Below are positions 1 through 45,673 of a DNA stretch of 45,673 nt, piece by piece. Source of the stretch: Methylotenera sp. (GTDB lineage: Bacteria > Pseudomonadota > Gammaproteobacteria > Burkholderiales > Methylophilaceae); assembly GCA_030655015.1 (NCBI GenBank), contig JAURWJ010000035.1, forward strand, positions 1-45,673. The letters are read 5' to 3'. The notes beneath the pieces are model-generated. The model was not told the origin of the DNA. It saw only the letters and a list, made by a program, of their open reading frames with translations, and did not search any database. Positions within the stretch are counted from its first letter, which is position 1. Every line of letters starts with the position of its first letter. Position numbers and translations under genes: made by a program.

Positions 1-100
1 CAATCGCCGCGATGATATCTGGCGTAATCTGCGCTGGGGCTAACCTCGACTGTGTTGCTACATGCACTTCTGTTAATAGCGGTATGTCATCATCTTGCAT
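1..100 (-). CDS. hypothetical protein, N-terminal fragment (runs off the window)
   Basis: A reading frame opens with ATG at 98-100, 18 bases past the holC stop, and stays open to the window edge (about 33 codons, beginning MQDDDIPLLTEVHV). It follows pepA and holC on the same strand, where many betaproteobacteria have a short uncharacterised acidic protein between holC and valS. No domain can be assigned from this fragment. Its reality rests on the open frame, the close spacing and the same direction as holC. The start is plausible but I see no strong ribosome binding site. Confidence 0.5.
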   Translation of the reverse strand, partial: MQDDDIPLLTEVHVATQSRLAPAQITPDIIAAI

Positions 101-118
101 AGTATTCAACCCTTGAAT

Positions 119-568
119 TTAGTCATCATGAATAATAGCCATCTGGCTACTAGCCACATCCGTTGATTTCACTTGGTAGCCTCGATCCCGATAAAACTTA
201 AAACGAGATCTAGCTGCTACTTTATCTTCTTCATCAACCCCAACAATTTCCACCAACACTCTAAAACGACTAAAAAATGGGGGGTGCACCGCTTGCAAGT
301 TAATCAGAATATCATCATGAATTAAATGTAGGCCATCAGCATCAATCACAAAAGGTGCGTATTGGCTTAACGCATCAAAAGGCGTGGTGCTACTCGGTAA
401 AAAACTAGGTGCGGATTGCTGCCAAAGGCGTTGTTGTAACAACTGTCCCATGGCATCATTTTGCGCAAAAATAGTCAGCCGACGCCCTCGGGCCACAGCT
501 TTCTCACTAAGCTCAACTACTTTTACTAGCTTATCTGGCACGTTGAAAAAAAACTCTACGCGTGTCAT
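119..568 (-). CDS. holC: DNA polymerase III chi subunit HolC
   Basis: HolC is the chi subunit of the clamp-loader complex. It links the replicative polymerase to single-strand binding protein. The protein begins MTRVEFFFNV, the usual HolC opening, and is 149 aa, normal for the family. It continues with RRLTIFAQND and a late FKFYRDRGYQV segment typical of betaproteobacterial chi. A longer reading from ATG at 586 would add six residues that overlap the pepA stop; the internal ATG at 568 matches the family start better. It lies directly downstream of pepA, the common order in betaproteobacteria. Confidence 0.88.
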   Translation of the reverse strand: MTRVEFFFNVPDKLVKVVELSEKAVARGRRLTIFAQNDAMGQLLQQRLWQQSAPSFLPSSTTPFDALSQYAPFVIDADGLHLIHDDILINLQAVHPPFFSRFRVLVEIVGVDEEDKVAARSRFKFYRDRGYQVKSTDVASSQMAIIHDD

Positions 569-578
569 CGCACAAGCA

Positions 579-2093
579 CTAAGCATTCAACTTGTTTGCT
601 CGCGCTACCAAAAACGCAGTCAGCAATGGCACCGGGCGGCCCGTACCCCCTTTTTCTTTACCTGACTTCCAAGCGGTACCTGCAATATCCAAATGTGCCC
701 ACTCATATTTTTTTGCAAATCGAGATAAGAAACATGCAGCCGTAATGCTACCGCCAGCACGACCACCAATATTGGCGATATCGGCAAAATTGCTATCTAA
801 CAACGGTTGATAATCATCCCACATCGGCATGAGCCAAGCACGGTCTAGCGCTGCCTCACCCGCATTTAACAACTCTTTTGCCAAGTCATCATTATTGCTA
901 AATAAACCACTGGCATGATGACCCAGTGCAATCACACACGCGCCAGTTAATGTGGCGACATCAACCACCGCACTCGGCTCAAATCGCTCAGCATAAGTGA
1001 GTGCGTCACATAATATCAGGCGGCCTTCCGCATCGGTATTTAATACTTCAATGGTTAATCCGGACATACTCGTCAGCACATCGCCAGGGCGTGTTGCGCG
1101 ACCATCAGGCATGTTTTCGCAAGTAGGAATAATACCAATGACATTCAGCGGCAATTTCATTTCCGCGATAGTTTTAAACGTACCCAGTACGCTTGCCGCG
1201 CCGCACATGTCATATTTCATTTCGTCCATCTCAGCGCCCGGCTTCAATGAGATGCCGCCAGTATCAAAGGTAACACCCTTACCAACCAACACCACAGGCT
1301 TTTGATCTTTGTGGCCTTTTAAGTGTTGCATGACGATAAACTTTGGTGGCTCCTCACTCCCTTGTGTCACCCCTAAAAATGAACCCATGCCTAATTCTTT
1401 TAACGCATCAGTCTCTAATATTTCAATTTTCAAGCCATAAGTTTTGCCCAATGCTAACGCTTGCTCAGCAAGATAAGTTGGCGTACAAACATTAGGCGGT
1501 AAATTACCTAAATCTTTCGCTAAACTCACGCCCGCAGCCAGCGCACGGCCTTCAGCTACGGCAGACTCTGCTTCATTTAATGCGTTAGCATCAGCAATGC
1601 TAATGGTGAGCTGTTTTAACTCTTTTTTAGCTTCTTTTTCTTCAGTCGCTGTTTTTTTACGTTTAATCGCATCAAAACGATAGGTGGCATCCAGCACCAC
1701 CTCAACCAAATGCGCAACCTTCCAACGTACACTCAATTCTTTAACTGGCAACTCTGCTAAAAAACTCACAGCTTCAGTAGTGCCGCTCGCTGCAACCGCC
1801 TTAACAGAGGCGCGTACCGCTTTGCAGAATTGTTTTTCAGTAAAGTCAGCCGGCTTACCCAACCCAACCAGCAATACACGCTCAGCCTGTGAACCAGGCA
1901 CGTTATGCAGCATCAATGTTGCCTCTAACTTGCCATCTAAGTCACCACGCTTAAGTATATTAGTAATATAACCGTTTGATGCATCATCAATCGCTTGAGC
2001 CGCGTTGGATAACTGATGCGACTCGTAAACACCTACAATGACACAATGACCATGCTGTTTTTCCGCATGTGCTGTTTTTATGTTAAATTCCAT
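579..2093 (-). CDS. pepA: leucyl aminopeptidase (M17 family)
   Basis: Cytosolic two-metal aminopeptidase that removes N-terminal residues from peptides; in some bacteria PepA also binds DNA. The 504-aa length is normal. The metal-binding core is visible: GKGVTFDTGGISLK near residue 268 and the M17 signature NTDAEGRL near residue 351, with the conserved TLTGACVIALG strand after it. The N-terminal third is the usual macro-like domain. It is transcribed divergently from lptF and is followed by holC almost without a gap, so the two are probably one operon. Nothing odd is seen. Confidence 0.95.
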   Translation of the reverse strand: MEFNIKTAHAEKQHGHCVIVGVYESHQLSNAAQAIDDASNGYITNILKRGDLDGKLEATLMLHNVPGSQAERVLLVGLGKPADFTEKQFCKAVRASVKAVAASGTTEAVSFLAELPVKELSVRWKVAHLVEVVLDATYRFDAIKRKKTATEEKEAKKELKQLTISIADANALNEAESAVAEGRALAAGVSLAKDLGNLPPNVCTPTYLAEQALALGKTYGLKIEILETDALKELGMGSFLGVTQGSEEPPKFIVMQHLKGHKDQKPVVLVGKGVTFDTGGISLKPGAEMDEMKYDMCGAASVLGTFKTIAEMKLPLNVIGIIPTCENMPDGRATRPGDVLTSMSGLTIEVLNTDAEGRLILCDALTYAERFEPSAVVDVATLTGACVIALGHHASGLFSNNDDLAKELLNAGEAALDRAWLMPMWDDYQPLLDSNFADIANIGGRAGGSITAACFLSRFAKKYEWAHLDIAGTAWKSGKEKGGTGRPVPLLTAFLVARANKLNA

Positions 2094-2280
2094 CTAGTTG
2101 CATCCTTGATTTTGTGGTTATTTCATTTATCAATCTATAATAACGATTAGTTGCACAGGTTAAAAATTTAAGGTGTGCCACCACGCCACAGCTAAATTGC
2201 TAATGTCAGTAAATTTTAATTAAATTATCGCGTGTTTTACACGTAATTCATAGTCGTAAATAAATTAGTCAATAAATCCT
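2094..2280. promoter_or_regulatory. divergent pepA / lptF intergenic region
   Basis: This AT-rich spacer separates two genes that diverge, so it should hold promoters for both. A small perfect dyad, CGTGT-TTT-ACACG, sits at 2231-2243, about 38 bases before the lptF ATG. I cannot assign clear -35 and -10 boxes, and lptF has no obvious Shine-Dalgarno sequence. Confidence 0.35.
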
Positions 2281-3393
2281 ATGCTTTTTAAACGCTCGCT
2301 CTTACAAGAACTTATTTCTACCGCCGTTGGTGCGTTCCTTATTTTGGTGGGCATTATCATCGCCCAGCGTGCCGGCAACCTGATTCGCCTTGCGACGAAA
2401 GGTGTGCTGCCAAACGACGCGATCATCACCATGCTCGGTTTCAATATGATCAAGTACCTACCGATGATACTGTCATTGACCATTTTTTTGGCCGTTCTGA
2501 TGACTTTATCGCGCTGGTATCGCGATTCTGAAATGGTAGTATGGTTTAGTAGTGGTTTAAGCATCAACAACTGGATTCGCCCTGTGCTCAGTTTTGCTGT
2601 GCCCGTGATTGTATTGATTACAGCATTAAGCTTGTTCATTATGCCCTGGGCAATCAGCAAAGGTGACGGCTTTCTCACGCAACTTAAAAGTCGCGATGAA
2701 TTGGCTTCTATCAGCCCAGGCGTATTCAAAGAATCAGGCGATGGCGAGCGCGTATTTTTTATAGAAAGCTTTGATGAACTTGGCAATGTTGTGAAAAACA
2801 TATTCGTTCAATCCATGCAGCATCAAAAGCTAGGCATTATTGTTGCCGCTGAAGGCAGTCGTTTTATAGAAAAAAATAATGACCACTTTTTACTCATGCA
2901 AAATGGTCGGCGCTATCAAGGTTCACGCGGAACGGCTGAGTTCTCAACCACAGAGTTTGAAAAATACGCCATTAGGATTGAAGCTAAAGAAGTCAAGGAA
3001 TCGCCCCCCAGTACACAATCAAAATCTAGCCTTGAGTTATTGCAAAGCGCAAACATTGCCAACAACGCTGAATTGCAATGGCGCTTCGCCATTCCTATTT
3101 CGGCACTGATCCTATCTTTACTTGCCATCCCATTAAGTGCAATAGATCCACGTGCTGGTCGCTCTGTTAACTTTGCCTTGGCGCTGATTATTTACATCAT
3201 CTACAACAACTTATTAAGTATCATGCAGGCTTGGGTTACACAAGGCAAGGTCAATGAGATCATAGGCTTGTGGCCAGTACATTTACTGTTTTTAGCACTG
3301 GCTATTTACATGTTTTATAGGAGGGGCAGACAACTGCCAATGTTGCCAAAAATTTTCACCCTGCTTTGGTCAAAATTCCGCCCTAAGCATTAA
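2281..3393 (+). CDS. lptF: LPS export permease LptF
   Basis: LptF is one of the two inner-membrane permease subunits of the LptB2FG transporter, which extracts lipopolysaccharide and passes it to the LptC-A-D bridge. At 370 aa it has the family layout: membrane segments in the first 110 residues (starting LLQELISTAVGAFLILVG), a soluble periplasmic beta-jellyroll in the middle, and membrane segments at the C terminus (ALILSLLAIPLSAIDPRAGR is a typical LptF stretch). lptG follows after 21 bases and completes the pair. Confidence 0.94.
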   Translation: MLFKRSLLQELISTAVGAFLILVGIIIAQRAGNLIRLATKGVLPNDAIITMLGFNMIKYLPMILSLTIFLAVLMTLSRWYRDSEMVVWFSSGLSINNWIRPVLSFAVPVIVLITALSLFIMPWAISKGDGFLTQLKSRDELASISPGVFKESGDGERVFFIESFDELGNVVKNIFVQSMQHQKLGIIVAAEGSRFIEKNNDHFLLMQNGRRYQGSRGTAEFSTTEFEKYAIRIEAKEVKESPPSTQSKSSLELLQSANIANNAELQWRFAIPISALILSLLAIPLSAIDPRAGRSVNFALALIIYIIYNNLLSIMQAWVTQGKVNEIIGLWPVHLLFLALAIYMFYRRGRQLPMLPKIFTLLWSKFRPKH

Positions 3394-3414
3394 GTTAATA
3401 GCGCCGAACCCCTT

Positions 3415-4485
3415 ATGAGAATTATCACCCGATATTTGCTAAAAGAAATCACCGTTAATGTGCTGCTTATTACGCTTGCACTCATTGCCATGTTTTCATT
3501 TTTCGATCTAATGCAAGAACTAGAGAACCTAGGTAAAGGTAATTACGGGTTGAGCAAAGTAGCGCTATTTGTTTTACTGAGTGCGCCAGGGCACATCTAT
3601 GAAGTGATGCCTGTCGCGGTTCTGGTGGGTTGCATGATGACTTTGGGGCAGTTTGCACGCTATTCGGAACTTATTGTATTAAGAGTGAGTGGCATTTCAC
3701 TGCTAAATCTAGTATTTTTGCTATTAAAAATAGGCTTGATATTTACCCTGCTCACCTTTTTTGTAGGTGAGCTCATCACCCCATTAAGTGAAAAAATGGC
3801 GCAACGGATGCGGTTAAAAGCAACAGACTCAGTGATTGTGCAGGATTTTATGTCGGGGCTTTGGGTGAAAGACGGCAACAATTTTGTGAACGTAGAAGAA
3901 GTATTGGTAGATACCACGCTACTCAACGTTCATATTTATGAATTTGACCAAAAATTTCATCTGCGAACCACAAGCCATGCTAAAAGCGGGCAGTTTGATA
4001 AAGATCAGTGGCATTTAAAAGAGGTGACTCAAACGCATTTTGACAAAGACACCAATCGTGTTGTGCAGTTAGAAAATGCCACCTGGCGCTCGCTCATCCG
4101 TCCGGAATTACTTAATGTACTATTAGTGTTACCAGAAAAAATGTCCGCCTGGAATTTATATTCGTATATACAACACTTATCGATTAACAAACAAAAGACC
4201 ACGCGTTATGAAATGGCACTTTGGGCAAAAATTATTTACCCCCTTGCTTGCCTGGTCATGGTAATTTTAGCGCTACCGTTTGGCTTTATTCAGCAACGTG
4301 CCACCGGTGCCAGCACTAAAATATTTATGGGGATCATGCTCGGTGTACTTTACCAAATACTTAATCGCGCATTTGTACATTTAGGTCTGCTAAATGATTG
4401 GTCGCCTCTTTTTAGCGCCATTATGCCGACCATGTTATTTTTGCTGGCAGGTCTTACCATGCTCTACCAAGTCGATAGAAGGTAA
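3415..4485 (+). CDS. lptG: LPS export permease LptG
   Basis: LptG is the second permease subunit of the LptB2FG lipopolysaccharide exporter. The 356-aa protein begins MRIITRYLLKEI, typical of LptG, and shows N-terminal membrane helices, a periplasmic domain (about residues 125-255) and C-terminal helices. The segment MVILALPFGFIQQR before the last helices is a family hallmark. It is cotranscribed with lptF and ends 11 bases from the convergent RDD-family gene. Confidence 0.94.
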   Translation: MRIITRYLLKEITVNVLLITLALIAMFSFFDLMQELENLGKGNYGLSKVALFVLLSAPGHIYEVMPVAVLVGCMMTLGQFARYSELIVLRVSGISLLNLVFLLLKIGLIFTLLTFFVGELITPLSEKMAQRMRLKATDSVIVQDFMSGLWVKDGNNFVNVEEVLVDTTLLNVHIYEFDQKFHLRTTSHAKSGQFDKDQWHLKEVTQTHFDKDTNRVVQLENATWRSLIRPELLNVLLVLPEKMSAWNLYSYIQHLSINKQKTTRYEMALWAKIIYPLACLVMVILALPFGFIQQRATGASTKIFMGIMLGVLYQILNRAFVHLGLLNDWSPLFSAIMPTMLFLLAGLTMLYQVDRR

Positions 4486-4496
4486 CAGGGGGTAGG

Positions 4497-4937
4497 CTAA
4501 TTGTTTTTGGCTACACTAACAATCCGGCTTTTTAACAACCTGTCATGCAAAAATAGCTGGCCATGATCAAAAAACGCCCACAAAAAACCTAGCCCACACA
4601 GCAATAAACTCAGTGTTGCCAGCATATATCTTGCCAAGGCCTGATTCAAAGTCAGCGTTTTATTTTCCTGATTCACTACCTTTATATGCCAAGCCTGCAT
4701 CGCCAGTGTTTGCCCGCTTTTCACCCAGCAGCGCACAAAATATGCGCCCACTAGCGTCCACAAAAAAAGTTGCAGTAAAAAACGCTTAACGCCATGTGTT
4801 GCATCCCCGGCCAGCCATAAAAATAGCCCTGCACATGCAAAACCAATCGCGATGACAGTCAGCGCCTCATAAATAAAACAAGCCACTAATTTGAGTAAAC
4901 TAGGGGCGGTTGATTGTGTTGTTGGTTTATTATTCAT
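4497..4937 (-). CDS. RDD family membrane protein
   Basis: A 146-aa integral membrane protein of the RDD family, a loosely defined group with proposed transport or membrane-stress roles. Hydrophobic segments lie near residues 15-45, 50-70 and 105-130. The loop GQTLAMQAWHIKVV matches the conserved RDD stretch after the second helix. It is the last gene of the run sigma factor-DUF3619-DUF3106-RDD, an arrangement common in betaproteobacteria, though 98 bases separate it from the DUF3106 gene. Its specific function is unknown. Confidence 0.8.
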   Translation of the reverse strand: MNNKPTTQSTAPSLLKLVACFIYEALTVIAIGFACAGLFLWLAGDATHGVKRFLLQLFLWTLVGAYFVRCWVKSGQTLAMQAWHIKVVNQENKTLTLNQALARYMLATLSLLLCGLGFLWAFFDHGQLFLHDRLLKSRIVSVAKNN

Positions 4938-5035
4938 ATAAAAGGGCTGTTAGGAACAGTAGTCTGACAGCAAAAATGCGTACATTGATTTTGCGCTTTT
5001 GAATTAATTAGTAGCTATTAGCTTTCACTACCGCA

Positions 5036-5479
5036 TCAATCTAAATCAGCATCGGTATACGCATCAGGTGACTCTGCGCGTAATCTGGCGCGCTCTGATT
5101 CAGGTAGCTTTTGATATTTTTGCCATTTTTTACGCAATTCATTTTTTTTGTCTGCGGGTAAAGCTTGAAACTGCTGATGTCTTTTTCTAGCATTCTCCCG
5201 CTCATAGGGTGTCATTCGACTCCAATTTGAAAGCCGCTTTGTCACTAGCGCTTGTTTGCTGGGGCTCATTTTCGGGTAATCGCGCGCAATATCCAACATT
5301 TTTTCACGCTGCCATGGTCTTAACGTATCCCACTCTGAAGCAAGCGGATTTAAAACTTGATGTTGTTCAGCTGAGAGTTCTGCCCAAGTCACATTGGCTT
5401 CATCTGCAATGGCCAAACCACTAAAAACTAAAGCTAAAAATAATACAGTACTTTTAAATCTCAATTGGAATCCAGCCAT
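5036..5479 (-). CDS. DUF3106 domain protein, exported
   Basis: A 147-aa protein with an N-terminal signal-like hydrophobic stretch (about residues 9-25, VLFLALVFSGLAIADE). A highly charged, helical, repeat-rich region follows, with recurring W-x-x-x-x/P-x-x-R/K-E patterns (WDTLRPWQREKML, NWSRMTPYERENAR, QKYQKLPESERARL). This is the DUF3106 pattern: short helical repeats in periplasmic proteins linked to ECF-type sigma factors. Its start overlaps the end of the DUF3619 gene by 19 bases, suggesting translational coupling. A periplasmic sensing or sigma-control role is inference. Confidence 0.8.
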   Translation of the reverse strand: MAGFQLRFKSTVLFLALVFSGLAIADEANVTWAELSAEQHQVLNPLASEWDTLRPWQREKMLDIARDYPKMSPSKQALVTKRLSNWSRMTPYERENARKRHQQFQALPADKKNELRKKWQKYQKLPESERARLRAESPDAYTDADLD

Positions 5480-5919
5480 GCGTTAAACCCTTTATCTGCA
5501 TATGCTTCAGGTGGCAAATCAGAAGCCAACAAGAAGGCATCGCTATTTTCTAAATTATGCGTAAAACTAAATTGCTGTACTACAAAAAAAGCAAGCAACA
5601 TCGCTGCCACTAGAAGTACAGAAGACATTATTTTATGTTGCCCCAGATGGTCACCAAACCATTGTAAAACATGCCCGCTTTGATTCACCCCACGATGGCT
5701 AGCAGCTTGTGTTTGCAGGCTCGTTAATTGGCTTACAGCAAGGCTACGTGCAGTGGATAGCCGCTGAACCTCAACTGGGGTCAATTGCTGTACGCGATGA
5801 TCCAATAAATCGACAATGTGATTAGCAATTTGCGCCTCGACCATCAACCCGGTGTCATGAGCCTCATCCATTACGTGGTTGTCATTCACTTTTCCCATTT
5901 TATTTTCATGTGTATTCAT
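5461..5919 (-). CDS. DUF3619 family protein, possible anti-sigma factor
   Basis: A 152-aa protein with a soluble N-terminal half, one membrane helix near residues 97-117 (IMSSVLLVAAMLLAFFVVQQF) and a short C-terminal tail containing LLASDLPPEAYADKGFNAWL. The tail motif DLPPxAYxDxGFxxWL is typical of DUF3619. One membrane span directly downstream of an ECF-like sigma gene is what an anti-sigma factor looks like, but this is inference from position and topology. It starts 9 bases after the sigma-factor stop. Confidence 0.8.
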   Translation of the reverse strand: MNTHENKMGKVNDNHVMDEAHDTGLMVEAQIANHIVDLLDHRVQQLTPVEVQRLSTARSLAVSQLTSLQTQAASHRGVNQSGHVLQWFGDHLGQHKIMSSVLLVAAMLLAFFVVQQFSFTHNLENSDAFLLASDLPPEAYADKGFNAWLDSN

Positions 5920-5928
5920 TGCCTGTAC

Positions 5929-6534
5929 CTAACCTTTCGAGCCACGATTATTGATCATGTCCCCGGATAAGCCCAGCTTATCCAAACCTTGTTTTTTTAA
6001 TTCTGCAGCCAATGCACGCACCGCCCGAGAGCAGTGCGTTTTAACGCTACCATCCGAGCAACCCATCACGCTTGCGGTTTCTGCCACATCCATGCCCTCC
6101 CAGTAACGCAGCACAAAGGCCTCACGTTGACGCGCTGGTAACTTTTCCAATGCCCGCTCTATCAGCTCAATGGTTTGGCTACGTGCCAACCGGGTCGACG
6201 GTTCATCGCTATCATCTTCCACATCTATCGTTTCTAATGGATCACGCTCCTCGCCTCCCTCGCTACTACCGCCAAAAGAAGACAGCAGCGTGGTCCATAA
6301 ATTGCGTACTTTTTGTCTGCGCCAGTAGTCCCGCATCGTATTTTGTAGAATACGTTGAAATAGCATCGGAAACTCGGTGACTGGATTATTACCATACTTT
6401 GTAGCTAACTTCATCATCGCATCTTGTACGATATCAAGCGCTGCATGATCATCGCGCACAGCATAAGCTGTCTGCTTAAATGCACGACGCTCCACTGCGA
6501 TCAGAAAGTCAGAAAGTTCTTTAGGTGTTGCCAT
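5929..6534 (-). CDS. RNA polymerase sigma factor, ECF-like sigma-70 family
   Basis: A 201-aa sigma factor. Region 2 is seen in the first 80 residues (AALDIVQDAMMKLA, then FPMLFQRILQNTMRDYWRR). Region 4 is near residues 130-180 (LPARQREAFVLRYWEGMDVAETASVMGCSDGSVKTHCSRA), a complete helix-turn-helix for -35 recognition. An acidic linker (EGGEERDPLETIDVEDDSDE) separates them. It is first in the operon with DUF3619, DUF3106 and RDD genes, which probably control it or act downstream of it. The regulon cannot be read from this window. Confidence 0.88.
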   Translation of the reverse strand: MATPKELSDFLIAVERRAFKQTAYAVRDDHAALDIVQDAMMKLATKYGNNPVTEFPMLFQRILQNTMRDYWRRQKVRNLWTTLLSSFGGSSEGGEERDPLETIDVEDDSDEPSTRLARSQTIELIERALEKLPARQREAFVLRYWEGMDVAETASVMGCSDGSVKTHCSRAVRALAAELKKQGLDKLGLSGDMINNRGSKG

Positions 6535-6602
6535 TTATATGGGTGATATTATTAACGAATAGGTTTGGGCAGCGCAAGCTTAAAGTATATCAGGTTTATA
6601 TT

Positions 6603-6631
6603 TTGCACTAAGCTTTAAGCTTAGTTACAAT
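6603..6631 (+). promoter_or_regulatory. sigma70-type promoter for the PP0621-pilS-pilR genes
   Basis: TTGCAC at 6603-6608 and TACAAT at 6626-6631 are separated by exactly 17 bases. This gives a strong vegetative promoter with a start expected near 6638, 23 bases before the ATG at 6661. It also faces away from the sigma-factor operon. Confidence 0.6.
6607..6625. promoter_or_regulatory. perfect 9-1-9 palindrome in the promoter spacer
   Basis: ACTAAGCTT-T-AAGCTTAGT is a perfect inverted repeat filling the spacer between the -35 and -10 boxes. A related half-site, AAGCTTA, lies upstream near 6577. The position fits a repressor site that would block RNA polymerase. The binding protein is unknown; PilR itself is a sigma54 activator and would not normally act here. 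Confidence 0.45.
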
Positions 6632-6660
6632 CTGATCAATCAATACAACGAGTAGCTTTT

Positions 6661-6888
6661 ATGACGAAAATAATTTTACTAGGGCTGGTTATTTGGCTAG
6701 CCATTTATGTCTTAAAACGCGTGGTGAATCAATCTAGCTCGCAACCATCAAACACGCCTAAACCTGACGATTCTGAGGCTGAAAACATGGTGCAATGCGC
6801 AACTTGCAAAGTGCATTTACCCAGATCAGAAGCTTTTTTAGTCAACAGCAATTTTTACTGCTGTAAAGCGCATATTCCAAACACATGA
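6661..6888 (+). CDS. PP0621 family protein (membrane-anchored, Cys-rich tail)
   Basis: A 75-aa protein with one N-terminal membrane helix (about residues 3-19, IILLGLVIWLAIYVLKR) and a C-terminal putative metal-binding part with C-A-T-C near residues 46-49 and a YCCKAH motif near 67-72. This is the PP0621 family, usually encoded directly before pilS/pilR in betaproteobacteria and pseudomonads. Its stop overlaps the pilS start by 4 bases. Function is not established; the cysteine/histidine set suggests a small zinc ribbon. Confidence 0.82.
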   Translation: MTKIILLGLVIWLAIYVLKRVVNQSSSQPSNTPKPDDSEAENMVQCATCKVHLPRSEAFLVNSNFYCCKAHIPNT

Positions 6889-8504
6889 ATTTTTTTAAAC
6901 TACCGTTAGATTTAAATCCGCGTGTTGCAATGCAAAATGATTTATCGCTGCAAGCGCGTGCTATTCGTATTATCAATATTTTCCGGTTTATTTTAAGTTT
7001 AGTTTTTATATCTTTTTATTTTTATGTAGAAAAATCTCATTGGTTAGATAGCGAAAATGCGCCCCTATTTTTTAGCCTCTCATTAGCCTACGGACTTTTT
7101 AGCGTCACGCTGCTCGTGATCTCCCCCTTCAAATCAAAAGCGCTTACCTATTTTCACCCTGTACAAATCGTCATTGATATTATTTTTATAATCCTAATGA
7201 TGTATGCTGCCGGCGGGATTCAAAGTGGATTAGGGCTTTTGCTCATTATTACCATTGTGACTGCGAGCTTGGTTAGCAATGGTCGTTTATCTTTATTTTA
7301 CGCAGCGGTTGCCACCATCGGCTTGCTACTGGAGCAAAGCTATCAAATAACCAAATTTGCCCTACCGGCTTCATCTTACAGCCAACCTGTAATGCTGAGC
7401 TTAGGCTGCTTTGCCACAGCATGGCTGGCTTACAGCCTAGCCAAACGCATGCTGCAAAGTGAAGCACTTGCATCAGCACGGGGAGTTGATCTTGAAAACT
7501 TAGAGCAAGTGAACGCACTGATTACACAAGAAATGCAGGATGGCGTCATGGTTGTGGATCAAAACGCTAATATTCGCCACCACAATACCCAAGCCAATAC
7601 ATTGCTATCTTTAACAAAGAATAGTCACCAACCCTTGAGGCTTGACGAAACTACGCCAGAAATCGCAATGGCATTTTCGGATTGGGTAAACGGTGAAAAT
7701 GCCATGACCAACTCAACGATCTCGGTCAATAATCGAGAGTTAAAACTGAGATTTGAGCCAATCAATCATTTCAACCGCCAACTTGGGGCCGTTATTTTTA
7801 TTCAAGATTGGAGCCAAATGCAATCTGCGGCACAACAAGCCAAGCTAGCGGCACTAGGCAGGTTAACGGCAAATATCGCCCATGAAATTCGCAATCCCTT
7901 AAGCGCCATTAGCCATGCTAATCAATTATTACAAGAAGAAGAAAATATCACTGCGCCTAATATGCGCATGTTGCAAATCATTGCCGACAACATTGGTCGG
8001 ATTGACCAAATCATTAAAGATGTACTCGAGCTCAATAGACGTGACCGCACACACCAAGAAAAAATTGCCCTTAATCCATTTTTGACTGATTTTTATCACC
8101 AATTTTGTGCCGTTGAAAAAGTGCCTGCATCAAACTTTAAGCTCACACTTTTTACGCAAGAACAAACAATCACTTTTGACCAGCGTCATCTCACACAAAT
8201 TTTATGGAATGTATGTAAAAATGGCTGGCAACATAGCCGTAAAGATGATGGCAGCTTAAATTTACGCTGCGTAGAAATAGATCATGCTGGCTTGAATTTG
8301 GAAATTAGCGATGATGGCGATGGTGTAGCGGAGCAAAATCGCAGCAAATTATTTGAGCCATTTTATACTACTAAAACAACAGGTAATGGGCTAGGGCTTT
8401 ATATATCACGCGAGCTGGCAGAGGCCAACGGCGCCTTTTTACGTTACCATACGCAGGAACAAGGCAGTGCGTTTATTCTGCAGTTAAAAAGCGATCACTC
8501 ATAA
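6885..8504 (+). CDS. pilS: sensor histidine kinase PilS
   Basis: PilS is the membrane kinase that controls type IV pilin expression through PilR. The 539-aa protein has hydrophobic segments in its first 190 residues (about six helices), a PAS-like region (about 205-310), the phosphoacceptor helix LTANIAHEIRNPLSAISHA near residue 330, and a C-terminal ATPase domain with N, G1 (DDGDGV) and G2 (GNGLGLYI) boxes. It overlaps the PP0621 gene and precedes pilR by 13 bases. No pilin gene is in the window. Confidence 0.9.
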   Translation: MNFFKLPLDLNPRVAMQNDLSLQARAIRIINIFRFILSLVFISFYFYVEKSHWLDSENAPLFFSLSLAYGLFSVTLLVISPFKSKALTYFHPVQIVIDIIFIILMMYAAGGIQSGLGLLLIITIVTASLVSNGRLSLFYAAVATIGLLLEQSYQITKFALPASSYSQPVMLSLGCFATAWLAYSLAKRMLQSEALASARGVDLENLEQVNALITQEMQDGVMVVDQNANIRHHNTQANTLLSLTKNSHQPLRLDETTPEIAMAFSDWVNGENAMTNSTISVNNRELKLRFEPINHFNRQLGAVIFIQDWSQMQSAAQQAKLAALGRLTANIAHEIRNPLSAISHANQLLQEEENITAPNMRMLQIIADNIGRIDQIIKDVLELNRRDRTHQEKIALNPFLTDFYHQFCAVEKVPASNFKLTLFTQEQTITFDQRHLTQILWNVCKNGWQHSRKDDGSLNLRCVEIDHAGLNLEISDDGDGVAEQNRSKLFEPFYTTKTTGNGLGLYISRELAEANGAFLRYHTQEQGSAFILQLKSDHS

Positions 8505-8517
8505 GGCAGCATCTCAC

Positions 8518-9912
8518 ATGAATCAAAAATTAAGCTGTTTAATCGTTGATGACGAAACTGATATTCGAGAACTGCTGGTCATGACGCTCGATCGAATGGG
8601 CATAGAAACATACGGTGCAAGCGGTGTCATCGAAGCTAAAGCGCTACTTAAGCAGCGCACCTACGCACTTTGCCTGACTGACATGCAAATGCCTGATGGA
8701 ACAGGGTTGGATTTAGTTAATTACATCGGTGAATATCATGCCGGCTTACCAGTTGCCGTCATCACTGCGCATGCCAGTGCAGATAATGCCGTATCAGCAC
8801 TTAAAGCAGGGGCTTTTGACTATTTAAGCAAGCCAATCTCGCTCAAACAACTTCGCCCTGTGATTGAGTTTGCAGTCAAACTTTCGACGCAAACCAATAC
8901 TAGCACCCTGAACACACTGGAAATGATTGGTGACTCTGACCCCATTAAATCAGTGCGCGCAATGATTGCTAAGCTGGCGCGTAGCCAGGCACCTGTTTAT
9001 ATCAGTGGTGAATCGGGGAGCGGTAAAGAGTTGGCTGCAAAACTTATTCATCAAAATAGCTCACGTGGTGACGGTGATTTTATTGCAGTTAACTGTGGCG
9101 CAATTCCTGAAAACCTAATGGAAAGTGAGTTCTTTGGCTACAAAAAAGGCGCATTTACAGGCGCCAACCAAGACAAAGAAGGCTTATTTCAGGCAGCCAA
9201 TGGCGGCACGCTATTTTTGGATGAAGTGGCTGACTTACCACTTGCCATGCAAGTTAAATTATTACGCGCTATTCAAGAAAAAAAAGTGCGTATGGTAGGC
9301 GGCACCGCTGAAGAGTCCGTAGACGTGCGCATTATTAGCGCTACGCATAAAAACTTGTCGGCAATGATGGATGCAGGGCAGTTTAGGCAAGATCTATATT
9401 ATCGCCTCAATGTTATTCAGCTTAAAATGCCGGCACTGCGTGACCGCCGCGTGGATATTCCGTTACTGGCAAATTTATTATTATCAAAACTATGTACAAG
9501 CCAAAATGTTGAATTGCCGCTAATTGATCAGCAAGCGCAAACTTACCTATCTACATTAAAATTTCCAGGCAATGTGCGAGAGCTTGAAAACATGCTTGAA
9601 CGCGCACTCGCATTGTGCGATGGCAAAACCATCATCATTGAAGACTTGCTAATTGAAGGTGTCGCAGGTGAAAAACCACGGGAACCAGCTTTATTTGATT
9701 CCAATAAAACATCCGAACTCAACCTTACGGATTATCTTGAAGAGATTGAGAAAAAAGCGATTATTCAAGCCTTGGACAAAACCAACAACAACAAAACGGC
9801 AGCAGCGAAATTACTAGGGGTTACCTTCCGCACGTTGCGTTACCGACTTGCTAAACTTGGCCTAGCGAAAGACGATGAAGCAGCATTAGAAGACGATATC
9901 ATTTCAGAATAA
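8518..9912 (+). CDS. pilR: sigma54-dependent response regulator PilR
   Basis: NtrC-family activator paired with PilS. The receiver domain has acidic pocket D11/D12 and phosphoacceptor D55 (LTDMQMPDG). The AAA+ domain shows Walker A GESGSGKE, the sigma54-contact loop GAFTGA and Walker B LFLDEVAD. The C terminus carries a Fis-type helix-turn-helix (NKTAAAKLLGVTFRTLRYRL). At 464 aa it is full length. PilR normally activates pilA from a sigma54 promoter, which here must lie outside the window. Confidence 0.92.
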   Translation: MNQKLSCLIVDDETDIRELLVMTLDRMGIETYGASGVIEAKALLKQRTYALCLTDMQMPDGTGLDLVNYIGEYHAGLPVAVITAHASADNAVSALKAGAFDYLSKPISLKQLRPVIEFAVKLSTQTNTSTLNTLEMIGDSDPIKSVRAMIAKLARSQAPVYISGESGSGKELAAKLIHQNSSRGDGDFIAVNCGAIPENLMESEFFGYKKGAFTGANQDKEGLFQAANGGTLFLDEVADLPLAMQVKLLRAIQEKKVRMVGGTAEESVDVRIISATHKNLSAMMDAGQFRQDLYYRLNVIQLKMPALRDRRVDIPLLANLLLSKLCTSQNVELPLIDQQAQTYLSTLKFPGNVRELENMLERALALCDGKTIIIEDLLIEGVAGEKPREPALFDSNKTSELNLTDYLEEIEKKAIIQALDKTNNNKTAAAKLLGVTFRTLRYRLAKLGLAKDDEAALEDDIISE

Positions 9913-9931
9913 GCTTGGAAGTTGAACTATT

Positions 9932-9963
9932 AGTAGCGAAGCGCATAGTTGTGCATCGCTACT
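9932..9963 (+). terminator. hairpin after pilR, possible transcript end
   Basis: AGTAGCGA at 9932-9939 pairs perfectly with TCGCTACT at 9956-9963. After one mismatch, five more inner pairs (one G-U) form around the loop TAGT. The hairpin begins 20 bases after the pilR stop. No run of T follows, so it is not a classical intrinsic terminator and may act with Rho or as a 3' end stabiliser. Confidence 0.4.
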
Positions 9964-10043
9964 CATTAAGATGGTATTGCTCCAGTTTACGCTTATTCAT
10001 CCGCATCTCCTGATTGCTATCATATTTCAAATCGGTAAAAAAA

Positions 10044-10082
10044 TATAATGCAATATTTCAACAATAGTTGTAGTATTGCATT
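10044..10082 (+). promoter_or_regulatory. ars promoter -10 box and ArsR operator dyad
   Basis: TATAAT at 10044-10049 is a consensus -10 box. A 36-bp dyad covers it and the start site: outer arms AATGCAATA (10047-10055) and TATTGCATT (10074-10082) are perfect, and inner arms CAAC (10059-10062) and GTTG (10067-10070) share the same centre. It abuts the arsR ATG, so bound ArsR would block both initiation and early elongation. No convincing -35 box is seen. Confidence 0.6.
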
Positions 10083-10454
10083 ATGGACAAACTTACTGCA
10101 ACTACTATTTTTGAATCACTCTCTTCTGGCGTGCGACTGGAAGTCTTTCGTCTATTGGTCAAAAAAGGCCTAGACGGTATGGTGGCTGGTGAAATAGCGA
10201 CAGCATTAGAAGTTCCGCCAACCAACATGTCATTTCACTTAAAGGCAATGACACAGGCACGATTACTGAGTGTTGAACAAGAAGGACGCTATCAGCGTTA
10301 CAGAGCCAACATTCCATTAATGCTGGATACGATCGCTTATCTTACAGAGGAGTGCTGCTCAGGTAATCCGCAGCAGTGCATTGATATGCGTGCAGCATCG
10401 GTTTGTTCTCCCAGCGTGTTACCGCTTATTTCAACCAACTCTACAAAGACCTAA
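10083..10454 (+). CDS. arsR: ArsR-family arsenic-responsive repressor
   Basis: A 123-aa winged-helix repressor with a recognition region around VPPTNMSFHLKAMTQARLL (residues 44-62) and the wing VEQEGRYQRYRAN. A C-terminal cysteine group, C91-C92 and C99, resembles the As(III) site of the ArsR type first described in Acidithiobacillus, rather than the CVC motif of plasmid R773 ArsR. It is first in the ars operon, next to its presumed operator. There is no clear Shine-Dalgarno sequence before the ATG, which touches the operator arm. Confidence 0.88.
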   Translation: MDKLTATTIFESLSSGVRLEVFRLLVKKGLDGMVAGEIATALEVPPTNMSFHLKAMTQARLLSVEQEGRYQRYRANIPLMLDTIAYLTEECCSGNPQQCIDMRAASVCSPSVLPLISTNSTKT

Positions 10455-10457
10455 ACG

Positions 10458-10937
10458 ATGAACGTGCTCTTTTTATGTACAGGCAATTCCTGCCGCTCCA
10501 TACTGGGTGAAGCAACTTTTAACCACCTGGCCCCAGCTGGTTGGCATGCAATGAGTGCAGGCAGTAAGCCTGCTGGTTATGTGCACCCACGCTCTTTAGC
10601 ATTACTAGCTCGAGAAGGGATTTCAACAGAGGGTTATCACAGTAAGTCTTGGGAAAACCTGCCAGCCACGCCGGATATTGTGATCTCAGTTTGCGGTAAT
10701 GCGGCTGGAGAAACTTGCCCAGCTTACCTTGGCCCAGTATTAAGAAGTCATTGGGGCGTTGAAGACCCTGCACATGCAACGGGGGCGGATGAAGAGATTG
10801 ATGCGGCATTCGTTAAAGCATATCGCATTCTGCGGGCGCGTATTGAAGCTTTTTTTGCGCTGCCGTTAGAGACGCTCAAGCATGACAAGGCCGCACTTAA
10901 AGCTGAGATGGATAAGATTGCAATTAATATTACTTAA
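10458..10937 (+). CDS. arsC: arsenate reductase, low-molecular-weight phosphatase type
   Basis: Reduces arsenate to arsenite. The phosphatase-type P-loop C7-TGNSC-R13-S is at the N terminus. Two further cysteines, C79 and C87 (SVCGNAAGETCP), fit the disulfide relay of thioredoxin-coupled ArsC enzymes. The late aspartate of EDPAHATG is the usual general acid. At 159 aa it is slightly longer than the Staphylococcus enzyme because of a C-terminal helix. It starts 3 bases after arsR. Confidence 0.9.
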   Translation: MNVLFLCTGNSCRSILGEATFNHLAPAGWHAMSAGSKPAGYVHPRSLALLAREGISTEGYHSKSWENLPATPDIVISVCGNAAGETCPAYLGPVLRSHWGVEDPAHATGADEEIDAAFVKAYRILRARIEAFFALPLETLKHDKAALKAEMDKIAINIT

Positions 10938-10946
10938 GGAAATATC

Positions 10947-11309
10947 ATGACTAAATCAATACAGGTATTTGACCCCGCCATGTGCTGTAGTAGCGGCGTA
11001 TGCGGAACAGAAGTCGATCAGCAATTGGTAAGCTTCTCTGCTGATGCCGATTGGGCTAGAAACAACGGTGCACACATTGAGCGTTTCAATCTGGCTCAAC
11101 AACCCATGGATTTTGCCAATAACAAGGTGGTGCGAGACTTCCTAGAACGATCTGGTCAAGACGCATTGCCTCTGATTCTGGTTAATGGTGAGTTCGCTTT
11201 GGCGGGACGCTATCCAAATCGTGCTGAGTTATCTCGCTGGGCTGAAATAGCCTCTGTGGTTGAAGTGCAGCCTGTATCTGGATGTTGCAGTGGCGGCAAG
11301 TGCTGTTAA
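10947..11309 (+). CDS. arsD: arsenic metallochaperone ArsD
   Basis: ArsD passes As(III) to the ArsA ATPase. The 120-aa protein has the conserved early cysteines C12-C13 and C18 (DPAMCCSSGVCG) that bind arsenite, the VNGEFALAGRYP segment, and two C-terminal cysteine pairs (GCCSGGKCC). It is preceded by a good ribosome binding site (AAGGAAAT) and lies between arsC and arsA, as expected for a chaperone delivering to ArsA. Confidence 0.92.
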   Translation: MTKSIQVFDPAMCCSSGVCGTEVDQQLVSFSADADWARNNGAHIERFNLAQQPMDFANNKVVRDFLERSGQDALPLILVNGEFALAGRYPNRAELSRWAEIASVVEVQPVSGCCSGGKCC

Positions 11310-11348
11310 TCGCCACATAAACTTTGACTCAATCTTAAGGTGATTTAG

Positions 11349-13103
11349 ATGCTATTTCTTGAACAACCACCCCGCTTTCTTTTCTTTACTGGTAAAGGTG
11401 GTGTGGGTAAAACTTCCATTGCCTGTGCAACTGCCATTCAATTGGCCGAGGGCGGGAAACGCGTACTTTTGGTGAGCACCGACCCAGCGTCTAACGTTGG
11501 TCAGGTATTTGGCATTAGCATCGGCAATCATATTACTGCCGTTCCAACCGTACCGAATTTAGCCGCACTTGAAATAGACCCGCAAGCCGCAGCGCAAGGT
11601 TATCGTGACCGCATTGTTGGGCCGGTGCGTGGTATTTTGCCAGATGATGTGGTTAAGGGAATTGAAGAGCAACTGTCTGGAGCTTGTACCACGGAGATTG
11701 CCGCATTTGATGAATTTACAGCACTACTTGTCGATTCACCCATCACCGACAATTACGACCATATTATTTTTGATACCGCACCGACTGGACACACGATTCG
11801 CCTGCTTCAATTACCAGGCGCATGGAGCGGCTTTCTGGAAGAAGACAAAGGTGACGCCTCTTGTCTTGGCCCACTAGCTGGACTTGAAAAGCAACGCGAG
11901 CAATACAAAGCGGCGGTTGGCGCACTTGCCGATGGACAACGTACTCGATTGATTCTAGTTGCGCGTGCCCAGCAATCTACTTTACGTGAAGTTGCCCGTA
12001 CCCATGAAGAACTCGCAGAAATTGGATTGAAACAGCAATATCTGGTTATCAATGGCATTCTGCCAAAAGTAGAAGCAGAAAATGATGGCTTAGCCGCTGC
12101 GATTTACCAACGTGAACAGGCGGCATTAAATGCTATCCCAGAAGTATTAAAGCAACTGCCACAAGATCTGGTCGCACTTAAAGCCTTTGACTTGGTTGGC
12201 CTAGATGCTTTACGCCAACTATTAACTGACACGCCTTATCAACAGCGTGGGACTAATGAATCAGCTGTTGAAGTTGATAAGCCAAACTTATCTCAATTAG
12301 TGGATAGCATTGCAGCAGATGGTCACGGACTAATCATGACCATGGGTAAAGGCGGTGTTGGTAAAACCACTGTGGCGGCAGCCGTTGCTGTCGAATTGGC
12401 CAATCGTGGACTGCCTGTACATCTGACCACATCAGACCCAGCCGCCCATCTATCAGACACGCTCAATGGCACATTAGACAATTTAACTGTAAGCCGCATT
12501 GATCCGCATGAGGAAACTGAACGTTATCGTCAGCATGTGTTGGAAACAAAAGGGGCGCAGCTTGATGCACACGGTCGTGCGCTGCTAGAAGAAGACCTGC
12601 GCTCGCCATGTACCGAGGAAGTTGCGGTATTCCAAGCGTTCTCACGCATCATTCGCGAAGCAGGGAAGAAGTTCGTGGTGATGGATACTGCACCGACAGG
12701 CCATACTTTGTTATTGTTAGATGCGACCGGCGCTTACCATCGTGAAGTAGCGCGCCAAATGGACAAAGCGCATCTACACTTCACAACACCGATGATGCAG
12801 TTGCAAGACCCAAAACAAACCAAGATACTCATCGTGACGCTGGCAGAAAAAACGCCGGTGCTTGAAGCTGCCAACCTGCAAGCGGATTTGCGTCGTGCAG
12901 GCATTGAACCTTGGGCTTGGGTAATTAACAACAGCGTTGCAGCAACCACGACCACTTCTTCATTGCTACACCAACGCGCCCTTAATGAGTTGGTTGAGAT
13001 CCGCGCTGTGGCCAAGCAGTATTCAACACGCTATGCCGTAGTGCCAATGCTTAAGGATGAGCCAGTAGGTGTTCAGCGGCTATTAGATTTAGCGGCTGGT
13101 TAA
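11349..13103 (+). CDS. arsA: arsenite-transporting ATPase ArsA
   Basis: The 584-aa protein is a tandem duplication of a P-loop ATPase. The two Walker A loops, both GKGGVGKT, lie near residues 15 and 333, and each half has the DTAPTGHT switch motif. The metal-site cysteines of ArsA are visible in the contexts SGACTTE, DASCLGP and RSPCTEE. ArsA usually energises ArsB; here the downstream exporter is Acr3, a pairing also known in other bacteria with arsD-arsA-acr3 order. Confidence 0.95.
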   Translation: MLFLEQPPRFLFFTGKGGVGKTSIACATAIQLAEGGKRVLLVSTDPASNVGQVFGISIGNHITAVPTVPNLAALEIDPQAAAQGYRDRIVGPVRGILPDDVVKGIEEQLSGACTTEIAAFDEFTALLVDSPITDNYDHIIFDTAPTGHTIRLLQLPGAWSGFLEEDKGDASCLGPLAGLEKQREQYKAAVGALADGQRTRLILVARAQQSTLREVARTHEELAEIGLKQQYLVINGILPKVEAENDGLAAAIYQREQAALNAIPEVLKQLPQDLVALKAFDLVGLDALRQLLTDTPYQQRGTNESAVEVDKPNLSQLVDSIAADGHGLIMTMGKGGVGKTTVAAAVAVELANRGLPVHLTTSDPAAHLSDTLNGTLDNLTVSRIDPHEETERYRQHVLETKGAQLDAHGRALLEEDLRSPCTEEVAVFQAFSRIIREAGKKFVVMDTAPTGHTLLLLDATGAYHREVARQMDKAHLHFTTPMMQLQDPKQTKILIVTLAEKTPVLEAANLQADLRRAGIEPWAWVINNSVAATTTTSSLLHQRALNELVEIRAVAKQYSTRYAVVPMLKDEPVGVQRLLDLAAG

Positions 13104-13240
13104 TCATCATATGCACCGTTTATTCAGCCTACCAATTCCCATGTTGGCTGGTAAATCAAATGTAGCATCCTGCGCTCGAGTGAAATAGTCTGAATTTATT
13201 AGAAAAAGCCACCAATCAAAAAGTCAAGCAGGTCAAAGTA

Positions 13241-14299
13241 ATGAATCAACCAAATTGCACAAAAACAGGTCTATCTTTTCTTGATCGCTATTTAACATTA
13301 TGGATAATCGCGGCAATGGCTGTGGGTGTCTGCATTGGCTTCGCCTTTCCAACTGAAGTTAATCAATTGAATAGCGCTGTTTCAATTGGCACAACGAACA
13401 TCCCGATTGCCATTGGCTTGATACTAATGATGTATCCACCATTAGCTAAAGTCCACTACGAGGAGCTAGGCGACGTATTCCGCAACTGGAAAATACTGGG
13501 AATGTCGTTAATTCAAAACTGGATTATCGGGCCTGTATTGATGTTTGCTCTGGCCATATTGTTCCTGCGTGATTATCCAGAATACATGACTGGGCTTATT
13601 CTTATTGGTCTTGCTCGCTGCATTGCGATGGTAATTGTGTGGAATGAATTGGCGCATGGTGACAATCAATACGCTGCTGGTCTTGTTGCATTTAACAGTG
13701 TGTTTCAAGTACTCTTTTACGGCTTATATGCGTGGATTTTCATTACGGTTCTTCCACCATTATTTGGTATGCAAGGCAGTGTGGTCAATATCACGATTGC
13801 TGAGATTGCTAACAGTGTATTTATTTACCTGGGTATTCCATTTATTGCTGGATTTACTACACGCTTTATACTTGTGCGAGCAAAAGGCAAAGCATGGTAT
13901 CAGAACGTGTTCGTGCCCAAAATAAGCCCGCTTACTCTGATCGCATTACTTTTTACCATCATGGTCATGTTCTCTCTAAAGGGCGATTTAATCGTGCAGT
14001 TGCCTTTAGATGTAGTAAAAATTGCTGTTCCTTTGCTAATTTACTTCATCATTATGTTCTTAGTTAGCTTTGCAATGGGCGTTGCTATCGGTGCCGGATA
14101 TGAAAAAACTACAACGCTTGCTTTCACTGCTGCAAGCAATAATTTTGAACTGGCGATTGCCGTAGCTATCGCCGTTTTTGGGATAAACAGTGGTGTAGCC
14201 TTTGCAGCGGTTATAGGCCCACTGATCGAAGTGCCTGTGATGATTGCGTTAGTGAATGTAGCTTTCTACTTCCGTAAGCATGGGTTTAGGAGAGCTTAA
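13241..14299 (+). CDS. acr3: arsenite exporter Acr3
   Basis: A 352-aa, about ten-helix transporter of the ACR3 family (bile-acid/arsenite superfamily). Family marks are the start [30 protein letters not shown], and the essential cysteine in the fourth helix, [13 protein letters not shown]. The late segment [22 protein letters not shown] is also conserved. A 137-base gap separates it from arsA, so it may have its own weak promoter or be read through. It ends the arsenic operon. Confidence 0.93.
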
Positions 14300-14532
14300 G
14301 TTAATATGTCTCTATTAAATAGACCAAAAATCGCTCTTGGCTGGTTGCTGAAATAACTTCACTAAATCGGAGCGGCAGCTTTATCCCATTGGGCATCATG
14401 CAATGAAATAAGTGAGCGGTAGAAGTGGGGTGACACAGTGTTGATTGCTGGATAGCCGCTTTCGCGGCAGTATAATCACTATGTTAATCTTCCAAATCAC
14501 TGAATGGATACCCAAATTAATAAGTGACGTAT
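14300..14532. other. spacer between acr3 and the antiporter gene, with a small hairpin
   Basis: No gene is evident in this convergent spacer. A GCCGC-TTTC-GCGGC hairpin lies at 14455-14468 but lacks a T tract on either side. The rest looks like unstructured spacer. Confidence 0.35.
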
Positions 14533-15537
14533 TTATAAAAGCACAATCGCCAAATACGTCACATACAACAAGCCATTAAAGCCTAAATGCCATACGCGAA
14601 TACCGCCTTCGCGCTCAGCCACTATCCTTAGCCAAATGGCGGCAATCAAGGTGACAATAACGCCTGCCAGCACCTCCATACGAGGCACCCAAGGTGTGAG
14701 CATAATGCCGATAGCAGGTAACAACGTACCCTGAAACACCATGGCCCCTGTAATGTTGCCAAAGGCTAACGTATCTTTGCCTTTGCGTATCCATAAAATA
14801 CTATTTACTTTTTCTGGCAATTCAGTCGCAATCGGAATAATCAGCAACGACAGTAACAAAGCTGAAATACCAAGTATTTGTGCTGCCGACTCTACGCCAT
14901 GAATAAAACCTTTAGCCCCCGCTACCAGCAAACCTAAACCTAACAATAATTGAAAAACAATGACCACCGTGTTATTTGGCAAGCCTAGCTTACATAAAAA
15001 CATATCGCCATCAGACTCTGTGGCGTGGCCATCATCCACTAAAGCTTTAGATGCGCGCAAAGTGAGCATCACATAAATAAAGTAAATCATCACCATGCCA
15101 AAACCAAGCGTAGCACGCACGGCAGCTTGCGTATGCGGGATAAACATCGCCAGCGTAGCAAAAGAGAAGGCCGCAATAAAGAAATTTAAATCCCGTTTAA
15201 GCCCAGTTTTTTCAGGACGTAAATGGCCTTGTGACCCGCGACGCTTCCATACAGAAATTGCCATCAGGCAGGTTGAAAGCGTGGCTAGCATCAAAGGTGC
15301 GCCTAAAATAGCGCCTACGCCGATTTCTTCATTGGTGGTGACATTTTGCGTTCCCGCCAGCAATGCCAACACAGGCACCATGGTTTCGGGCAATGCCGTA
15401 CCGACTGCGGCAAATAACGACCCAGTAACGCCTTCAGAAATCCCCAATTTTTCGCCCAAATGCTCCAGCGCATTGGTGAATACTTCTGCTGCGATTAAAA
15501 TCACAACCAGCATCGCTAGTAACTCTAAAAATACCAT
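14533..15537 (-). CDS. sodium/calcium exchanger family antiporter
   Basis: A 334-aa integral membrane protein with the internally duplicated Ca2+:cation antiporter fold. The two alpha repeats show GTALPETMVPVLAL (near residue 47) and IPIATELPEKVNSI (near residue 240); each carries the acidic residue used for cation binding. About ten helices can be counted. The ion cannot be told from sequence alone; Ca2+, Na+ or K+ are possible. It diverges from ampD and has no functional link to the neighbouring arsenic operon that I can see. Confidence 0.82.
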   Translation of the reverse strand: MVFLELLAMLVVILIAAEVFTNALEHLGEKLGISEGVTGSLFAAVGTALPETMVPVLALLAGTQNVTTNEEIGVGAILGAPLMLATLSTCLMAISVWKRRGSQGHLRPEKTGLKRDLNFFIAAFSFATLAMFIPHTQAAVRATLGFGMVMIYFIYVMLTLRASKALVDDGHATESDGDMFLCKLGLPNNTVVIVFQLLLGLGLLVAGAKGFIHGVESAAQILGISALLLSLLIIPIATELPEKVNSILWIRKGKDTLAFGNITGAMVFQGTLLPAIGIMLTPWVPRMEVLAGVIVTLIAAIWLRIVAEREGGIRVWHLGFNGLLYVTYLAIVLL

Positions 15538-15601
15538 TTAGGCTGTTCCTTAAAAATAAATACTGTATAAATTTCGTAATGTTGGCATTTTATACTCAAA
15601 T

Positions 15602-16177
15602 ATGCCTAGAATTGGGGTTATGGAAACTCATCTCATCGATAAAGCCGGCTTTGCTCATAATGCCCAGTTAATTGCCTCGCCAAATTTTGATGCCCGCCCA
15701 CAGGCTGGAATTTGCTTAATTGTGATTCACAACATCAGCTTGCCACCCCGCCAATATGGTGGCAACGGCATTATTGAGCTCTTTACCAATCAGCTCAACC
15801 CCGCCGAGCACCCTTATTATGCTGAAATCTACACGCAAAAAGTTTCATCGCATTTTTTAATTCGGCGCGATGGCACACTGATACAATTTGTGTCATGTCT
15901 AGATCGTGCATGGCATGCAGGGGCATCAAATTGGCAAGGGCGTGAACGTTGTAATGATTTCTCAGTCGGAATTGAGTTAGAAGGTTCAGACTTTGATGCG
16001 TTTGAACCCGCGCAATATCAAACATTGAAAAAATTAATATCGAGCATTAGTAACGCCTATCCAATACAAGCTATAGTGGGGCATTCAGATATTGCACCAA
16101 GACGTAAAACTGATCCTGGTCCATTTTTCAATTGGCAAGCAATTGCAAGTGATATCAATTTAAGTGACATCAAATAA
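15602..16177 (+). CDS. ampD: 1,6-anhydro-N-acetylmuramyl-L-alanine amidase AmpD
   Basis: Cytosolic zinc amidase that cleaves the stem peptide from anhydro-muropeptides in cell-wall recycling. The 191-aa length and motifs fit: the first zinc histidine in LIVIHNISLPP, SSHFLIRRDG, WHAGASNWQGRERCNDFSVGIE, and the C-terminal zinc ligand and catalytic segment VGHSDIAPRRKTDPGP. No signal peptide is present, as expected for AmpD rather than AmiD. It starts about 65 bases from the divergent antiporter gene. Confidence 0.93.
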   Translation: MPRIGVMETHLIDKAGFAHNAQLIASPNFDARPQAGICLIVIHNISLPPRQYGGNGIIELFTNQLNPAEHPYYAEIYTQKVSSHFLIRRDGTLIQFVSCLDRAWHAGASNWQGRERCNDFSVGIELEGSDFDAFEPAQYQTLKKLISSISNAYPIQAIVGHSDIAPRRKTDPGPFFNWQAIASDINLSDIK

Positions 16178-16217
16178 AATACTGAACAAAAATTAACAAA
16201 TATTAGCCTCTTAAATT

Positions 16218-17318
16218 ATGCATAAAATCACGCAATCTGTTTTACTCACATTATTGACAAGCTTGCTGGTAGCTTGTGGTGCCAATGACAATTCGACTGG
16301 CAACGCTGCTCAGGTGAAACAAAGTCCGAAACCGACTTTAATCACAATCACTCAAGTACAGAATAAGTCGATTGAAATTACCGAAGAAGCCATTGGCACA
16401 CTGGAAGGCTTAATTGACCCCACCATTGCGGCCGAGGTGGCTGCACGGGTTGTAAAAGTGCATGTAAGCCCAGGCCAAACTGTTAAGCAAGGTCAACTCA
16501 TTGCAACTTTAGACGCGACAGATTTTGGTTTGCAACGCAATGAAGCGCAGGCTGAAGTGGCGCGCATTGAGGCTTTATTAGACAACCAAGCTAAAACTGT
16601 CATACGCAGCCAGACTTTGGTTACCAAAAAATTTATCTCACAAAATGTGCTGGATAACGAGTTAGCGCAACAAAATGTACTTAAAGAACAGCTCGCCGGT
16701 GCCAAAGCACGCGTGAGCACCATCAACCACAGCAGCAGTAAAACAAAAGTGTTTGCACCGGCCAGCGGTGTGGTAGAAAAAAAGATTGTGGATACTGGCG
16801 AGTTTGTAAAGGTCGGTGACCCGATTGTGCAAATTATTTCAAATAAACGCTTGCGCGCACACATTCCTTTTCCTGAGCGTATCAGCGCACAACTTAAATC
16901 GGGGTTAAAAATTCGGTTAAGTACACCGACCAGCACGCAAGTAGTTGACTCGGCGGTTCGGGAACTAAAATCCATGATTACCGAAAGTAACCGCACCGTT
17001 GATGTGATTGCAGATATAACAGACCAACTAGACTGGCAAGCAGGGGCTAGCGTGACCGGCACCGTGATTTTAGGCGAGCGACCCAACGCCATGATGGTGC
17101 CTGAACAAAGCGTGGTGTTACGGCCTGCAGGTGAGGTGGTATATGTGGTCACAGGCAATACCGCGCATCAAGTCATCGTAACAACCGGCTTGCGCCAAAA
17201 TGGGTTGGTTGAAATTATTGATGGGCTCAATGCAAACGATACGATTGCGTCCGATGGTGCAGGTTTTTTAACCGATAATGCCCCGGTAAAAATCGCCTCA
17301 GATGCTCTGACGCAATAA
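16218..17318 (+). CDS. RND efflux periplasmic adaptor (membrane fusion protein), lipoprotein
   Basis: A 366-aa adaptor of the HlyD/AcrA type. The N terminus is a lipoprotein signal with lipobox L-V-A-C near residue 20. A biotinyl-lipoyl-like half domain (VVKVHVSPGQTVKQGQLIATLDATD), a short coiled-coil hairpin, the second lipoyl half (VFAPASGVVEKKIVDTGEFVKVGDP) and beta-barrel domains follow. It bridges the downstream RND pump to an outer-membrane channel, which is not encoded here. The substrate is unknown. Confidence 0.9.
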   Translation: MHKITQSVLLTLLTSLLVACGANDNSTGNAAQVKQSPKPTLITITQVQNKSIEITEEAIGTLEGLIDPTIAAEVAARVVKVHVSPGQTVKQGQLIATLDATDFGLQRNEAQAEVARIEALLDNQAKTVIRSQTLVTKKFISQNVLDNELAQQNVLKEQLAGAKARVSTINHSSSKTKVFAPASGVVEKKIVDTGEFVKVGDPIVQIISNKRLRAHIPFPERISAQLKSGLKIRLSTPTSTQVVDSAVRELKSMITESNRTVDVIADITDQLDWQAGASVTGTVILGERPNAMMVPEQSVVLRPAGEVVYVVTGNTAHQVIVTTGLRQNGLVEIIDGLNANDTIASDGAGFLTDNAPVKIASDALTQ

Positions 17319-17351
17319 TCACCATTCAACAATAATAAAAGACGCAACTCA

Positions 17352-20300
17352 ATGACCCTGCCCGAACTCTCCATTAAACGTCACGCGCTTACCTGGATGC
17401 TGTCAGGCGTGATTGTTTTGTTCGGTATTATTTCGTATCAGCGCATCGGCGTTGATCGCATTCCAGCCATTGATTTTCCGATTATCATGGTGAATACCAC
17501 ATTACGTGGCGCCAATCCTGATGTGATCGACACCAGTATTACCAGCGTCATTGAATCCGCAATCAACACCACACCGGGTATTGAGCACATTCAATCTTCT
17601 TCCTCTCCCGGTTTTTCTAGCGTGAGTATTACTTTTTCACTGGATAAAAACATTGATGTTGCTTACAACGAAGTGCAAGCCAAAGTAAGCCAGATACTAC
17701 GCCGGCTACCTGCAGACACAGACCCACCCATCGTACAAAAAGTGGATACCAACGCCTCCGCCGTGATATGGCTGGCTTTGAGTGGCGACCGCACCATACA
17801 GCAACTTAATTTATACGCAAACAATGTACTCAAGAAAAAATTTGAAACCATCAACGGTATAGGTGAAGTGACCATAGGCGGACGCCGTGACCGTGTGATT
17901 CGTGTCAATGTTCTACCAGAGCGGATGGCAGCCTACAAGCTGACTGCGAGTGATTTAACTGCTGCGTTTAACCGTGAGCATATACAACTACCTGGTGGCT
18001 TTTTAGTCAGCGCACAAGCAGAACAGTTATTAAAACTTGACCTGGAATTTCACACTGTCAAAGACCTGGCTGAGCTAATTGTCGCCACAAAATCCGGCGC
18101 ATCTATTCGTTTGAAAGACATTGCTACGGTTGAAGACGGTATTTGCGATAATCGCCAAATTGCGCGCTACAAGGGCAAGCCAACCGTGGGCTTGGGTATG
18201 ATTAAAATCGCGAACGCCAACACTGTTAGCATTATTAATGAAGTAGAGCGCAGACTGGAAAATGACATACGCCCTAACCTACCACCTGGCCTAACGCTCG
18301 AAATTTCCAGTAACGACTCTATTTTTATTAACCAATTAGTCGCTTCGCTTAAAGAACACTTAGTGGAAGGCACCTTGTTTGCTGCGCTAATCGTGTTAAT
18401 TTTTATGCGCTCTTTCAGCTCGACACTGATGGTTTGTTTAGAGATTCCAGTTTCATTGCTTGGGGCGATTGCTGTCATGTATTTTGCCGGTTACACCTTC
18501 AACAGCATGACCATGCTAGCCCTGCTATTACTGATCGGCGTAGTAGTAGATGACGCCATTGTGGTGCGCGAAAGCATATTACGCCACATGGAAGCCGAAG
18601 CCAGCGCAGGCTTGAACCCGGTCGATTTGAAAAACCCGCAAGCGGTTACCGCATTTCGTACCCGCGCCACTATTATTGGCAGTAACGAAGTTGTCTTTGC
18701 CGTACTGGCCTCATCGGCAGCGCTGGTGTGTATATTCGCCCCTGTGATTTTTATGGATGGCATTATTGGTAAGTTTTTCAAATCATTTGCCGTGGTCGTC
18801 ACGTTCGGAGTGCTGGTCTCTTTGTTTGTTTCGCTCACACTTACCCCTATGTTGTGCTCACGCTACCTAAGCGTCACCCATAATGAAAATGCGATTTACC
18901 GCATGTTTGGTCGTATGTTAACTGGCATAGATAACGTATATAAAAAATTACTTTACGCTACGCTCAATCATCGCGGCTTGGTGCTGTTATCCACCCTAAT
19001 TTTTGTTGGTTTCTCTGGGTTCTACTCCCTTAAATACGTTGAAAAAGATTTTGTGCCAGAAACCGACGAAAGCAGTTTTAGTATTAGGGTCAATACGCCG
19101 TTAGGATCAACCTTAGCCTACACCGACTCGCGCTTGAAGCTAGTAGAAGCCACCGTCGCCAGCCACAAAGATGAAGTTGCCAGCTACTTTTCTGTGATAG
19201 GTGCGGGTTCACGCGGCCAAGTCAATCAGGGCAATGTCAATGTGCGTTTAAAACCAAAGCAAGAACGTAGCAAAAGCCAAAAAGCGCTGATCAAAGAACT
19301 TAAAGCAGAACTGGATAAAATACCCGGCGTACGCGCACTCCCGGCACCCGCATCGGTAGTGCGTGGTCAACGCTCCGAGAAATTACAGTTCAATTTAACG
19401 GGTGCCAACCTGCAAGAAATTGGTCGCATCTCACAATTGCTACAACAGGCACTAAGCAACAATACCGATATGGGCAAAGTGGATTTAGATGTACAACTGG
19501 ATTTACCACAACTCAACATGCAAATTGACCGTGCAAATGCAGCAAACTTGGGTCTAAATGCCACAGATATCGCCACGGCTGTTAGCTTGTATGCTGGCGG
19601 CATCAACGTTGCCAAATATAACGAGGCTTCCGGTGATGGCCAACGTTACGATATTCGCCTAAAAGCCACCGAAGGCGACCTAAACAACGTTGCCGATTTA
19701 AGTAAAATTTACCTGCGTAGCGCTAATGGCGACTTGGTGCGCTTGGATGCAGTCGCCAGTTTCAAACAGGAATTAGGACCAGCAGTCATTGGTCGATACG
19801 ATTTACAGTATGCGGCTAACTTTTACGCCAACCCCAATATGCCATTAGGCGAAGCTGTCGATTTAGTCAAAGAAGTCGCCAGTAAAATTGTACCGTCTGA
19901 TTACACGCTAAAACTCACAGGTCAAGCTGAAGAATTTGGAAAAACTTTTACAAATATCAAGTTTGTACTTTTATTGGCTTTCACTTTGCTGTACATGGTA
20001 TTAGCCAGCCAATTCAACTCATTTATCCAGCCCTTAATTATTATGCTCGCGCAGCCGCTTGCTATTATTGGCGGGCTTATTGCGCTATTAATTACTGGCG
20101 ACAGTCTCAACATGTACTCCATGATTGGCTTGGTACTATTGATAGGGTTAGTCGCCAAAAACTCGATTCTACTGGTAGATTTAACCAATCAATTGATAGA
20201 AAAAGGCGCCAATATTGACGACGCACTGAAGGAGGCCTGCCCCATCAGGGTACGGCCAGTGGTGATGACCTCGCTTACCATTATTTTAGCACTGCTTCCC

Positions 20301-20462
20301 GCCGCAATAGGGTTAGGCGCAGGCAGTGAAACCAACAAACCACTATCCGTTGCCATTATCGGCGGCATGATTTCATCCACGCTGTTGACTTTAGTAGTAG
20401 TTCCCGCAGCCTATTCATTAGTGATGGGGGTGATAGAAAAATATCAGATCAAGAGAATTTAA
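17352..20462 (+). CDS. RND multidrug efflux permease (HAE1-like)
   Basis: A 1036-aa inner-membrane proton-driven pump with the RND duplicated layout: helix 1, large periplasmic loop, helices 2-6, helix 7, second large loop, helices 8-12. The proton relay aspartates occur in GVVVDDAIVVRE and the relay lysine in LVAKNSILLVD. It starts 33 bases after the adaptor gene. The periplasmic loops are full length. No TolC-like gene follows, so it must share a channel encoded elsewhere. Confidence 0.93.
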   Translation: MTLPELSIKRHALTWMLSGVIVLFGIISYQRIGVDRIPAIDFPIIMVNTTLRGANPDVIDTSITSVIESAINTTPGIEHIQSSSSPGFSSVSITFSLDKNIDVAYNEVQAKVSQILRRLPADTDPPIVQKVDTNASAVIWLALSGDRTIQQLNLYANNVLKKKFETINGIGEVTIGGRRDRVIRVNVLPERMAAYKLTASDLTAAFNREHIQLPGGFLVSAQAEQLLKLDLEFHTVKDLAELIVATKSGASIRLKDIATVEDGICDNRQIARYKGKPTVGLGMIKIANANTVSIINEVERRLENDIRPNLPPGLTLEISSNDSIFINQLVASLKEHLVEGTLFAALIVLIFMRSFSSTLMVCLEIPVSLLGAIAVMYFAGYTFNSMTMLALLLLIGVVVDDAIVVRESILRHMEAEASAGLNPVDLKNPQAVTAFRTRATIIGSNEVVFAVLASSAALVCIFAPVIFMDGIIGKFFKSFAVVVTFGVLVSLFVSLTLTPMLCSRYLSVTHNENAIYRMFGRMLTGIDNVYKKLLYATLNHRGLVLLSTLIFVGFSGFYSLKYVEKDFVPETDESSFSIRVNTPLGSTLAYTDSRLKLVEATVASHKDEVASYFSVIGAGSRGQVNQGNVNVRLKPKQERSKSQKALIKELKAELDKIPGVRALPAPASVVRGQRSEKLQFNLTGANLQEIGRISQLLQQALSNNTDMGKVDLDVQLDLPQLNMQIDRANAANLGLNATDIATAVSLYAGGINVAKYNEASGDGQRYDIRLKATEGDLNNVADLSKIYLRSANGDLVRLDAVASFKQELGPAVIGRYDLQYAANFYANPNMPLGEAVDLVKEVASKIVPSDYTLKLTGQAEEFGKTFTNIKFVLLLAFTLLYMVLASQFNSFIQPLIIMLAQPLAIIGGLIALLITGDSLNMYSMIGLVLLIGLVAKNSILLVDLTNQLIEKGANIDDALKEACPIRVRPVVMTSLTIILALLPAAIGLGAGSETNKPLSVAIIGGMISSTLLTLVVVPAAYSLVMGVIEKYQIKRI

Positions 20463-20584
20463 TGTGCCACACTAGTCATTGTATTTAATTTTCAGGGCAG
20501 CTTTATCAGCATGCTTTTTTAATTTATGGAATTACCTTCCATTTAACAATCAATGCAACGTCATCCTGATGACTGGCACGTCTA

Positions 20585-21217
20585 CTAAATTGGACACAGC
20601 TTAGTCGACTCGCAAACCATATCAAGGAAAAGTTGATGCCAACGGGTATCATCCGTGAGTTCTGGATGAAAAGCAGTTGCCAAGATCGATTTCTGACGTA
20701 CCGCTACAATAAGCATGTCGCCATCTGCGGCTGAAAGACTAGCCAGAGATTCTACAGCTGTCCCAGTTGCAGTAATGACTGGCGCACGAATAAAGATTGC
20801 CGAACAAAATTCTGAACTGTCGTCTAATGCTGGAACCTGCGGCGTGTGCAGTAGCGTCTCAAAACTATCAGCCTGCCGACCAAAATAATTGCGGTTAACA
20901 GTGACATCAAGTCCACCAAGCAGAGGCTGGCCCTCCGCTTTTTGACCTTCGATTCTTTCAGCCAAGAGAACCATGCCAGCACACGTTCCCCAAATCGGTT
21001 TACCTGCTTGCACCCAATCGCGCAATGGCTCAATCAAACCCCAACGCTTTGCAATTAATCCTATGGAAGTGCTTTCACCACCAGGGATAATCAAACCGTC
21101 GATATGATCTAATTGCTCAGACTTGCGCACTTCGACAACAGATGCGCCCAATTGTTTGAGTATCTTGCTGTGATCAATAAAGGCACCTTGTAATGCCAAA
21201 ATGCCAATTCTCAACAT
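20585..21217 (-). CDS. pdxT: PLP synthase glutaminase subunit PdxT
   Basis: Hydrolyses glutamine to feed ammonia to PdxS in the DXP-independent pyridoxal 5'-phosphate route. Motifs: start [18 protein letters not shown], the nucleophile elbow GTCAGMVLL, and the catalytic His-Glu in AFHPELTDD. The ATG at 21217 aligns with the family start and gives 210 aa. The best ribosome site (AAGGAGAGG, about 21240-21248) sits instead just before an in-frame TTG at 21235, so the true protein may carry six more residues. pdxS lies 200-odd bases upstream on the same strand. Confidence 0.9.
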
Positions 21218-21446
21218 AGATCCGTGTTTTTTCAAGCAACCTCTCCTTATGATCCTCTGATCAAGTCTAGCTGGGCTATGTTGCAGTACACTTGAAAATT
21301 GGCTTTGCAAGCGATTGCAATGTCAGAATTTTTTGTTTATGGAGTAACCATTAGCCGTAAAATTTCTAATGAATGCACTCATCTCTGAAAGCATAGTGCC
21401 CCAACAATGAAAAAATTAACCAGAGGTTCTTCGATTATGTGAACCG

Positions 21447-22367
21447 CTACCAACCCCGTTGCGACATCCTTGCTTGCTCAGGAAGTGTGTCCATATTAAT
21501 TCCTACCATGGGTTCACCTAAATCCATGCTTATTTCAGCTAAAATCCCGGGATCATTAAAATAGGTGACCGCCTGCACGATGGCTTTAGCCCTTTTTTCT
21601 GGATCGCCGCTCTTGAAAATACCAGAGCCAACAAAAACACCATCCATTCCCAACTGCATCATTAGAGCAGCATCAGCTGGCGTAGCTATACCACCCGCAG
21701 CAAAATTAACTACGGGCAAACGACCAAGCTTAGCTGTCTGTACAATCAGGGTGTAAGGGGCGTTATTTTCTTTGGCAAAAGCAAACATTTCGTCTTCGTC
21801 CATGCTCTGTAGCTGACGAATCGCGCCATTTACTGCACGTGCATGGCGCACTGCCTCGACCACATTTCCAGTGCCAGCCTCACCCTTGGTGCGAACCATG
21901 GCTGCACCTTCGGCAATTCGCCGTAACGCTTCCCCCAAGTTACGACAGCCGCAGACAAACGGCACCAAAAACTTAGCCTTGTTAATATGGTGCTCCTCAT
22001 CGGCGGGGGTGAGTACTTCGCTCTCGTCAATACAATCCACCCCCAATTCCTGCAGAATCTGTGCTTCCACAAAATGACCTATGCGAACTTTGGCCATCAC
22101 TGGAATGGTAACTGCGGCAACAATCTCCTTAATCATGCCTGGGTCACTCATGCGCGCCACACCACCATCCTTGCGAATATCAGCTGGCACACGCTCAAGT
22201 GCCATAACGGCACAGGCTCCAGATTCTTCGGCAATGCGTGCCTGCTCAGCCGTCACCACATCCATGATTACCCCTCCTTTGAGCATTTGTGCAAAACCAG
22301 CTTTCACCTCAAAACTACCTCTAACCGTACTATCAATAATATTGACATATTGTTTTGTATCAACCAT
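21447..22367 (-). CDS. pdxS: PLP synthase lyase subunit PdxS
   Basis: Condenses ribose 5-phosphate, glyceraldehyde 3-phosphate and ammonia to PLP as a dodecamer with PdxT. The 306-aa protein is highly conserved: [17 protein letters not shown], the catalytic lysine in [28 protein letters not shown], the second lysine in [12 protein letters not shown], and [13 protein letters not shown]. The start is fixed by AGAGGAG at 22374-22380. Many betaproteobacteria make PLP by the pdxA/pdxJ route, so pdxST here is notable and may have been acquired. Confidence 0.95.
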
Positions 22368-23055
22368 CTACAGCTCCTCTTTTTGGAATCCAGAAGTATC
22401 TGGATTAAAAATTTTTTAAAGCGCAACCAAACTTAAGTGTTTTCCTGTAGCAGGAACTGGGAAACACCACCAAAAAGTCTGGCATTCATTACTCTGACTT
22501 ACCTCGGCCTGCTCGTTTAAATAGCATAATACGATGACAATGCACAGGATGGTAGCCCACCACAGATCAACCAAAGAATGTTCGCTGTCAAAGAGTTTGA
22601 ATCACATGAGCGACAAAAAAGAATGAACTTGTAGCATTTATGCGAAGCATAATTCAATTGGTCTAGCACCGTCGGATAATATCAAAGCTCATACCAAAGT
22701 CTTTTTCTGCAGGAGTCTCAATGTAAGCACCGAGCACGCAACCACTGGCAACAAGTGATTTTCTTCGATCAAATAAATCGGCTTACTGCTACTTTTTACA
22801 TCATGATTACTCAAAACTATAGTGTGTGACTCGATTCTACACAGTCCAACTATCTTTGACGAAATACAAGGAAACAACCATTTAGCATCGAAATCTAACG
22901 CCAAACATTTCAGCTACGCTAGAGCGACCCAAGATGAATAACTCATGAAGTAAATCCAATGCATGAAGAGAAAATGACATCGACAGATTATCCGAGTGAT
23001 TTTTCTCACAAATTGACTCATGCGCTATATTAACGCATGCATAGCTTGTGCCCAT

Positions 23056-23072
23056 ACTCCTAAAGTAGGGGT
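23056..23072. promoter_or_regulatory. imperfect dyad resembling a LuxR/NarL-type response-regulator site
   Basis: ACTCCT (23056-23061) and AGGGGT (23067-23072) form an inverted repeat with one mismatch and a 5-base spacer. The half-sites resemble the TACYYMT heptamer of NarL-family regulators. The site is about 400 bases before pqqA, so a direct role there is uncertain. Confidence 0.25.
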
Positions 23073-23082
23073 GTGAAGTTGC

Positions 23083-23096
23083 AAGAACTAGTTCTT
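23083..23096. promoter_or_regulatory. 14-bp perfect palindrome
   Basis: AAGAACTAGTTCTT reads the same on both strands. It stands 11 bases from the previous dyad. It could be an operator, but no promoter can be placed next to it with confidence. Confidence 0.25.
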
Positions 23097-23360
23097 TTGG
23101 TTGGGTTTAGCTATTTTAATACGCGGCCATTTTTCAGTGCTCAGTGAGCTTGCCAAGGTTGCATCTATTCATTTTTAATTCTTTGATACCTAACAATTAG
23201 GCACTTACGCCGTTCTTTATTGAAATACCTTGACCTAACGCAAGAAAATCATCGCCGCCATAAAATCACAGAAAATAATGAGGTCAATTTAATGGTTTTG
23301 CAGATGTAATGCTCAGTATTTCTAGCATCTCCCATTCCGTGCCTTAACGTATAGTAGCCC

Positions 23361-23381
23361 TGCATGGTAGTTTACTATGCA
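23361..23381. promoter_or_regulatory. 9-3-9 dyad upstream of pqqA
   Basis: TGCATGGTA (23361-23369) and TACTATGCA (23373-23381) match as inverted arms at eight of nine positions around GTT. TACTAT at 23373-23378 could serve as a -10 box, which would put the start about 80 bases before the pqqA ATG. A regulator bound here would overlap the promoter. Confidence 0.35.
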
Positions 23382-23466
23382 ACGCCAATCGCGATGGTGC
23401 TCTTTAATTTACGCTTCTCCCATCGTTTGCGGCACCAACTTCAACTAACGTCTTTAGGAGATAAAA

Positions 23467-23541
23467 ATGCAATGGATTGAACCAGATTTTTGTGATTTAC
23501 GTCTTGGCTTTGAAGTAACCGCCTACGTGTATGTGCGCTAG
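23467..23541 (+). CDS. pqqA: PqqA precursor peptide
   Basis: A 24-residue peptide too short for most gene callers. It carries the canonical PqqA core DLRLGFEVTAY: Glu16 and Tyr20, spaced E-x-x-x-Y, are the two residues PqqE crosslinks and from which the quinone is built. The ATG has a strong ribosome site (AGGAG at 23456-23460). The peptide differs from many PqqA sequences by Cys9 and a second tyrosine, Tyr22. It is followed by a hairpin and then pqqD and pqqE. Confidence 0.93.
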   Translation: MQWIEPDFCDLRLGFEVTAYVYVR

Positions 23542-23552
23542 GTAATACAGGT

Positions 23553-23569
23553 CGCGGCATTTTGCCGCG
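23553..23569 (+). ncRNA. hairpin between pqqA and pqqD
   Basis: CGCGGCA (23553-23559) and TGCCGCG (23563-23569) form a perfect 7-bp stem with loop TTT, 11 bases after the pqqA stop. No T tract follows, so it looks like a partial terminator or 3'-end stabiliser. Such an element would let the peptide mRNA exceed that of the enzyme genes, as reported for other pqqA genes. Confidence 0.55.
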
Positions 23570-23596
23570 TCCATAATTAAATTAAGGAAGTCTTTT

Positions 23597-23881
23597 ATGT
23601 CTGGAGATTTTCATTTTCAGCCCGAAGATCGCCCGCGACTAGATTCCAAGTATCTACTTCGTTGGGAGAAATCGCAGGATGCCTACGTGCTGCTATACCC
23701 TGAAGGCGTCATTAAGCTCAACGCTACCGCCGCAGAAATTCTCAAGCGCTGCACGGGCGAAGCTACTGTCGCCAACATCGCTACCGAACTTAAGGCGCTA
23801 TTTCTTGATAACGCCGATATAGAAAACAGTATTTACAATTTTTTGGAGGTAACCCATGGCAAAGGATGGATCCGCCGTTAG
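23597..23881 (+). CDS. pqqD: PqqD peptide chaperone
   Basis: PqqD binds PqqA and presents it to PqqE (RiPP recognition element). The 94-aa protein contains the usual landmarks: a basic RPRLDSKYLLRWE start, LLYPEGVIKLNATAAEILKRCTGEATV and a C-terminal winged-helix-like part ending NFLEVTHGKGWIRR. A ribosome site (AAGGAAG) precedes the ATG. It overlaps pqqE by 26 bases. In the standard gene order pqqB and pqqC come before pqqD; both are missing here. Confidence 0.92.
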   Translation: MSGDFHFQPEDRPRLDSKYLLRWEKSQDAYVLLYPEGVIKLNATAAEILKRCTGEATVANIATELKALFLDNADIENSIYNFLEVTHGKGWIRR

Positions 23882-25004
23882 TTTGGACGGACAAGGCAAG
23901 CCGATGTGGCTTGTACTTGAGCTCACCTATCGTTGCCCGCTCAAATGTGTCTGGTGTAACAACCCGCTGGATTTTGAACAGTATGGCAAGAAGGAATTAA
24001 GTACCGAGGAATGGAAACGAGTACTCCGTGAAGGACGTGAACTCGGCGCCCTGCAACTTGGATTCTCTGGCGGCGAACCCATGTTACGTGATGACATCGA
24101 AGAGTTAGTGGAAGAGGCAGAGCGCCTGGGCTATTACACCAACCTGATTACTTCCGGTGTGGGTCTCACGCCGGAGCGACTGAAAGCACTGAAACAGGCC
24201 GGCCTCAAACAGATTCAATTGAGCCTGCAATCTGCAAATCGTGACTTAACCGATGAACTGGTTGGAGCGAGGGCGCACGATCTGAAAGTTAACGTAGCGC
24301 GCATGATCAAAGCAGAAGGTTTTCCTATGGTGCTCAATGTGCCGGTATTTCGTCAGAACATTGACCAAGTGGATGAAATCCTGGCACTGGCTGAGGACAT
24401 CGGCGTAGATTATCTTGAACTCGCCAACATTCAGTATTACAACTGGGCGTTGCTCAACCGCGATGAACTGTTGCCGACACGCGAGCAGATCGAGCGCGCA
24501 GAGGCTGCCGTCGTCACTGCGCGAAATCGTCCAGGCCAGAAAATGACCATCTATTTCGTCATTCCGGATTATTATGAAACGCGTCCCAAGGCGTGTATGA
24601 ACGGCTGGGGCACAATACATCTCACCATTGCACCCGATGGTGCTGCTTTACCATGCCAAGAAGTCCGCGTAATTGAAGGTTTGGAATTCCCCACTGTGCG
24701 CGAGCATAGCTTGGATTGGCTTTGGAATGACTCACCGCTATTCAAGAAATTCCGTGGCGATGAGTGGATGAAAGAGCCTTGCCGTACCTGCGATGAGAAA
24801 GAAAAAGATTTCGGTGGTTGCCGTTGTCAGGCCTTTTTACTTACGGGTGATGCGGCAAATACCGACCCGGCATGCGCCAAATCTCCACATCATCATGTGA
24901 TAGAAATGGCTGTAAACAATGCTCGCAAGAAACATCACGAGCCTCGCCCTCTGGTCAGACGGCAGATCGGCGCAGTCACGACTATGTTTATGGTTCACAA
25001 ATGA
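23856..25004 (+). CDS. pqqE: PqqE radical SAM peptide cyclase
   Basis: Forms the C-C bond between Glu and Tyr of PqqA. The SAM cluster motif is C27-x3-C31-x2-C34 in LTYRCPLKCVWCNNPLDF, followed by GGEP. The C-terminal SPASM region keeps the auxiliary-cluster cysteines (KACMNGWG, LPCQEV, EPCRTCDE, GGCRCQAF, DPACAKSP). At 382 aa it is full length. The start is set by GGAGG before ATG 23856, inside pqqD. Everything needed for the first PQQ step is intact. Confidence 0.95.
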   Translation: MAKDGSAVSLDGQGKPMWLVLELTYRCPLKCVWCNNPLDFEQYGKKELSTEEWKRVLREGRELGALQLGFSGGEPMLRDDIEELVEEAERLGYYTNLITSGVGLTPERLKALKQAGLKQIQLSLQSANRDLTDELVGARAHDLKVNVARMIKAEGFPMVLNVPVFRQNIDQVDEILALAEDIGVDYLELANIQYYNWALLNRDELLPTREQIERAEAAVVTARNRPGQKMTIYFVIPDYYETRPKACMNGWGTIHLTIAPDGAALPCQEVRVIEGLEFPTVREHSLDWLWNDSPLFKKFRGDEWMKEPCRTCDEKEKDFGGCRCQAFLLTGDAANTDPACAKSPHHHVIEMAVNNARKKHHEPRPLVRRQIGAVTTMFMVHK

Positions 25005-25102
25005 AAACACCTTTCGACACTGCCACTGGCACTATCGTACTTGGTCTATTGCTAACGCTTGGATTATTTCTAACTGTCCGTTGGCTAGTGTTGGGAGGTT
25101 AA
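25001..25102 (+). CDS. 33-aa single-helix membrane peptide
   Basis: The ATG overlaps the pqqE stop (ATGA, 25001-25004), a typical coupled start. The peptide has a short polar N terminus and one membrane helix from about residue 11 to 30 (IVLGLLLTLGLFLTVRWLVL). The next gene begins 6 bases after its stop, with GGGAGG inside its last codons as ribosome site. I do not recognise a family. Its place in a coupled series suggests it partners the PuuD-like membrane protein that follows. Confidence 0.7.
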   Translation: MKTPFDTATGTIVLGLLLTLGLFLTVRWLVLGG

Positions 25103-25108
25103 TACACG

Positions 25109-25612
25109 ATGGATCAGATTATTGATTTTTCTCTGCGCTGGATACACATTTTTGGCGGCATTATCTGGGTGGGGCATAATTATGCCAGCGTGATTCAGCG
25201 TCCAAACTTCTGTCCACCTGGACGTGAGGATCTGGGTAACGAGCAAAGCCCAATTTATATGGCGCTGCTGGGGCGTGAACACGGCACCTTCCGATACGCA
25301 GCTATTGTCACTTGGTTGGCAGGTGTCGGCATGCTGTGGCAGCGTGGAGTGCTGGTTGATGCCATCACGCTAAGCGGCTATCTGGCCGTCATTGGCGTCG
25401 GCTTCTGGATAGGCACCTTGATGCTAGCCAATCTCTGGCTGGTATTGTGGCCAAACCAGAAAAAAGTGCTAGGCTTCGTTTATGCACCACTGGATGAGCG
25501 TGTGCGTTGTGCCCGCATCACATTCCTCTCCTCCCGCACCAATACCATGCTCTCCATTCCATTGCTGTTTTTCATGGCAGCCAGCCAGCATGGAGCGGCT
25601 CTGTTTGCCTGA
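25109..25612 (+). CDS. short PuuD-like (urate hydroxylase N-domain) membrane protein
   Basis: A 167-aa membrane protein with about four helices. It matches the membrane domain of PuuD-type urate hydroxylases: the start SLRWIHIFGGIIWVGHNY, GVGFWIGTLMLANLWLVLWPNQKK and the strongly conserved tail FLSSRTNTMLSIPLLFFMAASQHG. It is much shorter than PuuD and lacks the cytochrome c domain, so urate oxidation is unlikely. Histidines 13, 23 and 164 could bind haem or metal (inference). It lies in the PQQ-like operon and overlaps the next gene by 23 bases. Confidence 0.75.
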   Translation: MDQIIDFSLRWIHIFGGIIWVGHNYASVIQRPNFCPPGREDLGNEQSPIYMALLGREHGTFRYAAIVTWLAGVGMLWQRGVLVDAITLSGYLAVIGVGFWIGTLMLANLWLVLWPNQKKVLGFVYAPLDERVRCARITFLSSRTNTMLSIPLLFFMAASQHGAALFA

Positions 25613-26693
25613 GATTTTCAATTTTGCCGCTGGCCCGGCCGTTATGCCTGTCACCGTGCTGGCGCAAGCGCAGCGGGAACTCTTGAGCTGGAGCGGTAGC
25701 GGAATTTCGATGTTGGAAACGCCGTTTACCGGCGATGCTTTCAAGGCTGTGCTAAAGCAGACGCGCGATAATCTGCGATCACTGCTAAATATACCGGAAA
25801 ATTATCATATTTTATTTATGCATGGCGGCGCTTCGGCACAGTTCTCGCTGGTACCGCTCAACTTACTGGGTGCGGCAGATCGGGCTGATTATATTGAAAC
25901 CGGTTACTGGTCGCGTAAGACCATGCGCGAAGCTAGCCGCTACTGTAACGTCAATGTTGCAGCTAGTAGCAGTAACACCAGTTTCGACCGTATGCCCGAT
26001 ACGTGGCGTCTAGATCCCGGCGCAGCCTATTGCCATATCACCAGTAATGAGACCGCCAACGGCGTGCAATTCTACGACATTCCAGATACCAATGACTTAC
26101 CACTGGTGGCAGATATGACCTCAGACTTTCTCAGCAAACCTATTGATATACAGCGCTACGGTCTGATTTACGCTGGTGCGCAGAAGAATATCGGACCGGC
26201 AGGACTCACCATTGTCATCATACGCGATGACTTGCTTGGACGCGCTCATACAACAACGCCAGCAGTATTCAACTATCAGACTCAGGCTGAGGCAGGCTCT
26301 ATGCTCAACACACCACTCACCTTTGCCATCTATCTAACCGGACTGATATTCCACTGGATTGCCGGAATGGGTGGTGTCGAGGCAATGGCACGCAACAGCG
26401 AGCAGCGTAGCGCGCGGCTGTACCAAGCCATTGATGCTAGTGATGGTTTCTATCACTGTTCAATACAACCTGCATATCGATCACACATGAACGTTTGCTT
26501 CACGCTCGATAATAACGCACTTACGCCGTTTTTTCTGAACTCCGCAGCTAAGGAAGGCCTGATCAACCTAAAAGGGCACCCCATGGTCGGTGGCGTTCGT
26601 GCCAGCCTCTATAACGCTATGCCAGACACTGGCGTAACAGCACTTATCAATTTCATGCATCATTTCGTAGAAAAACATCACCACTATGTATAG
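25590..26693 (+). CDS. SerC-family PLP aminotransferase with altered substrate site
   Basis: A 367-aa fold-type I aminotransferase clearly related to phosphoserine aminotransferase: EIFNFAAGPAVMP, GYWSRKTMREA, and the PLP lysine K199 in IYAGAQKNIGPAGL. The substrate-binding residues of E. coli SerC are changed: His41-Arg42 are F46-T47, Arg77 is S82 (HGGASAQF), and Arg329 is P331 (KGHPMVGGVRAS); the partner His and last Arg remain. It therefore probably does not use phosphoserine. ATG 25590, inside the previous gene, gives the family start; upstream in-frame ATGs lie deep in that gene. Confidence 0.85.
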   Translation: MERLCLPEIFNFAAGPAVMPVTVLAQAQRELLSWSGSGISMLETPFTGDAFKAVLKQTRDNLRSLLNIPENYHILFMHGGASAQFSLVPLNLLGAADRADYIETGYWSRKTMREASRYCNVNVAASSSNTSFDRMPDTWRLDPGAAYCHITSNETANGVQFYDIPDTNDLPLVADMTSDFLSKPIDIQRYGLIYAGAQKNIGPAGLTIVIIRDDLLGRAHTTTPAVFNYQTQAEAGSMLNTPLTFAIYLTGLIFHWIAGMGGVEAMARNSEQRSARLYQAIDASDGFYHCSIQPAYRSHMNVCFTLDNNALTPFFLNSAAKEGLINLKGHPMVGGVRASLYNAMPDTGVTALINFMHHFVEKHHHYV

Positions 26694-27582
26694 ATGGCTA
26701 TCCTCAGCCGCATCCAAACTAGGGCTACAGCATGCCCGTACGCTATCTGCACATGCCATCAGGTTGGCCGCGATTGTCGCCCCGTCAGTGCCAGCGGCAG
26801 CCCTGCAGCGCAACGTGATGGGGCTAACATTCCCGGGGCCGATCGGGCTGGCGGCAGGTTTTGATAAACACGGCACACTCTTTCACGCTTTGCCACCGCT
26901 AGGACTTGGTTTTGCAGAGATTGGCTCAGTAATTCCACTGCCTGAAAAGCAACGTAGCCAAGGGCTCAATGTTGTGGTTTCCGTTCTATCCAAACATCTC
27001 AGGCCTCATGCGATACCGCTTGGTATCAGTATCAGTATGAACCGGATGACGCCGCCTGAACTAATGGCCAACGACTACCTGATTTGCATGGAAAAAGTAT
27101 GGGAATACGCTGACTACATCACACTAAATCTTGGTGTACGCGCTGGACCAGACCTACACCTGCCCGAACATCGCGCCACACTGTACACCGTGCTGGCAGC
27201 GTCCAAAGGTAAGCAGGTGCACATGAGGGCTAAAAGTGGACGGAATTGTCCTCTCGTTGTCAAAATAGATCAAGATCGTGGAGACACGAACAATCTGCTA
27301 GCTTGCGTGCGTGATTATGCTTTTGATGGATTGATTCTAAGTGGTGATGGGCATATCAATGAAGAAAAGATAATGCTTGCCAATTTGCAACGTGCGTCAA
27401 AAAAAATGAGTGGCAGTATGCCGATTATTTCAGTTGGCGGCATACGCACGCCACTGGGCGTTGCTGGTCGACTTGCTGCTGGCGCCTCACTAGTGCAGAT
27501 TTATAGCGGAATTGTCGAATCAGGTCCACTATTACCGCAGCGCATCAATACATACCTATCGAATTTAGCTGCCACTTGCTGA
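26686..27582 (+). CDS. class-2 dihydroorotate dehydrogenase-like FMN protein, active site altered
   Basis: A 298-aa barrel protein related to PyrD. FMN-binding parts are kept: GPIGLAAGFDKHG (K61), VVKID, and IISVGGI with AGASLVQIYSGIVESGP. DYLICMEKV is also shared with E. coli PyrD. The INRMGFNN orotate segment and about 20 residues after it are missing, and the NISSPNT loop is N148-LGVRAG, so the catalytic serine is V151. It is shorter than PyrD (336 aa in E. coli) and cannot be an ordinary dihydroorotate dehydrogenase. It overlaps the SerC-like gene by 8 bases. An FMN redox step in the same pathway is inference. Confidence 0.82.
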   Translation: MYRWLSSAASKLGLQHARTLSAHAIRLAAIVAPSVPAAALQRNVMGLTFPGPIGLAAGFDKHGTLFHALPPLGLGFAEIGSVIPLPEKQRSQGLNVVVSVLSKHLRPHAIPLGISISMNRMTPPELMANDYLICMEKVWEYADYITLNLGVRAGPDLHLPEHRATLYTVLAASKGKQVHMRAKSGRNCPLVVKIDQDRGDTNNLLACVRDYAFDGLILSGDGHINEEKIMLANLQRASKKMSGSMPIISVGGIRTPLGVAGRLAAGASLVQIYSGIVESGPLLPQRINTYLSNLAATC

Positions 27583-27642
27583 GATAAAAACTAGCTCAAA
27601 TCCACTTACGATCTTCTTTAAAAATTATTTAATTCTTGATAA

Positions 27643-27963
27643 ATGTCAATTTTTAGCGTTTTCATTACGAGTACTATCATGATCATGATTCAGCACATTG
27701 TTGCAATTACATTACTCGACTTTTTGATAGGCTACAAAAAAGTCAACCAGATTGGTAGTTTCGATGAGGCACGAGAAAGAGCCTCTCTGATCCTCGTTAC
27801 CGGCAATGCCCTGCTTTCACTTTTTGTTTTTACTCATTTCCTGTGGTTTTGCAATCTAACGATTAAACTTGCAATTAGTGCTTTACCACATATTTCTCAA
27901 GCGGATAGTATTGCAGAATTAAAGCATACACCGCTTCTTGTTAAAGCTCAGCGACAAGCTTAA
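27643..27963 (+). CDS. hypothetical membrane protein
   Basis: A 106-aa frame with two hydrophobic segments (about residues 3-29 and 52-80) separated by a charged loop (GYKKVNQIGSFDEARERA). I recognise no family. No clear ribosome site precedes the first ATG, and later in-frame ATGs at residues 12 and 14 are possible starts. It lies 60 bases after the PyrD-like gene and about 60 bases before a c-di-GMP gene, all in the same direction, so it may be the tail of one operon or the head of the other. Confidence 0.45.
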   Translation: MSIFSVFITSTIMIMIQHIVAITLLDFLIGYKKVNQIGSFDEARERASLILVTGNALLSLFVFTHFLWFCNLTIKLAISALPHISQADSIAELKHTPLLVKAQRQA

Positions 27964-28023
27964 ACCGCGTCACAAGCTAATCAATGGCAACATCTCCATA
28001 TCCACATCAGGTAACAAGATATC

Positions 28024-31000
28024 TTGAATCAACCAATTACTACTAACTGGTCAACTTATCTCCTGCAGGCAGGCTTGATTGTCCTCTATGTAATTCTTAC
28101 AAAAGTTGTACTAATATTTTTTTCAGTAAACGGCAGCGTAATGATTGTATGGCCGCCTAGTTGGCTGGCTTTTGCAATATTGCTTATCGGAGGCAAGAAG
28201 TACTTACCCAGTATTTTTATTGGCGCATTCATCGCCAGTGTGATGATGGGCAGTTCTGTATCGATATCTATTTTTGTTGCGTCTGGTAATACACTGGGTG
28301 TGCTAGCAGGCGCCTTATTTTTAGCCCGCATTGCTCACTTCAATCGCTCTTTAACGCATCTTAGCGATTATATGTGGCTAGGTATTGCCGCAGTTGTTAG
28401 CGGCTGTGTTTATGCTTTGATCGGCACCAGTTCATTATTGTTAACAGGGCTGCTTACACCAAAGACCTTCACACTCGATTTTTTGCATTTATGGGAACGA
28501 GATACACTCGGCATTATTCTGGCAACACCAATTATTCTGGCATGGCAACAAATTCCAAGAGGCTGGTTCAAGCAAGAACGAGTGGCTGAAGCCGTTGCAT
28601 GTTTTGGTCTAGCCTTTTTTGCCGGCCAAATTATATTTATGGATTGGTTTCACGACACTCTTGGCGTGTATGCAAATGCGTATCTGATGTTTGTATTTGT
28701 TACTTGGAGCGCAGTGCGTTTTGGTCGGCATGGGGTTTTCCTTGTTATTAGCATTACGGGGGTGCAAGCGCTACTAGGCGCTATTCAGGGAATTGGATTT
28801 TTCGCAATAGATATTGAAAACACTGACCTGACTAATCTTTGGCTCTATATGCTAGTGCTGACGGACGTTGGCTTGGCTTTGGATTTTGTGATGTTTGAGT
28901 TAAGACGGGCCGAACGCCGTGAAAGATCACGCAATCAAGTACTCGAACTGCTGGCAAAGAATACGCCACTAAACGAAGTACTGCAATTTATAGTATGCAG
29001 TGTGGAGAAAGAAAATGCAGATATGCTGTGCTGTATTCTACTGGTGGATAATGTAGCTGAGCACTTATTTACTGGTGCTGCCGCAGATATGCCAGATTTT
29101 TATAATTCGATGGCACATAGTGCTGAAATAGACATTGCCTTTACCAATTGTGGTGGCGACGCTCATGCTGAAAAACATATTATTGTCGAGAATATCCAGA
29201 GTCATCCGTACGTTACACTCTATCAAAAATTAAGCGTCCAAATATCGCTACATTCAGGTTTGTTAGAACCGATCTATAGCCACTCTGGCAAGGCTCTCGG
29301 TACTATCGGCATTTATCGTCGCAAAGCCGACATTTCCGCCAGTGACGACGATGTTTTGTTGATTAAGCAGGTGGCTAATATAGTAGGCGCTGCAATTGAT
29401 CAAAGCCTCATTAACGATGAGTTGCAACTAGCCTTGCTGATATACCAGAACAGCAGCGAAGCAATGGCGGTTACTGGTGCCGATGGTACCGTGATTACCA
29501 TCAATCCTGCATTTACCAAATTTACCGGATATACCCCGGATGAGGTTATTGGTAAGAATATTAAAATTCTCAGTTCTGGGCGTCAGGACAAGAAGTTTTA
29601 TCAAGCCATGTGGCACGCCATCAATACTACCGGCTTCTGGCAAGGCGAAATATTGAACCAGCGCAAGAATGGTGAAATCTATACTGAATGGCTTACGATC
29701 AATACCGTTACCAATGAGAATGGCTCAGTCCATCGTCGTGTTGCAATTTTCTCTGACATTACCAATAAAAAAGAGGCCGATGACCTAATCTGGAAACAAG
29801 CAAATTTTGACATGTTAACCGGGTTACCTAACCGCAGCATGTTTCTTGACCGGCTGAATCAGGCGATTAAAAAATCCCTTCGTACTAACCTTCCACTGGC
29901 ACTAATTTTTCTGGATCTTGACCGATTCAAGGAAGTGAACGACACGCTCGGGCACAACGCAGGGGATAACTTGCTTAAAGAAGCTACACGGCGCCTGTTA
30001 AGTTGTGTGCGTGAGTCGGATACTGTGGCTCGTCTGGGAGGCGATGAATTCGTAATCGTACTGGATAAGCTGGACGATTTAAGTAGTATTGAACGTATTG
30101 CTAAAAATCTCTTGATAAAACTTGACGAACCATTTTATTTAGAAAATGAAGTCGCCTACATAAGCGCCAGTATCGGTATCACGCTGTTTCCAAATGATGC
30201 CGCTGACGCTAACGAGCTTCTCAAAAATGCAGATCAGGCGATGTATTTTTCCAAAAATACTGGCCGCAACCGCTATAGTTATTTTACTAGACCCATGGAG
30301 GCAACTGCCAAGAACCGGTCGCGGTTAATCAACGATTTGCACTTCGCCCTTACTGAAGGTCAATTCTGTCTGCATTACCAGCCCATTGTAGATCTTAGCA
30401 CTGGTGCTATCGACAAAGCTGAGGCACTTATCCGCTGGCAACATCCACAGCGAGGCTTAGTCAGCCCAGCAGAGTTTATTCCCATTGCTGAAGAAACCGG
30501 GCTTATTAACGACATCGGCGAATGGGTATTTCACGAGGCAGTGCAACAGGTGGCAATCTGGCGCACGTCAAAAAACCCTGCATTCCAGATTAGCATCAAT
30601 AAATCACCCGTGCAGTTTCTCAACAAAAACAAAACACATGCTGACTGGATATCACATCTACGTTCGCTCGATTTGCCTGGGCAATGTATCGTAGTGGAAA
30701 TTACCGAAGGTTTATTATTGGATAACAATACTAGTATTACAGGACAGTTGCTGGAATTCCGTGATGCAGGCATGCAAGTATCACTCGATGATTTCGGTAC
30801 TGGTTACTCGTCGCTGTCCTACCTTCAAAAATTTGATATTGATTATCTCAAAATCGATCAGTCTTTCGTACGCAACCTGTCGTCTAATTCGAGCAACATG
30901 GTACTGTGTGAAGCCATCATAGTGATGGCGCATAAACTTGGCATGAAAGTGATTGCAGAAGGCATAGAAACGCAAGAGCAACGCGACCTGCTTACTGCCG

Positions 31001-31080
31001 CCAAGTGCGATTACGGGCAAGGTTACTTATTCTCAAAACCAGTTCCAGCCATTGAGTTTGAAAAATACCTCAATGCTTGA
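28024..31080 (+). CDS. MASE1-GAF-PAS-GGDEF-EAL c-di-GMP signalling protein
   Basis: A 1018-aa protein: MASE1-type membrane sensor of about eight helices (residues 10-290), GAF-like region (about 305-465), PAS (about 470-590), GGDEF and EAL domains. The cyclase signature GGDEF (672-676) is exact, with an RxxD inhibition site five residues before it. The phosphodiesterase EAL (800-802) and later motifs (DDFGTGYSSLSYL, IAEGIET) are intact, so both activities are possible. The start is TTG at 28024, after a weak ribosome site (AGGTAACAAG). The signal sensed is unknown. Confidence 0.9.
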   Translation: MNQPITTNWSTYLLQAGLIVLYVILTKVVLIFFSVNGSVMIVWPPSWLAFAILLIGGKKYLPSIFIGAFIASVMMGSSVSISIFVASGNTLGVLAGALFLARIAHFNRSLTHLSDYMWLGIAAVVSGCVYALIGTSSLLLTGLLTPKTFTLDFLHLWERDTLGIILATPIILAWQQIPRGWFKQERVAEAVACFGLAFFAGQIIFMDWFHDTLGVYANAYLMFVFVTWSAVRFGRHGVFLVISITGVQALLGAIQGIGFFAIDIENTDLTNLWLYMLVLTDVGLALDFVMFELRRAERRERSRNQVLELLAKNTPLNEVLQFIVCSVEKENADMLCCILLVDNVAEHLFTGAAADMPDFYNSMAHSAEIDIAFTNCGGDAHAEKHIIVENIQSHPYVTLYQKLSVQISLHSGLLEPIYSHSGKALGTIGIYRRKADISASDDDVLLIKQVANIVGAAIDQSLINDELQLALLIYQNSSEAMAVTGADGTVITINPAFTKFTGYTPDEVIGKNIKILSSGRQDKKFYQAMWHAINTTGFWQGEILNQRKNGEIYTEWLTINTVTNENGSVHRRVAIFSDITNKKEADDLIWKQANFDMLTGLPNRSMFLDRLNQAIKKSLRTNLPLALIFLDLDRFKEVNDTLGHNAGDNLLKEATRRLLSCVRESDTVARLGGDEFVIVLDKLDDLSSIERIAKNLLIKLDEPFYLENEVAYISASIGITLFPNDAADANELLKNADQAMYFSKNTGRNRYSYFTRPMEATAKNRSRLINDLHFALTEGQFCLHYQPIVDLSTGAIDKAEALIRWQHPQRGLVSPAEFIPIAEETGLINDIGEWVFHEAVQQVAIWRTSKNPAFQISINKSPVQFLNKNKTHADWISHLRSLDLPGQCIVVEITEGLLLDNNTSITGQLLEFRDAGMQVSLDDFGTGYSSLSYLQKFDIDYLKIDQSFVRNLSSNSSNMVLCEAIIVMAHKLGMKVIAEGIETQEQRDLLTAAKCDYGQGYLFSKPVPAIEFEKYLNA

Positions 31081-31241
31081 TTGGGTCCGTTATCGTTTAA
31101 TTAGACTATAGCGATGTCCAACATAGTGTGAAATATCCAAATGATGCTGCAATTTAATTGCTAACGTAATATTGATTGACGAAGTCAGTGGTACACTTTT
31201 TCTACGCTATTGATATATCATCTTTTTTGCATCGACTACTA

Positions 31242-32726
31242 TCAAAATCCCAATGTTTGCCAAATCTTATCAACTTTGGCTTTCACTTCGGCTGGCATCA
31301 CAATTGGTCGACCCCATTCGCGGCATGTTTCACCAGGCCATTTATTGGTCGCATCCATACCCATTTTGCTACCAAGACCGCTAACAGGCGACGCAAAATC
31401 GAGATAGTCAATCGGAGTGTTATCAACCAACAGTGTGTCACGTATCGGGTCTACGCGGGTGGTGATGGCCCAGATTACCTCCTGCCAGTTGCGGATATTG
31501 ACATCTTCATCCACAACCACAATAAATTTGGTATACATGAATTGACGTAGAAAACTCCAGATACCGAACATGACTCGCTTAGCATGACCGGGATAGGATT
31601 TTTTTATCTGCACCACCGCCATACGATAGCTGCAACCCTCAGGCGGCAAATAAAAATCTGTGATTTCCGGAAACTGTTTTTGCAGCAGTGGAACGAATAA
31701 TTCATTAAGGGCTAATCCCAAAACTGCAGGCTCATCTGGTGGTTTGCCAGTATAGGTGGAGTGGTAAATCGGATTGTGCCGCATCGTGATGCGATCAATA
31801 GTAAAAACCGGGAACCAGTCCTGTTCGTTGTAATAACCAGTGTGATCACCAAACGGACCCTCCAGCGCATGTTCATAGCCCGTAGCGTGCGATTCGTCTG
31901 GGTAGATATGCCCTTCAAGCACGATCTCAGCCGAAGCGGGAACACGCAAGTCGCTACCAATAGCCTTGACCAGTTCGGTACGGCTGCCACGTAATAGGCC
32001 AGCAAACTGATATTCCGACAAGCTATCGGGTACTGGTGTAACAGCCCCCAAAATAGTCGCGGGGTCAGCGCCCAAAGCGACTGCCACCGGATAGGGCTGA
32101 CCTCGATGAAGCTCGCCATGTTCACGAAAATCCAGTGCGCCGCCGCGCTGGGCCAACCAACGCATGATCACTTTATTACGCCCCAGCACTTGCTGGCGGT
32201 AGACGCCAAGATTCTGACGTTCCTTATGCGGCCCTTTTGTGATGACCAACCCCCAAGTGATTAGAGGTGCAATATCTCCTGGCCAGCAATGCTGAATTGG
32301 TAGTCTAGCCAAGTCAACATCATTGCCTTCCCACACGACATCCTGGCATGGTGCTGAACGCAACTCCTTGGGCGTCATGTTCCATAATGATTTCACCTTT
32401 GAGCGCAGGCCTAACATGTCCTTGAATCCATTGGGGGGCTCTGGGTCCTTCAGCATGGCCAACACATGGCCATAGTTACGTAGCTCGCTCACGTCCGTAG
32501 CACCCATACCTAGCGCGACGCGTCGTGGGGTACCAAAAAGATTGCCAAGCACAGGAATGCTGTGACCTACCGGGTTTTCAAACAATAGAGCCGGACCACC
32601 AGTACGCAGGGTACGGTCACACAGCTCCGTCATTTCTAAATGTGGAGAGACAGGTGACTTAATACGCTTTAGCTCACCTATCTGTTCCAGCTGAACGATG
32701 AAGTCCCGCAAATCGTGATAAGCCAA
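31242..32726 (-). CDS. ubiD: 4-hydroxy-3-polyprenylbenzoate decarboxylase UbiD
   Basis: Uses prenylated FMN to decarboxylate the ubiquinone precursor. The 494-aa protein starts [22 protein letters not shown] and matches the full UbiD length. [12 protein letters not shown] holds the acidic residues near the cofactor, and [16 protein letters not shown] is the usual N-terminal signature. It follows ubiX, which makes the cofactor, after one base. The pair forms the 3' end of an anaerobic ubiquinone gene run. Confidence 0.94.
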
Positions 32727-32727
32727 A

Positions 32728-33336
32728 TCAGTCTCCAGTCAAGTTGTTTTGCTTGGCTACGGCGAGCCCTTCCCAGCGGGGGGCCAGCTCATTTGGCACA
32801 CCCAGCAAATCGATAACGCGGCTGACAGTGTGGTCAATTATGTCGGCTATAGTTTGTGGCCGATGGTAAAAACAAGGCAACGGCGGGTAGATAATGCCGC
32901 CCATTTCGGTGACACTGGTCATATTGCGCAAATGGGCCAGATTAAACGGTGTTTCGCGCACCATTAAGATCAATCGGCGGCGTTCCTTGAGCATGACATC
33001 TGCAGCCCGCGTAATCAGGTTGTCTGATAGGCCATGCGCCACCGCAGCCAGCGTTCTCATTGAACACGGGGCCATGACCATGCCATCTGACTGGAACGAG
33101 CCACTGGCAATTGACCCGCCAACATCGTTCACATTATGAGTTACATCGGCCAGCTCCTCAAGCTGCATGCGGTTCATATTTAACTCCTGCTGTAGATTCA
33201 GTAACCCAGAGTCAGATATCACCAAATGGGTTTCTATATTTGGCATTTCACTCAGCACTTGTAGCAGGCGCACACCATAAGAGGCACCAGAGGCACCGGT
33301 AATCGCTACGATCAGTCGTTTATAGGTCACGGTCAT
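32728..33336 (-). CDS. ubiX: flavin prenyltransferase UbiX
   Basis: Attaches a dimethylallyl group to FMN to make the prenylated flavin required by UbiD. The 202-aa protein shows the Rossmann start [35 protein letters not shown] and [18 protein letters not shown], all hallmark segments, with [10 protein letters not shown] near the C terminus. It overlaps the upstream DGC gene by 4 bases (ATGA) and precedes ubiD by one base. Confidence 0.94.
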
Positions 33337-33731
33337 CGGGTGAGAACGGACCCTTCAATCTTGGCAAGTACAAGTGCCAAAACAGCTTGCGCCTGTTCGA
33401 GATCGAAGTCTGTGTGGTATATTTTTTTCACACTATACTGGTTGAGCTGGTGGTAGCTATCCGGCTCAACGCCATGGCGTGCCAGACAAGCCTTAGTACA
33501 GGCAAGTGAACAACCGTCGAGTGCAATAATAGGGCGACCAGAACGTGCAATTTTCACCAAGTGAAGCACGTCTCCACCTACACCTGCTATGCAGGACATT
33601 TCTGCCACACCCAGCTTATCGAGCTGCAGCGCAATGTAATTTGCCATTTGTGCCACGCTCGAACAGCCAGAGCAGGAATATACGATGGGGAAATTTACAT
33701 CTCTTTTGCGCAATGAGTCTGATCCTTTCAT
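33333..33731 (-). CDS. DGC-domain putative zinc-binding protein
   Basis: A 132-aa cysteine-rich protein. C20-x2-C23 (YSCSGCSSVAQ) near the N terminus and the DGC signature D72-G-C74-x3-C78-x3-C82 (LDGCSLACTKACL) identify the family, whose members are described as putative zinc- or metal-binding proteins of unknown role. It is translationally coupled to ubiX. A role in iron-sulfur or metal supply to the UbiU/UbiV clusters is only a guess from position. A mobile-element-like repeat separates it from ubiT. Confidence 0.8.
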   Translation of the reverse strand: MKGSDSLRKRDVNFPIVYSCSGCSSVAQMANYIALQLDKLGVAEMSCIAGVGGDVLHLVKIARSGRPIIALDGCSLACTKACLARHGVEPDSYHQLNQYSVKKIYHTDFDLEQAQAVLALVLAKIEGSVLTR

Positions 33732-33754
33732 TTAACCTAAAAACGGCTTTTCAT

Positions 33755-33961
33755 CCACGAAAAACACCAAAAACACGAAATGGGGTAAGCAGGCATTTCG
33801 CTTTATTAAGTGAAAGCTCGCAAATAAATCAAATGCATCATTCAATTTTCAATTTAACCTATTGGGTGTCATCGTAAATCCGTGTAATCAATTGAATTTT
33901 TTCGTGTATTTTGTGTTTTTCGTGTATTTTGTGTTTTTCGTGTATTTTGTGTTTTTCGTGG
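33755..33961. mobile_element. 207-bp MITE-like element with 26-bp imperfect terminal inverted repeats
   Basis: The left end (33755-33780, beginning CCACGAAAAACAC) and the right end (33936-33961, ending GTGTTTTTCGTGG) are inverted copies: the outer 13 bases match exactly and 24 of 26 match overall. No gene lies inside and I see no target duplication. It sits within an otherwise compact operon between ubiT and the DGC gene. It may be a MITE or an intergenic repeat family able to fold into a large stem. Confidence 0.55.
33901..33961 (+). repeat. 18-bp tandem repeat, three copies plus a partial fourth
   Basis: TTCGTGTATTTTGTGTTT is repeated exactly three times (33901-33954), then a partial copy ends TTCGTGG. 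The array forms the right end of the element at 33755-33961. Because 18 is a multiple of three it yields a false open frame with a YFVFFV repeat. There are no unique spacers, so it is not CRISPR. Confidence 0.9.
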
Positions 33962-34006
33962 ACCAACTGCTTTTTATAGGTTCAATAGTCAAGTTCGCAA
34001 TCGCTA

Positions 34007-34477
34007 TCATACCCACAGTCTTGCTTTCATTCTTGTCAACGGATTTCTAGAGAATATGCGCTCGAGCTTAAGCAAGGGATGCTCGATGGCATCCAGCGTG
34101 TTCTTAGCTACCAATCCCAGTTCGGTATCGCCTTCCACTACCAGTCGTCGATTGAAAAACAGTGTGTCAGGATCTTCCTTGCGCATCGCCAGAAGATAAA
34201 AATCATAGGCGGTAGCACTAATGGTAAGGTCTGGTAACACATTGCCAGTAGCGGCCGAAAATCCGGATGACTGCACGGTGAAGTAAAAATTCAACCCAAC
34301 ATCGTTAACATGTATGGCAATCCGCTTACCATACAGCGCTTGCAGGTCACCGCGATGGATAACTTGACGCAGTACCAGATCAAGAATACAGGTAAGGGTA
34401 AATGATGACGGCCATGTTGGCAGATGTTCAATTAATCGACCTAGCTGACGTGGAAAAATATACGTGCTTTGACTCAT
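34007..34477 (-). CDS. ubiT: UbiT, SCP2-domain lipid carrier for anaerobic ubiquinone synthesis
   Basis: UbiT binds isoprenoid intermediates and is needed for O2-independent ubiquinone synthesis. The 156-aa protein has the SCP2 fold marks: DLQALYGKRIAIHVNDVGLNFYFTV, PDLTISATAYDFYLLAMRKEDPDTLFFNRRLVVEGDTELGL and a C-terminal helix. It overlaps ubiV by 4 bases, giving the order ubiU-ubiV-ubiT seen in denitrifiers. Annotation as a generic sterol carrier protein would miss this context. Confidence 0.88.
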   Translation of the reverse strand: MSQSTYIFPRQLGRLIEHLPTWPSSFTLTCILDLVLRQVIHRGDLQALYGKRIAIHVNDVGLNFYFTVQSSGFSAATGNVLPDLTISATAYDFYLLAMRKEDPDTLFFNRRLVVEGDTELGLVAKNTLDAIEHPLLKLERIFSRNPLTRMKARLWV

Positions 34478-35370
34478 GTCAGCACCTCCATTGATTGTTC
34501 AATACCAGATCGTCCATGCCAATAACCATCACATGGCGCATCAAACAGGAGTGGTGCAAGCGCGGCCTTCGCTTCGCTGCTACTAACCATACGGTCAATC
34601 GCAGCCCTAAATGCTGCAATCACTTCACCAGTGTGCTCAGGCTGCGGGCTGATACGTACAACGTCCACGCCAAGTTGTCGCATGTCGTCAATCTCACCAA
34701 TCAAATTGTGAATGCTGGCAGATTGGGTCTGCGTTCCATTTAAGGCAAGAAAAGATTGACCCTCACGCGTTTTTAACGTCATGCCGCAAGGATGCTCCAG
34801 ACACTTAAAGTGACAATCGTCCTTAGGCAGATTGTGGCGCCGCGCAGTAAAGCAACGTGAAGAAAGAGCAAGTGGCAAGCGGCCGTAAGCAAACACTTCG
34901 GTTTCCATGCCTTGAGGTTTTTTAACCAAAAGTTCTGTCAGCATATTACGCGATAATTCTACTGGCATCACCCAACGGCTCGCGCCCTGTTCTGCCAGTA
35001 TTTCAAGCGTTTCGCCATTGTAGGTATTAATATGCGTTCCCACGACGAATGGCTTGCCTGCAGATAGTCGTACAGCACCCATGTCATTGGCTTCGATGCT
35101 GAATCGGCCATTTCTAGCAATCCGACGCAACACCTTGAGGTCAGATTCAGATTCAAGCAGTGCTTGTGTAGACAACACTACTTCTTTGCCAGCTTCCGCC
35201 AACCTGCCAGCAACAGTCAACCAATCCTCCAGGCGCATCTCATGGCGACGCGAACATACCACCTCACCTAAATAGACAATATCTACCGGCCAGTTGGCAA
35301 CTTGCTCGTAAAAATCCTGCACCGTTTTACGAGTCCAGTAATAAAGAATAGGGCCCAGAGAGATTTTCAT
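34474..35370 (-). CDS. ubiV: UbiV, O2-independent ubiquinone hydroxylase subunit (U32 family)
   Basis: UbiU-UbiV hydroxylate the quinone ring without O2. The 298-aa protein begins MKISLGPILYYW; C39 (VVCSRRHEM) and the cluster SSRCFTARRH...DDCHFKCLEHPC supply the 4Fe-4S ligands. A longer frame starting at 35403 would run back over the ubiU stop; ATG 35370 lies 4 bases after that stop with GGAAGT as ribosome site, so I chose it. U32 proteins are often misnamed peptidases. Confidence 0.93.
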   Translation of the reverse strand: MKISLGPILYYWTRKTVQDFYEQVANWPVDIVYLGEVVCSRRHEMRLEDWLTVAGRLAEAGKEVVLSTQALLESESDLKVLRRIARNGRFSIEANDMGAVRLSAGKPFVVGTHINTYNGETLEILAEQGASRWVMPVELSRNMLTELLVKKPQGMETEVFAYGRLPLALSSRCFTARRHNLPKDDCHFKCLEHPCGMTLKTREGQSFLALNGTQTQSASIHNLIGEIDDMRQLGVDVVRISPQPEHTGEVIAAFRAAIDRMVSSSEAKAALAPLLFDAPCDGYWHGRSGIEQSMEVLT

Positions 35371-35374
35371 AATA

Positions 35375-36376
35375 TTACTTCCATGGACGGTAATAGGCGC
35401 CAAGCGTATGCTGTTGCCCTTCAGAAAGTTTACCTAACTGCGCCATCCAGTCGGGTGTGGCTGCATAATGCGCGGCATCTAGTTTGGCTGCATCGATGGC
35501 TGCTCGCCATACACGCGTTACTTGTTCAACATAGACTGGGCTGCGCTGGCGGCCTTCAATCTTGATGGCTCTAATTCCCATGCGTAACATGTCTGGAATC
35601 AGTTCCAGCGTATTGAGGCTGGTTGGCTCCTCCAACGCGTAATACGTTTCATCTTCCACTTCGAAACGACCTTTGCACAAAGTAGGATAGCCTGCATTCT
35701 CATCGGCACTATATCGATCTAGCAACACACCACTCAGGCGTGATTCCAGCCCCTTGGGTGTCTGCTGCCAGCGCACGGCCTTTGCTGGAGAGCACACGCC
35801 TGCGGTATTAGGTGATTCACCAGTAACATAGGAAGACAATATGCAACGCCCCTCCACCATCACGCATAATCCGCCGAAGCCGAACAACTCGATTTCAACC
35901 GACGTGTTTTTAACGACGTTCTCAACCTGTGCCAGCGACAGCACACGCGGCAGTACAGCGCGCTGAATGCCAAAATGTTCCTGATAGAAATTGATTGCCT
36001 CGTAATTGGTGGCTGAGCCTTGCACTGAGAGATGCAAACGCAAATCAGGATATGTACGGCTAGCATAGCGCATTAGGCCCAGATCAGCCAAAATTAGCGC
36101 ATCGACCCCTAGTTCTGCCGCATCATCTACCGCCTGCTTCCACACATGCCATTGCGCAGTTTGTGGAAAGGTATTGAGTGCCAGTAATATTTTGCGTCCG
36201 TGCTCATGAGCGTAGCGAATGCCTTGTTTGGCAGTTTCATTATCGAAATTCAAGCCGGCAAAGGCTCGTGCATTAGTGCTGTTGCGAAAACCCATATATA
36301 CGCAGTCGGCTCCGTTATCCACAGCGACCTTAAGCGCTGGCAGGTTCCCTGCTGGGCAAACCAGTTCAAGCGACAT
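35375..36376 (-). CDS. ubiU: UbiU, O2-independent ubiquinone hydroxylase subunit (U32 family)
   Basis: Partner of UbiV in anaerobic ring hydroxylation; prephenate was identified as oxygen donor in E. coli. The 333-aa protein starts MSLELVCPAGNLPALKVAVD, the U32 signature, and has the cluster-binding cysteines in GLCVMVEGRCILSSY, NTAGVCSPA and TLCKGRFEV. It overlaps the upstream radical SAM gene by 11 bases and precedes ubiV by 4. All four expected cluster cysteines are present. Confidence 0.94.
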   Translation of the reverse strand: MSLELVCPAGNLPALKVAVDNGADCVYMGFRNSTNARAFAGLNFDNETAKQGIRYAHEHGRKILLALNTFPQTAQWHVWKQAVDDAAELGVDALILADLGLMRYASRTYPDLRLHLSVQGSATNYEAINFYQEHFGIQRAVLPRVLSLAQVENVVKNTSVEIELFGFGGLCVMVEGRCILSSYVTGESPNTAGVCSPAKAVRWQQTPKGLESRLSGVLLDRYSADENAGYPTLCKGRFEVEDETYYALEEPTSLNTLELIPDMLRMGIRAIKIEGRQRSPVYVEQVTRVWRAAIDAAKLDAAHYAATPDWMAQLGKLSEGQQHTLGAYYRPWK

Positions 36377-37319
36377 ATTGCATATCCTCTATGATGTGAG
36401 TTTCTCCGGCGCGGCTACTCTGACGGGTGCCGCGTTGACGCAACTCCTTCTCGATACCATTTAATATGTTCCACTTCTGTGAACACCATTCTGGTGCCAA
36501 TAAAATATCTTTCGATGCTGTGGCAGTCACACGGTGGAATATGATGTGTTGAGGCGTGCGTTCAATCAAGTCGGCGGCGATGCGTATGTAGTCATTTTTA
36601 GCAAGTGGCTGATAGCCACCGCGCCGCCACTCATAGGCCAGCATAGTGTGCTTAACCACGTGTAGTGGATGTAGCTTAAGTCCATCCACGCCGATTTCCA
36701 ACACAGTGTCGAGCGTAGCGTGGTAGTGATACTCATCTTCACCAGGCAGTCCTATAATCAAATGTGTGCATAAAGGAATGTCTCGTGCACGTGCTGCCAT
36801 TGCAGTCTCGCGATACTCTGCCAGAGTATGGCCGCGGTTAACACGTTCCAGCGTATCATCGAACGCCGATTGCAAGCCAAGTTCCAGCCATATTTCTAGC
36901 CCCTCGGCGCGTAGCGTCTCAAGCAGGTCAAGTACAGCTGACGAAACACAGTCTGGACGAGTACCGACTGATATACCAATGATGTCTGGTTGTGTCAGCG
37001 CTTCACGGTAAAGCATCTCAAGCTCCGCAATGTCAGCATAGGTATTAGTATAGGCCTGAAAGTAAGCGATAAATTTAGTAGCGCGCGTGCCTTTAGCTAT
37101 CGCAGCGCGTGCCTTGGCAATCTGCCCGGGTACATCAAGGCGAGAACCAGCAGCAGGGCTAAAAGATACGTTGTTGCAGAACGTACAACCACCAGTGCCT
37201 TTTGTGCCGTCACGATTGGGGCAAGTAAAGCCTGCATCAAGTGCGATTTTATGTACACGTTTACCGTAGCGTTTCAGCAGATCCTGCCCATAAGTATTGA
37301 CTCTGTTAGATAGGATCAT
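36366..37319 (-). CDS. TIGR01212-family radical SAM protein (YhcC-like)
   Basis: A 317-aa radical SAM enzyme with the atypical cluster motif C33-x11-C45-x2-C48 (FTCPNRDGTKGTGGCTFCNN), characteristic of the YhcC/TIGR01212 group. ISVGTRPDCV, WLELGLQSAFDDTLERVNRGH and HLIIGLPGE are further family segments. Function is unproven. The ATG at 37319 has GGAG just before it; the longer frame would begin with TTG at 37346. It is the first gene of the ubiU-V-T run, overlapping ubiU, which suggests a role in anaerobic metabolism. Confidence 0.87.
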   Translation of the reverse strand: MILSNRVNTYGQDLLKRYGKRVHKIALDAGFTCPNRDGTKGTGGCTFCNNVSFSPAAGSRLDVPGQIAKARAAIAKGTRATKFIAYFQAYTNTYADIAELEMLYREALTQPDIIGISVGTRPDCVSSAVLDLLETLRAEGLEIWLELGLQSAFDDTLERVNRGHTLAEYRETAMAARARDIPLCTHLIIGLPGEDEYHYHATLDTVLEIGVDGLKLHPLHVVKHTMLAYEWRRGGYQPLAKNDYIRIAADLIERTPQHIIFHRVTATASKDILLAPEWCSQKWNILNGIEKELRQRGTRQSSRAGETHIIEDMQYVA

Positions 37320-37591
37320 GCTGACTCCATAGGTATATTTCTGCAACTGCGCATCTTTTGCAATAGAACAGAGAGAAACGCATGCTATCTCTTGGAGAAA
37401 CCTGCCAATACACTTTCATTTAATATCCAATTATTTTGTTCATTAGATTTTAATCCGACCAAATCAGTCCCCTCTAATCGCTGAACTTGGTGCCCTATAA
37501 AAACATAATATAGCCAGTAAATGACGCAATATGTAAATCAACACTGGTGAGTAAAGCCTCAAAGACATGACCAACTATTTTTAAGTTGAAA

Positions 37592-37633
37592 AGTTTAGTG
37601 TGCATTCACCAAATCTATCTTGATGTAGCTCAA
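37592..37633 (-). promoter_or_regulatory. candidate class II FNR/CRP-type promoter for the anaerobic ubiquinone operon
   Basis: On the minus strand, TTGAG-CTAC-ATCAA (37633-37620) matches the FNR consensus TTGAT-N4-ATCAA at nine of ten positions. Exactly 22 bases further is TAAACT (37597-37592), a four-of-six -10 box. This spacing puts the box at -41.5 from a start near 37585, the classical FNR activation geometry. FNR control of ubiUV is known in E. coli. Confidence 0.62.
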
Positions 37634-37684
37634 GATTGGACATTTACTTTTAATTGACCGCTAGGAAGACCTTTTGCAGAACTC

Positions 37685-37699
37685 AGCTAACATTTAGCT
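37685..37699 (-). terminator. small hairpin after moaA
   Basis: AGCTAA-CAT-TTAGCT is a perfect 6-bp stem with a 3-base loop, about 28 bases past the moaA stop. There is no T tract after it, so termination there is uncertain. Confidence 0.3.
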
Positions 37700-37727
37700 C
37701 CAAAATCATCATCGTTTGAGTTTGATA

Positions 37728-38735
37728 TTAACCACCAGTGTGAGACATAAAACGTATGACTGCAGGTGTAGCACGATTTAAATCAAAATCGTGACCTTTG
37801 GGTTTAGTTTGCAGGCTATTGATAATCGCTTGCTTAAGCGGTCTGTCATCGTGAGGGAACTCTCTTAACAACGGTCTCAAATCCACTTTATTTTCTTGGC
37901 CTAAACAAAGATACAGCTCGCCTTTACAGCTAATGCGTACACGATTGCACGCTTCACAAAAATTATGGCTGTTTGGCGAGATAAAGCCTATTTTTGTTGT
38001 GCTGTTCGGAATGCGCCAATAGCGTGCTGGACCGCCCGTAGTCTCTGCGCTTCTAACTAAATCGTAGCGGGCTCTCAGCAGTTTTAATGTTTCTTCATTG
38101 CTTACATAGCTTGCGCTACGGGAATGTTGCACTTCGCCTAGCGGCATTTCTTCAATAAATGAGATGTCCAAACCGTGCTCTACCGCAAACGCGGCTAAAG
38201 GCAGTGCTTCATCATCATTGATGCCTCGCATGAGTAGGGCATTGAGCTTAATATTTTCAAAACCTGCTTGCTTGGCAACGGCAATGCCACGTAGCACTTT
38301 ATCTAACTCGCCCACGCGTGTGATTTTACGAAAACGCACTGCATCCAGGCTATCAAGGCTAATGTTAATACGGCGTACACCTGCTTGTTTTAAGGCGAAT
38401 GCTTGATGTGCTAATTGTGAGCCATTGGTTGTTAAAACCAGTTCGCGCAAACCCTGCAACTGCCCGATTTCTTCAAATAACTGGAGCGCATTTTTACGCA
38501 CCAGTGGCTCTCCACCTGTAATGCGAACTTTGCTTACACCTAACGAGACAAAGACTTTTACTAAACGCGCACATTCTTCTAGCGACAATACTTCATCTCG
38601 CGGCAGAAAAGTCATGTTTTCCGACATACAGTAGACACAGCGAAAATCGCATCTATCCGTAATTGACAGGCGAATATAATCCACCTTGCGGCCAAAGCTA
38701 TCAATTAACACAGATGGATAGGTGCGGAGATTCAT
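37728..38735 (-). CDS. moaA: GTP 3',8-cyclase MoaA
   Basis: First enzyme of molybdenum cofactor synthesis. The N-terminal SAM cluster is C29-x3-C33-x2-C36 (TDRCDFRCVYC). The C-terminal cluster that binds GTP is in FCEACNRVRISCKGELYLC, and the protein ends in GG, which MoaA needs for activity. At 335 aa it is full length. It lies 26 bases after the porin gene at the end of the nar operon, so cofactor synthesis is coupled to the molybdoenzyme NarG. Confidence 0.95.
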   Translation of the reverse strand: MNLRTYPSVLIDSFGRKVDYIRLSITDRCDFRCVYCMSENMTFLPRDEVLSLEECARLVKVFVSLGVSKVRITGGEPLVRKNALQLFEEIGQLQGLRELVLTTNGSQLAHQAFALKQAGVRRINISLDSLDAVRFRKITRVGELDKVLRGIAVAKQAGFENIKLNALLMRGINDDEALPLAAFAVEHGLDISFIEEMPLGEVQHSRSASYVSNEETLKLLRARYDLVRSAETTGGPARYWRIPNSTTKIGFISPNSHNFCEACNRVRISCKGELYLCLGQENKVDLRPLLREFPHDDRPLKQAIINSLQTKPKGHDFDLNRATPAVIRFMSHTGG

Positions 38736-38761
38736 TTTGTCAGTTAAAACTACTCAACCAG

Positions 38762-40024
38762 TTAAAAGGCATAAATCGCAGTTAGCCAGAATTTCTCGAT
38801 GTCACGTTTACGAGTGCCGGCGTATTCATCGTCTTCTTTAAAATTGGCATACTCAACTGAAGCAGAAATTTGTTTGGTAAATTTATAGTAAACACCCAAA
38901 TCAAATTCTTTGCCGTATTTGTCGCCCGTACCGCCGCCTACTTTCGCAAAGTTACGGTCCGAATTAATGAAGTGATACTCCGCCTTAATCGTGGCATCCA
39001 TGACTTTGCCACCAGCAATCAATATCGTATCTTCTATGCCTTCGTTAGGTGTGACGAGAAATACATCTGCCCAACCTTGAAACAAGTGATTGGTACCGAG
39101 TGGCGTTTGGAAGGCTTTGCCATTAGAGTTACCTGACAACTTTTCTTGGTCAACGCGTAAGAACCAATCACCATACCCGGCACCCGCACCAACTCGGTAA
39201 TAATCGTTATCAATCAACTTGCTACCGTCTTTATAGTCGTCCTGTTTGGCATACTCTGCTGTATATAAAACTTTCCAGCTATCATTCAGTTTTTGGCTAC
39301 CATCTAGACGCAAACCTAAGGTTTTGTTGGATGAGGCTTCCAGTGCCTTGCCATTCCAATCCACAAAATAGCCATAGCCAACTAAACTGGTGCTAGGCGT
39401 AATATTGTATTTAACATTGGCAATATCGATGTTGGCATCTTGGATTTTAGTGGTGATTTGCTTCACTTGTTCATAGTGTGCCAATGCAATCTCGGTATTA
39501 GGCAGGCTTTTATTCACAAACGAAAGTCCATTAAATACCTGCCAGTTTTGACGAAAGCGCACATCACCCACATAGCGCCAGTTATCAAGCACCATGCCTT
39601 GACGCCCTAACTTAATAGAGGAGTCAGGAATGCCTGTCCACTCCAGATATAGTTGATGAAAATCGTAATCTTCAGGGTCAGCAATCACGGGATACTTTGT
39701 TCTGCTAGCTAGTGGGCTGCCTTTTTTTAGATCGTTATAATCATCATTTAACGGGCTTAAGCCATACACTTCAGCAGTGATGCTAACGTCATGGAATGGC
39801 TTGGTTTTCCAGCCAATTAGACTGCGCAATGTGAACGCTTCGCCAGTTTCAGATTTTCCATCCTGATTGACATTTTCATAACGCAACTTAAAGTTAATCG
39901 TTGGCTTTCCTTCTATGATCGCTTCTTTTAACGAACCCGCTTGCGCAACATCCTCCGCTAGCCCTGGTAATGCCCACATCGTTAACAAGGCGGAAAATAC
40001 AGAAATACTTAATCGATGGTTCAT
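38762..40024 (-). CDS. outer-membrane beta-barrel porin (alginate-export-like)
   Basis: A roughly 420-aa exported protein: signal peptide (about residues 1-24, cleaving near LPGLA-ED), then a long series of alternating strands and a C-terminal phenylalanine (LTAIYAF), the outer-membrane insertion signal. The fold resembles the alginate-export/porin group; the ligand need not be alginate. It sits inside the nar operon after narI, so nitrate or nitrite passage is a reasonable inference. AGGAG places the start at ATG 40024; ATG 40030, two codons earlier, is the alternative. Confidence 0.8.
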   Translation of the reverse strand: MNHRLSISVFSALLTMWALPGLAEDVAQAGSLKEAIIEGKPTINFKLRYENVNQDGKSETGEAFTLRSLIGWKTKPFHDVSITAEVYGLSPLNDDYNDLKKGSPLASRTKYPVIADPEDYDFHQLYLEWTGIPDSSIKLGRQGMVLDNWRYVGDVRFRQNWQVFNGLSFVNKSLPNTEIALAHYEQVKQITTKIQDANIDIANVKYNITPSTSLVGYGYFVDWNGKALEASSNKTLGLRLDGSQKLNDSWKVLYTAEYAKQDDYKDGSKLIDNDYYRVGAGAGYGDWFLRVDQEKLSGNSNGKAFQTPLGTNHLFQGWADVFLVTPNEGIEDTILIAGGKVMDATIKAEYHFINSDRNFAKVGGGTGDKYGKEFDLGVYYKFTKQISASVEYANFKEDDEYAGTRKRDIEKFWLTAIYAF

Positions 40025-40033
40025 TGTCATCTC

Positions 40034-40732
40034 CTAGCTTTTTAAGAACTTACGTTTGCTACGCACCACTTGATAAGGGCGATTAGCGTAGCCAAACGGC
40101 GCACTCCACACATGTACTAAGCGGGTGAATGGGAACAGCAAAAACACCGTCATACCAAAAAATAAATGTATTTTAAAAATCGTGTCCACGCCGTTAAGTA
40201 AAGCTGGGTTTGGGTGCAAATAAACAATACTTTGTACCCATTCGGCTAGCGCAATCATCACACTAGGGTTGCCGTGGTTAGCATGCCCAATAGAGACAGG
40301 AATAGTTGACAGCCCAAGCATGAGTGTGATGAGTAACCAAGTAAGAATAAACTTGTCAGAGCCGCGACTGACGGCAGATACTCGCGCATTAAACATACGA
40401 CGCACCCATAGAATCACCCCGCCAATCAAGCACATAACACCAAAAATAGACCCAGCCCAAATCGCAACCATTTGGTGTGTCATGTCGGATACGCCAAGCC
40501 CTGTAAACACGCTGTGTGGCGTTAATAAACCAACAGCATGCCCGCCAAAAATGGCAATAATGCCAACATGAAATAGATTGCTACCTAGCCGCATATTCGC
40601 CTTGGATAACAACTGGCTGGAATCGCTTTTCCATGTGTATTGCTCGCGATCAAAGCGTAACAGGCTGCCTAGCAAAAACACACTAAGCGCAATGTAGGGA
40701 TACACGCCGTAAAGAAAGTTGTGTAAATTCAT
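40034..40732 (-). CDS. narI: respiratory nitrate reductase gamma subunit NarI
   Basis: Membrane cytochrome b that takes electrons from quinol and passes them to NarH. The 232-aa protein has five hydrophobic helices; the haem-ligand histidines are in FHVGIIAIFGGHAVGL and in the late segment KIHLFFGMTVFLLFPFTRLVHVW. Length and pattern match NarI. It follows narJ by 25 bases and precedes the porin gene by 9. Confidence 0.94.
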   Translation of the reverse strand: MNLHNFLYGVYPYIALSVFLLGSLLRFDREQYTWKSDSSQLLSKANMRLGSNLFHVGIIAIFGGHAVGLLTPHSVFTGLGVSDMTHQMVAIWAGSIFGVMCLIGGVILWVRRMFNARVSAVSRGSDKFILTWLLITLMLGLSTIPVSIGHANHGNPSVMIALAEWVQSIVYLHPNPALLNGVDTIFKIHLFFGMTVFLLFPFTRLVHVWSAPFGYANRPYQVVRSKRKFLKS

Positions 40733-40757
40733 TTTCGTTCTCCTTAATGTCTTTAGC

Positions 40758-41276
40758 TTAAGCCGCTAATTTAGTTAGCGTCGCTCTGCTCTCAATAATT
40801 GAGAGTAGAGCAGCATAAGGGCTGCCTGCTTTTTGCAGGTTCTCTGTCAGTACACCCAGCACTTTTTTAGCGTCCGATAAAAACACGGTCGCCTCGTTAT
40901 CATCCAAATAAGCTGTAAATTCCAGAATGAGCGGCAAATAGTCAGGTAACTCATTGGTGACCACCTCTATGCCATAATCCTTGTACAACTCACCCAAATC
41001 AATCAAAGCTGGCCCACGATTTTTATCATCACCAAATAGGTGATGCGTCAGGTGCAGGCTGTGTTCTGCTGTCATATCAAAAGTTTGTACATATTCCGCT
41101 TGCAACTCGGTGACTGACATACTCTGCAAATGGGTTAGAAAGTTCTGCAAAGCCTCGCGTTCGGCATGATCTATTTCCAAGTTTTGCACGACAAACTCGC
41201 GCAACTCAGGCAGATGCTCAATCAAGTCCTGATTAGGATAATCAAGTAAGGCTGATAATAATTTGTAGATTTGCAT
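40758..41276 (-). CDS. narJ: nitrate reductase assembly chaperone NarJ
   Basis: NarJ binds apo-NarG and times insertion of the molybdenum cofactor and the assembly with NarI. The 172-aa protein has the TorD-like signature: YKLLSALLDYPNQDLIEHLPEL at the start and LTHHLFGDDKNRGPALIDLGELYKDYGIEV in the middle. It is shorter at the C terminus than the E. coli protein, which is common in betaproteobacteria. It lies between narH and narI as in all narGHJI operons. Confidence 0.92.
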   Translation of the reverse strand: MQIYKLLSALLDYPNQDLIEHLPELREFVVQNLEIDHAEREALQNFLTHLQSMSVTELQAEYVQTFDMTAEHSLHLTHHLFGDDKNRGPALIDLGELYKDYGIEVVTNELPDYLPLILEFTAYLDDNEATVFLSDAKKVLGVLTENLQKAGSPYAALLSIIESRATLTKLAA

Positions 41277-41286
41277 AATGCTGTCC

Positions 41287-42825
41287 TTAACTATTGGGTG
41301 CTTCTTCTTTAGGTTCTACCGTATCTTTACGACGGCGCGGGAATAGCGTGATTTTAGAAACGCCGTGTGAAGTATCATTACCAAACGTAAAGCCATTTTG
41401 ACCTTGGAAGCCAAATGAATCGTCCAAAGTTTCTTCGGTATGTCCAGTCGGAATCACAAAACGGTCTTCATAATTGGCAATTGCCAGATAGCGGTACATT
41501 TCTTTCGCTTGATCTTCAGTAATGCCAGCTGCATCAATTGCACGCGTATCAACTTTGCCTTCAACGTGAATCGAACGTTGGTAGCTACGCATAGCAATTA
41601 GCTTATTTAAAGCGCTTTCAATCGGCGCCTCTTTGCCTGCGGTGAGTAAATTGGCAAGGTACTGTATTGGTAAGCGCATCGCACCAGCCACCGGAATTGC
41701 GCCATCAGGTCCTACGGGTAAATTCCCTTGGTCAATTTGTGATTGCACAGGTGAGAGCGGTGGTACATACCACACCATCGGCAACGTACGAAATTCTGGA
41801 TGAATTGGGAAGGCAATTTTCCAGTCCATCACCATTTTCCAGATTGGTGATTTACGCGCGGCATCAAGCCAATCTTCGTTAATACCTTCAGCACGTGCAG
41901 CTTTAATCACTTCGGGGTCATTCGGATCCAAGAAAATACTACGCTGTGCCTCGTACAAATCTTGCGTATCTTCCATACTCGCCAGTTCTTCGATGCGGTC
42001 TGCGTCGTACAACATAATGCCGTTGTAACGAATACGTCCAACGCATGATTCTGAACATACCGTCGGCATGCCAGACTCTACGCGTGGATAACAGCCGATA
42101 CACTTCTCAGCTTTACCAGATTCCCAGTTATAAAATACTTTTTTGTACGGGCATGAGCTGATGCACATACGCCAGCCACGGCATTTGTCTTGGTCAACCA
42201 ACACAATGCCGTCTTCTTCGCGTTTATAAATCGAGCCAGACGGACAGGCGGCTACACAAGCTGCGTTCAAGCAGTGATTACAAATGCGCGGCAAATACAT
42301 ATGGAAAGTATTCTCAAATTGGCCATACATCTCCTTCTGGATGTTATCCATATTTTTGTCTTTACTGCGTTTATGATACTCGCCCGCTAAATCATCTTCC
42401 CAGTTTGGCCCCCAAGTGATCTTTTCCATACTTTCGCCTGTGATTTGCGATATGGGTCGAGCAGTAGGCGTGGCCTCTGACAATGGTGCGTTTTTCAGAT
42501 GTGCGTAATTGTAAGTAAACGGCTCATAATAATCGTCGATTTCAGGCATATCCGGGTTGGCGAAGATATTAAGCAATTTGTTGGTGCGGCTACCAGATTT
42601 TAATTCCAGCTTGCCGTTTTTAAGCTCCCAGCCACCGTTCCAAATATCCTGATTTTCCCATTGTTTTGGGTACCCTACGCCAGGCTTTGATTCCACGTTG
42701 TTAAACCAGGCGTATTCCACGCCTTTTCTGTTGGTCCACACGTTTTTACAGGTGACCGAGCAGGTGTGACAGCCGATGCATTTATCTAAGTTAAAGACAA
42801 AGGCGAATTGTGCGCGTACTTTCAT
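41287..42825 (-). CDS. narH: respiratory nitrate reductase beta subunit NarH
   Basis: Iron-sulfur electron-transfer subunit of NarGHI. The 512-aa protein starts MKVRAQFAFVFNLDKCIGCHTCSVTCKNVW. Further cluster motifs are CNHCLNAACVAACPSGSIYK, CRGWRMCISSCPYKKVF (the tryptophan marks the 3Fe-4S site of NarH) and EKCIGCYPRVESGMPTVCSESC. It begins 20 bases after narG. The C-terminal tail (RRKDTVEPKEEAPNS) is charged and unremarkable. Confidence 0.96.
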   Translation of the reverse strand: MKVRAQFAFVFNLDKCIGCHTCSVTCKNVWTNRKGVEYAWFNNVESKPGVGYPKQWENQDIWNGGWELKNGKLELKSGSRTNKLLNIFANPDMPEIDDYYEPFTYNYAHLKNAPLSEATPTARPISQITGESMEKITWGPNWEDDLAGEYHKRSKDKNMDNIQKEMYGQFENTFHMYLPRICNHCLNAACVAACPSGSIYKREEDGIVLVDQDKCRGWRMCISSCPYKKVFYNWESGKAEKCIGCYPRVESGMPTVCSESCVGRIRYNGIMLYDADRIEELASMEDTQDLYEAQRSIFLDPNDPEVIKAARAEGINEDWLDAARKSPIWKMVMDWKIAFPIHPEFRTLPMVWYVPPLSPVQSQIDQGNLPVGPDGAIPVAGAMRLPIQYLANLLTAGKEAPIESALNKLIAMRSYQRSIHVEGKVDTRAIDAAGITEDQAKEMYRYLAIANYEDRFVIPTGHTEETLDDSFGFQGQNGFTFGNDTSHGVSKITLFPRRRKDTVEPKEEAPNS

Positions 42826-42845
42826 GATGTTCTCCTAGTGTCCTT

Positions 42846-45673
42846 TTATTTGGCGCCAATGCCAACGGGGTTAAGTTGTGCTTCGCGTTCTGGCGTGAGC
42901 GGACGCTCTAACCAATCCACGTCCTTATCTGCGATCTTATGTAACGCTACCATGGTGTCGCGTTGGCAACCTACCGTGCCGTAATAATTAAAGCCGTAAG
43001 AAAGCTGTGCATAGCCACCAATCATATTGGTCGGTTTCATAATGATACGTGTGACTGAATTCAAAATACCTCCGCGTTTATTCGTAGATGGTGAACCAGG
43101 TACGTTAATAGTTTTCTCTTGCGCGTGGTACATCATCGCCATGCCACGTGGAATCCGTTGCGAAACGACGGCACGTGCAACCGTCGCACCATTGTGGTTC
43201 ACTGCTTCTACCCAGTCGTTGTCTTCAATGCCTACAGATTTAGCATCGTCCTCAGACAGCCATACATATGGTCCGCCACGGAACAAGGTCAACATACGCA
43301 AGTTATCTTGATAAGAAGAATGGATACCCCATTTGGAGTGCGGTGTAATCCAGTTCAACGCTAGATGTGGCTTAGCTGTAACTGCTTTTGGTAGTGAATT
43401 TAACTCACCTAAATCGACCATCGGCTTATAAGTACAAAAGCCCTCGCCAAAATCCAGCATCCATTCATGATCTTGGTAGAAATGTGCACGACCTGTGAGC
43501 GTACGGAATGGAATATGCTCGTGGATATTGGTATAACCAGCTGTATAAGACACATGCTCAGACTCAATGCCAGACCAAGTCGGTGCAGTAATAATCTTAC
43601 GCGGTTGTGCCTGAATATCTTTAAAAGTAAATTTGTCTTCATGACGACCAGCATACAAATGATGATGATCAATCCCTGTTTTTACCGATAACGCAGACCA
43701 TGATTTATGCGCAACTTCACCATTGGTTTCAGGGGCTAAGCGCATCACGGAATCGCATACTTCCATATCTTCTGTTAGCGAAGGCATGCCGAAAGAAACG
43801 CCAGGTTCACTTACCGTAGAGTTATGCTTTTTAAGTTCCTCATACTCTTGGTCGGTATTCCAATCAATACCCTTGATGTTGTTGCCAAGTTTGGTCATGA
43901 GTGGGCCAAGCGCAATAAATTTACGATAGGTATCGCCATATACACGCTCAACCAGCTTAATAATCGGCATAGTTTTGCCTGGGATCGGCTCGCAATCGCC
44001 CTCTTTCCAGTTCTTCACTTCGCCAAAAGGCTGTGCCAATTCCGCTGCAGAATCGTGTTGCATTGGCCATGCCACCACTTCTTTTTTCGTGCCTAAATGT
44101 TTTTCAGCCAGTGGCGAGAAAGTTTTAGCAAGCGTTTTAAAAATCTGCCAATCAGATTTCGATTCCCAACCTGGTGACACGGCTTCAGACAATGGGTGAA
44201 TGAACGGATGCATATCAGTAGTATTCAGGTCATTTTTCTCATACCAAGTTGCAGTCGGCAAAACAATGTCAGAGTACGCGCCTGTTGAATTGAGGCGGAA
44301 GTTAATATCCACCATTAAATCCAATTTACCTATGGGTGCATTTTCATGCCATTTCACTTCTTTATTGTTATTGCCTGCACCAGACTCTTGCAATACACCG
44401 TTTTGTGCACCCAGCAAATGTTTCAAGAAATATTCATGTCCTTTGGCAGAAGTACCGATGAGATTAGAGCGCCACACGAACAAATTGCGCGGCCAGTTTA
44501 CAGGGTTATCAGGGTCGGCATAAGCCACATCTAACTTACCAGATTTCAATTGTTCTGCAACATAACTGGCAACAGAAGCTTCATCGGTGGCGCCACTCTT
44601 CATTGCCTCTTCTGCCAACTCAATCGGGTTACGGTCAAAATTAGGCACTGATGGTAACCACCCCATACGTGCCGCTTTCACGTTGTAGTCGGCAATAGAG
44701 TTACCTTTATTTTTACCTTTACCTGCAGGACTTAATAAGGCATCCGCATCCATCGTTTCATAACGCCATTGGTCAGTATGGAAATAAAAGTAAGACGTAG
44801 CGTTAGCCTGGCGTGGTGGACGCATCCAGTCTAGTGCAAAGGCAATGGGTGCCCAACCTGCTTGTGGGCGTAATTTTTCTTGCCCTACATAATGCGCCCA
44901 GCCTCCACCAGACTGCCCCACACAACCGCACATGTGTAACAAATTCATAATAGAACGATAAGCTAAGTCATTGTGATACCAATGGTTAATCGCAGCGCCC
45001 ATAATCACCATGGATTTACCTTTGGTTTTAGAGGCATTGTAAGCAAATTCACGACCAGTGCGCTCAATATCAGCAGCTTTCACGCCTGTCACTTTTTCTG
45101 CCCAAGCTGGGGTGTAGGCCACGCTAGCATCGTTGTAATCTTTAGCTACGTTTTCTCCACCCAAACCGCGATCGATGCCGTATTGAGCAATCTGCAAATC
45201 AAACACAGTCGCCACAAGAGCCTCTTCACCATTAGCCAGTTTAACTTTGCGCACTGGCACGTTACGGAATAACAAATCAGCTTCATCATGGTTAAAATGC
45301 GGGAAACCTACTGAAACTACGTCATCACGGCTTGCAATACAGGTAAGCTGTGCCTGCATTTTTTTCTGAGTCGCCGCATTTTTTTCCAGTAAATTCCATT
45401 TACCTTCTTCACCCCAGCGGAATCCAATCGAACCATTAGGCGCAACAAATGCCTTGGTTTTTTCGTCAAAGACAATGGTTTTCCAATCCGGGTTATTAGT
45501 TTCGCCCAAGGCGCCATCAAAGTCAGAAGCACGTAAAAAGCGGTCTGACACATAATCCTCACCATGCTTGCGTAACATTACCTGCATCGGCAAGTCGGTG
45601 TATTTTCGCGAGTATTCCTGGAAATACGGATCTTGATTATCAATGTGGAATTCTTTCAGCGCAACATGTCCCA
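42846..45673 (-). CDS. narG: respiratory nitrate reductase alpha subunit NarG, C-terminal part
   Basis: Molybdenum catalytic subunit that reduces nitrate at the cytoplasmic face. About 942 residues are present; the frame stays open through the window edge (before 45593 it reads IDNQDPYFQEYSRKYTDLPM, a NarG segment), so the N terminus, FeS0 cluster and twin-arginine region are outside. Visible marks include MHMCGCVGQSGGGWAHYVGQ-like and WYEKNDLNTTDMHPFIHPL, the Mo-ligand-region context of NarG rather than NapA. The upstream promoter and any narK genes lie beyond this window. Confidence 0.96.
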   Translation of the reverse strand, partial: GHVALKEFHIDNQDPYFQEYSRKYTDLPMQVMLRKHGEDYVSDRFLRASDFDGALGETNNPDWKTIVFDEKTKAFVAPNGSIGFRWGEEGKWNLLEKNAATQKKMQAQLTCIASRDDVVSVGFPHFNHDEADLLFRNVPVRKVKLANGEEALVATVFDLQIAQYGIDRGLGGENVAKDYNDASVAYTPAWAEKVTGVKAADIERTGREFAYNASKTKGKSMVIMGAAINHWYHNDLAYRSIMNLLHMCGCVGQSGGGWAHYVGQEKLRPQAGWAPIAFALDWMRPPRQANATSYFYFHTDQWRYETMDADALLSPAGKGKNKGNSIADYNVKAARMGWLPSVPNFDRNPIELAEEAMKSGATDEASVASYVAEQLKSGKLDVAYADPDNPVNWPRNLFVWRSNLIGTSAKGHEYFLKHLLGAQNGVLQESGAGNNNKEVKWHENAPIGKLDLMVDINFRLNSTGAYSDIVLPTATWYEKNDLNTTDMHPFIHPLSEAVSPGWESKSDWQIFKTLAKTFSPLAEKHLGTKKEVVAWPMQHDSAAELAQPFGEVKNWKEGDCEPIPGKTMPIIKLVERVYGDTYRKFIALGPLMTKLGNNIKGIDWNTDQEYEELKKHNSTVSEPGVSFGMPSLTEDMEVCDSVMRLAPETNGEVAHKSWSALSVKTGIDHHHLYAGRHEDKFTFKDIQAQPRKIITAPTWSGIESEHVSYTAGYTNIHEHIPFRTLTGRAHFYQDHEWMLDFGEGFCTYKPMVDLGELNSLPKAVTAKPHLALNWITPHSKWGIHSSYQDNLRMLTLFRGGPYVWLSEDDAKSVGIEDNDWVEAVNHNGATVARAVVSQRIPRGMAMMYHAQEKTINVPGSPSTNKRGGILNSVTRIIMKPTNMIGGYAQLSYGFNYYGTVGCQRDTMVALHKIADKDVDWLERPLTPEREAQLNPVGIGAK

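Follow-up and report, generated by a model that had tools for sequence, protein, structure and literature searches.

The last steps of the known pathway to PQQ, a cofactor for alcohol oxidation, need O2. For this reason a 2024 study of methanol-oxidizing N2O respirers suggested, in the part of its text that was accessible, that PQQ methanol dehydrogenases depend, under full anoxia, on PQQ that is carried over or supplied (PMC11102522). In work on PQQ in Rhodopseudomonas palustris, activity under anaerobic conditions was attributed, in the accessible part of that report, to earlier microaerobic synthesis of PQQ (PMC10531626). In 2025, a pqqADE-puuD-serC-pyrD cluster was published from Hyphomicrobium denitrificans (Hden_0548-0553) and other denitrifiers; as far as the accessible text goes, the cluster is a second copy beside pqqABCDE, and O2-free PQQ synthesis is offered there as speculation (PMC12423496). 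Here we describe an operon of this kind, which we call the module, in a Methylotenera genome and compare it with its relatives.

A second pqq operon in Methylotenera

The stretch of DNA analysed (the window; 45,673 nucleotides) is one entire contig of a Methylotenera metagenome-assembled genome (MAG) that is 85% complete. All seven genes that an earlier note on this DNA had claimed, from pqqA to the PyrD paralogue, were found in place (Table 1), packed from pqqD onward with the overlaps and the 6-base gap that it had described; the start of pqqE, for instance, overlaps the end of pqqD. On inspection, the PqqE sequence contains the CX3CX2C and SPASM cysteines, and the 33-aa membrane peptide has no match in Pfam or NCBIfam. 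The claimed absence of pqqB and pqqC also held, as neither has a match in the window and all matches in its own genome lie on other contigs (PqqB and PqqC on C141 and a second PqqC on C134). The rest of the genome, where the note had proposed to look for pqqB, pqqC and a second pqqA, yielded all three within a complete canonical pqqA, B, C, D and E set on another contig. The window also carries ubiUVT-like genes, whose Ubi names, UbiD excepted, we assigned on the assumption that they correspond to those of known ubiUVT operons.

Table 1 Features of the module and its surroundings in the window
Feature	Position	Strand	Description and basis
Putative degenerate FNR-type site TTGACCTAACGCAA	23230..23243	no strand	Alignment with close relatives
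pqqA	23467..23541	+	24 aa, precursor peptide ending FEVTAYVYVR; PF08042 (Pfam PqqA) 38.7 bits, TIGR02107, peptide comparison
pqqD, PqqA-binding chaperone	23597..23881	+	TIGR03859 88 bits, cut-off 46
pqqE, radical SAM/SPASM cross-linking enzyme	23856..25004	+	TIGR02109 505 bits, cut-off 381
Membrane peptide, 33 aa, single helix	25001..25102	+	Hydrophobic small ORF
PuuD-like (DUF989) membrane protein, 167 aa	25109..25612	+	Partial PF06181 match, 50 bits
SerC paralogue	25590..26693	+	TIGR01364 460 bits, cut-off 443.6
PyrD paralogue	26686..27582	+	Below cut-off for all DHODH models listed
UbiD, UbiX-type flavoprotein, DGC protein, SCP2 protein (UbiT-like), two U32 proteins (UbiV/UbiU-like)	31242..36376	-	Pfam
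moaA, Opr-type porin, narI, narJ, narH, narG	37728..45593	-	narG cut by the contig end

Conservation of the gene order

Across 80 loci with a pqqE of the module type, a puuD gene comes next after pqqE in 77 and is absent there in 3, and puuD, serC and pyrD follow in that order in 64, with median gaps of 4 and −4 bases. A small hydrophobic membrane ORF occupies the place of the 33-aa peptide in 73 of 77 loci, and none was found at the module of plasmid pHY1. The combination of pqqADE with PuuD-, SerC- and PyrD-like genes, for which the earlier note had suggested a search of other genomes, is thus conserved. In most genomes examined the module PqqE is a second copy alongside an aerobic pqqABCDE, and two SerC-type genes were found in all 26 genomes tested. 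A canonical SerC accompanies the paralogue. The Acidibrevibacterium set comes with an M48 protease gene.

The earlier note had considered that a complete pqqABCDE elsewhere, if joined by a lack of conservation, would point to a spare pqqADE that had landed by chance next to unrelated paralogues. The genome does hold a complete canonical set. However, the gene order is shared by beta- and gammaproteobacterial loci and by two alphaproteobacterial plasmids, and in a phylogenetic tree the SerC paralogues fall on one side of a single branch that separates them from the canonical copies (support 100/98). A chance join is therefore ruled out by conservation.

FNR-type boxes and nitrate respiration

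An FNR-type palindrome (TTGAYN4RTCAA) was found 5′ of pqqA in 30 of 46 module loci, compared with 0 of 35 canonical pqqABCDE loci and 14 of 4,600 shuffles, so that most module relatives have a box in front that the canonical operons do not. The 46 are those of the 80 loci with a recognizable module pqqA and at least 250 bases upstream; the canonical set was drawn from 39 loci examined, leaving out 3 without a recognizable pqqA and 1 without pqqB. The palindrome is missing at the other 16 module pqqA genes, and the single-PqqE genomes tested are all among these (0/4). In another box survey, which used a different pqqA rule and covered 76 loci (48 headed by pqqA and 28 by pqqE), none of the 28 pqqE-headed loci had an FNR-type site of at least 9/10, and plasmid pHY1 has no FNR-type box within 400 bases of the module. 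In the window, TTGACCTAACGCAA agrees with the consensus at 7 of 10 positions (counted by hand) and aligns with an almost perfect box in close relatives; the Methylotenera genome's own site is thus putative and, to judge from its sequence, degenerate.

The narGHJI genes share the window contig with the module, and on pHY1 nar lies about 16 kb from it. NarG was present in 28 of 48 module genomes versus 125 of 393 genomes without the module. An unbiased set of 399 genomes from the order contained five module genomes besides the window's; three of these five had NarG, which is not significant (p = 0.33).

Altered active sites in the paralogues

The SerC paralogue passes the SerC family cut-off and has in common with phosphoserine aminotransferase the PLP fold, the PLP lysine (76 of 76 module sequences) and the carboxylate arginine. 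It differs at His41-Arg42, which we take to be the pair for the phospho-substrate: both residues are present in 25 of 25 canonical SerC sequences, whereas position 41 is Phe in 75 of 76 module sequences and position 42 is Thr or Ser in 69 of 76. Read from these alignments, the copy keeps its predicted cofactor residues and has lost the presumed phosphoserine ones.

A similar pattern is seen in the PyrD paralogue. It shares with class 2 dihydroorotate dehydrogenase the FMN-site motifs and the residues Asn148 and Lys193, which are invariant in 64 of 64 module sequences. By contrast, the serine that is presumably catalytic in class 2 enzymes (20 of 20 canonical sequences) is kept in just 3 of 64, and the NRxGFNN substrate-binding loop, the asparagines of which we assume to bind orotate, is intact in 20 of 20 canonical sequences and largely absent from at least 62 of the 64 module ones. 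The NTT and GGLSG motifs of class 2 PyrD are also lost, and the N-terminal region is missing in many members. The predicted cofactor residues are therefore kept and those predicted for dihydroorotate have been lost. We also weighed as an analogue MftD of mycofactocin, which we take to be a member of the FMN_dh family; the module differs, as the FMN_dh profile (PF01070) scores 12 bits on the window, under its cut-off of 24.9.

The PuuD-like protein has the DUF989 fold core in common with PuuD, the cytochrome c urate oxidase. PuuD has eight helices and a C-terminal cytochrome c with a CXXCH motif, whereas the AlphaFold2 model of the module protein (pLDDT 87) has four long helices, and neither a cytochrome c domain nor CXXCH was found in its 167 aa. 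Positions 13, 23, 58 and 161 hold only histidine in 78 aligned rows (with 0, 0, 1 and 2 gaps, respectively), from which we infer that the protein may bind heme. The model has no match among solved structures at E < 0.001, and a presumed likeness to HemJ, left unsupported by that comparison, was set aside. DUF989 proteins that are shorter and have four helices (I, II, V and VI) have been noted in another genetic context, in the accessible part of that source (PMC4562309).

Product of the pathway and need for PqqB and PqqC

The module PqqA is a distinct type, with the core FEVTAY where 34 of the 35 canonical PqqAs compared have FE[IV]TMY, and it could be taken to mean that what the operon makes from PqqA is a modified PQQ or another redox cofactor instead of PQQ. 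The same reading would accommodate the fact that known PQQ synthesis uses no PLP or FMN enzymes, as well as the presence of PqqB and PqqC in nearly all module genomes: among 53 searched, 52 have a PqqC match (51 over the cut-off) and 51 a PqqB match (49 over the cut-off). However, in nine genomes the sole PqqE found is of the module type and PqqC is also present. In single-PqqE genomes (for example, at loci L070, L076 and L085), the module-type PqqA adjoins pqqB and pqqC where both lie within the sequence examined, and two loci (L103 and L110) combine this PqqA type with pqqB and pqqC and have no module at the locus. Moreover, a groundwater MAG (G081), the single module genome of the 53 in which neither PqqB nor PqqC was detected, has a PQQ alcohol dehydrogenase about 7.5 kb from its module. 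Another genome (G084) was dropped as an example without PqqB; the regions examined are interrupted by runs of N, and both the canonical PqqC and the canonical PqqE are incomplete there. Because nine genomes pair a sole, module-borne PqqE with PqqC, the operon most likely yields a precursor of PQQ, and a new cofactor is unlikely. Of the two outcomes that the earlier note had left side by side, O2-independent finishing is thus the best explanation, and a new cofactor is disfavoured by the nine genomes.

As nearly all module genomes have PqqB and PqqC matches, the module may still need these enzymes, and its three paralogues would then be accessories of ordinary aerobic PQQ synthesis that serve speed, repair or salvage. 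The 15 module loci in which pqqB lies within the sequence examined, some of them forming a combined cluster, fit such a role, as does the lack of FNR-type boxes in the four single-PqqE genomes. Nevertheless, the enrichment of boxes on module operons relative to canonical ones speaks against it, as do G081 and the two plasmids, the inspected stretches of which have the module and no pqqB or pqqC. We therefore regard an accessory role as quite improbable.

A proposed O2-independent route

The operon is probably an O2-independent, nitrate-respiration-linked and anaerobically regulated PQQ route that replaces the PqqB and PqqC steps. We favour such a route because of the conserved gene order, the FNR-type boxes, the nar and ubi neighbourhood, the rewired active sites and the one MAG without detected PqqB or PqqC. 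The Glu and Tyr of the module PqqA would be cross-linked by PqqE with PqqD, as is known for the family in PQQ synthesis, and a host peptidase would release the cross-linked di-amino acid. Three recruited enzymes would then take the PqqB and PqqC steps. The PuuD-like protein, with its small membrane partner, may oxidize and hydrate the ring and deliver electrons to the respiratory chain, to which PuuD has been suggested to pass electrons from urate. The PyrD-like flavoenzyme would dehydrogenate the new six-membered ring at its N-CH(COOH)-CH2 portion, a step assigned to it because dihydroorotate has the same grouping. Least certainly, the SerC-like PLP enzyme might work on the amino-acid side chain from which the pyrrole is formed.

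More tentatively, and with some doubt, the module could be a complete, horizontally mobile replacement for PqqB and PqqC. The short PuuD and its micro-membrane subunit would act as a heme-type oxidase that hydroxylates the cross-linked tyrosine with water oxygen, the descendant of dihydroorotate dehydrogenase would aromatize the pyridine ring and the PLP enzyme would close the pyrrole, giving PQQ in strict anoxia even without the aerobic enzymes. If the proposed route is correct, the O2 limit on PQQ would be lifted, the use of PQQ enzymes by denitrifying methylotrophs would be explained and three new enzyme functions would arise from recruited families; with seven genes, also plasmid-borne, the question is directly testable.

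Comparison with known systems

The window operon shares PqqA, PqqD and PqqE with canonical pqqABCDE and differs from it in having neither PqqB nor PqqC. The ubiUVT genes, which provide anaerobic ubiquinone hydroxylation, resemble the proposed module in supplying an O2-independent substitute alongside the aerobic enzymes, although the chemistry and the proteins differ. The closest described system is the Hyphomicrobium denitrificans cluster, which has the same gene set and is likewise a second copy beside a classical pqqABCDE. Both the cluster and the hypothesis are in print, and the window operon adds a member to a kind already proposed. Relative to the accessible text of that work, whose list of hosts includes neither Methylotenera nor most of the genera found here, our analysis adds the 33-aa gene, box conservation, the residue losses, the single-PqqE genomes, a MAG without PqqB and PqqC, and the plasmid copies (PMC12423496).

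A second pqq operon with a conserved module

The earlier note had described pqqA, pqqD and pqqE running on into a small membrane peptide (33 aa) and PuuD-like, SerC-like and PyrD-like genes, here called the module, and we found this coupled order as claimed, with a PuuD-like protein of 167 aa. The overlaps are 26 bases for pqqD/pqqE, 4 for pqqE/peptide, 23 for PuuD-like/SerC-like and 8 for SerC-like/PyrD-like, with a spacing of 6 bases between the peptide and PuuD-like genes. The window spans an entire contig (C154) of a metagenome-assembled genome (MAG) of 85% completeness and 5.6% contamination, whose closest named relatives are Methylotenera MAGs. Contig C141 of the same genome carries a canonical pqqABCDE near a canonical serC, confirmed by PqqC, PqqE and PqqB searches; the window operon is therefore a second pqq copy, not a damaged first one. 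The note had also raised a chance join of a spare pqqADE with unrelated genes; the complete set elsewhere does exist, but conservation of the order in relatives refutes such a join.

A third PqqD match in this genome lies on contig C44 amid other genes, followed by what by eye are ATP-grasp-like and decarboxylase-type proteins, and is perhaps part of an unrelated modified-peptide cluster. A second PqqC (323 bits) lies on another contig of the MAG, C134, to be read with the 5.6% contamination in mind.

Features located in the window, its genome and two plasmid loci
Feature	Location	Strand
pqqA, pqqD, pqqE, 33-aa membrane peptide, PuuD-like, SerC-like, PyrD-like	window 23467-27582	+
pdxT (Pfam SNO), pdxS (SOR_SNZ)	window 20585-22367	-
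Palindrome TTGATAAATGTCAA	window 27636-27649	
PqqD-like gene and following genes (locus L115)	G000 (own genome):C44:5197-8050	
Second PqqC	G000:C134:31235-31897	
cbpA-cbpB, Methylovirgula plasmid pHY1	L227:40839-42418	
M48 metalloprotease gene, Acidibrevibacterium plasmid	L226:10411-11589	

The seven-gene order is indeed shared with other genomes. We used the window's PqqE to fetch 80 loci, those of its 80 best matches among 116 relatives. A PuuD-like gene follows pqqE in 77 of them, PuuD-like plus SerC in 75, and all three enzymes in order in 64; of 13 incomplete loci, six have less than 3.5 kb beyond pqqE, and in some others a laxer cut-off reveals a more distant PyrD. Three loci (L103, L110 and L113) lack the module. 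Between PuuD and SerC the median gap is 4 bases, and between SerC and PyrD it is -4 bases. A small hydrophobic ORF is kept between pqqE and PuuD in 73/77 loci, and this conservation makes it very likely that a genuine gene encodes the 33-aa peptide. Hosts with fetched loci include Methylotenera, Methylobacillus, Novimethylophilus, Thauera, Azoarcus, Methyloversatilis, Hydrogenophaga, Dechloromonas, Denitromonas, Paraburkholderia, Sedimenticola, Methylophaga and Marinobacterium. Within 399 evenly sampled genomes of the order, six, the window's own included, hold a module-type PuuD (>270 bits; next score 156); 100 others hold only lower-scoring short DUF989 proteins (107-156 bits).

The module enzymes differ from their canonical relatives

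We compared 76 module SerCs with 25 canonical SerCs from module-bearing genomes, taking the functions of SerC and PyrD residues to be those known for the families. The PLP lysine, aspartate and tryptophan are each kept in all 76 module proteins, and the carboxylate arginine in 73, with gaps in three. In place of Ser40-His41-Arg42, module SerCs have Pro-Phe-Thr/Ser (Pro in 74, Phe in 75 and Thr/Ser in 69 of 76), whereas His and Arg occupy those sites in 25/25 canonical proteins. In a tree of 34 module and 25 canonical rows, a single branch separates the two groups (support 100/98), and all 26 genomes searched carry two SerC-type genes; the window's SerC-like protein still exceeds the curated SerC cut-off. 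Loss of the phosphate site with retention of the carboxylate arginine would suit an unphosphorylated amino acid such as cross-linked Glu-Tyr.

The 64 module PyrDs keep the flavin-site glycines, Asn148 and Lys193, lose most of the NRxGFNN loop, NTT and GGLSG, and retain the catalytic serine in only three; all these lost motifs are present in 20/20 canonical copies. Class 2 PyrD exceeds its cut-off in 20/26 genomes, the others having weaker DHODH-like matches or the module copy only (as in the window's own genome). AHQQ, the PqqC substrate, is named in PMC12423496 as a hexahydroquinoline-7,9-dicarboxylic acid; it therefore contains N-CH(COOH)-CH2, which is also the part of dihydroorotate oxidised by DHODH. 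Aromatisation of this AHQQ ring would suit a DHODH descendant without its orotate pocket loops.

His13, His23, His58 and His161 are invariant in 78 PuuD-like rows apart from gaps (0, 0, 1 and 2, respectively), as are Arg56, Glu57, Arg62, Asn108 and Trp110 apart from one gap. The predicted model has good confidence (pLDDT 87), and a structure search found no solved relative at E below 0.001. For PuuD, PMC4562309 takes the lack of extra catalase to suggest that urate electrons pass through cytochrome c; a PuuD relative could therefore suit an oxidation step coupled to nitrate respiration.

Layouts point to a PQQ precursor

Module operons occur as pqqA-pqqD-pqqE-module with no pqqB or pqqC close by (window and Thauera types), or as pqqE-module with pqqABCD nearby or in a shared cluster (Dechloromonas and Sedimenticola types). 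Nine genomes of the second layout (G086, G089, G092, G094, G095, G096, G103, G105 and G106) have PqqC and a single PqqE at E <1e-60, the module's own; wherever the fetched DNA included their PqqA, it belongs to the FEVTAY type. A PQQ precursor is thus the most likely product of the module's PqqA-PqqE pair. An alpha/beta hydrolase resembling by eye prolyl aminopeptidase (cluster c6) lies near the module or near pqqB/pqqC in 18/80 loci and is a possible PqqA peptidase.

Among 55 genomes, 53 with the module and two without (G109 and G110), PqqC matches 54 (53 over cut-off) and PqqB 53 (51 over); for the module genomes the counts are 52/53 (51 over) and 51/53 (49 over). Neither protein was found in G081, a Rhodocyclales groundwater MAG with contigs of several hundred kb (locus L058), which has one PqqE, the module and, about 7.5 kb away, a PQQ-dependent methanol/ethanol dehydrogenase (TIGR03075, 756 bits). 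This MAG is a candidate, rather than proof, for a genome with the module in place of PqqB/PqqC. PqqB was also not found in G084, whose fetched regions are gapped.

FNR-type boxes and nitrate respiration

The motif TTGAYN4RTCAA, an FNR/DNR-type palindrome, lies within 350 bases upstream of pqqA in 30/46 module operons versus 0/35 canonical operons from the window's own and other module genomes (p = 1e-10, related genomes not being independent); dinucleotide shuffles gave it in 14/4600. It occurs in 25/36 two-PqqE genomes versus 0/4 single-PqqE genomes (p = 0.015), the pattern expected if anaerobic operation is open only to a dedicated copy. No site of at least 9/10 positions was found in 28 pqqE-headed loci. 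Loci L034, L035 and L111, which are close relatives of the window, match 9/10 positions at -238, where the window is degenerate; the window has a 9/10 match at -284, with no counterpart in these relatives. Another palindrome stands just 3' of the window's PyrD-like gene; beyond it come an ORF of 106 aa and a long one resembling, by eye, a GGDEF/EAL protein.

The window contig also carries ubiD, ubiX-type, UbiT-, UbiV- and UbiU-like genes, moaA and narGHJI. Module pqqE (at least 93% identity) occurs in five of 37 Methylotenera-genus genomes, and NarG exceeds its cut-off in 5/5 of these versus 8/32 others (p = 0.003, among close relatives). More widely, the counts are 28/48 module genomes, not drawn from that order alone, versus 125/393 module-less genomes of the order (p = 6e-4); in the 399-genome even sample NarG is in only 3/5 module genomes besides the window's own (p = 0.33). 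Close upstream of the window operon lie pdxT and pdxS; PdxS is in only 4/52 Methylotenera-genus genomes, in one of which (G112) it is at most about 30 kb from narG. PdxST would make PLP without the O2-using PNP oxidase, and the island may therefore gather O2-free cofactor synthesis.

Two plasmids carry the module. That of Acidibrevibacterium (45.8 kb, typed mobilizable) has a perfect box at -108; the gene in its PyrD position, annotated as hypothetical, shares 41% identity with the 'dihydroorotate oxidase' of pHY1 and is followed after 5 bases by an M48 metalloprotease gene, whose product is a candidate protease for PqqA. On Methylovirgula pHY1, about 16 kb separate the module from narGHJI; the module there has no box within 400 bases and adjoins a Crp/Fnr-family gene. 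Next to both is cbpA-cbpB, whose annotation is that of a precursor of a modified peptide with its radical SAM enzyme.

Comparison with known systems

Among the open-licence PMC papers listed by searches on anaerobic PQQ synthesis, we recognised none describing it besides PMC12423496 (2025). That paper terms O2-independent PQQ synthesis a speculation and reports the cluster in Hyphomicrobium, Halomonas, Stutzerimonas, Methylophaga and Azoarcus, all called denitrification-capable; Klebsiella and Pseudomonas aeruginosa are described there as having canonical genes only and no anaerobic PQQ.
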